A DNA stretch of 33,508 nucleotides from Ignavibacteriae bacterium HGW-Ignavibacteriae-3. GTDB lineage: Bacteria > Bacteroidota > Ignavibacteria > Ignavibacteriales > Melioribacteraceae. The notes under the pieces were generated by a model that was not told where the DNA came from, searched no databases, and saw only the letters and a program-made list of their open reading frames with translations. The stretch spans positions 1-33,508 of the forward strand of contig PGYS01000020.1 of the NCBI GenBank assembly GCA_002839795.1, read 5' to 3'. Of this stretch, positions 1 through 33,508 are shown in pieces. The first letter of the stretch is position 1. Every line of letters begins with the position of its first letter. The position numbers were made by a program, and so were the translations under genes.

Positions 1-777
1 CCAGTTGTAGATATCGATCTGATGGGAGCCGAGATCAACAATCGGTCCGCCGCCAAGTTTTTTATACCAGCGCCAATTTCTATGCTGCTGCATACTCTCA
101 TAACCGTAACGGTTAAGAATGCTTACCGGGATTGCGTTTGGTTTCGGCCATCCGTTATCTGGCTGAACAGAACGATTCCACTGTCCGTTAACGGTTGTGA
201 TTCTTCCGAGTATTTCCGATTCATTGATCAGATGATTATAACAATGAAGATAATTGGGATTGCTCCTTCTTTGATGGCCGATCTGAACTTTCTTCCCGGT
301 CCTTCTTGTGGCTTCAACTATCCTTCTTGCGCCTTCTAAAGTGTTGGACATTTCCTTTTCGCAGTAAACATGAAACCCCGCTTCCATACAGGCAACGGCA
401 TGGTCGGCGTGGCAGAAATCAGGTGTCGCGATTATTACGGCATCAAGATTTTTTTCTTTGGAAAGCATTTCCTGATAATCTGTGTAAGCGTTCAGCTTAT
501 GACCATACTTCTGGAGGAGCCGGTATGCCCTTTGGAGATTATAGGTCTCCCAGATATCGCACACAGCTTTAAATTTTATATCGGGAATTTTAAGACATGC
601 ATTAATTAAAACCTGACCCTGTGCGCCTGTACCTAAAATTGCAACGTTCAGATCATTGCTCGTACTTTCTTTAGAAAAAGTTTTTATGTAAGGAGAAAAA
701 ATTACGCCAGCTCCTGCCACGGCGGAGACTTTCAGAAAGTCTCTTCTGTTGAGATCATTCTTTGTATTTTCATTCAT
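1..777 (-). CDS. Gfo/Idh/MocA oxidoreductase with Tat signal (3' end cut by window)
   Basis: The minus strand is open from ATG at 777 to the window edge: 259 codons with no stop, so the C-terminus is missing. A twin-arginine signal (RRDFLK, residues 11-16) with a hydrophobic stretch to about residue 30 indicates folded export with bound cofactor. The Rossmann motif GTGAQG is at 49-54 and ATPD at 117-120. The family's usual EKP signature reads CEKEM at 139-143, so the proline is replaced by Glu. A GGGP..DLGSHQID stretch near the cut end marks the substrate domain. The family oxidises or reduces sugars and sugar derivatives with NAD(P). It lies 41 bases downstream of another Tat-type Gfo/Idh gene on the same strand, so the two are probably co-transcribed. 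No strong Shine-Dalgarno is seen. The substrate cannot be told from the sequence. Confidence 0.88.
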   Translation of the reverse strand, partial: MNENTKNDLNRRDFLKVSAVAGAGVIFSPYIKTFSKESTSNDLNVAILGTGAQGQVLINACLKIPDIKFKAVCDIWETYNLQRAYRLLQKYGHKLNAYTDYQEMLSKEKNLDAVIIATPDFCHADHAVACMEAGFHVYCEKEMSNTLEGARRIVEATRRTGKKVQIGHQRRSNPNYLHCYNHLINESEILGRITTVNGQWNRSVQPDNGWPKPNAIPVSILNRYGYESMQQHRNWRWYKKLGGGPIVDLGSHQIDIYNW

Positions 778-818
778 AATAAAATTTACGCAATATTAAT
801 GGATAGGGAAATTATTTA

Positions 819-2192
819 TTACAAAGACCATCCCGTGCTGTATTGTTTGGTTAATAATCCGTTTGCTTCGGGTAAATTCGGAAATTCAAATTTAACCGGA
901 TCCCATTGAAGTATTGTAAATTTATCCGCCATTCTTACAGCAATATTTCCGAGCAGCATAACTTCGGTTAACTTGCCGGAATAACTGAAATCCGTTGTAC
1001 TTCTTGTGTTATTTTTTATCGCGTCGATCCATTCAAGATAAATACCGGGGGATCTTGGTATTGTCTTCTGTGGTCTGACGTAATTCTGCATAGCTGTTTC
1101 AGGAATTAACCTCACTCCCGTTCCGTAAGTGCCGTGCATCATTTTTCCTTTTGTTCCTATATATAAAACTCCTCCTCCGCTGTCGCCCATTTTTCTTCCC
1201 GGCTCCAATTCTTCCGGACGGGGAGGCATCAAACCGCCATCGTACCATACTAATTTAACCGCGGGTTTATTTTTTCTTTCGGGGAAGTGATACGTTACCA
1301 TCGATGAAACCGGATAAGTTTCATTATTGAATTTTGTTGAAGATGCCTGTACTGTTGTCGGGTGTCCTAATCCTAATGCCCAGAAAGGCTGATCGATGAA
1401 GTGCGCTCCCATGTCTCCCAACGCGCCTGTTCCAAAATCCCACCATCCCCGCCAGTTGAAAGGATGATAACACGGATGATATGGTCTGTTTGGAGCAGGA
1501 CCCAGCCATAAATTCCAGTCAAGAGTTTCCGGACATGAGGGAATTGTATCTGGTCTGGGAATTCCCTGAGGCCAGATTGGTCTGTTAGTCCAGATGTGTA
1601 CTTCGTAAACGTCGCCAATCGCTCCGTCCTCAATCCATTCTACAATCAAACGGGATTCCTCTCCCGCATGACCCTGATTTCCCATTTGAGTTACAACATT
1701 ATATTCTTTAGCTGCTTCGGCCAGTCTTCTGGCTTCATAAACTGTATGGGTCAGCGGCTTTTGACAATAAACATGTTTACCAAGCTGCATCGCTGCCATT
1801 GAGATTGTTGCATGTGTATGATCAGGCGTGGCTATTACAACTGCATCCAGGTTTTTTTCCTTCTCAAGCATAACCCTGTAATCTTTATAAATCTTTGCGT
1901 TTGGATATTTCAGTCTGACCGGAATTCCCATTTCATCGTCAACGTCGCATAATGCTACTATGTTTTCCATGCTGACACCGTCTGCGTCACTTTGGCCTTT
2001 TCCGCCGATGCCGACGATTGCCATATTCAGAGTATTGCTGGGTAACTTCGCGGCTTGTGATCCGAATAAATGTCCGGGTAAAATTGTAAATGCAGCCGCT
2101 GCCATCCCGGTTTTTTGGATAAAGTCTCTTCTTGAAATTTCATTTTTTGTGGGGTTGTTCATACTATCGGAATCCGGATTTTCTTTCGGCAT
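819..2192 (-). CDS. Gfo/Idh/MocA oxidoreductase with Tat signal
   Basis: A 457-residue exported NAD(P)-dependent oxidoreductase. The twin-arginine motif RRDFIQ starts at residue 21 and is followed by an Ala-rich hydrophobic segment ending near residue 45. The Rossmann fold has GIGGKG at 61-66 and ATPDHTH at 121-127. The EKP-equivalent site is CQKPL at 143-147, and GDMGAHFID at 259-267 carries the usual Asp and His of the active site. The start at 2192 is supported by GGAG about seven bases upstream on the minus strand; Met11 is a possible internal alternative. It is the first gene of a minus-strand pair transcribed away from the permease gene at 2539. By analogy with other Tat-type members it probably works on periplasmic sugars or glycosides, perhaps by oxidation at C3; that role is inferred from the DUF1080 gene nearby. 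Confidence 0.9.
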   Translation of the reverse strand: MPKENPDSDSMNNPTKNEISRRDFIQKTGMAAAAFTILPGHLFGSQAAKLPSNTLNMAIVGIGGKGQSDADGVSMENIVALCDVDDEMGIPVRLKYPNAKIYKDYRVMLEKEKNLDAVVIATPDHTHATISMAAMQLGKHVYCQKPLTHTVYEARRLAEAAKEYNVVTQMGNQGHAGEESRLIVEWIEDGAIGDVYEVHIWTNRPIWPQGIPRPDTIPSCPETLDWNLWLGPAPNRPYHPCYHPFNWRGWWDFGTGALGDMGAHFIDQPFWALGLGHPTTVQASSTKFNNETYPVSSMVTYHFPERKNKPAVKLVWYDGGLMPPRPEELEPGRKMGDSGGGVLYIGTKGKMMHGTYGTGVRLIPETAMQNYVRPQKTIPRSPGIYLEWIDAIKNNTRSTTDFSYSGKLTEVMLLGNIAVRMADKFTILQWDPVKFEFPNLPEANGLLTKQYSTGWSL

Positions 2193-2538
2193 AAATCTTC
2201 TCCAAGGGTTGTTTCAGTTTATACGGATTGTAAAATAAAATAAAAACAGTAGGTAATAAACTCTTTTTTTAAAAACATTCTTATAATTGAGGTTTTTATT
2301 CAATTAAAAATAATTATTTTCTCTACCGGATCTTTAGAGATATTGAACAATATTTAAAAGTATAGAATGTGAAATCGGCAGATTTTAGGGAATGGAAATA
2401 TTTATCCCAATGAGCTGGTAACTACTGCAGGAACAAATTTTTATACAATCATTATCAAAAGAGGAATAAACAGAACACCTGCTTAAGCTTCATTTATTTT
2501 GTCAACTTATTTTTTCAAAAATAAATTCGGAGTGATTA
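2193..2538. other. Divergent intergenic region with stacked inverted repeats
   Basis: 346 AT-rich bases between the minus-strand oxidoreductase pair and the plus-strand permease, so it should hold promoters for both directions. Visible structure: arms AATTGA/TCAATT near 2286-2306, TCTCTA/TAGAGA (2320-2325 and 2335-2340), and directly adjoining them ATATTG-AA-CAATAT (2340-2353). No convincing -35/-10 pair stands out. A short open stretch around 2400-2486 ending in TAA has no start and no recognisable similarity. The permease start is preceded by a CGGAG Shine-Dalgarno. Confidence 0.5.
2340..2353. promoter_or_regulatory. Inverted repeat ATATTGAACAATAT, candidate operator
   Basis: Two perfect 6-base arms separated by AA in the middle of a divergent intergenic region, directly abutting a second inverted repeat (TCTCTA at 2320-2325, TAGAGA at 2335-2340). 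The position suits a transcription factor site controlling both divergent units. AT-rich DNA makes such palindromes fairly frequent, so this is a weak call. Confidence 0.3.
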
Positions 2539-3747
2539 ATGAGCGTGAAAATACGTTTGGGAATTATGATGTTCCTGCAATATGCGATCTGGGGTTCCTG
2601 GGCTCCCGTCCTGGCTGCATATCTTCAAAATGAACTTGGATTTAACGGTGTGCAGGTTGGAGTAATCTACAGTCTTCTTCCTCTTGCTACTATAATATCA
2701 CCCTTTATTGGAGGCCAGATTGCCGACCGTTATTTCTCTTCTGAAAAAGTCATTGCCGCTCTTCAGCTCGTTGGCGGCGTCTTTCTGCTTTTCATTTCCC
2801 AGGTAACAGATTATTCAACAATGATGTGGCTGATGGTTCTCTACTGTCTGTTATATGCCCCGACATTGGCTCTGACAAACTCGATTGCTTTTATAAATCT
2901 TAAAGATTCCGAAAAAGATTTTGGAATTATCAGGGTCTGGGGAACAATCGGATGGATAGCAGCCGGATGGGCACTGACAGGATGGCGCGTATTATTGGTA
3001 CCTGAAGGAACCAAAGGATTCGGAGGGGACCTGCTTTTTCTCGCAGGATTGTTTTCTATCTTGATGGGAGTTATGTCTTTTACACTTCCTCATACACCTC
3101 CAAAAAGAGAAGGTGCAAGCCCATGGGCGTTCGTTGAAGCATTTAAGATGATGAAGAATAAAAATTTTCTTGTTTTCATTATCATATCCTTTGTGGTTGC
3201 TACTGAACTAATGTTCTATTATCAGTTGACTTCACCTTTTTTGGAATCGGATAAAATCGGATTATCGCCTCAAAGTGTGCCGGCTGTTATGACGATAGCG
3301 CAGATAGCGGAAATATTTGTAATGGCACTTCTGCTGCCGGTATTTATTAAGAAATACGGGTTGAGAAATGTTCTTGTTATCGGTGTACTCGCTTGGCCAG
3401 TCAGATATATAATATTTGCAATCGGGGAGCCGAGTTGGCTGGTTATAGCTTCACTGGCGCTGCACGGATTCTGCTTTGTATTCTTTTTTACAGCGGCATT
3501 TATTTATGTGGATACAATCGCGCCGCCCGATATCAGGCATTCCGCTCAGGGATTAATAACATTCGCAACGTATGGAATTGGTAATTATGTAGGCGCTTTC
3601 TTTGCGGGATGGGTTCAGGATTATTTTACCGTTAATGGAGCTGTAAATTGGACCGGTGTTTTTATTGTCCCTTGCGTTTTAACAATTTTATGCGCGCTTG
3701 CCTTTTTGTTATTCTTCAAAGAAGAAAAGTCTGTGGCTAAAGCTTAA
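2539..3747 (+). CDS. MFS permease of the nucleoside:H+ symporter (NupG-like) family
   Basis: A 402-residue inner-membrane protein with about 12 hydrophobic segments. The N-terminus (RLGIMMFLQYAIWGSWAPV) and the region FGIIRVWGTIGWIAAGW near residue 133 match the nucleoside:H+ symporter family (Nuc_H_symport), whose E. coli members are NupG and XapB. A CGGAG Shine-Dalgarno precedes the ATG. The next gene starts 39 bases after its stop. In Bacteroidota, Planctomycetes and Verrucomicrobia such permeases often sit next to Gfo/Idh/MocA, sugar-isomerase-like and DUF1080 genes, so the real cargo may be a sugar or glycoside. The nucleoside assignment rests on family membership alone; the pyrimidine operon downstream makes nucleosides possible too. 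Confidence 0.83.
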   Translation: MSVKIRLGIMMFLQYAIWGSWAPVLAAYLQNELGFNGVQVGVIYSLLPLATIISPFIGGQIADRYFSSEKVIAALQLVGGVFLLFISQVTDYSTMMWLMVLYCLLYAPTLALTNSIAFINLKDSEKDFGIIRVWGTIGWIAAGWALTGWRVLLVPEGTKGFGGDLLFLAGLFSILMGVMSFTLPHTPPKREGASPWAFVEAFKMMKNKNFLVFIIISFVVATELMFYYQLTSPFLESDKIGLSPQSVPAVMTIAQIAEIFVMALLLPVFIKKYGLRNVLVIGVLAWPVRYIIFAIGEPSWLVIASLALHGFCFVFFFTAAFIYVDTIAPPDIRHSAQGLITFATYGIGNYVGAFFAGWVQDYFTVNGAVNWTGVFIVPCVLTILCALAFLLFFKEEKSVAKA

Positions 3748-3786
3748 ATAAGAATTAATTTTTAAAATGAGATGACGGAGTGAACT

Positions 3787-5043
3787 ATGACGAAAAGAAG
3801 ATTAGGAGTTGGTTTTATAGGAGCAGGATTCAACGCAAGATTTCATATCAGATCATGGGTATCTGTAAGAGACTCGGATATATTAGGAATTTACGACAAA
3901 AATTTTGATACTGCCTTGGAAGCTTCAGCGATTGCCAAAAATCTGAAAGTTGGTGATGCAAAAGTATTTAAATCAATAACAGAAATGGTGGCAGATCCGG
4001 ATATAGATGCGATCTGGATCTGTTCCCCAAATTTTACGCGCATCGAAGTAATGGAAGAAATTGTAAGTGCGATAGAATCAGGTAAAGGAAAACTGATAGG
4101 TGTGTGCTGTGAAAAACCTCTCGGCAGAAATGTAGCAGAAGCAAAGAAAATGGTTGAACTTGTTAAAAGGGCTGGATTGCTGGACGGATATCTCGAAAAT
4201 CAGCTGTTCGAACCCACAGTTCAGCGAGGCAAAGAGATAATCTGGAAACGCGGAGCTTCAACGGCCGGAAGACCCTATCTTGCCCGAGCCGCTGAGGAAC
4301 ACGGCGGCCCGCATTCACCTTGGTTCTGGGAAGGAACTCTTCAGGGAGGCGGAGTTATGAATGATATGATGTGCCACTCTGTTGAAGTTGCAAGGTTTCT
4401 TTTAACAGATCCGTCCAAGCCCAGGAATTCCATTACCCCCGTTAAGGTAACAGCACATGTAGAAAACTTAAAATGGCAGCAGCCGCATTACTCTGAAATA
4501 CTTAAAAATAATTCCTCCGGAAAATTGGATTACAATAACCGTCCTGCCGAAGATTATGCCCGTGCCGTAGTGGAGTATGTAGATGATCAGGGAGAAAAAC
4601 TGATTGTTGAAACCACTACGTCTTGGTGTTATGTAGGAGCGGGACTCCGTTTGAGCATGGAACTGCTTGGACCGGAATATTCAATGCAGATAAATACACT
4701 TGATACAGATCTGAAAGTTTTTTTCAGCAGGGATGTTCAAGGTAAAGTAGGCGAGGACCTGATTGAGAAGCAAAATGCGGAGATAGGTTTAATGCCGGTT
4801 GTGGGAAATGAGGAAAATACTTATGGGTACGATGTAGAGAACAGATACATGGTAAACTCATTCCTGGAAGGAAAACGGCCAATGGAAAATTTTGAGGACG
4901 GACTTAATGTAACGGAATTATTAATGACGGCATATATGAGTGCCGAACAGGAAAGAACAATTGCTTTCCCGCCGCCCGGACTAGACGACTTTATTCCATT
5001 GGTGGCAAAAGGGGAATGGAATCCAAGGAAAAAGAAACATTGA
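3787..5043 (+). CDS. Cytosolic Gfo/Idh/MocA family oxidoreductase
   Basis: A 418-residue protein without a signal peptide, unlike the two divergent Gfo/Idh proteins. The N-terminal Rossmann motif is GAGFNA (12-17). The canonical catalytic Lys is in EKP at 109-111. The motif GGGVMNDMMCHSVE has the Asp and His expected at the substrate site of the second domain. The start follows a GACGGAG-type Shine-Dalgarno. It lies between the MFS permease (39 bases upstream) and the TIM-barrel/DUF1080 gene (17 bases downstream), so the three are probably one transcript. It may catalyse cytosolic oxidation or reduction of an imported sugar derivative; the substrate is unknown. Confidence 0.9.
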   Translation: MTKRRLGVGFIGAGFNARFHIRSWVSVRDSDILGIYDKNFDTALEASAIAKNLKVGDAKVFKSITEMVADPDIDAIWICSPNFTRIEVMEEIVSAIESGKGKLIGVCCEKPLGRNVAEAKKMVELVKRAGLLDGYLENQLFEPTVQRGKEIIWKRGASTAGRPYLARAAEEHGGPHSPWFWEGTLQGGGVMNDMMCHSVEVARFLLTDPSKPRNSITPVKVTAHVENLKWQQPHYSEILKNNSSGKLDYNNRPAEDYARAVVEYVDDQGEKLIVETTTSWCYVGAGLRLSMELLGPEYSMQINTLDTDLKVFFSRDVQGKVGEDLIEKQNAEIGLMPVVGNEENTYGYDVENRYMVNSFLEGKRPMENFEDGLNVTELLMTAYMSAEQERTIAFPPPGLDDFIPLVAKGEWNPRKKKH

Positions 5044-5060
5044 TAATAATGAGGTGATAA

Positions 5061-6515
5061 ATGTTTAAGAAAATTCTTTATTTATTTATTGTGCTGCTGC
5101 TTACAGATATTTCGAACGGACAGGCGATTAAAACATTGGCAGATGTAAAGGATGATGTGATGAAAACTAATTACAAAGAGGTACGGATCCGTGAATTTAA
5201 TGTCTCGGTTCAATGCTGGACTTACAGAAAATATTCATTCTTCGAAGCGTTGGATAAAATACGGGCTCTCGGGATCAGATATGTGCAGGCGTATCCGGGG
5301 CAAGCGCTTTCCAAAGAAGATCCGAATACAAAATTCAATTATGACCTCAGCGATGAAAAAATCGATTTAATAAAAGCCAAATTGAAAGATTTGAATCTTT
5401 CTATAGTTGCTTTCGGCGTTGTTAATTTTGCTAATAATGAATCGGAGACGGAAAAAGTTTTTAACTTCGCAAAAAAATTAGGTATAAGAACAATTGTAAC
5501 AGAACCGGCATCCGATGACTTTTCGCTTCTCGATAAAATGGTAAAAAAATACAATATAGGAATTGCCGTCCACAATCATCCCGCGCCCAGCAAATATGCT
5601 AATCCTGAAACCGTTTTTAAAAATATTCAAAATGTCGATAAAAGAATCGGTATCTGCGGAGATACGGGTCACTGGTTAAGAAGCGGTTTTAATCCCGTTG
5701 AAGCCTTGCGTTTGCTGGAGGGGAGAGTTATTGATATTCACTTGAAAGATCTTAACGAGGCCGGAAAAAGAGAAGCGTTCGATGTTCCGTTCGGAAAAGG
5801 TAAATCCAACATTCAGGATATTCTTGCTGAATTGAGTCTCCAGAATTATAGAGGATTTATAACGGTTGAGCATGAGAAAGCGGAAGACGCGGAAAAACCG
5901 GAACCTGCAATTATTGAGGGCTTAAAATATATTGATGGCATTACCTATTATAAAGGATTTGTTGAATTGCTCGGATGGTGGAGCGGAAGATACAATAAAC
6001 ACGGATGGAATCATTATGGCCCCGGTTATTTTGATCTTGATGAAAGCTCCGGTGTTCTTAAATCTTCCGGCGGAATGGGTTTGTTCTGGTTCAGCGCCAG
6101 AAAATTTAAAGACTTTGTACTGGATATGGAATATACCTGCTATGCAGAAAAAACAAACAGCGGCGTTTTTCTTCGCGTTCCGGAATTTGTAATCAGTGAT
6201 GACTATATATATCACTCTTTCGAAATTCAGATCGATAATGTCTCCGATCCGTTGCATAGAACGGGAGCTGTCTACGATGCGGAACCTGTTAAGATGGATG
6301 CATTCAAAGCTCCCGGTGAATGGAATCATATGCGCATTACTTTCGTGGGGGATAGAATTACTGTTGAATTGAATGATAAACTGGTTAATGACTGGAAATG
6401 CGAGCCGCGCGGCAAAGTTAAAGACTTTGCCAGTGAAGGATATATAGGATTACAGAATCACGACAGCAATGCAAAAGTTGGTTTTAGAAATATCTTTATC
6501 AAAGAATTGAAATAA
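5061..6515 (+). CDS. Exported fusion: xylose-isomerase-like TIM barrel plus DUF1080 (3-keto-disaccharide hydrolase) domain
   Basis: 484 residues. Residues 1-21 form a type I signal peptide without a lipobox Cys. Residues about 45-290 are a sugar phosphate isomerase/epimerase (AP endonuclease 2-like) TIM barrel with likely metal ligands in TEP (Glu148), HNH (171-173), GDTGHW (Asp201, His204), DIHLKD (His227) and VEH (Glu270). Residues about 295-484 form a DUF1080 jelly roll with GWNHYGPGYF, SGVFLRVPE, EIQIDN and GEWNHMRI. DUF1080 proteins act on 3-keto glycosides, cleaving the glycosidic bond after C3 oxidation. GAGGTGATAA precedes the ATG. Domain roles and partnership with the neighbouring oxidoreductases are inferred. 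The two folds are often separate proteins, so the fusion is of interest. Confidence 0.85.
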   Translation: MFKKILYLFIVLLLTDISNGQAIKTLADVKDDVMKTNYKEVRIREFNVSVQCWTYRKYSFFEALDKIRALGIRYVQAYPGQALSKEDPNTKFNYDLSDEKIDLIKAKLKDLNLSIVAFGVVNFANNESETEKVFNFAKKLGIRTIVTEPASDDFSLLDKMVKKYNIGIAVHNHPAPSKYANPETVFKNIQNVDKRIGICGDTGHWLRSGFNPVEALRLLEGRVIDIHLKDLNEAGKREAFDVPFGKGKSNIQDILAELSLQNYRGFITVEHEKAEDAEKPEPAIIEGLKYIDGITYYKGFVELLGWWSGRYNKHGWNHYGPGYFDLDESSGVLKSSGGMGLFWFSARKFKDFVLDMEYTCYAEKTNSGVFLRVPEFVISDDYIYHSFEIQIDNVSDPLHRTGAVYDAEPVKMDAFKAPGEWNHMRITFVGDRITVELNDKLVNDWKCEPRGKVKDFASEGYIGLQNHDSNAKVGFRNIFIKELK

Positions 6516-6537
6516 TTTATTAAGGAATATTATTATT

Positions 6538-6563
6538 AATGCCGGATCTGTTCCGGCATTTTT
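6538..6563 (+). terminator. Intrinsic terminator after the TIM barrel/DUF1080 gene
   Basis: A 9-bp perfect stem, AATGCCGGA (6538-6546) and TCCGGCATT (6552-6560), with a 5-base loop, followed by a T-rich tract. It lies 22 bases after the stop codon at 6515 and separates the glycoside-oxidation block from the pyrimidine operon. Confidence 0.88.
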
Positions 6564-6612
6564 ATTTGTATGATGCGTAATGTAATAATGTTTATCACAT
6601 ATATCAGTTGTT

Positions 6613-6642
6613 TTGATTTTCAATAAGTATTCTAATTATATT
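6613..6642 (+). promoter_or_regulatory. Candidate promoter of the pyrimidine degradation operon
   Basis: TTGATT (6613-6618) and TATATT (6637-6642), 18 bases apart, lie between the terminator at 6538-6563 and the mmsA start at 6666. Each box is close to the sigma-70 consensus, but AT-rich surroundings reduce its weight. The position is right for the first gene of a long plus-strand run. Confidence 0.33.
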
Positions 6643-6665
6643 ACAAAAAAGAAAGTGAGGGTCTA

Positions 6666-8120
6666 ATGAAGTACCCTGCGTTGAAAAATTATATTGACGG
6701 CAAGACAATTGATTATGCCGGATCTACTCTTGAAGTCATTTCCCCGTTGGATGGATCAGTAATCTGCACTGTCCCCGTCTCGGGTGCCGATGCAGTTGAT
6801 AAAGCTGCGGCGGCTGCAAAAAAAGCATTTCCACAATGGTCATCCCTTCCTATAAGGGACCGCGCTCAAGTCTTTTACCGCTACAAATATCTTCTCGAAA
6901 AAAATATGAATGAGCTCGCCGAATTGATTCAGGAAGAAAATGGTAAAACAATTTCAGAAAGTATTGCCGAAGTAGAAAAAAGCATTGAGGTAACAGAATT
7001 TGCATGTTCACTGGCCCAAATTGCAGCGGGGGAAATTCTGGAAGTTAGTAAAGGCGTAGAATGCCGTATTGAAAGATATCCTCTTGGAGTAGTCGCTTCC
7101 ATTACACCGTTTAATTTCCCTACGATGGTTCCTAATTGGACTATTCCGAACGCTCTCGTTCTGGGCAACTGCATGATTCTTAAACCGTCAGAACTTGTCC
7201 CTCTCAGCGCCAATCGGATTGCCGAGCTGTTGAAAGAAGCCGGATTGCCGGACGGAGTTTTTAATGTGGTTCATGGAACAAAGGAAGTGGTTGAGGCAAT
7301 TTGCGATCACCCCGCGATTGAAGCTGTGTCGTTTGTGGGCTCCACGAAAGTCGCAAAAATTGTCTACGCCCGTGCTGCATCCAATTTAAAGAGAGCGCTG
7401 ACACTTGGCGGCGCCAAAAATCATTTATTAGTTCTTCCTGACGCAAATGTGGGAATGACAGCGTCGAATGTTGCAGCCTCAATGTCCGGCTGCGCCGGTC
7501 AGAGATGTATGGCTGCATCAGCTATGGTGGCCGTCGGTTCGGTTGATCATATTATTAAAGAGCTGGTCGAAGAAGCTAAGAAAATAGTACCGGGAAAAAA
7601 TCTTGGCTCCGTAATTTCAAAAGAGGCCAAAGAGAGAATTGAAAATTACATTACCGAAGCTGAAAAAGAAGGTGCCAGGATTTTGCTCGATGGCAGAAAT
7701 TGCAAAGTTGAAGGGAAGGAAAACGGTTTTTATGTCGGCCCGACGGTTATTGATTTTGTAAAACCGGAAATGCGAATTGCCAAAGAGGAAGTTTTCGGAC
7801 CTGTACTTTCAATTATCAGAACCGACACCGTAGACAATGCTCTATCAATTCAGCACGGCTCACTATACGGAAACGCCGCATCTGTATTTACTCAAAATGG
7901 CGGAATTGCCAAATACATCAGTGAAAAAGCCAGCGCGGGAATGATCGGTGTTAATATCGGCGTCCCTGTTCCAAGAGAACCATTCTCGTTCGGCGGCTGG
8001 AACGATTCGAAGTTCGGAACATGCGACATTACCGGAAAAAGCTCAGTCGAATTCTGGACAAAACTGAAAAAGACAACCGTTAAATGGAATCCCGAATCCC
8101 AGATCAACTGGATGAGTTAA
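6666..8120 (+). CDS. mmsA: Methylmalonate/malonate semialdehyde dehydrogenase (CoA-acylating)
   Basis: A 484-residue aldehyde dehydrogenase family enzyme. Catalytic Cys281 is in CAGQRCMA. The ITPFNFPTMVPNWT motif (146-159) and the LGGAKNH motif (247-253) are typical of the CoA-acylating MMSDH branch; they lack the general-base Glu of ordinary ALDHs. It converts malonate semialdehyde to acetyl-CoA, or methylmalonate semialdehyde to propionyl-CoA, with NAD+ and release of CO2. These substrates are the transaminated products of beta-alanine and beta-aminoisobutyrate, so it supplies the last step of uracil and thymine breakdown encoded downstream. It starts with ATG after GTGAGGG and is the first gene of the operon. 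Confidence 0.93.
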   Translation: MKYPALKNYIDGKTIDYAGSTLEVISPLDGSVICTVPVSGADAVDKAAAAAKKAFPQWSSLPIRDRAQVFYRYKYLLEKNMNELAELIQEENGKTISESIAEVEKSIEVTEFACSLAQIAAGEILEVSKGVECRIERYPLGVVASITPFNFPTMVPNWTIPNALVLGNCMILKPSELVPLSANRIAELLKEAGLPDGVFNVVHGTKEVVEAICDHPAIEAVSFVGSTKVAKIVYARAASNLKRALTLGGAKNHLLVLPDANVGMTASNVAASMSGCAGQRCMAASAMVAVGSVDHIIKELVEEAKKIVPGKNLGSVISKEAKERIENYITEAEKEGARILLDGRNCKVEGKENGFYVGPTVIDFVKPEMRIAKEEVFGPVLSIIRTDTVDNALSIQHGSLYGNAASVFTQNGGIAKYISEKASAGMIGVNIGVPVPREPFSFGGWNDSKFGTCDITGKSSVEFWTKLKKTTVKWNPESQINWMS

Positions 8121-8123
8121 TAT

Positions 8124-8156
8124 CAGTACTGAGTAAACAGTACTTAGTAGTTAGTA
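8124..8156. repeat. AGTACT-rich short repeat cluster after mmsA
   Basis: Immediately after the mmsA stop codon, CAGTACTGAGTAA and CAGTACTTAGTAG occur as near-identical direct copies 14 bases apart, followed by more AGTA units; TACTG...CAGTA also forms an inverted pair. The rest of the 112-base gap to the next gene shows nothing else apart from the GAGGG Shine-Dalgarno. Its position right after a stop codon inside the operon resembles that of the inverted-repeat cassette at 9108-9570; it may be a remnant of a small mobile element. Confidence 0.45.
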
Positions 8157-8232
8157 AAATAGAATGATCAGGTAGATTTTATTGATTACTAGATGCTAAT
8201 TAAGGTCATTAAGAAAACAAGAGGGTATAAAA

Positions 8233-9108
8233 ATGAACAGAACTGTTAAAGGTGGTCTCATTCAGGCAAAGCTTTCAATTTCCACGGAACAACCGATTGA
8301 AAAAATCAAACAATCAATGATTGATACAAATGTTGCAATGATAGAGGATGCCGCTGCTAAAGGTGTTCAGATCCTTTGCATGCAGGAGCTATTTTACGGA
8401 CCATATTTTTGTGCCGAACAGAAAACAAAATGGTATTCGCTTGTAGAAAAAGTCCCCGACGGTCCAACCGTGAAATTAATGCAGGAGATCGCTAAAAAAT
8501 TTAGTATGGTAATTGTTGTTCCGATTTATGAAGAGGAAATAACGGGTGTCTACTATAATACTGCAGCCGTCATTGATGCCGATGGAAAATATCTCGGTAA
8601 ATACCGCAAGCACCACATTCCTCATTGCGATCCAGGCTTCTGGGAAAAATTTTATTTCAAACCGGGCAATCTTGGTTTCCCTGTCTTTAAAACTGCATAT
8701 GCCGATGTGGGAGTTTACATCTGTTACGACCGTCATTTTCCTGAAGGCGCGCGTGTCCTGGGATTGAATGGTGCCGAAATTGTATTTAATCCTTCCGCTA
8801 CTGTCGCAGGCCTTTCGGAATATTTATGGGAATTAGAACAGCCGGCTCATGCTGTGGCTAACGGATATTTTGTGGGTGCGATTAACAGAGTTGGAACTGA
8901 GGCTCCCTGGAATATCGGTGAGTTTTACGGAAAAAGTTACTTCTGTACCCCGCGCGGAAAAATTATTGCTCAGGCAAGCAGAGATAAAGATGAACTCGTG
9001 GTAGCTGATCTTAATCTCGATGAAATCCAGGAAGTTAGAAATGTATGGCAATTCTATCGTGATAGGAGGCCTGAATCTTACGGATCTATAACAGATCTAC
9101 AGAAATAA
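8233..9108 (+). CDS. Beta-ureidopropionase (N-carbamoyl-beta-alanine amidohydrolase)
   Basis: A 291-residue nitrilase-superfamily enzyme with the full Glu-Lys-Cys triad visible: Glu52 in CMQELFYG, Lys126 in KYRKHHIPH and Cys164 in VYICYDRHFPEG. Close resemblance to N-carbamoyl-beta-alanine and N-carbamoylputrescine amidases narrows it to carbamoyl-amide hydrolysis; the pyrimidine context decides for beta-ureidopropionase. It would release CO2, NH3 and beta-alanine (or beta-aminoisobutyrate) in the cytosol. GAGGG lies about nine bases before the ATG. Its stop codon TAA (9106-9108) overlaps by one base the left arm of the inverted repeat that bounds the next gene. Confidence 0.9.
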   Translation: MNRTVKGGLIQAKLSISTEQPIEKIKQSMIDTNVAMIEDAAAKGVQILCMQELFYGPYFCAEQKTKWYSLVEKVPDGPTVKLMQEIAKKFSMVIVVPIYEEEITGVYYNTAAVIDADGKYLGKYRKHHIPHCDPGFWEKFYFKPGNLGFPVFKTAYADVGVYICYDRHFPEGARVLGLNGAEIVFNPSATVAGLSEYLWELEQPAHAVANGYFVGAINRVGTEAPWNIGEFYGKSYFCTPRGKIIAQASRDKDELVVADLNLDEIQEVRNVWQFYRDRRPESYGSITDLQK

Positions 9109-9130
9109 GAATTAAGAATTCAGTAATAAG
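9108..9130. repeat. Left inverted-repeat arm of the four-helix-bundle cassette
   Basis: A 23-base arm beginning AGAATTAAGAATTCAG and ending AATAAG. It matches the reverse complement of 9548-9570 at 20 of 23 bases, the differences being at arm positions 7, 14 and 17. It overlaps the stop codon of the beta-ureidopropionase gene by one base. Confidence 0.7.
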
Positions 9131-9150
9131 CAGAAGTATGAGATACACTA

Positions 9151-9513
9151 ATGGTTTCAAAAACAAAGAGTTTTCAAGAACTAATTGTATGGCAAAAAGC
9201 TCATCAATTTGTTCTGAGTGTTTATAGGATTACAAAATTCTTTCCAAAGGAAGAATTATTCGGATTAACATCTCAGTTCCGGAGGGCAGCTGTTTCTATT
9301 GCTGCCAACATTGCAGAAGGATTTCGAAAAAATGGGAAGTTGGATAAGCTGAGATTTTATAATATTGCTCAAGGATCAGTGGAAGAATGTAGATATTATC
9401 TTCTTTTAACAAGGGACTTGGATTATGCAGATACATCGAATTTGGTTTTATTGCTCGAAGAGGTTAGCAAAATCCTAAATTCTTATATGGCAAAAATTAG
9501 AACATCTAAATGA
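9151..9513 (+). CDS. Four-helix bundle protein (S23/IVS-encoded protein family)
   Basis: A 120-residue protein that starts SFQELIVWQKAHQFV and carries the hallmark FGLTSQFRRAAVSIAANIAEGF, then a third helix with QGSVEECRYYL and a fourth ending in a basic tail. This is the family (TIGR02436-like) first seen as ORFs in 23S rRNA intervening sequences; its biochemical function is unknown. It has no plausible role in pyrimidine breakdown, yet sits between the beta-ureidopropionase and aminotransferase genes inside inverted repeats. Its ribosome-binding site is weak. The gene is intact, at normal family length. Confidence 0.9.
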   Translation: MVSKTKSFQELIVWQKAHQFVLSVYRITKFFPKEELFGLTSQFRRAAVSIAANIAEGFRKNGKLDKLRFYNIAQGSVEECRYYLLLTRDLDYADTSNLVLLLEEVSKILNSYMAKIRTSK

Positions 9514-9535
9514 ATTATTCTGTTTTAGTGAAACA

Positions 9536-9570
9536 TAATTCTGGATTCTTATTCCTTAATTCTGAATTCT
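9536..9570. repeat. Right inverted-repeat arm with a tandem half copy
   Basis: The arm 9548-9570 (CTTATTCCTTAATTCTGAAT, then TCT) pairs with 9108-9130. A 14-base unit occurs twice, 21 bases apart: TAATTCTGGATTCT at 9536-9549 and TAATTCTGAATTCT at 9557-9570, with one mismatch. So the right end is a short tandem duplication of the arm's outer part. It lies upstream of the aminotransferase ribosome-binding site. Confidence 0.6.
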
Positions 9571-9595
9571 ATTTTTAAAATAAAGAGGTGAACAA

Positions 9596-10930
9596 TTGAC
9601 TCCTGAAGAAGTTGTTGCGATAACTGCAAAACATACTTATGGAACATGGCGCTTTCAGAAAAACTGGACACCGCTGCAGATTGTTGATGCCGAGGGGTGT
9701 TATTTTACAGATCCCAACGGGAAAAAATATCTTGATTTTTCTTCGCAGCTGATGTGCGTATCACTCGGACATAAAAATAAAGCGGTGATTAAATCAATCG
9801 TGGATCAGGCGCAAAAACTTCCTTATGCTGCGCCGGGATTCGCTACTGAAGTCCGGGCTGAACTAAGCAAACTGCTGCTCGAAGTTCTCCCGAAAGGATT
9901 GGAGAAATTTTACTTTTCGACCTCCGGAACTGAAGCCAACGAGGCCGCGATTAAAATTGCCCGGATGTACACAGGCAAATACAAAATCATTTCAAGATAT
10001 AATTCTTATCATGGTTCAACTGCTGCGGCTATTGCCGCAACGGGTGATCCCAGAAGATGGGCTGTGGAGCCGAGCGGAAAAATCGAAGGCGTGATATTCG
10101 CACCCGAATGTAATTGTTACCGTTGTCCGCTCAATCACACATATCCCGGCTGTGAAATTGCCTGCGCCGAGTATGTAGAGCACATGATTAAAAATGAAAG
10201 CAATGTTGCGGCGATAATTCTGGAGCCGGTTGTCGGAACCAATGGAATTCTGATCCCTCCAAAAGAATATATGCCAAGGATAAGAAAAATATGTGACGAT
10301 AATAATGTTCTGCTTATCGCAGATGAAGTAATGAGCGGATGGGGCAGAACGGGCAGCTGGTTCGCAATGGATCATTGGGGCGTTCAACCGGATATTCTGA
10401 CAACTGCAAAGGGAATTACATCTGCATATGTTCCGCTCGGTTTAACCGCTACTACAATGAAAATAGCCGATTATTTTAACGACCATTATTTTTCTCACGG
10501 ACACACATACGAAGCGCATCCTCTCACTCTCGCTCCCGCCATTGCCGCTATCAACGAACTAAAAGATAAAAAATTGATTGAGCGCGCCGTTGAAATGGGA
10601 GCTTACCTCAATAAAAAATTATCCGCATTGAAACCAAAGCACCCATCCATAGGCGATGTGAGAGGTATAGGACTTTTCTACGCGGTTGAAATTGTTAGGG
10701 ACCAGAACACAAAAGAACGGTTCAACTCGAAAGAGGATAAAGTTAGCGGTAAGCCTCTGCTCGTAGATAAGATTGCGGCTGAGATGATGAAGAGGGGTTT
10801 ATACATGCAGGCATGGATCAGTCACTTTGTACTGGCTCCCCCTCTAATTATAACAAAAGAAGAGATTGATTCAGCAGTGGAAATTTTTGATGACTGTCTT
10901 GTAATTGCAGACGAAGCTTTAAGTAATTAG
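9596..10930 (+). CDS. Class III aminotransferase, probably beta-alanine/beta-aminoisobutyrate transaminase
   Basis: A 444-residue PLP-dependent enzyme. The PLP Lys is Lys272 in TTAKGITSAYVPLG, the cofactor-binding Asp is in IADEVMSGWGRTG (241-252), and the phosphate-binding STSGTEANEAA is at 109-118. A Cys-rich insert, CNCYRCPLNHTYPGCEIAC (172-190), marks a recognised subfamily. It starts with TTG at 9596; AGAGGTG six bases upstream decides this start. It would move the amino group of beta-alanine or beta-aminoisobutyrate to a keto acid, giving the semialdehyde used by MmsA. The family alone cannot fix the substrate; the operon does. Confidence 0.86.
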   Translation: MTPEEVVAITAKHTYGTWRFQKNWTPLQIVDAEGCYFTDPNGKKYLDFSSQLMCVSLGHKNKAVIKSIVDQAQKLPYAAPGFATEVRAELSKLLLEVLPKGLEKFYFSTSGTEANEAAIKIARMYTGKYKIISRYNSYHGSTAAAIAATGDPRRWAVEPSGKIEGVIFAPECNCYRCPLNHTYPGCEIACAEYVEHMIKNESNVAAIILEPVVGTNGILIPPKEYMPRIRKICDDNNVLLIADEVMSGWGRTGSWFAMDHWGVQPDILTTAKGITSAYVPLGLTATTMKIADYFNDHYFSHGHTYEAHPLTLAPAIAAINELKDKKLIERAVEMGAYLNKKLSALKPKHPSIGDVRGIGLFYAVEIVRDQNTKERFNSKEDKVSGKPLLVDKIAAEMMKRGLYMQAWISHFVLAPPLIITKEEIDSAVEIFDDCLVIADEALSN

Positions 10931-10962
10931 TCGATTTTTCTTTTAAAGAAAGGATCTCTTCC

Positions 10963-12327
10963 ATGAAGAATCTTGTTACCGGACTGCGTACTGAAGAATA
11001 CGAAAAAAATTTTGCGGAGCTTCATCCGCCATTTACTCCCGGTGCCGCCATCACTGAAGCTAACCGCTGTCTCTATTGCTATGATTCCCCTTGCATGAAG
11101 GCCTGCCCCACGCATATCGATATTTCAACTTTCATTAAAAAAATATCTACAAAGAATCTGCTCGGATCAGCCAGGACAATCTTTGAATCAAACTGGGTCC
11201 CGTTAACTTGCGCTAAAGCATGCCCCGTTGCAGTTTTATGTGAAGGTGCATGCGTATTTAATGACAAAGGTGAAAAACCCATCGAAATCGGAAGGCTTCA
11301 ACGGTTCGCTATCGATAATTACTTTTCACAAAATATGCTCCCTCTTTTTCATAAAGCTTCACCTAATGGCAAGTCGGTTGGAATAATTGGTTCCGGTCCT
11401 GCAGGGCTGGCATGCGGTGCCGAGCTTTCTCTTTTAGGTTTTGATGTTACAATATATGAATCTAATAAAATTCCCGGCGGACTTAATACCTGGGGAATTG
11501 CTCCGTATAAACTTAGAAGAGAGGATAGCCTCAAAGAAGTCGAACTGGTTAAGAGTTTTGGTGTAAAGATTGAAACGGGTGTGTTGGTTGGAACTACAGT
11601 CACTATCGATGATCTTCTTAAAAAACATTCTGCTCTTTTCTTAGGGGTTGGACTTGGTGAAAGTCCGCAGCTCTCTGTTCAAGGTGAGGAATTAGAGGGT
11701 GTAATCGGAGCTCTTGAGTTTATAGAAAAAGTGAAATCTGAAAAATGGCACGAGGTGCCGGTAGGCAAACGTGTCGCCGTTATCGGAGCAGGTAATACTT
11801 CTATCGATGCCGCCACTGAAGCAAAACGGCTCGGCGCTGAGGAAGTTTATATTATTTACAGAAGAAGCGATGTTGAAATGTCTGCTTATCGTTTTGAATA
11901 TGATCTTGCGAAAAAAGATGGCATTGTTTTTTATTTCCTCACTTCTCCCAAACAGGTTGTTGGAAATTCCTTTGTTGAAGGACTCGAATGTTTAAAAATG
12001 AAATTGGAAGAACCGGACTCTCGTGGAAGAAGAAAACCGGTTTCGATTCCCGGCTCGGAATTTATTATTCCCGTGGATATGGTTATTAAGGCGATAGGGC
12101 AGGATACCAAATCCGCCTTCTTGAATTCTATTCCGGGTTTAACACTTGATAATGAGGGATGTGTTATTGTTAACACGGAAAGCTATCAAACAAACAATCC
12201 AAAAATTTTCGCCGGCGGCGATTGTATCAACGGCGGAAAGGAAGTCGTTAACGCAGCTTACGACGGAAAGCGCGCTGCTCATGGAATTAACAAATTTTTA
12301 TTTCCAATGTCCGAAGGAGAAAATTAA
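10963..12327 (+). CDS. preT: NAD(P)-dependent dihydropyrimidine dehydrogenase, PreT subunit
   Basis: A 454-residue flavoprotein related to the small subunit of glutamate synthase. The N-terminal domain has eight Cys in two groups (36, 39, 44, 48 and 83, 87, 93, 97) for two [4Fe-4S] clusters. GSGPAG (143-148) binds FAD and GAGNTS (275-280) binds NAD(P)H. It passes electrons from the nicotinamide to PreA, which reduces uracil or thymine to the dihydro form. Its stop lies three bases before the preA start, indicating translational coupling and a 1:1 complex. AAAGGA lies about eight bases before the ATG. Confidence 0.92.
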   Translation: MKNLVTGLRTEEYEKNFAELHPPFTPGAAITEANRCLYCYDSPCMKACPTHIDISTFIKKISTKNLLGSARTIFESNWVPLTCAKACPVAVLCEGACVFNDKGEKPIEIGRLQRFAIDNYFSQNMLPLFHKASPNGKSVGIIGSGPAGLACGAELSLLGFDVTIYESNKIPGGLNTWGIAPYKLRREDSLKEVELVKSFGVKIETGVLVGTTVTIDDLLKKHSALFLGVGLGESPQLSVQGEELEGVIGALEFIEKVKSEKWHEVPVGKRVAVIGAGNTSIDAATEAKRLGAEEVYIIYRRSDVEMSAYRFEYDLAKKDGIVFYFLTSPKQVVGNSFVEGLECLKMKLEEPDSRGRRKPVSIPGSEFIIPVDMVIKAIGQDTKSAFLNSIPGLTLDNEGCVIVNTESYQTNNPKIFAGGDCINGGKEVVNAAYDGKRAAHGINKFLFPMSEGEN

Positions 12328-12330
12328 TCG

Positions 12331-13650
12331 ATGGCAGATCTATCAATAAATTGCGGCGGAATAAAATCTCCAAATCCTTTCTGGCTTGCCTCTGCTCCTC
12401 CATCTAATTCAGCGTATCAGAATTGCAAGGCATTTGAACAGGGATGGGGTGGAACTGTCTGGAAAACAATCGGCGAACCGGTTATGAATGTATTTAACCG
12501 TTACGGCGGATTGGATTATAACGGCCAGAAGATTTTCGGACTGAACAATATAGAATTGATAAGCGATAGACCGATTGAAACCAACTTTAGAGAAATTGCG
12601 GAAACTAAAAAACTCTGGCCGGATCGTGCGGTTGTAGTTTCCCTGATGGTTGAATCAAAAAGAGAAACATGGCATGAAATTGTAAAACGAACTCTTGATA
12701 CCGGGTGCGATGGTATTGAATTAAATTACGGTTGTCCTCACGGAATGAGTGAAAGGGGAATGGGCGCAGCTGTGGGTCAGGTGCCGGAATACTGCAAGAT
12801 GATTACAGAATGGGTTACTGAAGTAAGTACAATTCCTGTCCTTGTAAAACTTACGCCCAACGTAAGCAATATACAGTTACCGGCCAGGGCGGCTAAAGCC
12901 GCAGGCGCAGACGGCATTTCACTCATCAATACTATTAATAGCATTATTGGAATTAATCTTGATACTTTTGAACTAAAACCAAATGTGGGAGGATTAGGAG
13001 GTCATGGAGGTTATGCGGGCCCAGCGGTTAAACCCATCGCTCTTCATCTACTTTCCCAGGTTGCCCTCGATAAAGAGGTTAATCTGCCTATCTCCGGCAT
13101 CGGCGGAATTAGCAACTGGCGCGACGCGCTTGAATTTATTCTGCTCGGCGCCTCCAGCGTGCAGGTTTGTACAGCTGTAATGCATTACGGATTCAGGATT
13201 GTGGATGATATGATAGACGGTATGAGTAATTGGATGGATGCTAAAGGAATTACTTCTTTAGATCAGATTAGAGGAAAATCCTTACCGCGAATTAATGATT
13301 TCGGGAATTTTGATCTTCTTAATAAAACTATCGCCAGAATCGATCAGCAGAAGTGTATCCATTGTAACTTATGCTACATCGCTTGTGAAGATACAGCGCA
13401 TCAATGTATAGATTTAACTGAAGTTAACGGAAAAAGTAAAACTGAAGTCCGTGAAATGGATTGCGTCGGCTGTGCATTGTGTTCTCTGGTCTGCCCTGTA
13501 GATGATTGTATCTCCATGGTAAGAATTGATGATGGTTCGGCATCTAAAACTTGGAATCAGCTTGTTAATGATTTTAAGGAAAGAGGTGAGCCTCTAACAT
13601 GGGAGAATCTGGCAAAGTTTCAGAATCAGCATGGAATTGAAATTCATTAA
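12331..13650 (+). CDS. preA: NAD-dependent dihydropyrimidine dehydrogenase, PreA subunit
   Basis: 439 residues: a dihydroorotate-dehydrogenase-like FMN barrel followed by a ferredoxin tail with two [4Fe-4S] motifs, CIHCNLC..C (from 342) and CVGCALCSLVCPVDDC (from about 378). The pyrimidine-binding loop CPHGMSERGMGAAVGQ is at 135-150. By my recall of the mammalian enzyme (loop ending ACGQ with catalytic Cys), the matching position here is Val148, as I believe is usual in bacterial PreA/PydA; this should be checked by alignment. With PreT it catalyses the first, reductive step of uracil/thymine degradation. The Shine-Dalgarno (AAGGAG) lies within the end of preT. Confidence 0.93.
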   Translation: MADLSINCGGIKSPNPFWLASAPPSNSAYQNCKAFEQGWGGTVWKTIGEPVMNVFNRYGGLDYNGQKIFGLNNIELISDRPIETNFREIAETKKLWPDRAVVVSLMVESKRETWHEIVKRTLDTGCDGIELNYGCPHGMSERGMGAAVGQVPEYCKMITEWVTEVSTIPVLVKLTPNVSNIQLPARAAKAAGADGISLINTINSIIGINLDTFELKPNVGGLGGHGGYAGPAVKPIALHLLSQVALDKEVNLPISGIGGISNWRDALEFILLGASSVQVCTAVMHYGFRIVDDMIDGMSNWMDAKGITSLDQIRGKSLPRINDFGNFDLLNKTIARIDQQKCIHCNLCYIACEDTAHQCIDLTEVNGKSKTEVREMDCVGCALCSLVCPVDDCISMVRIDDGSASKTWNQLVNDFKERGEPLTWENLAKFQNQHGIEIH

Positions 13651-13722
13651 TAAATTTAAAATAAATAATTTTCGAATCTGATAAATATTTATGGAATGAA
13701 CTTTAAATAACTTATTAACTAA

Positions 13723-14313
13723 ATGGCCTCTAAAAAAATATCGAATGCGCAATTAATTTTGTACAAAAGAATCGAAGAGCTGATATTTTCTCTGAGGGGA
13801 GAAAAAGCAATCTTAGATAGCGATCTTGCATCGATATACGGAGTTAGCACAGCCCGTCTAAATCAGCAAGTGAAAAGGAACATAGAAAGATTCCCAATCG
13901 ATTTTGCATTTCGACTTACAAGAGCAGAGTTCAATAGTTTGATATTGCAAAATGCAACATCAAATCCGTCAAGAGGCGGAAGAAGAAAATTACCCATGGC
14001 ATTCACAGAGCATGGTGCAATAATGGCAGCAAATGTTTTAAACAGTCATAAGGCTGTACAAATGAGTGTTCTTGTCGTTCGAGCTTTTGTCCAACTCCGT
14101 CGAAATATAACAGTTCATGGCGAACTGGCGAAAAGGATAGATGAACTTGAACAAAAAGTCATTAATCACGATAGTGATATTCAGACTATTTTAGAGGCAA
14201 TTAGACAGCTTATGCAGCCGAAAGAAAGACAAAAGAAACATTATGGATTTACTATCGAAGAACCAATCTTGAAATATGTAGCAAAAAAAGAAAAAAGTTA
14301 TAAATCAAAATGA
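13723..14313 (+). CDS. ORF6N domain-containing DNA-binding protein
   Basis: A 196-residue protein. Residues about 15-105 form an ORF6N domain (RIEELIFSLRGEKAILDSDLASIYGV, FRLTRAEFNSL, FTEHGAIMAANVL), a fold shared with phage KilA-N/Bro-type regulators. Residues about 125-165 are a predicted coiled coil (ELEQKVINHDSDIQTILEAIRQL), then a basic tail. It sits between preA and dihydropyrimidinase on the same strand; its TGA (14311-14313) overlaps the GAGG that serves dihydropyrimidinase. No Shine-Dalgarno is visible before its ATG. The 72 bases upstream hold nothing recognisable. Such genes are common accessory or phage-derived genes in Bacteroidota. It could have been co-opted as operon regulator, but nothing in the sequence shows that. 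Confidence 0.9.
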   Translation: MASKKISNAQLILYKRIEELIFSLRGEKAILDSDLASIYGVSTARLNQQVKRNIERFPIDFAFRLTRAEFNSLILQNATSNPSRGGRRKLPMAFTEHGAIMAANVLNSHKAVQMSVLVVRAFVQLRRNITVHGELAKRIDELEQKVINHDSDIQTILEAIRQLMQPKERQKKHYGFTIEEPILKYVAKKEKSYKSK

Positions 14314-14321
14314 GGTTTGAA

Positions 14322-15710
14322 ATGTCCACCCTAATTAAAAACGGCCGCATCATTACCGCAGAGCAGGATTATACTGCCGATATATTTATAGAGAAAGATA
14401 AAATAACCACAATTGGTTTATCTCTTAATATTACCGCTGATAAAATTATTGACGCAAAAGGGAAATATGTTATTCCCGGCGGCATAGATGTACATACTCA
14501 TTTGGATATGCCCTTCGGAGGAACTACCTCAAGTGATAATTTTGAAACAGGAACTAGGGCAGCGGCATTCGGCGGTACAACATCATTAATTGATTTCGCT
14601 ATTCAGCCGAAAGGAAAAAGCATGCGCGAAGGTTTGGATATCTGGCGCAAGAAAGCGGAAGGAAAGGCCACCATCGATTACGGATTCCATATGATCATTA
14701 CGGATTTGCCGGATGAAAGAATTCCTGAGATGGATGATATGGTTGCCGAAGGTGTTACAAGTTTTAAACTGTTTCTTGCCTATCCAAATGTTTTAATGGT
14801 CGACGATGCTACAATATTCAAAGCATTGAAGCAAACTTCCAACAACGGCGGATTGGTTTGCATGCATGCCGAAAACGGAATGGTGATTGATCATATTGTG
14901 AAAGAAACTGTCGCTAATGGCAATCTCACTCCGCTATATCATGCCTTGAGCCGTCCGGCGGCGGCAGAAGCCGAATCTACTAATCGCGCTATTGCTCTGG
15001 CGGAAATGGCGGGAACACCAATCTATATTGTTCATCTTACATGCAACGACGCACTGTTAAAAGTGAGTGAAGCAAGATATAAAGGTCAACCGGTTTATGC
15101 CGAGACCTGTACACAGTATTTATATCTGTCCATCGATGATATTTCAAAACCGGATTTTGAAGGAGCGAAATATGTCTTTTCTCCTCCGGTAAGAGAAAAA
15201 TGGAATCAGGAAAAATTGTGGGGCGGATTGCAAAAGAATGAACTCCAGGTTGTTTCTACAGATCACTGTCCTTTCAATTTTGTCGGCCAAAAAGATTTGG
15301 GGAAAAATGATTTTACTAAAATTCCAAACGGCGGACCGGGCATCGAGAATCGTATGCAGATGATATATGACGGTGGAGTGAATGAGAAAAGAATTTCACT
15401 TAACAGATGGGTAGAAATAACTTCTACAAATCCGGCAAAAATATTTGGCATGTATCCGCGCAAAGGATCAATTGCACCAGGTTCGGATGCGGATATTGTA
15501 ATCTGGGATCCTCAAAAAGATTATTTGATCTCAGCAAAAACTCATCACATGAATGTTGATTATTCGATGTTCGAAGGAAGAAAGGTCAGAGGAATTGCGG
15601 AGACTGTTATTTCCAGAGGAGAAGTTATTGTCGAGAATGATAATTTCTTTGGTAAAGCCGGAAGAGGAAATTTTGTAAAGAGAGATACTTACGGTGCTGC
15701 CTGGAAGTAA
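14322..15710 (+). CDS. Dihydropyrimidinase (D-hydantoinase family)
   Basis: 462 residues from ATG at 14322, chosen because GAGG lies six bases upstream; an in-frame ATG at 14310 would overlap the previous stop. It is a cyclic amidohydrolase with a binuclear zinc site: HTH at 58-60, Lys149 in TSFKLF as the likely carboxylated ligand, His182 in MHAENG, a His in IVHLTC, and the Asp of STDHCPF. It opens dihydrouracil or dihydrothymine to N-carbamoyl-beta-amino acids, the substrates of the beta-ureidopropionase encoded upstream. The length matches the family. Hydantoinase side activity is common in this family. Confidence 0.92.
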   Translation: MSTLIKNGRIITAEQDYTADIFIEKDKITTIGLSLNITADKIIDAKGKYVIPGGIDVHTHLDMPFGGTTSSDNFETGTRAAAFGGTTSLIDFAIQPKGKSMREGLDIWRKKAEGKATIDYGFHMIITDLPDERIPEMDDMVAEGVTSFKLFLAYPNVLMVDDATIFKALKQTSNNGGLVCMHAENGMVIDHIVKETVANGNLTPLYHALSRPAAAEAESTNRAIALAEMAGTPIYIVHLTCNDALLKVSEARYKGQPVYAETCTQYLYLSIDDISKPDFEGAKYVFSPPVREKWNQEKLWGGLQKNELQVVSTDHCPFNFVGQKDLGKNDFTKIPNGGPGIENRMQMIYDGGVNEKRISLNRWVEITSTNPAKIFGMYPRKGSIAPGSDADIVIWDPQKDYLISAKTHHMNVDYSMFEGRKVRGIAETVISRGEVIVENDNFFGKAGRGNFVKRDTYGAAWK

Positions 15711-15749
15711 ATGTTTTTATAATTCAGGAAGTATTAATTCATTTCTTAT

Positions 15750-15771
15750 AATCGATCTTATATGATCGGTT
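15750..15771. promoter_or_regulatory. Inverted repeat upstream of the NCS1 permease
   Basis: AATCGATC (15750-15757) and GATCGGTT (15764-15771), separated by TTATAT, form an 8-bp stem with one G-T pair. No T-run follows, so it is not an intrinsic terminator. It lies in the 112-base gap between dihydropyrimidinase and the permease and may be an operator or an mRNA processing hairpin that separates permease expression from the enzymes. Confidence 0.35.
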
Positions 15772-15822
15772 CTTGCAATTCCATATCTAGTGAAAATTAT
15801 ATTTACCATTTAAAGGAGTGTT

Positions 15823-17241
15823 ATGACCAGCATCTCTAAAAATGAACTTGTTGAGACCGATCTCTCGGGATTTCATGATACAACACTTTTCAATGACGAT
15901 CTCGCACCGACAAAAATAAATGAACGTACCTGGGGAACTTACAATATAGCATCGCTTTGGATTGGCATGAGTGTATGTATAACCACATACATGCTTGCAA
16001 GCGGTTTAATAGTGGGCGGTATGAACTGGTGGCAGGCACTAATGACTATTGCACTGGGTAATGTTATTGTTCTTATTCCAATGATTCTAAATGCTCATGC
16101 CGGAACAAAATACGGAATTCCGTTTCCAATTTTGGCGAGGGCAGCATTTGGAACTTTGGGTTCAAATATCCCTGCACTTTTAAGGGCTGTAGTTGCCTGC
16201 GGATGGTTCGGTATTCAAACATGGATCGGCGGACAGGCATTTAATTCTCTCGTGATAATTCTTCTTCCCCAGTGGGCGCTTTTTGATTTGGGGCCGGCAA
16301 TAGGATTTATGATTTTTTGGTCGATGAACGTGTATTTCATTATTAACGGAATGAATTCAATCAAGTGGCTCGAAGCGCTTGGAGCCCCCTTTCTGCTTTT
16401 AGCCGGAATTGCTCTTCTTATTTGGGCTTATATTGAAGGCGGCGGCTTTGGACCTATATTAAGTCAGCCGAGCAAGTTCCAGACTGCCGGAGAATTCTGG
16501 AGATTTTTTATCCCCTCATTAACAGGGATGGTTGGTTACTGGGCAACACTTTCACTAAACATACCCGATTTTTCGCGCTTCGCTAAAAGTCAGAAAGCGC
16601 AGATGTTAGGGCAGGCAATCGGTCTGCCGCCTACAATGGTTTTATTTTCTTTCATTGGTGTCGCCGTCACTTCCGCCACCGTAATAATTTTCGGTGAGGC
16701 TATATGGGACCCTGTAGTTCTTCTTACAAAATTTCACAATCCTGTAATAGTGGTAATCTCTCTGGCGGCGTTGATGATTGCCACACTCACTACTAATATT
16801 GCTGCGAATGTGGTTTCGCCTGCCAATGATTTTGCCAATCTATATCCAAAAAAAATAACTTTTGTTAGGGGCGGTATGATGACCGCGGTTCTTGGGATAA
16901 TGATAATGCCCTGGAAATTATTGTCTGATTACAGCGCTTATATTTTTGGCTGGCTGATTGGATATTCCGGATTTCTGGGCCCCATCGCCGGTATACTTAT
17001 ATGCGATTATTTCTTAGTGAATAAGAAAGAACTGATTGTTGCGGACCTTTATAAGAGAAACGGAGTTTATGAATTTACAAAAGGTTTTAATCTGAAAGCC
17101 GTTTACGCTTTAGCTGCAGGTGTTTTTGTGGCACTGATTGGTCTGTTAATTCCATCATTGAGATTTTTATATGACTATGCCTGGTTTGTCGGATTTGCCG
17201 TTTCGTTCATTGTTTACCTTCTAATGATGAAGAAAAAATAG
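15823..17241 (+). CDS. NCS1 family nucleobase:cation symporter
   Basis: A 472-residue integral membrane protein with about 12 hydrophobic segments. The N-terminus contains NERTWGTYNIASLWIGMSV, the standard opening of NCS1 carriers (Mhp1, CodB, PucI, allantoin permeases). GWFGIQTWIGGQAFN follows around residue 128 and SLNIPDFSRFAKSQ near 245. It should import uracil, thymine or a hydantoin/allantoin-like base with Na+ or H+. AAAGGAG lies five bases before the ATG. As the last plus-strand gene of the pyrimidine block, its cargo is most likely the pathway substrate; exact specificity is inference. Confidence 0.87.
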   Translation: MTSISKNELVETDLSGFHDTTLFNDDLAPTKINERTWGTYNIASLWIGMSVCITTYMLASGLIVGGMNWWQALMTIALGNVIVLIPMILNAHAGTKYGIPFPILARAAFGTLGSNIPALLRAVVACGWFGIQTWIGGQAFNSLVIILLPQWALFDLGPAIGFMIFWSMNVYFIINGMNSIKWLEALGAPFLLLAGIALLIWAYIEGGGFGPILSQPSKFQTAGEFWRFFIPSLTGMVGYWATLSLNIPDFSRFAKSQKAQMLGQAIGLPPTMVLFSFIGVAVTSATVIIFGEAIWDPVVLLTKFHNPVIVVISLAALMIATLTTNIAANVVSPANDFANLYPKKITFVRGGMMTAVLGIMIMPWKLLSDYSAYIFGWLIGYSGFLGPIAGILICDYFLVNKKELIVADLYKRNGVYEFTKGFNLKAVYALAAGVFVALIGLLIPSLRFLYDYAWFVGFAVSFIVYLLMMKKK

Positions 17242-17376
17242 TTTGTATTTTCATTAAACGATTGTTTTATTTTTGCTTATATGTTTTGAAGCTGATTTTC
17301 AATTACGGCGCTGTGAGATAAAATAGAGTGCCAAAGAATAATTATTAAAAAAAATATAACAACACGGAGAAATATT

Positions 17377-18408
17377 TTGAAAAAAGTAGTGACATTCGGC
17401 GAAATAATGCTTCGTCTATCAACACCCGGATTTACAAGATTTGTGCAAACACAAAATTATGATGCCACATATGGGGGAGGAGAGGCAAATGTAGCGGTAT
17501 CTCTTTCAAACTATGGTTTGGACTCCTACTTTGTTACAAAACTTCCCCAACATGAAATAGGGCAGGCGGCTATAAATCACCTGCGTAGATTTGGAGTAAA
17601 GGATAATTATATTGTAAGGGGCGGTGAAAGAGTAGGGATTTATTTTCTGGAAACGGGCGCCAGTCAAAGAGCATCTAAAGTTATTTATGATAGGGCCAAC
17701 TCCGCGGTCACTCAGATTAAAAAGGATGAAATCGATTGGAAGAAAGTTTTTGAAAAAACCGACTGGTTTCACTGGACCGGGATAACGCCGGCACTTGGCA
17801 AAGATGCGCAGGAATCTCTCATTGCCGCATGCGAGGCAGCAAAACAGGCCGGGGTTACAATCAGCTGTGATCTGAATTTCAGAGCCAAGATGTGGACGCA
17901 ACAGGAAGCCCGGTCTGTTATGAAACCACTGATGAAATATGTTGATGTCTGTATTGCTAATGAGGAGGATGCGGAAAAGAGTCTTGGACTTACAGCGGAA
18001 CATACGAGTATAGAAACCGGCGTTTTGAATGAGTCCGGATACTTTAATGTTGCCCTCAAACTGAAAGAAATATACAAATTCAAATCTGTGGCAATAACTT
18101 TAAGAGAAAGTTTCTCGGCTTCAAGGAATGGATGGAGTGCGCTTCTTCTTGATGAGAAGGATTGTAAACAACCTTACAGGTCGTCAAGATATGAAATGGA
18201 AATCGTTGACCGCGTAGGCGGGGGTGATTCGTTCGCGAGCGGATTAATATTTGGACTGCTGACAAAGAGTAATACTAAAGATGCGCTTGAATTTGCCTTG
18301 GCGGCGTCATGCTTAAAACATTCTATTCCCGGCGATTTTAATCTGGTTTCTGCAGATGAAGTTGAAAAACTAATCAAGAGCGGGGGATCGGGAAGAGTAG
18401 AAAGATAA
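17377..18408 (+). CDS. kdgK: 2-keto-3-deoxygluconate kinase (PfkB family)
   Basis: 343 residues, starting at TTG (17377) after GGAGA with seven bases spacing. PfkB signatures: GGGEANVA from 33 and the catalytic DRVGGGDSFASG with Asp284. IYDRAN in the substrate region and the hexuronate context point to KDG rather than fructose or ribose. It phosphorylates 2-keto-3-deoxy-D-gluconate to KDPG, which the KDPG aldolase encoded at 24823 splits. The 135-base upstream gap contains AAACGATTGTTT, a partial match to a motif seen before other uronate genes. It is transcribed towards uxaE and ends at a terminator. Confidence 0.85.
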   Translation: MKKVVTFGEIMLRLSTPGFTRFVQTQNYDATYGGGEANVAVSLSNYGLDSYFVTKLPQHEIGQAAINHLRRFGVKDNYIVRGGERVGIYFLETGASQRASKVIYDRANSAVTQIKKDEIDWKKVFEKTDWFHWTGITPALGKDAQESLIAACEAAKQAGVTISCDLNFRAKMWTQQEARSVMKPLMKYVDVCIANEEDAEKSLGLTAEHTSIETGVLNESGYFNVALKLKEIYKFKSVAITLRESFSASRNGWSALLLDEKDCKQPYRSSRYEMEIVDRVGGGDSFASGLIFGLLTKSNTKDALEFALAASCLKHSIPGDFNLVSADEVEKLIKSGGSGRVER

Positions 18409-18441
18409 ATTATTTCTAATATCAAATCCGTAAATCAATTG

Positions 18442-18473
18442 ACCGGGAACAATCAAATGATCCCGGTTTTTTT
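18442..18473 (+). terminator. Intrinsic terminator between convergent kdgK and uxaE
   Basis: ACCGGGA (18442-18448) and TCCCGGT (18461-18467) form a 7-bp GC-rich stem with a 12-base loop, followed by a run of seven T. It stops plus-strand transcription after kdgK. The opposite side has no matching A-run, so it probably works poorly for uxaE transcripts. Confidence 0.85.
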
Positions 18474-18491
18474 ATTGATCTTAAAATTATT

Positions 18492-19742
18492 CTATAAGAA
18501 TATAGGCTTTATGTGTCTTTCAAATAGGTTATTAGTCACGCATTTACTTATTGAGCCCCGGGCTTTTTCCATTGCGTCATAATAAAGCGGCCCCTTTTCT
18601 GCCGCTACTCTGAATGAAATATGCAGAAGCTGACGCAAATTTACATCCATCGATTTACCAAGCGGTTCATGTCTTAACGCTGAACCAAATTTTTCCATAC
18701 TCCACTCATTTACGACTTCCGGAGAGGGCAGTTTATCCTTCTCAATTTCAACGGAATGTAAATATGGCTGCAGCAATTCATCATATCTGCTAAAACCCTC
18801 AGTGTAAATATCTTTGACGAATGCCAGGCCTTTATCACCCGATTCAATTAAACCTATGAGCTCTTCAAGCCAGGTTGTTCCGGCTGTCTTAACATGTATT
18901 CCTGTGTTATACTTTTTAATAATTCTGTTAATGATAGGGTAGATCGAAAATTTATCGCTGCCTGAATGCACGCTTAATTTCAAATTCTCCGGAAGATCGA
19001 ATATTTTTTTACTCTGCTCGATTATTAGAATTATCTCTTCGAATTCTCGTTCGAATGTGGTAAGATCTCCAATGTAGTCTATACCTTTAAGAAACTTTCC
19101 CGCGAATTTGGGAGCAATGGTTTGGATAGGAATTTTCTCCTGGGCCACAGCCGCGAGAATAAAAAAGATATCGATCGGAGACTGTGCTTCATCAACCTCA
19201 TCGAAAGAAACTTCCACTACAAAATTATTATCCGGTTTCTTCGACAAAATATGTCTGTAAATTTTTCCTGCCTCTTTAATTGCAGCAAGATATTTTTCGG
19301 CTATTCTTAATAAAAGTGAATCATCAACAGGAAATGGTTTTATAATTCCGGGAATTATTACTTCTCCTTTAAATGAAGATATATTTTTTATAAAAGCAGC
19401 GCTCTCTTCATCGGTTGCTCTTTTGTTTATAAATTCTCCCACATCAAGAGTAAAGAAATTCGAATATTCCAGAAAGTGATCTACCGATTTTAGATTTATG
19501 TGGTCAGCGTCTATATAAAAGGATCTATCCCATTTAAATTCATTAACTGCAGATTGAACTATATTTTGTGTGTTGGAGGGACTGCTTCCAATGATTGAAT
19601 GCTCTCTGAATGACTTGTTCCAAACCGGCACAAGTTCAACGCCGATTCTTTGGGCCAGCCTTACTGCTTCCAGCTGAGGCATACATTCTTTCCCGAATCG
19701 ATCGCCAATTCCCAACGAATATTTTTCTAATTTCATTTTCAT
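18492..19742 (-). CDS. uxaE: Tagaturonate/fructuronate epimerase
   Basis: A 416-residue protein of the UxaE family, first characterised in Thermotoga maritima, opening with KYSLGIGDRFGKECMPQL and containing YIDADHINLKSV near residue 77, SVHSGSDKFSIYPI and GIHVKTAGTTW. It interconverts D-tagaturonate and D-fructuronate, so galacturonate can enter the glucuronate branch without UxaA/UxaB. It is the only minus-strand gene of the uronate locus, divergent from uxuB across a 275-base gap that could carry shared control sites. Met3 is an alternative start. Recognition is by overall sequence character; residue-level catalysis is not certain to me. Confidence 0.85.
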   Translation of the reverse strand: MKMKLEKYSLGIGDRFGKECMPQLEAVRLAQRIGVELVPVWNKSFREHSIIGSSPSNTQNIVQSAVNEFKWDRSFYIDADHINLKSVDHFLEYSNFFTLDVGEFINKRATDEESAAFIKNISSFKGEVIIPGIIKPFPVDDSLLLRIAEKYLAAIKEAGKIYRHILSKKPDNNFVVEVSFDEVDEAQSPIDIFFILAAVAQEKIPIQTIAPKFAGKFLKGIDYIGDLTTFEREFEEIILIIEQSKKIFDLPENLKLSVHSGSDKFSIYPIINRIIKKYNTGIHVKTAGTTWLEELIGLIESGDKGLAFVKDIYTEGFSRYDELLQPYLHSVEIEKDKLPSPEVVNEWSMEKFGSALRHEPLGKSMDVNLRQLLHISFRVAAEKGPLYYDAMEKARGSISKCVTNNLFERHIKPIFL

Positions 19743-20017
19743 TCCAATATTTTTCTATTATTCTAAAAATAGATTGACAAAATAAATTTCTTTATTTAAG
19801 TTCAGACCAGGAATTTACTTTAACGATAACTTTAAGGGTGAAAATAAGCCAAATCCTCCAAATTCACAAATTTTTAATTCCGGGAGTTTGCCGCAATGGT
19901 CTGGTTATTTTTGAATACGATTCAGCCTAATCCGCTTTTGCCGTTTAATGGAATTTCTTACTTCAATGAACGGCTTTTCGTGGCACTTAAGATCAAAGTA
20001 ATAAGGGAGAATTATTG
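19743..20017. other. Divergent promoter region between uxaE and uxuB
   Basis: 275 AT-rich bases. Visible elements: a perfect TTGACA (19774-19779) without a clear -10 partner, TATTTTTG (19906-19913), which fits the Bacteroidota -7 pattern TAnnTTTG with TTTG at 19887-19890 but at a shorter spacing than usual, and TTTAACGATAAC (19819-19830), discussed as a candidate operator. GGGAGA (20005-20010) is the uxuB Shine-Dalgarno. Confidence 0.45.
19819..19830. promoter_or_regulatory. Candidate uronate operator TTTAACGATAAC
   Basis: The inner TTAACGATAA is an imperfect palindrome around CG (TTAnCGnTAA), the symmetry expected of a LacI-family site. It matches 11 of 12 bases of the reverse complement of 25461-25472, upstream of the exuT-like gene. 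Weaker versions lie before kdgK (about 17255-17266) and the PL9 gene (30753-30764). A LacI-family regulator is encoded in the same locus. The set was found by eye, so chance is a real possibility. Confidence 0.35.
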
Positions 20018-20869
20018 ATGGAAGCAAATTCATTTGCAGATTTGAAGGATAAAGTTTGTGCCATAACCGGGGGTGCAGGCGTTATAGGTCTCTCGTTATC
20101 AAAAGCTCTGGCTTCTGCCGGAGTTAAAATGGCTGTCCTGGATCTTAATAAGGAATCAGCAGATAAGGCTGCACAAGAAATTAAATCAGCTTTTGGTATT
20201 CCGGCAATCGGAGTTGAGGCCAATGTGCTGGATAAAAGTTCACTCGAAAAAGCCAAATCAGTTGTTAATGCCGAACTCGGAAAAATTGATATTCTTATCA
20301 ATTGTGCCGGCGGTAATTCTCCTAAAGCCACAACTTCTTATGAATTCATAACGAAAGATAATGTCTCTGAAATAGAAAAAACTTTTTACGGACTTGATAT
20401 AGAAGGATTCAGAGAGGTATTCGATTTGAATTTTTTGGGCACGGTACTTCCCACGATGGTTCTTACTACTGACATGATAGAATCCGGGAAGGGGTCGGTA
20501 ATAAATATATCATCAATGAATGCCTTTAGACCCCTGACAAAAATTCCGGCGTACTCAGCCGCAAAGGCCTCTATTAACAATTTGACGGAATGGCTCGCGG
20601 TACATCTTGCAAAAATGAATATAAGAGTGAACGCCATCGCACCGGGATTTTTCCTTACCAATCAAAACAGATTTTTATTGACTGATGAGAAAACCGGTGA
20701 GCTGACACCCCGCGGAAATAAAATTATTGCCGGAACACCGATGGGAAAATTCGGTGAGCCGGAAGATCTTAACGGCGCCCTATTATATCTTGTAAGCGAT
20801 ATGTCAAGTTTCGTTACCGGAATTGTGATCCCGGTGGATGGCGGTTTCAATGCATATTCGGGTGTGTAG
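20018..20869 (+). CDS. uxuB: SDR-type D-mannonate oxidoreductase (fructuronate reductase)
   Basis: 283 residues from ATG at 20018, seven bases after GGGAGA; a TTG directly before it is in frame but too close to the Shine-Dalgarno. It is a short-chain dehydrogenase with GGAGVIG (18-24), NCAGGNSP and YSAAK (Tyr179, Lys183). The C-terminal half (INISSMNAFRPLTKIPAYSAA, GFFLTNQNRFLL, VDGGFNAYSGV) is characteristic of Bacillus-type UxuB, which differs from the long-chain E. coli enzyme. It reduces D-fructuronate to D-mannonate with NAD(P)H. It is the first gene of a plus-strand run that continues past the window edge with gaps of 18-69 bases. Confidence 0.86.
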   Translation: MEANSFADLKDKVCAITGGAGVIGLSLSKALASAGVKMAVLDLNKESADKAAQEIKSAFGIPAIGVEANVLDKSSLEKAKSVVNAELGKIDILINCAGGNSPKATTSYEFITKDNVSEIEKTFYGLDIEGFREVFDLNFLGTVLPTMVLTTDMIESGKGSVINISSMNAFRPLTKIPAYSAAKASINNLTEWLAVHLAKMNIRVNAIAPGFFLTNQNRFLLTDEKTGELTPRGNKIIAGTPMGKFGEPEDLNGALLYLVSDMSSFVTGIVIPVDGGFNAYSGV

Positions 20870-20916
20870 CAAAATATTTTAACTCAAATAAACTGATAAC
20901 ATTAAGGTAATTTTCA

Positions 20917-21999
20917 ATGGACAATGGTCTAAATATTAAGTCAAATTGTGCCCTGGATTTTGTCTCCCTGGGGGCGATGGTTCATCGTCTGGATCCGGGT
21001 ATAATACCGTTCAGAAAAGCAACTGAATGTAAAATTCACGTGAGCGGCGGGGAATATAATGTTGCCGCAAATCTGGCAGACTGTTTCCGTATGAACTGTG
21101 CTGTTGTTTCAGCAATTGTGAATTATCCTATTGGTGACCTTATTGCTGAGCGCGTAAAAGCCATGGGAGTTAAGGCGTACTTCAAAACTTTCACTCACAA
21201 TGGCGTGAACGGACCTAATATGGCAACAGTCTATAGTGATCGGGGATTAGGATTGCGTGCACCCGTTGTATTCTATAATAGAGCCAATGAAGCAGCCGCA
21301 CTGCTTAAACCGTGTGATATAAATTGGAAAGAGATATTCACTAATGGAGTGAAATGGTTTCACAGCGGCGGGATCTTCGCATCACTATCGGAAACTACGG
21401 GCGAGCTTATTATAGAAGCTATGAAAGCTGCAAAGAATGCCGGTGCAGTTACAAGTTTTGATCTTAACTTCAGAGCAAAATTATGGAGCATCTGGGGCGG
21501 AGAGCAGAAAGCCGCCGAAGTGATTGACCGTATTGTCCGGCATGTGGATGTGCTGGTCGGAAATGAAGAAGATCTCCAGAAAGGGTTGGGAATTCCGGGA
21601 CCTGAAGTCGCGGCAAAATCAAAACTCGATCCCAGCACATTTTTTGGTATGATTGATAAAGTTGTCGGTAAATATCCGAACGTAAAAATTGTTGCAACGA
21701 CTCTTCGCGAAGTTCAATCCACAAACCGTCACAGCTGGAGCGCTGTCGCATGGATAAATGGGAAAGCTTATTCGGCCCCGACATGCCAACTCGATGTTTT
21801 TGACAGAGTCGGAGGCGGTGATGGATTTGCCTCAGGATTTATTTACGGATTGCTTTCAGATGAATCACCGGAATATTCAGTGAAACTCGGATGGGCGCAT
21901 GGAGCATTACTTACAACTTTTCCCGGCGATACAACTATGGCAACTTTGGAAGATGTTCGCTCATTTGCAGAAGGCGGATCTGCAAGAATTCAAAGGTAA
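20917..21999 (+). CDS. Second PfkB-family acid-sugar kinase (KdgK-like)
   Basis: A 360-residue ribokinase-family protein. GGEYNVAANLADCF is near residue 44 and DRVGGGDGFASGF holds catalytic Asp302. FYNRAN mirrors YDRAN of the kdgK product, and SFDLNFRAKLWS is shared in both, so the two are paralogues that probably use related acid sugars. The stretch before it differs (GLGLRAP here, GASQRAS in KdgK), hinting at another specificity. It sits between uxuB and the LarA-like gene and not beside the aldolase, which suits a gluconate or mannonate kinase as well as a second KDG kinase. Annotation programs will call it KdgK; the true substrate is open. Confidence 0.78.
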   Translation: MDNGLNIKSNCALDFVSLGAMVHRLDPGIIPFRKATECKIHVSGGEYNVAANLADCFRMNCAVVSAIVNYPIGDLIAERVKAMGVKAYFKTFTHNGVNGPNMATVYSDRGLGLRAPVVFYNRANEAAALLKPCDINWKEIFTNGVKWFHSGGIFASLSETTGELIIEAMKAAKNAGAVTSFDLNFRAKLWSIWGGEQKAAEVIDRIVRHVDVLVGNEEDLQKGLGIPGPEVAAKSKLDPSTFFGMIDKVVGKYPNVKIVATTLREVQSTNRHSWSAVAWINGKAYSAPTCQLDVFDRVGGGDGFASGFIYGLLSDESPEYSVKLGWAHGALLTTFPGDTTMATLEDVRSFAEGGSARIQR

Positions 22000-22038
22000 T
22001 TTATTCTAAACTAATAATTTCTTGATCGGATTTATAGA

Positions 22039-23313
22039 ATGGTATACTATAGTAAGGGAAGTGAAGAGGAAATACTGAGCGGGGAAATTCTTCGTGAGGC
22101 TGTCTATTCAACCCTGGCAAAATTAGGAATGAAAAAAAAAGTTCTTGCAATCCCTCCGGATTTCACCAGATACCATTCTCAGGCTGGAATATTAACTGCT
22201 TATATCTATCAATATTATAAAGAATCGTTGACAGATATTCTCCCAGCTCTTGGCACTCACACAGCAATGTCCGATGGACAATTAAATAAAATGTTTAAAG
22301 GCATTCCCCATAATTTATTCAGAGTCCACGACTGGAAAAATGATCTCGCTACTCTTGGTGAAGTACCATCCGAATTCATTAATAAAGTATCCGAAGGAAA
22401 ACTTGATTACAGCTGGCCCGCTCAGGTAAATAAATTGCTGGTTGAAGGCAACCACGATTTGATTCTTTCAATCGGTCAGGTAGTGCCTCATGAAGTAGTA
22501 GGCATGGCCAACTATAATAAAAATATCTTTGTAGGAACCGGCGGCAGGGAAGGCATTAACAAGAGCCATTTCCTTGGCGCCGTTTACGGAATGGAAAGGA
22601 TGATGGGACGCGCCGATACTCCCGTAAGAAAAGTACTGAACTACGCCTCGGATAATTTCGCCAATCACCTTCCGATTATTTATGTGCTGACGGTTGTTGC
22701 GAAAGATGCCTCCGGAAATCTTGTTGTGCGCGGCCTCTTCATCGGAGATGATCACGAAACATTTGAACTTGCGGCGGCTCTCTCTCTGAAGGTGAATTTT
22801 GAACTTTTGGATAAGCCGTTAAATAAAGTTGTTGTCTATCTCGATCCGTCGGAATTCAAAAGTACATGGCTTGGCAATAAAAGTGTGTACCGTACAAGAA
22901 TGGCTATCGCCGACGGAGGAGAGCTGATAGTTCTGGCTCCCGGTCTAAAAGAATTCGGCGAGGATAAAACAATAGACGGATTGATACGCAAATATGGATA
23001 TGTTACAACTCCGGAAGTTTTAAAATTTGTTGAAGAAAATGATGATCTTAAAAACAATTTAAGTGCCGCAGCTCACCTCATTCACGGTTCTTCCGAAGGG
23101 CGATTCAAAATTACTTACTGTCCCGGCTATCTTAGCCGTGAGGAGATTAATAGCGTCAATTTCAGCTACGCCGATCTTAATGAAATGACTGCGAAATATA
23201 ATCCCGATCTGCTGAAAGATGGAATTAATATTATGCCGGACGGCGAAGAGATATTTTTTATCTCAAATCCCGCGCTGGGATTGTGGGCCTTTAAAGAAAA
23301 ATTTAATAATTGA
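22039..23313 (+). CDS. LarA-superfamily nickel-pincer racemase/epimerase homologue (candidate mannonate/gluconate 2-epimerase)
   Basis: A 424-residue DUF2088/LarA-type protein. PPDFTRYHS (39-47) corresponds to the DxTR loop, GTHTAMSD (72-79) holds the catalytic His74, and VVPHEVVGMANYNK holds His151 and Lys161 ten residues apart, the same spacing as His174 and Lys184 (the covalent cofactor site) of Lactobacillus LarA. The C-terminal domain is also LarA-like. LarA family enzymes invert the C2 centre of 2-hydroxy acids with a nickel pincer nucleotide; a D-gluconate 2-epimerase branch (GntE) has been described. Between uxuB and gnd it would turn mannonate into gluconate. No larB, larC or larE cofactor genes are in the window, so they must be elsewhere. 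Confidence 0.8.
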   Translation: MVYYSKGSEEEILSGEILREAVYSTLAKLGMKKKVLAIPPDFTRYHSQAGILTAYIYQYYKESLTDILPALGTHTAMSDGQLNKMFKGIPHNLFRVHDWKNDLATLGEVPSEFINKVSEGKLDYSWPAQVNKLLVEGNHDLILSIGQVVPHEVVGMANYNKNIFVGTGGREGINKSHFLGAVYGMERMMGRADTPVRKVLNYASDNFANHLPIIYVLTVVAKDASGNLVVRGLFIGDDHETFELAAALSLKVNFELLDKPLNKVVVYLDPSEFKSTWLGNKSVYRTRMAIADGGELIVLAPGLKEFGEDKTIDGLIRKYGYVTTPEVLKFVEENDDLKNNLSAAAHLIHGSSEGRFKITYCPGYLSREEINSVNFSYADLNEMTAKYNPDLLKDGINIMPDGEEIFFISNPALGLWAFKEKFNN

Positions 23314-23334
23314 AGAATATAGGAGTGTCGAATA

Positions 23335-24804
23335 ATGAGTAAAGCGGGCATGTCTGCAGTGGCAGATATTGGATTAGTCGGTCTCGCGGTTATGGGCGAG
23401 AATCTTGTTCTTAATATGGAAAGTCACGGATTCACAGTAGCTGTTTATAATAGAACAGTTGAAAAAGTGAATGCATTTATTGAAGGACGCGGCAAAGGGA
23501 AAAAAATTATTGGTGCAGCTTCGATTGAGGATTTGGTTTCAAGTTTAAGTTCCCCAAGAAAAATTATGCTTATGGTAAAAGCCGGTAAGCCGGTTGATGA
23601 TTTTATCGAATTATTGATTCCTCATCTTGACAAAGGCGATATAATAATTGATGGAGGTAATTCCCATTTTCCTGATTCAATCAGGAGAACAAAATATCTG
23701 GAAGAGAAAGGATTTTTATTCATAGGCACTGGGGTCTCCGGCGGTGAAGAGGGCGCGTTGAAAGGTCCTTCAATTATGCCGGGCGGATCGAATGCAGCAT
23801 GGCCTTTCGTGAAACCGATTTTTCAATCGATTGCCGCAAAGGTCGAGGATGGCTCACCCTGCTGCGATTGGGTCGGCGAAAACGGCGCCGGTCATTTTGT
23901 AAAAATGGTTCACAATGGTATTGAATACGGCGATATGCAGCTGATTTGCGAAGCGTATCAAATTATGAAGGATCTTCTCGGTATGAATTACGACGAGATG
24001 CATCAGGTATTCAAAGAATGGAACGAAGGCGAACTTGACAGTTATCTGATTGAAATTACCCGCGATATTCTTGCTTATAAAGATGAAGATGGAAGTCCGT
24101 TGGTAGAAAAAATTCTTGATACCGCCGGTCAGAAGGGGACAGGCAAATGGACCGTGCTCGCATCGCTGGATCATGGCGCCCCTCTTACTTTGATTGGTGA
24201 GGCTGTTTACGGAAGAACTTTATCCGCGCAAAAAGATGAGAGAGTTGAAGCTTCAAAAATATTAACCGGACCAAAACCAAAATTTACCGGCGACAAAAAA
24301 CAGTTTGTTAATGATTTGATGAAGGCACTGTACGCTTCAAAACTTGTTTCCTATGCTCAGGGTTATGTGCTGATGAAATTCGCCGCTCAGGAGTACGGAT
24401 GGAAATTGAATAATGGAGGCATTGCTCTGATGTGGCGCGGAGGATGCATTATACGTTCTGTGTTTCTTGGAAAAATAAAAGACGCGTTCGATAAAAATCC
24501 GGATCTTAACAATTTGCTCCTCGATCCTTTCTTCAAAAGTAAAATTGAAGAGTCGCAAGATGCATGGAGAAGAGTTATCTCAGAATCTGTACTGAACGGA
24601 ATCTGGATTCCGGCTCTTTCAACAGCGTTAAATTATTTCGATGGTTTTAGAAACGGCAGATTGCCGGCAAATTTATTACAGGCTCAGCGCGATTATTTCG
24701 GAGCTCATACTTATGAAAGAACCGATAAACCTCGCGGAGAATTTTTCCATACAAACTGGACAGGAAGAGGCGGAACTACGGCTTCGTCCACTTACTCAGT
24801 TTAG
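23335..24804 (+). CDS. gnd: 6-phosphogluconate dehydrogenase, decarboxylating
   Basis: 489 residues, matching the long (about 470-490) Gnd class. GLAVMGEN (16-23) binds NADP, GVSGGEEGALKGPSIMPGG is the substrate loop, and KMVHNG holds Lys190 and Asn194 of the active site. The C-terminus has the usual YFGAHTYERTD and FFHTNWTGRGG. It oxidises 6-phosphogluconate to ribulose 5-phosphate, CO2 and NADPH. Its position within a uronate operon, 21 bases after the LarA-like gene, is unusual for a housekeeping pentose-phosphate enzyme and points to 6-phosphogluconate being made from mannonate or gluconate here. AGGAG precedes the ATG. Confidence 0.95.
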   Translation: MSKAGMSAVADIGLVGLAVMGENLVLNMESHGFTVAVYNRTVEKVNAFIEGRGKGKKIIGAASIEDLVSSLSSPRKIMLMVKAGKPVDDFIELLIPHLDKGDIIIDGGNSHFPDSIRRTKYLEEKGFLFIGTGVSGGEEGALKGPSIMPGGSNAAWPFVKPIFQSIAAKVEDGSPCCDWVGENGAGHFVKMVHNGIEYGDMQLICEAYQIMKDLLGMNYDEMHQVFKEWNEGELDSYLIEITRDILAYKDEDGSPLVEKILDTAGQKGTGKWTVLASLDHGAPLTLIGEAVYGRTLSAQKDERVEASKILTGPKPKFTGDKKQFVNDLMKALYASKLVSYAQGYVLMKFAAQEYGWKLNNGGIALMWRGGCIIRSVFLGKIKDAFDKNPDLNNLLLDPFFKSKIEESQDAWRRVISESVLNGIWIPALSTALNYFDGFRNGRLPANLLQAQRDYFGAHTYERTDKPRGEFFHTNWTGRGGTTASSTYSV

Positions 24805-24822
24805 TAAATGTTGTAAATAATT

Positions 24823-25464
24823 ATGAATAGAATATTAGAACAAATTGGATCATACGGAATCGTTCCCGTAATCGTTATTGAAGATACGGATAATGCTGTG
24901 CCCCTTTCACAATCCCTGATTGAGGGGGGACTGCCCGTTGCTGAGGTGACATTTCGAACCGGTGCGGCAAGGAAATCAATTGAACGAATTGCCAAAACAT
25001 TTCCGGATATGTTAATTGGCGCTGGAACTGTCCTCTCCATCGATCAGGTTAAGAGCGCTGTGGATTCCGGTGCGAAATATATTATTTCACCCGGATTGAA
25101 TCCGAAGGTCGTTGAGTATTGTGTATCAGAAAATATTCCGGTAACTCCCGGGATTGCTACTCCATCCGATATCGAAAGAGCTCTTGAATTTAATCTGGAG
25201 GTTGTAAAATATTTTCCGGCAGAAGCTCTCGGCGGATTGAACTATCTGAAAGCAATTTCTGCTCCGTATGGAAATCTGAAATTCATTCCTACCGGCGGTA
25301 TTGATGAAAAGAATCTTCTGAGTTATTTACAATTTTCAAAAGTGCTTGCCTGCGGTGGCAGCTGGATGGTGAAAAGCGATCTGATCTCAAACAAAAAATT
25401 TAATGAGATTAAACAACTTTCTGAAAATGCCTTAAGCATTGTCAGATCAAGAAATAATTTGTAA
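24823..25464 (+). CDS. eda: 2-keto-3-deoxy-6-phosphogluconate aldolase
   Basis: A 213-residue class I aldolase. Glu41 and Arg45 are in GGLPVAEVTFRT, GAGTVLS is at 66-72, the Schiff-base Lys129 is in VVKYFPAEALGG, and PTGGI (156-160) closes the phosphate site. It splits KDPG into pyruvate and glyceraldehyde 3-phosphate, the end point of the galacturonate, glucuronate and pectin branches encoded around it. It starts 18 bases after gnd with no evident Shine-Dalgarno, which suggests translational coupling. Confidence 0.94.
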   Translation: MNRILEQIGSYGIVPVIVIEDTDNAVPLSQSLIEGGLPVAEVTFRTGAARKSIERIAKTFPDMLIGAGTVLSIDQVKSAVDSGAKYIISPGLNPKVVEYCVSENIPVTPGIATPSDIERALEFNLEVVKYFPAEALGGLNYLKAISAPYGNLKFIPTGGIDEKNLLSYLQFSKVLACGGSWMVKSDLISNKKFNEIKQLSENALSIVRSRNNL

Positions 25465-25472
25465 TCGTTAAA
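25461..25472. promoter_or_regulatory. Candidate operator GTAATCGTTAAA before the exuT-like gene
   Basis: The reverse complement TTTAACGATTAC differs at one base from TTTAACGATAAC upstream of uxuB. It overlaps the eda stop codon region, 60 bases before the transporter start. If real, it would let the LacI regulator adjust transporter and isomerase expression separately within the run. Confidence 0.3.
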
Positions 25473-25531
25473 CAAAAATTTAATCAGGATTTTCATTTAC
25501 AGCTCATTAAACTAAAAAATAAGGATTTCCT

Positions 25532-26815
25532 ATGAGTGAAGGTATTGGAAAACAAGAGGGGAATGAAAAAGTCGGCCGTTACAGGTGGTCAATTGTTGCT
25601 CTTATATTTTTTGCTACTACTATTAACTACATTGACCGGCAGGTACTTGGCATATTGGCACCGGTACTTCAAAAAGAAATTGGTTGGGATGAAATTGATT
25701 ATGGTTATATAGTCACCGCATTCTCTGCAGCTTATGCAATAGGATTGGTAGTTGTAGGAAGATTGATTGACAGATTTGGGACTAAACTTGGCTATGCTTT
25801 TGCAATTACAGCATGGAGTATAGCCGCTATGGGACATGCGGCTGTCAGCAGTGTCATAGGATTTGCTTCGGCAAGATTCGCATTAGGGTTGAGTGAAGCC
25901 GGAAATTTTCCCGCGGCAATTAAAACAGTTGCGGAATGGTTCCCTAAAAAAGAACGCGCCTTCGCAACCGGAATATTTAACTCCGGGTCAAACGTCGGGG
26001 CTATCATTGCTCCGTTAGTTGTGCCCTGGATTACTATTACTTACGGATGGCAGGAAGCTTTTATTGCAACCGGAGCTTTAGGATTTATCTGGTTATTTTT
26101 CTGGTGGCGGTTGTATGACAAACCGGAAGTACATAAGAAATTATCCAAATCGGAATTAGCATATATTCTTTCTGATCCTGCCGAAACCAGCGTTAAAATT
26201 CCCTGGCTGCAATTAATAAAGTACAAGCAGACTTGGGCTTTCGCGATAGCAAAATTTTTAACCGATCCCATCTGGTGGTTTTACCTGTACTGGATTCCAA
26301 AATTTATGGATAAGAACTACGGAATTACTCTTGATAAGATTGGAATTCCACTGATTATAATTTACCTGATGGCGGACGTCGGCAGCATCGGCGGCGGATG
26401 GCTCTCTTCGTTTTTCATTAAAAGAGGTTACTCGGTGAATAAAGGAAGAAAGGCCGCGATGCTTATAATGGCTATTTGTGTTGTTCCCATCGTTTTTGCA
26501 TCCCAGGCGTCCGAGTTATGGATGGCTGTAGCGTTATTAAGTCTTGCCACTGCTGCTCATCAAGGTTGGTCGGCAAATCTTTTTACAACCGTCTCCGACT
26601 TATTCCCTAAAAAGGCAGTTGCCTCTGTTGTCGGTTTTGGCGGAATGGCCGGAGCAATTGGGGGCATGATGATTGCCACCTTTGCCGGATTTATTTTGCA
26701 AATTACGGGCAGTTATGTCTGGTTGTTCATTATTTCCGGTTCAGCTTATTTGATCGCGTTTTTTATTTTTAATTTGCTTGCTCCTAAATTGGAACCGATT
26801 GAAGAAATTGTATAA
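25532..26815 (+). CDS. MFS hexuronate transporter (ExuT-like, ACS family)
   Basis: A 427-residue permease of 12 hydrophobic segments. TTINYIDRQVLGILAPVLQ near residue 30, FALGLSEAGNFPAAIKTVAEWFP near 118 and FNSGSNVGAIIAPL near 150 are signatures of the anion:cation symporter subfamily containing E. coli ExuT (galacturonate/glucuronate). It would import hexuronates by proton symport across the inner membrane. AAGGA precedes the ATG. It is placed between eda and uxaC, the first enzyme acting on its presumed substrate. A sugar-acid specificity other than hexuronate cannot be excluded. Confidence 0.85.
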   Translation: MSEGIGKQEGNEKVGRYRWSIVALIFFATTINYIDRQVLGILAPVLQKEIGWDEIDYGYIVTAFSAAYAIGLVVVGRLIDRFGTKLGYAFAITAWSIAAMGHAAVSSVIGFASARFALGLSEAGNFPAAIKTVAEWFPKKERAFATGIFNSGSNVGAIIAPLVVPWITITYGWQEAFIATGALGFIWLFFWWRLYDKPEVHKKLSKSELAYILSDPAETSVKIPWLQLIKYKQTWAFAIAKFLTDPIWWFYLYWIPKFMDKNYGITLDKIGIPLIIIYLMADVGSIGGGWLSSFFIKRGYSVNKGRKAAMLIMAICVVPIVFASQASELWMAVALLSLATAAHQGWSANLFTTVSDLFPKKAVASVVGFGGMAGAIGGMMIATFAGFILQITGSYVWLFIISGSAYLIAFFIFNLLAPKLEPIEEIV

Positions 26816-26869
26816 AAGCAATTTTTGTAAACTGTATAATTATTTATTGATAAATTCTTGGAATTATTA

Positions 26870-28291
26870 ATGAAAGATATTTTCATCAGCAGGAATTTTC
26901 TTCTGTTAAATAAGACGGCAGAAAAACTTTATTTTGATTATGCTGAGCAACAGCCGGTCATCGATTATCACTGCCACTTGTCCGTTAAGGAAATTGCCGA
27001 GAATAGGGTATTCGAAAACATAACTCAGGCTTGGATCGTTGGAGATCATTATAAGTGGCGGGCAATGAGGGCTAACGGTATTGATGAAAGTTTTATAACC
27101 GGCAGCTCGAGCGATAAAGAGAAATTTTTTAAATGGGCCGAAACTGTTCCATACACTTTAAGGAATCCTTTATATCACTGGACTCACATGGAGTTGAAAA
27201 AACCGTTCGGGATCTCAGACAAATTACTCAACGCTGATACTGCTGATGAAATCTGGAATGTAACCAACAAATTGCTTCAAAATGAAAATTATTCTTCGCA
27301 GGGTCTAATAAAGCAATTTAATGTGGAAGTAGTATGTACAACTGATGATCCAGTTGATTCGCTTGAGTATCATCAGCAGATAAAGAAAAATTCATTCGGA
27401 GTTAAAGTCATTCCTGCATTCCGTCCTGATAATGCTATGGCTGCAGAAAATATTAACCAATTTCATCTGTGGCTTGAAAAACTGGAAAAGAGTTCGGACA
27501 TTACAATAACAAACTTCGATTCTTTCTTGGATGCGTTAAAAAAACGGCATGATTTTTTTCATTCCAGCGGCTGCCGTTTATCAGATCACGGATTGGAAAC
27601 CGCATATGCCGAAGATTATACCGGTAAGGAAATCAACTCAATCTTTTCTAAAATATTAGCCCGGAAAGAATTGAGCGCTCTTGATATTCTGAAATTTAAA
27701 TCGGCTATGATGCTTGAGTTTGGACTGATGGATCATGAAAAAGGTTGGGTACAGCAACTGCATCTGGGTGCGCTGCGGAATAATAACTCAAGAAAATTCA
27801 GAGAACTGGGTGCGGATTCGGGAGTTGATTCTATAGGGGATTTTGAGATTGCAAAACCGCTGGCAAAATATCTGAACCGTTTGGATGATCTTAACAAGTT
27901 GACAAAAACGATAATATATAATCTTAACCCCGCGGATAATGAATTGATTGCTACTATGATCGGAAATTTTCAGGATGGTACGGTTGTGGGTAAACTGCAG
28001 TACGGAAGTGCATGGTGGTTTCAGGATCAGAAAAACGGAATGGAACGGCAAATTGAAACACTATCAAATATGGGATTGCTCAGCCGCTTTGTAGGGATGC
28101 TTACAGACTCGAGAAGCTTTTTGTCCTATCCGCGCCATGAATATTTCAGGAGACTTCTCTGTAATCTTCTCGGGGATGAAATGGAAAAAGGATTAATCCC
28201 GAATGATCTTGTTCTGGTCGGTAAAATGGTATCGGATATATGTTACAACAACGCAAGGAATTATTTTTCTTTCTGGGATGATAACGTCTGA
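26870..28291 (+). CDS. uxaC: Glucuronate/galacturonate isomerase
   Basis: 473 residues from ATG at 26870, where MKDIFISRNFLLLN aligns with the usual UxaC opening; an in-frame TTG at 26858 is less likely. It belongs to the amidohydrolase-like TIM barrels, with metal ligands His34 and His36 in DYHCHLS. Family features further on: LQLHLGALRNNN-type loop (WVQQLHLGALRNNN), GWWFQDQ-like WWFQDQKNGMERQ and FVGMLTDSRSFLSYPRHEYFRR. It converts D-glucuronate to D-fructuronate and D-galacturonate to D-tagaturonate. The latter then needs UxaE (18492-19742), which is present. Confidence 0.95.
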   Translation: MKDIFISRNFLLLNKTAEKLYFDYAEQQPVIDYHCHLSVKEIAENRVFENITQAWIVGDHYKWRAMRANGIDESFITGSSSDKEKFFKWAETVPYTLRNPLYHWTHMELKKPFGISDKLLNADTADEIWNVTNKLLQNENYSSQGLIKQFNVEVVCTTDDPVDSLEYHQQIKKNSFGVKVIPAFRPDNAMAAENINQFHLWLEKLEKSSDITITNFDSFLDALKKRHDFFHSSGCRLSDHGLETAYAEDYTGKEINSIFSKILARKELSALDILKFKSAMMLEFGLMDHEKGWVQQLHLGALRNNNSRKFRELGADSGVDSIGDFEIAKPLAKYLNRLDDLNKLTKTIIYNLNPADNELIATMIGNFQDGTVVGKLQYGSAWWFQDQKNGMERQIETLSNMGLLSRFVGMLTDSRSFLSYPRHEYFRRLLCNLLGDEMEKGLIPNDLVLVGKMVSDICYNNARNYFSFWDDNV

Positions 28292-28315
28292 TATTTTTCT
28301 GTAAATGGTGATTTC

Positions 28316-28331
28316 TATTGATTAATCAATA
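28316..28331. promoter_or_regulatory. 16-bp perfect palindrome TATTGATTAATCAATA upstream of the LacI-type regulator
   Basis: Perfect dyad symmetry, centred 28 bases before the regulator start codon in the 60-base uxaC-regulator gap. It fits an autoregulatory operator or an overlapping promoter element. I found no second full copy in the window, and it lacks the central CG typical of LacI-family sites, so another regulator may use it. Confidence 0.45.
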
Positions 28332-28351
28332 AACGGCTTATAGACTAAAAA

Positions 28352-29380
28352 ATGAAAACGAAACAGATTACTCTTAACGATATTGCTCAACGCCTGAATG
28401 TTTCATCGGTAACCGTCTCCAAAGCCCTTCGCGGTCATCCCGATATTTCAAAGGAAACTACAAAACTTGTTAAGGCGGTTGCTAATGAACTCGGATACTC
28501 TCCTAATTTTATGGCAAGAAATCTTTCTGCAAGAAAATCGAATACGATTGGGGTGGTGGTCCCTAAAATCGCCCATCATTTTTTCAGTTCAATTATAGAA
28601 CATATCTATGACTACGCATTTGAAAATAATTACGAAATTATTCTTACAGTCTCACAGGAAGACTCCGAGAGGGAAAAAAAACATATCCAGACTCTGCTCT
28701 CAATGAGAGTGGATGGAATAATCCTTTCAATTACTCAGGATACAAAGGATTTTGAAATATTTAAAACTGCAATGAATCGCGGTGTTCCTTTTGTTTTTAT
28801 GGATCGAATTCCGGAATTGAGAAACTGTAATACGGTTACCGTTGATGACAAGGGAGGGGCATATAAAATTATTGAGCATGCAATAAATCTCGGATATAAA
28901 AAAATTGCCCATTTTGCCGGCAATCAAAAAATTAACATCGGCAGGGAAAGAGCGCTTGGGTATAAGCTGGCGCTGATTGATAATGGAATCGAAGTTAATC
29001 CCGATTGGACGGTCGAGGGGGATTTTGGAGAAAGGAGCGGTTATGAATCTTTCATGAAATTATATCGGCAGAACAATCTCCCGGACCTGATCTTTGCCGT
29101 GACATACCCCGTTGCTCTCGGTGTCTATAATGCTGCGAGGGAAGTCGGTATAAGAATTCCGGACGGTATTGATCTTGTGTGCTTCGGCAATTCACAGGTT
29201 CAGAGTTTCCTGTCGCCTCCATTAAGTTGTGTGAATCAGCCGACAGACCAGCTTGCGGTAAAATCTATGGAACTTCTATTTGATAATATTGATAACAAGG
29301 AAGAATTTGAGCCCAAACAAATAATTCTGGATACAAATTTAATTTTACGCGGAACGTGTATCAAATATAATAGAATGTAA
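28352..29380 (+). CDS. LacI-family transcriptional regulator of the uronate/pectin locus
   Basis: 342 residues. The N-terminal helix-turn-helix (ITLNDIAQRLNVSSVTVSKALRGHP, residues 6-30) and hinge helix (PNFMARNLSARKSNTIGVVVP) are followed by a periplasmic-binding-like effector domain with MDRIPE, HFAGNQKINIGRERALGY and CVNQPTDQLAVKSMELL. It probably binds a uronate intermediate such as KDG and controls the surrounding genes. It sits inside the run it likely regulates, between uxaC and the DUF4861 gene. No Shine-Dalgarno is seen. Which intermediate it senses cannot be read from sequence. Confidence 0.93.
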   Translation: MKTKQITLNDIAQRLNVSSVTVSKALRGHPDISKETTKLVKAVANELGYSPNFMARNLSARKSNTIGVVVPKIAHHFFSSIIEHIYDYAFENNYEIILTVSQEDSEREKKHIQTLLSMRVDGIILSITQDTKDFEIFKTAMNRGVPFVFMDRIPELRNCNTVTVDDKGGAYKIIEHAINLGYKKIAHFAGNQKINIGRERALGYKLALIDNGIEVNPDWTVEGDFGERSGYESFMKLYRQNNLPDLIFAVTYPVALGVYNAAREVGIRIPDGIDLVCFGNSQVQSFLSPPLSCVNQPTDQLAVKSMELLFDNIDNKEEFEPKQIILDTNLILRGTCIKYNRM

Positions 29381-29449
29381 AAATTATTTGATGAGAGTAT
29401 ATTAGGTGATTGCCGAATATAAATGTGAATATTTTTTAACGGAGAAAAA

Positions 29450-30733
29450 ATGAGAAAAAATTCAATTCTAATGTTTGGACTTTTTGTCACGATTATAACT
29501 CTCCTCTCATTGACAAATTCCTTTGCTGCTGATTACAAAAATAACCTGATAGCTATCCACATCACCGTTAGCAATAATTTAGATTTAGTCAGAAAAGATG
29601 TTCTCGTTTCACTTCCTATCAAACAGATAAAGGAAAAATATTCTCACTTTGATGAAAATACATTCATTGTGCTTGATGGAAAAGATCAAATTCCCGCACA
29701 GACTGAAGATCTTGACGGAGATAAAATTCAGGATAATATTTTATTGCTTGTAGATTTCAAGCCCAATGAAACAAAAACTCTCGTGATTCAGGTTGGCAAT
29801 ATGGCCATACTTAAAAAAGAATTCAAAAAAAGAACTCAGGCAATTCTTGCGGTAAAATCAGATTATGAGTTTAAAGACGGATACTACACGGGAGGTAAAT
29901 TTGTTAATGTTACTGAGATCAATGTTCCCAAAGATCATTTCCCTCATAATGCGCTGATAAAATTTGAAGGACCCGGCTGGGAATCTGATAAAGTGGCATA
30001 CCGTTTTTATCTCGATTCGAGAAATAGAAATGATATATTCGCCAAAAAAGTCGATGATGTGATCTTGCACCAGGTAGGCAATAGTGACTTAGTCTCTGAC
30101 GGCAAAGAATCATACACAAAAATGTGTGATTGGGGAATGGATATCTTTAAAGTCGGTGAATCTATGGGAATTGGCTCTCTCGGAATGTGGGTGGATAACA
30201 GAGTTAATACAATCAACAATACTGAAAGTGTAAGATGCGAAATACTTAGTGATGGAAATATCAAATCCGGGATTTTAACGGATTACAAGGGATGGACCGT
30301 CGGCGGGCAAAAATTCGATCTGGCTTCTCTCCTATCCATTTCTGCCGGAAGCAGACTGACAAAAGTGGAGATTAATATCACCCCGAATTCAGAAAACATT
30401 TGTACAGGATTTGCAAAACATGGGGATTGTGCCCTAATCCTTGATAAAAATAATTATGAGTGGAGTTACATAGCATCTTACGGCAAGCAAAGTCTGGCGG
30501 GCGATAATCTTGGAATCGCAATATTTTTCAAAAGGACTGATTTGATAAATATTACCGAAGACGATGCCAGTCACCTTATTGTCCTGAAGCCTCGCAAACA
30601 GAAAGTTACCTACTACTTTGCTGCGGCGCCGGAAATGGAACAGGATGGAATTAAATCTGAACTTGAATTCGGGAAATATCTTCATAAAGTAATTCTGGAA
30701 CTCAGTAATCCTGTAGTTGCTGAATTAAAATAA
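29450..30733 (+). CDS. Exported DUF4861-family protein
   Basis: 427 residues with a type I signal peptide (1-26, cleavage after SFA). The mature part is beta-rich, with ITVSNNLDLVRKDVLVSLP, EDLDGDKIQDNILLLVDF, GPGWESDKVAYRFYLDSRNRNDIFAKK and GLAKHGD-like GFAKHGDCALI. This resembles DUF4861, found next to pectin- and rhamnogalacturonan-degrading genes in Bacteroidota; its activity is not known to me. It sits between the LacI regulator and a secreted pectate lyase, so a periplasmic role in processing uronate oligomers is likely. GGAG precedes the ATG. Confidence 0.72.
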   Translation: MRKNSILMFGLFVTIITLLSLTNSFAADYKNNLIAIHITVSNNLDLVRKDVLVSLPIKQIKEKYSHFDENTFIVLDGKDQIPAQTEDLDGDKIQDNILLLVDFKPNETKTLVIQVGNMAILKKEFKKRTQAILAVKSDYEFKDGYYTGGKFVNVTEINVPKDHFPHNALIKFEGPGWESDKVAYRFYLDSRNRNDIFAKKVDDVILHQVGNSDLVSDGKESYTKMCDWGMDIFKVGESMGIGSLGMWVDNRVNTINNTESVRCEILSDGNIKSGILTDYKGWTVGGQKFDLASLLSISAGSRLTKVEINITPNSENICTGFAKHGDCALILDKNNYEWSYIASYGKQSLAGDNLGIAIFFKRTDLINITEDDASHLIVLKPRKQKVTYYFAAAPEMEQDGIKSELEFGKYLHKVILELSNPVVAELK

Positions 30734-30752
30734 TTATTCAATGTAGAATATT

Positions 30753-30764
30753 TTAATCGTAAAA
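30753..30764. promoter_or_regulatory. Weak copy of the uronate motif before the pectate lyase
   Basis: TTAATCGTAAAA; its reverse complement TTTTACGATTAA matches 10 of 12 bases of TTTAACGATTAC (upstream of exuT). It lies 15-26 bases before the lyase start codon. Listed only as a member of the candidate motif set. Confidence 0.2.
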
Positions 30765-30778
30765 CGGGAACGAAGTTA

Positions 30779-32308
30779 ATGCAATTAATGAAAATCAAAG
30801 TTCTCCTGATTGTTTGTTTTTCACTTAATATGTTTGCACAATCACTAACGGTTTATGTTGACCCAATCAACGGGAACGACTCGAACAGCGGCACTAAAAG
30901 TCTGCCGTATTCCACAATATCAAAAGCCTTGGCAGTAGTCGCCGCAGGCGATACAATTTTTCTGCGTGGCGGCAGATATATATTGAATTCAACAATCAGC
31001 ATATCAAAAAGTGGAACAATAGACAAGTACCTGCATCTCTTTGCTTATCCCGGCGAAAGACCTCTTCTGGACTTTTCTTCAATGTCTTATAGTAGTTCAA
31101 ACAGAGGCATCCTTTTAAAATCAAGCTACTGGTACATAAATGGATTGGATGTTAAGGGAGCGGGTGATAACGGAATGTTAATAGAGAGCGGTAATTACAA
31201 CACAGTTGAATTTTGTTCTTTCTTTGAAAACCGGGATACAGGTTTACAGCTTGCAAAAGGCGCGTCAGGAAACAGAATAATAAACTGCGATTCTTATAAC
31301 AACTATGATCCGCCACTGGGAGGGAATGCTGACGGTTTTGCACCCAAACTTGATGTCGGCTCGTGGAATTATTTTTACGGCTGCAGAGCATGGCAAAATT
31401 CGGATGACGGATGGGATGGTTATCTACGTCCTTCAAATGATATAACAACGGTGCTTGAAAATTGCTGGTCATTCAATAACGGCTATCTAAAGAATGGAAT
31501 TTCAAGCAGTGGAAATGGAAACGGAATAAAAATGGGTGGCAGTGACAACAAAGATCTGGCCCATAATTTTATATTAAGAAATTGTCTGACGTTCGATAAC
31601 CGCGTTAAAGGATTTGATCAGAATAACAACCGGGGCTCGATGACTTTGTATAATTGTACGGGATTCAGAAATGGAACTTATAATTTCAGCATTTCTTCCG
31701 CATTGAATGCCGGCAAAATTCTGGATGTAAAAAATTCTGTTTCACTGGCTTCATCGGGTGTTTTGCTCCTTGGGTCATCAATTCAGCAGGCGAATAGCTG
31801 GTTATCCGGCTTTTCCGTTTCGAACTCCGACTTCGTCACGATAGATTCTGCAGGTGTCCGCGGACCAAGAAAATCTGATGGCAGCCTGCCCGAAATAGCA
31901 TTTATGCATTTGTCTTCCGGAAGCAAACTAATTGATGCAGGTGTTTTAGTGGGAATTCCATTCACCGGAAATGCGCCCGATCTCGGTGCTTTTGAATTTG
32001 GGATGTCGATGCCTACTGATTTTGTAGGGTCCGATGAGATTCCAATTGAACTTGAACTGGCGCAAAATTATCCAAATCCTTTCAACGCCGGCACTATAAT
32101 ATCCTTTAAAATTGCTGAAACAGGATTCGTGACAATAAAAGTATTTGATTGTTTGGGAAGAGAGGTTGCCATATTAATTAATGAAGAAAAAGTTCCTGGT
32201 AATTATAGCATTCATTTTGATGCAAATTTTTTACCAAGCGGAATCTATTTTTATAGAATAGATTCCGGGAAGTTTTCACAAACCAGAAAAATGATTTTAA
32301 TGAAATAA
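30779..32308 (+). CDS. Secreted PL9-type pectate lyase with type IX sorting domain
   Basis: 509 residues: a signal peptide to about residue 21, a right-handed parallel beta-helix (about 25-400) and a C-terminal type IX secretion sorting domain (NYPNPFNAGTIISF from 430, SGIYFYRI, QTRKMILMK). The helix opens with YVDPINGNDSNSGT, the usual start of PL9/PL1-like lyases. Asp185, Asp209, Asp210 and Asp213 have the same spacing as the calcium-binding Asp209/233/234/237 of Dickeya Pel9A as I recall them, and Lys251 in GNGIKMGG fits its catalytic Lys. It should cleave polygalacturonate by beta-elimination at the cell surface, giving unsaturated oligomers for KduI/KduD. Met4 is an alternative start. 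Confidence 0.88.
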   Translation: MQLMKIKVLLIVCFSLNMFAQSLTVYVDPINGNDSNSGTKSLPYSTISKALAVVAAGDTIFLRGGRYILNSTISISKSGTIDKYLHLFAYPGERPLLDFSSMSYSSSNRGILLKSSYWYINGLDVKGAGDNGMLIESGNYNTVEFCSFFENRDTGLQLAKGASGNRIINCDSYNNYDPPLGGNADGFAPKLDVGSWNYFYGCRAWQNSDDGWDGYLRPSNDITTVLENCWSFNNGYLKNGISSSGNGNGIKMGGSDNKDLAHNFILRNCLTFDNRVKGFDQNNNRGSMTLYNCTGFRNGTYNFSISSALNAGKILDVKNSVSLASSGVLLLGSSIQQANSWLSGFSVSNSDFVTIDSAGVRGPRKSDGSLPEIAFMHLSSGSKLIDAGVLVGIPFTGNAPDLGAFEFGMSMPTDFVGSDEIPIELELAQNYPNPFNAGTIISFKIAETGFVTIKVFDCLGREVAILINEEKVPGNYSIHFDANFLPSGIYFYRIDSGKFSQTRKMILMK

Positions 32309-32376
32309 TTTTTCCCCAAACGGATATGCAATTTACTTTCTCTAATTGAATCACTATAAACAATAAGGATTTTTAA

Positions 32377-33132
32377 ATGAATACATTATTTGATCTGAAC
32401 GGGAAGAGTGCAATTGTAACCGGATCCAGTACCGGGCTGGGTCAGGGAATGGCAATTGGACTTGCCACAGCGGGAGCCGATGTAGTTCTTGTGGACTACG
32501 TTGACAGCTCTGAAACAGCTGAACGAATTAGTTCGCTAGGACGTAAGGCAGTTACTGTTGTTGCAAATTTAATGGAGATGTCTTCTATTCCATTGGTGGT
32601 TGAAAAAACAATCGGAGAGTTTGGAAAAATTGACATACTTGTTAATAATGCCGGGATTATTCGCCGGACAGATGCAATCGATTTTTCAGAGAAGGACTGG
32701 GATGATGTTATGCTTCTTAATTCCAAAACAATTTTTTTCCTTGCTCAGGCTGTTGCTAAAGATATGATGAAACGGAAATCCGGAAAGATAATCAGTACAG
32801 CATCGCTGCTTTCTTTTCAGGGAGGAATCCGCGTTCCATCTTATGCTGCCAGTAAAGGTGCTGTGGCGCAGATAACTAAAGCTCTCGCAAACGAATGGGC
32901 TCAATTCGGAATTAATGTGAATGCAATCGCTCCCGGCTATATGGCAACAAACAACACAACAGCATTGCGCGAGGATCCCGCGAGATCAAAATCCATTCTG
33001 GAGCGCATTCCTGCCGGAGTTTGGGGCAAACCGGAAGATCTGCAGGGTGCTGTAATCTTTCTGGCAAGCAGTGCATCAAATTATGTTAATGGTCATGTCC
33101 TCGTAGTGGACGGCGGCTGGATGGCGAGATAA
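32377..33132 (+). CDS. kduD: 2-dehydro-3-deoxy-D-gluconate 5-dehydrogenase (KduD)
   Basis: A 251-residue SDR. TGSSTGLGQG (15-24) binds NAD, NNAGIIRR is the structural motif, and Tyr156 and Lys160 in YAASK are catalytic. FDLNGKSAIVTG, NNTTALREDPARSKSILERIPAGVWG and GGWMAR are highly typical of KduD. It reduces 2,5-diketo-3-deoxygluconate to KDG after KduI action on unsaturated galacturonate. AAGGA lies before the ATG, and kduI starts 18 bases after the stop. Confidence 0.93.
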   Translation: MNTLFDLNGKSAIVTGSSTGLGQGMAIGLATAGADVVLVDYVDSSETAERISSLGRKAVTVVANLMEMSSIPLVVEKTIGEFGKIDILVNNAGIIRRTDAIDFSEKDWDDVMLLNSKTIFFLAQAVAKDMMKRKSGKIISTASLLSFQGGIRVPSYAASKGAVAQITKALANEWAQFGINVNAIAPGYMATNNTTALREDPARSKSILERIPAGVWGKPEDLQGAVIFLASSASNYVNGHVLVVDGGWMAR

Positions 33133-33150
33133 ATTAAACTAAGGAGAATT

Positions 33151-33508
33151 ATGGAAACTCGATTTTTACCAAATCAACCGGGATCCGCCCGCTTTACGAC
33201 GGATGAACTCCGGTCAGCTTTTGTTCTTGAAAATTTATTTGAGAAGAATAAAATTTCTTTGACATATATTGAAACCGACCGTGCCATTGTGGGATCGGCA
33301 GTAGCTACGGATAAGCCCTTGAAATTAGAAAGCAGTAAAAAGGAAATGGCCGCAGATTATTTCTGCGAACGCAGGGAAGTTGGAGTAATCAATATTGGAA
33401 TGCCCGGTGTAATTACAGTGGACGGGAAAGAATTTGTTCTCGGAAACAGGGAATTGCTTTATATCGGTAGAGGATCCAAGGAAATATTTTTTAGCAGTAA
33501 AGATCCCA
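33151..33508 (+). CDS. kduI: 5-dehydro-4-deoxy-D-glucuronate isomerase (KduI), 3' end cut by window
   Basis: Open from ATG 33151 to the window edge, 119 codons, preceded by AAGGAG. The product begins METRFLPNQPGSARFTTDELR, then YIETDRAIVGSAV, RREVGVINIGMPGVITVDGK and YIGRGSKEIFFSS, the standard N-terminal half of KduI (about 280 residues in full). The zinc-binding C-terminal cupin is beyond the window. It isomerises 4-deoxy-L-threo-5-hexosulose uronate from pectate lysis to the substrate of KduD. Confidence 0.93.
   Translation, partial: METRFLPNQPGSARFTTDELRSAFVLENLFEKNKISLTYIETDRAIVGSAVATDKPLKLESSKKEMAADYFCERREVGVINIGMPGVITVDGKEFVLGNRELLYIGRGSKEIFFSSKDP

Follow-up and report, generated by a model that had tools for sequence, protein, structure and literature searches.

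A pectin-uronate gene cluster in an Ignavibacteriae genome suggests a LarA group 18 link from mannonate to 6-phosphogluconate where LarB, LarC and LarE are not found

The locus analyzed here lies in a 33,508-nucleotide stretch of Ignavibacteriae bacterium HGW-Ignavibacteriae-3 (contig PGYS01000020.1; hereafter, the window) and raises the question of how mannonate is used in this organism. An earlier note, made from the sequence alone, had proposed that the gene order uxuB, PfkB kinase, LarA homolog, gnd carries mannonate through gluconate to 6-phosphogluconate. The window ORFs and family profiles confirmed this order: the four genes are consecutive, all on the + strand, with intergenic gaps of 47, 39 and 21 bases. 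The mechanical start of the uxuB ORF is a TTG at 20015, three bases before 20018. The features of the locus are as follows:

17377..18408, + strand: PfkB1, probable 2-keto-3-deoxygluconate kinase (KdgK) (420 bits full length to 2afb; PF00294 119 bits)
18492..19742, - strand: UxaE-like tagaturonate epimerase, to fructuronate (PF16257 UxaE 184.9 bits, cut-off 27.1)
20018..20869, + strand: UxuB-like SDR D-mannonate oxidoreductase (NF006132 393.9 bits, cut-off 281)
20917..21999, + strand: PfkB2, diverged KDG kinase paralog, proposed gluconate or mannonate 6-kinase (PF00294 71.7 bits, cut-off 25.8)
22039..23313, + strand: LarA group 18 homolog, proposed mannonate C2 epimerase (NF052594 673.3 bits, cut-off 500)
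23335..24804, + strand: Gnd, decarboxylating 6-phosphogluconate dehydrogenase (TIGR00873 774.4 bits, cut-off 426.7)
24823..25464, + strand: Eda, KDPG/KHG aldolase, directly 3' of gnd (PF01081 222.9 bits; TIGR01182 250.8 bits, cut-off 156.05)
25532..26815, + strand: MFS transporter, probable uronate importer, substrate inferred from position (PF07690 207.4 bits)
26858..28291, + strand: UxaC uronate isomerase (NF002794 629.7 bits, cut-off 387)
28352..29380, + strand: LacI-family regulator (PF00356 49.7 bits, PF13377 90.5 bits)
30779..32308, + strand: Pel9A-like right-handed beta-helix protein with a secretion tail, possible pectate lyase (PF22842 88.9 bits, PF18962 43 bits)
32377..33132, + strand: KduD, 2-dehydro-3-deoxy-D-gluconate 5-dehydrogenase (TIGR01832 379.9 bits, cut-off 338.85)

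The Gnd protein also matched 5uq9 with 738.4 bits across nearly its whole length. PfkB2 is 33% identical to PfkB1, and its best solved relative is likewise 2afb (156.5 bits), the T. maritima 2-keto-3-deoxygluconate (KDG) kinase structure; an NCBIfam scan returned no model above its cut-off for either kinase. A promoter scan gave 22 sites, fewer than in shuffled sequences (mean of 31.9).

The window holds homologs of UxaC, UxaE, UxuB, KdgK and Eda, as in the canonical UxuB-UxuA-KdgK-Eda pathway, but UxuA itself was not found by profile search. There was none among the window ORFs scanned, as the earlier note had stated, and a PF03786 search of the genome (96.15% complete, 243 contigs) recovered nothing at E 0.001, so that the canonical isomerase (Ashwell) pathway for mannonate is without its UxuA-type step there. 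Edd was also not found in the genome: its only ILVD_EDD protein is IlvD (TIGR00110 817.3 bits, cut-off 618.15), which was rejected as an Edd (TIGR01196 301.6 bits versus a cut-off of 708.25), and the Entner-Doudoroff pathway from 6-phosphogluconate is left without an Edd match. The claim that the branch operates in place of KDPG was, however, too strong, as Eda and a close KDG kinase homolog (420 bits) lie in the same cluster. These two had been overlooked, together with UxaE, the MFS transporter, UxaC, the LacI regulator and KduD. A KDPG arm is therefore present as well, probably for unsaturated pectin products; the unsaturated lyase products would pass to KDG via KduD, then to KDG kinase and then to Eda.

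The reading we favor, and hold to be moderately probable, is that of a pectin-uronate operon with two arms, in which the LarA homolog links mannonate to 6-phosphogluconate and its nickel-pincer cofactor (NPN) apparently does not come from LarB, LarC and LarE. Galacturonate would be converted to tagaturonate by UxaC, tagaturonate to fructuronate by UxaE, and fructuronate to mannonate by UxuB. With no UxuA-type enzyme found, the LarA homolog would then epimerize mannonate at C2 to gluconate, PfkB2 would phosphorylate gluconate at O6, and Gnd would convert the resulting 6-phosphogluconate to ribulose 5-phosphate, CO2 and NADPH. We infer each of these reactions, as well as what the kinase phosphorylates, how the steps follow one another, the use of NADP and the source of the cofactor.

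The LarA homolog belongs to NCBIfam family NF052594 (NPN_18_hexonate; LarA group 18, "putative hexonate epimerase") and is called LarA-18 here. His74, His151 and Lys161, the LarA residues that the earlier note had picked out, are indeed present. Both catalytic histidines (H74 and H151) and the NPN-binding residues R44, K161 and H177 are in place, corresponding in alignments to H108, H174, R75, K184 and H200 of LarA, and D41, R44, H74, H151, K161 and H177 are invariant among 131 LarA-18 sequences. The AlphaFold model of LarA-18 (pLDDT 87.9) has as its best fold match 4NAR from T. maritima (TM 0.81; 24% identity in the structural alignment), which is the best solved relative by both sequence and fold. 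We take 4NAR to be the structure of T. maritima GntE2 (LarAH20). The GntE signature consists of E, V, A and H at LarA positions 175, 176, 358 and 359 (PMC11770544, section 6), and LarA-18 carries E152, V153, A345 and H346, the equivalence of A345 and H346 coming from the alignment to 4NAR. Judged by this signature, LarA-18 is probably a C2 epimerase of mannonate and gluconate, an assignment that is putative and sequence-based. By the LarA mechanism, Lys161 would tether NPN, and His177 and Arg44 would hold it in place; NPN would accept a hydride from C2 and deliver it back to the opposite face, His74 and His151 serving as acid and base.

The mannonate-to-6-phosphogluconate route itself is not new. 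It has already been proposed for T. maritima, whose GntE epimerizes mannonate. Once given NPN made in vitro, the enzymes GntE1 and GntE2 turn mannonate into gluconate. Similar to the window, the T. maritima gnd-uxaRED-gntEK operon is a pectin/galacturonate locus in which gnd and uxaE accompany a mannonate/gluconate 2-epimerase of the LarA family. However, the kinase gene there is named gntK, whereas the window kinase is a PfkB protein, and our T. maritima control matched UxuA, LarC, LarE and LarB, while searches of the window genome recovered none of the four. For LarA group 18, the portion of the literature available to us already contains a residue-based hypothesis of hexonate epimerization; it assumes NPN, whereas most of the sampled carriers from the window's order are without the synthesis genes. 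That literature, as far as its text was accessible, did not report the assay of any group 18 enzyme.

Linkage of LarA-18 to the other genes was assessed in related loci. From 573 related stretches the best 80 were taken, and a survey of the class used 391 genomes drawn evenly from a larger group; 70 of the 72 further class genomes carrying LarA-18 were retrieved (contig ends cut the genes in the remaining two, G231 and G281). The 150 loci yielded 149 LarA proteins (L133 was left out for an internal stop), of which 130 were unique after removal of identical cores and 128 had neighborhoods. Among 92 unique loci with at least three ORFs on each side, counting same-strand neighbors within three genes, Gnd was near LarA-18 in 79, UxuB in 71, a kinase in 77, and all three in 56. 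These linkages occur in genomes labeled as several phyla, and because the same neighbors recur in distant relatives, the arrangement is more than chance. UxuA, tested along with LarC and LarE in 50 hand-picked loci of the best 80 (chosen before any result for long loci, isolates and a spread of phyla), had a match above cut-off, in some cases weak, in 26 of the 50 genomes, and it adjoins LarA-18 in nine loci. Thus, LarA-18 does not as a rule stand in for UxuA.

The genes, the residues, the gene linkage and the absence of LarB, LarC and LarE profile matches are direct observations. Against the favored reading, 36 of the 92 loci are without at least one of Gnd, UxuB and the kinase nearby (13 without Gnd), PfkB2 is a KDG kinase paralog whose substrate is putative, and, with no LarB, LarC or LarE in the genome, the simplest reading is an enzyme without cofactor. 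In a genome of the window's own genus (G184), KduI occupies the expected Gnd position, and the 15 kb of that locus examined showed no Gnd. In favor of the reading, the 10 loci that have a PfkA-type kinase within three genes of LarA-18 have no PfkB within that distance (cluster families assigned from scanned examples), and a transketolase (cluster family assigned from one scanned member) lies directly 3' of Gnd in 11 of 128 loci.

The order of the last steps could also be reversed, with PfkB2 making 6-phosphomannonate and LarA-18 acting as a 6-phosphomannonate 2-epimerase to yield 6-phosphogluconate, which we consider rather unlikely. Of 121 loci with an ORF directly 5' of LarA-18, 69 have a PfkB-cluster ORF in that place, but the order of the reactions cannot be read from that of the genes. 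Residues speak on both sides: Arg285 and Arg355 are invariant and Arg287 is present in 130 of 131 LarA-18 sequences, with Lys and Gln in 4NAR at the positions aligned to 285 and 287, yet none of the four residues of the GntE signature is missing from LarA-18, and the substrate of GntE enzymes is free mannonate. A precedent comes from L. suebicus, in which an extract did not convert mannonate to gluconate but phosphorylated mannonate and interconverted the phosphates. That system likewise joins mannonate to 6-phosphogluconate and Gnd, and UxuA, KdgK and KdgA were not detected in its proteome; it differs in that the kinase acts first, genes were not assigned, and carbon continues by phosphoketolase. 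PfkB2 and LarA-18 are thus candidate genes for a conversion of the kind reported there. A substrate other than mannonate, either another hexonate or an aldarate with the Gnd link incidental, appears quite improbable to us. The authors describing LarA group 19 doubt mannonate for that group (high KM, uronate context) and suggest for example glucarate/mannarate; however, the commonest neighbors of LarA-18 are UxuB, which makes mannonate, and Gnd, which uses 6-phosphogluconate. The mannonate-gluconate-6-phosphogluconate branch of the earlier note thus gained from the linkage, the GntE residues, the likeness to 4NAR and the missing UxuA and Edd, and lost its exclusivity with respect to KDPG; its step order competes with the kinase-first one, and T. 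maritima has precedence for the route. What the present data add is gene-linkage support for the group 18 family in this link.

The cofactor is the least expected part of the system. In the window genome (96.15% complete), LarC had zero profile matches, LarB zero matches at E 1e-10, and LarE no match above cut-off; the protein with the best LarE match is an NAD+ synthase (NF010588, 648 bits), and the match was rejected. By these profiles, the genome does not have the LarB, LarC and LarE set for NPN synthesis. The earlier note had held that a genome without lar cofactor genes would refute its pathway, and such a genome is what we found; we take this as a problem of cofactor supply that does not overturn the pathway, given that linkage and residues persist across many such genomes. 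Of the 40 LarA-18 genomes sampled from the window's order, 38 gave no profile match for LarB, LarC or LarE.

Divergence past the profiles or assembly gaps may have hidden the genes, an explanation to which we give a low probability. Weak LarC matches (71 to 92 bits) occur in 11 genomes (Marinilabiliaceae and kin) of the 50 named ones, drawn from the best 80 of 573, one in a cluster with LarC at 78, LarB at 183 and LarE at 145 bits. In the C. glutamicum control LarC and LarB matched and LarE fell below cut-off. LarA-18 itself escaped the Lar_N profile in 2 of 73 genomes, so that profiles can miss proteins. Against this, the three profiles, though unrelated, give concordant results in each of the 40 order genomes, 28 of the 38 negative genomes are at least 98% complete, three negatives (G157, G192 and G222) are single contigs, and G242 and G432, from the same family as negatives, gave full LarB, LarC and LarE matches. 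On completeness, single contigs and three-profile agreement, a mere artifact of metagenome assembly was rejected.

Orphan LarA-18 proteins, from genomes without these matches, may instead be free of NPN, using another hydride acceptor or catalyzing a different reaction. The concerted absence in 38 of 40 order genomes favors this idea, which we nonetheless regard as unlikely. Lys161 (the tether), His177 (the nickel ligand) and the other catalytic and NPN residues are invariant in 55 orphan-labeled and 51 NPN-positive-labeled sequences. Labels were set by LarC and LarE only for named loci and, for class loci, as positive with at least two of LarB, LarC and LarE; 20 unique loci without a genome test and 5 partial ones were marked as such in the tree. 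One orphan by LarC and LarE is the isolate Perlabentimonas gracilis, which gave no LarC match and no LarE match above cut-off. Orphan and positive sequences interleave, and a single orphan clade was rejected (20 label changes, at least nine forced by starred branches); one genus holds both an orphan (G315) and a positive (G432). Compared with two closely related orphans, LarA-18 had dN/dS values of 0.046 and 0.051, with dS near saturation. In another family of the class (f10), LarB, LarC and LarE occur together in 9 of 10 genomes, and LarA-18 is the sole Lar_N match found in all 10. Given this pairing and the invariant cofactor-binding residues, orphan LarA-18 probably still uses the nickel-pincer cofactor, from outside or by a second route, as far as sequence can indicate. 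LarB, LarC and LarE were also present in 79, 78 and 80, respectively, of 318 class genomes without LarA-18, and therefore have other uses.

In the favored reading, the enzyme in the window's order, its NPN apparently not from LarB, LarC and LarE, would be loaded by uptake or other synthesis. We see an even chance that NPN is vitamin-like in this order and in scattered other bacteria, taken up from neighbors or made by a second pathway. In the literature, PMC11796402 describes, in its accessible text, genomes with larB, larC and larE and without larA and does not address the reverse case; nor is larA without larB, larC and larE addressed in the accessible parts of PMC12393405 and PMC9283937. 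Titles and abstract openings of papers retrieved for nickel-pincer auxotrophy or salvage contained nothing on NPN auxotrophy, subscription journals being mostly outside the search, and a literature search for lactate racemase with Ignavibacteri and nickel returned no paper. Organisms with an NPN enzyme but no genes of the known NPN pathway allow direct tests of cofactor sharing or of a second synthesis route. An orphan-enriched neighbor evidently supplying NPN was rejected for loci of up to 8 kb on each side; the mostly-orphan clusters within that range were transketolase, a PfkA-type kinase, a HAD protein, a long UxaE form, KduI and DUF4861.

The gene order uxuB, PfkB kinase, larA homologue, gnd, which the earlier note had read from the sequence, was confirmed, with all four genes on the plus strand and separated by 47, 39 and 21 bases:

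20018-20869, + strand: uxuB, first of four closely spaced genes
20917-21999, + strand: pfkB2, encoding the second kinase (PfkB2), second of four
22039-23313, + strand: larA homologue, encoding a LarA group 18 protein (LarA-18), third of four
23335-24804, + strand: gnd, fourth of four

Upstream lie uxaE (minus strand) and a KDG kinase gene, the run after gnd comprises eda, an MFS transporter gene, uxaC and a lacI regulator gene, and the downstream part of the cluster carries genes for DUF4861 and Pel9A-like proteins and kduD (32377-33132, 379.9 bits). We read the whole cluster as a catabolic locus for pectin/galacturonate.

LarA-18 matched the NCBIfam model NF052594 ("nickel-dependent putative hexonate epimerase") with 673.3 bits against a cut-off of 500. 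Its sole strong solved relative by sequence was Thermotoga maritima 4NAR (133.9 bits; runner-up, 14.3 bits), which we take to be the D-gluconate epimerase apoprotein structure of the published epimerase work. An AlphaFold model built from 49 input sequences (mean pLDDT 87.9, pTM 0.85; residues 153-158 and 166-168 below pLDDT 50) had 4NAR as its top structural match (TM 0.81), and the 19 structure matches with E ≤0.001 were LarA-family chains. The available text of PMC7583248 mentions an apoprotein structure of D-gluconate epimerase and hypothesizes that group 18 epimerizes a hexonate. The LarA residues noted earlier, His74, His151 and Lys161, are present and, like D41, R44, E152, V153, H177, K281, R285 and H346, invariant across 131 sequences, while A345 is kept in 130 of the 131; the GntE signature in the accessible part of PMC11770544 is E, V, A, H. 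The window LarA-18 gene is under strong constraint, with dN/dS values of 0.046 and 0.051 against two related loci (L106 and L007; dS near saturation).

What is new here, and can be tested, is the missing cofactor pathway. The earlier note had suggested searching the genome for larB, larC and larE, which make the nickel-pincer nucleotide (NPN), and profiles found none: LarC gave 0 matches (TIGR00299, PF01969), LarE none over cut-off (best 41.4 bits, within NAD+ synthase) and LarB none at E 1e-10. Across 391 genomes of the class (completeness ≥85%), LarA-18 was present in 73, LarC in 108, LarE in 107 and LarB, over its cut-off, in 106; the 318 genomes without LarA-18 had LarB in 79, LarC in 78 and LarE in 80. 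Within the window's order, 38 of 40 LarA-18 genomes lacked all three genes and two (G242 and G432) had all three, versus the full set in 25 of 33 elsewhere in the class, where five had none and three LarC only (2/40 versus 25/33, Fisher 1.5e-10, relatedness ignored). Each of the 40 order genomes gave one Lar_N match, LarA-18 alone, with a profile that is weak here (even LarA-18 escaped it in 2 of 73 genomes), and other divergent LarAs may exist. Another family of the class, again with a single Lar_N match, had LarB, LarC and LarE in 9 of 10 LarA-18 genomes, the tenth (G151) having a LarC fragment only.

That NPN-synthesis genes are present but too divergent to detect, or were lost in assembly gaps, seems unlikely; 28 of the 38 negative order genomes are at least 98% complete and three (G157, G192 and G222) are single contigs. 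Among 50 named LarA-18 genomes, 27 had LarC and LarE, two LarE only and 21 neither, including the isolate Perlabentimonas gracilis. Weak LarC matches (71-92 bits) made up 11 of the 27, in Marinilabiliaceae and kin, and in five of these 11 (G008, G013, G015, G022 and G023) a weak LarE lay within about 2 kb. The one cluster opened, from Alkaliflexus (L095:7700-10133), had LarC at 78, LarB at 183 and LarE at 145 bits; it is divergent, with LarC and LarE under their cut-offs and LarB just over. The control Corynebacterium glutamicum gave LarC and LarB matches and no LarE over the TIGR00268 cut-off, even though its GntE1 has been assayed as an NPN enzyme (PMC7583248, available text).

The NPN residues were unchanged in 55 sequences labelled as coming from genomes that lack NPN genes (orphan) and 51 labelled as coming from genomes that have them (positive), and catalysis by LarA-18 free of NPN is, in our estimate, improbable. 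Retention of the enzyme and its cofactor ligands with the synthesis genes absent is the pattern of an auxotroph. In-vitro-made NPN activated apo-LarA proteins (PMC7583248, available text), and loading of LarA-18 without synthesis enzymes in the cell would therefore be chemically possible; no NPN transporter or alternative synthase was identified. In a LarA-18 tree (quick method, midpoint root), orphan and positive sequences intermingled, with 20 label changes versus a shuffled mean of 42.3 and at least nine forced by starred branches; one genus includes both an orphan (G315) and a positive genome (G432). Because the tree is the enzyme's, acquisition of LarA-18 by lineages that lack NPN genes would be indistinguishable in it from NPN gene loss.

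The LarA query returned 573 related stretches, and record titles among the best 80 of 573 included Ignavibacteriota, Bacteroidota, Calditrichota, Planctomycetota, Opitutales, Bryobacteraceae and others. These best 80 and 70 class genomes yielded 128 unique neighborhoods, 92 of them with at least three ORFs on each side of LarA-18 (full-flank). Within three genes and on the same strand, gnd was found in 79 of the 92 (missing in 13), uxuB in 71 and a PfkB or PfkA-type kinase in 77; all three were near LarA-18 in 56, and at least one was missing in 36. KduI occupies the expected gnd place in G184, a member of the window's genus. Transketolase lies directly 3′ of gnd in 11 of 128 loci, and within three genes in 9 of 45 orphan versus 0 of 38 positive full-flank loci. 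In 31 of 128 loci (e.g., L115:6686-7909, minus strand) a PdxB-like dehydrogenase occurs close to LarA-18, and in 17 it sits directly between LarA-18 and gnd.

The first kinase, PfkB1 (17377-18408), matched KDG kinase 2afb, presumably from T. maritima, with 420 bits and PfkB2 with 156 bits; the two share 33% identity. In alignments PfkB2 keeps the KDG-kinase Tyr and two Arg (VFYNRA, DLNFRAKLW), which we assume bind the substrate carboxylate. By this relatedness and these residues, PfkB2 is likely to phosphorylate a related sugar acid. A PfkA-type (PRK14072-like) kinase lay within three genes of LarA-18 in 10 of 128 loci, none with a PfkB that close, as if the two types replace each other, and usually has a HAD protein beside it; it is possibly a sugar-acid kinase of different fold. 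Diphosphate PFK-like examples are L012:5724-7991 and L131:5138-7326.

The mannonate-to-6-phosphogluconate route suggested for these genes is probably right in outline. It had been proposed in print earlier for another organism, reportedly first by Rodionova in 2012, and is thus a rediscovery, in another LarA family. The T. maritima operon is gnd-uxaRED-gntEK (PMC3750489, available text), and in the accessible part of PMC7583248 GntE2 of T. maritima and GntE1 of C. glutamicum epimerize mannonate, a step that probably gives it entry to the pentose phosphate pathway. Lactobacillus suebicus phosphorylates mannonate first and then epimerizes the phosphate, by genes left unidentified there (PMC6978723, available text). 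No assay of a group 18 enzyme was found in the available text of the cited literature.

The route is not exclusive of KDPG, in place of which it had been suggested to run; Eda and KDG kinase are encoded in the same cluster. UxuA, noted as absent from the window, was not found in the window genome either, nor was Edd, the one ILVD_EDD protein being IlvD. Eda and KDG kinase without UxuA would make sense if KduD supplies KDG from lyase products, which would then pass via KDG kinase to Eda. No KduI turned up among the scanned ORFs of the window; a KduI-family ORF (cluster 6) is present in 40 of 128 related neighborhoods. UxuA lies beside LarA-18 in nine loci and matched over cut-off, in some cases weakly, in 26 of 50 tested LarA-18 genomes (7 of 21 orphan versus 19 of 27 positive), which counts against an exclusive role of LarA-18.

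Elsewhere in the window, 5061-6515 encodes a xylose-isomerase-like TIM barrel fused to a 3-keto-disaccharide hydrolase domain, adjoined by a GFO/IDH/MocA dehydrogenase. Positions 8233-17241 encode a CN_hydrolase, a class III aminotransferase, a flavin/FeS and dihydroorotate-dehydrogenase-like pair, an amidohydrolase and a cytosine/purine permease, a set that we take to resemble a reductive pyrimidine catabolism cluster; within it lie a 23S rRNA-IVP-like ORF (9151-9513) and an ORF with an ORF6N domain (13723-14313).
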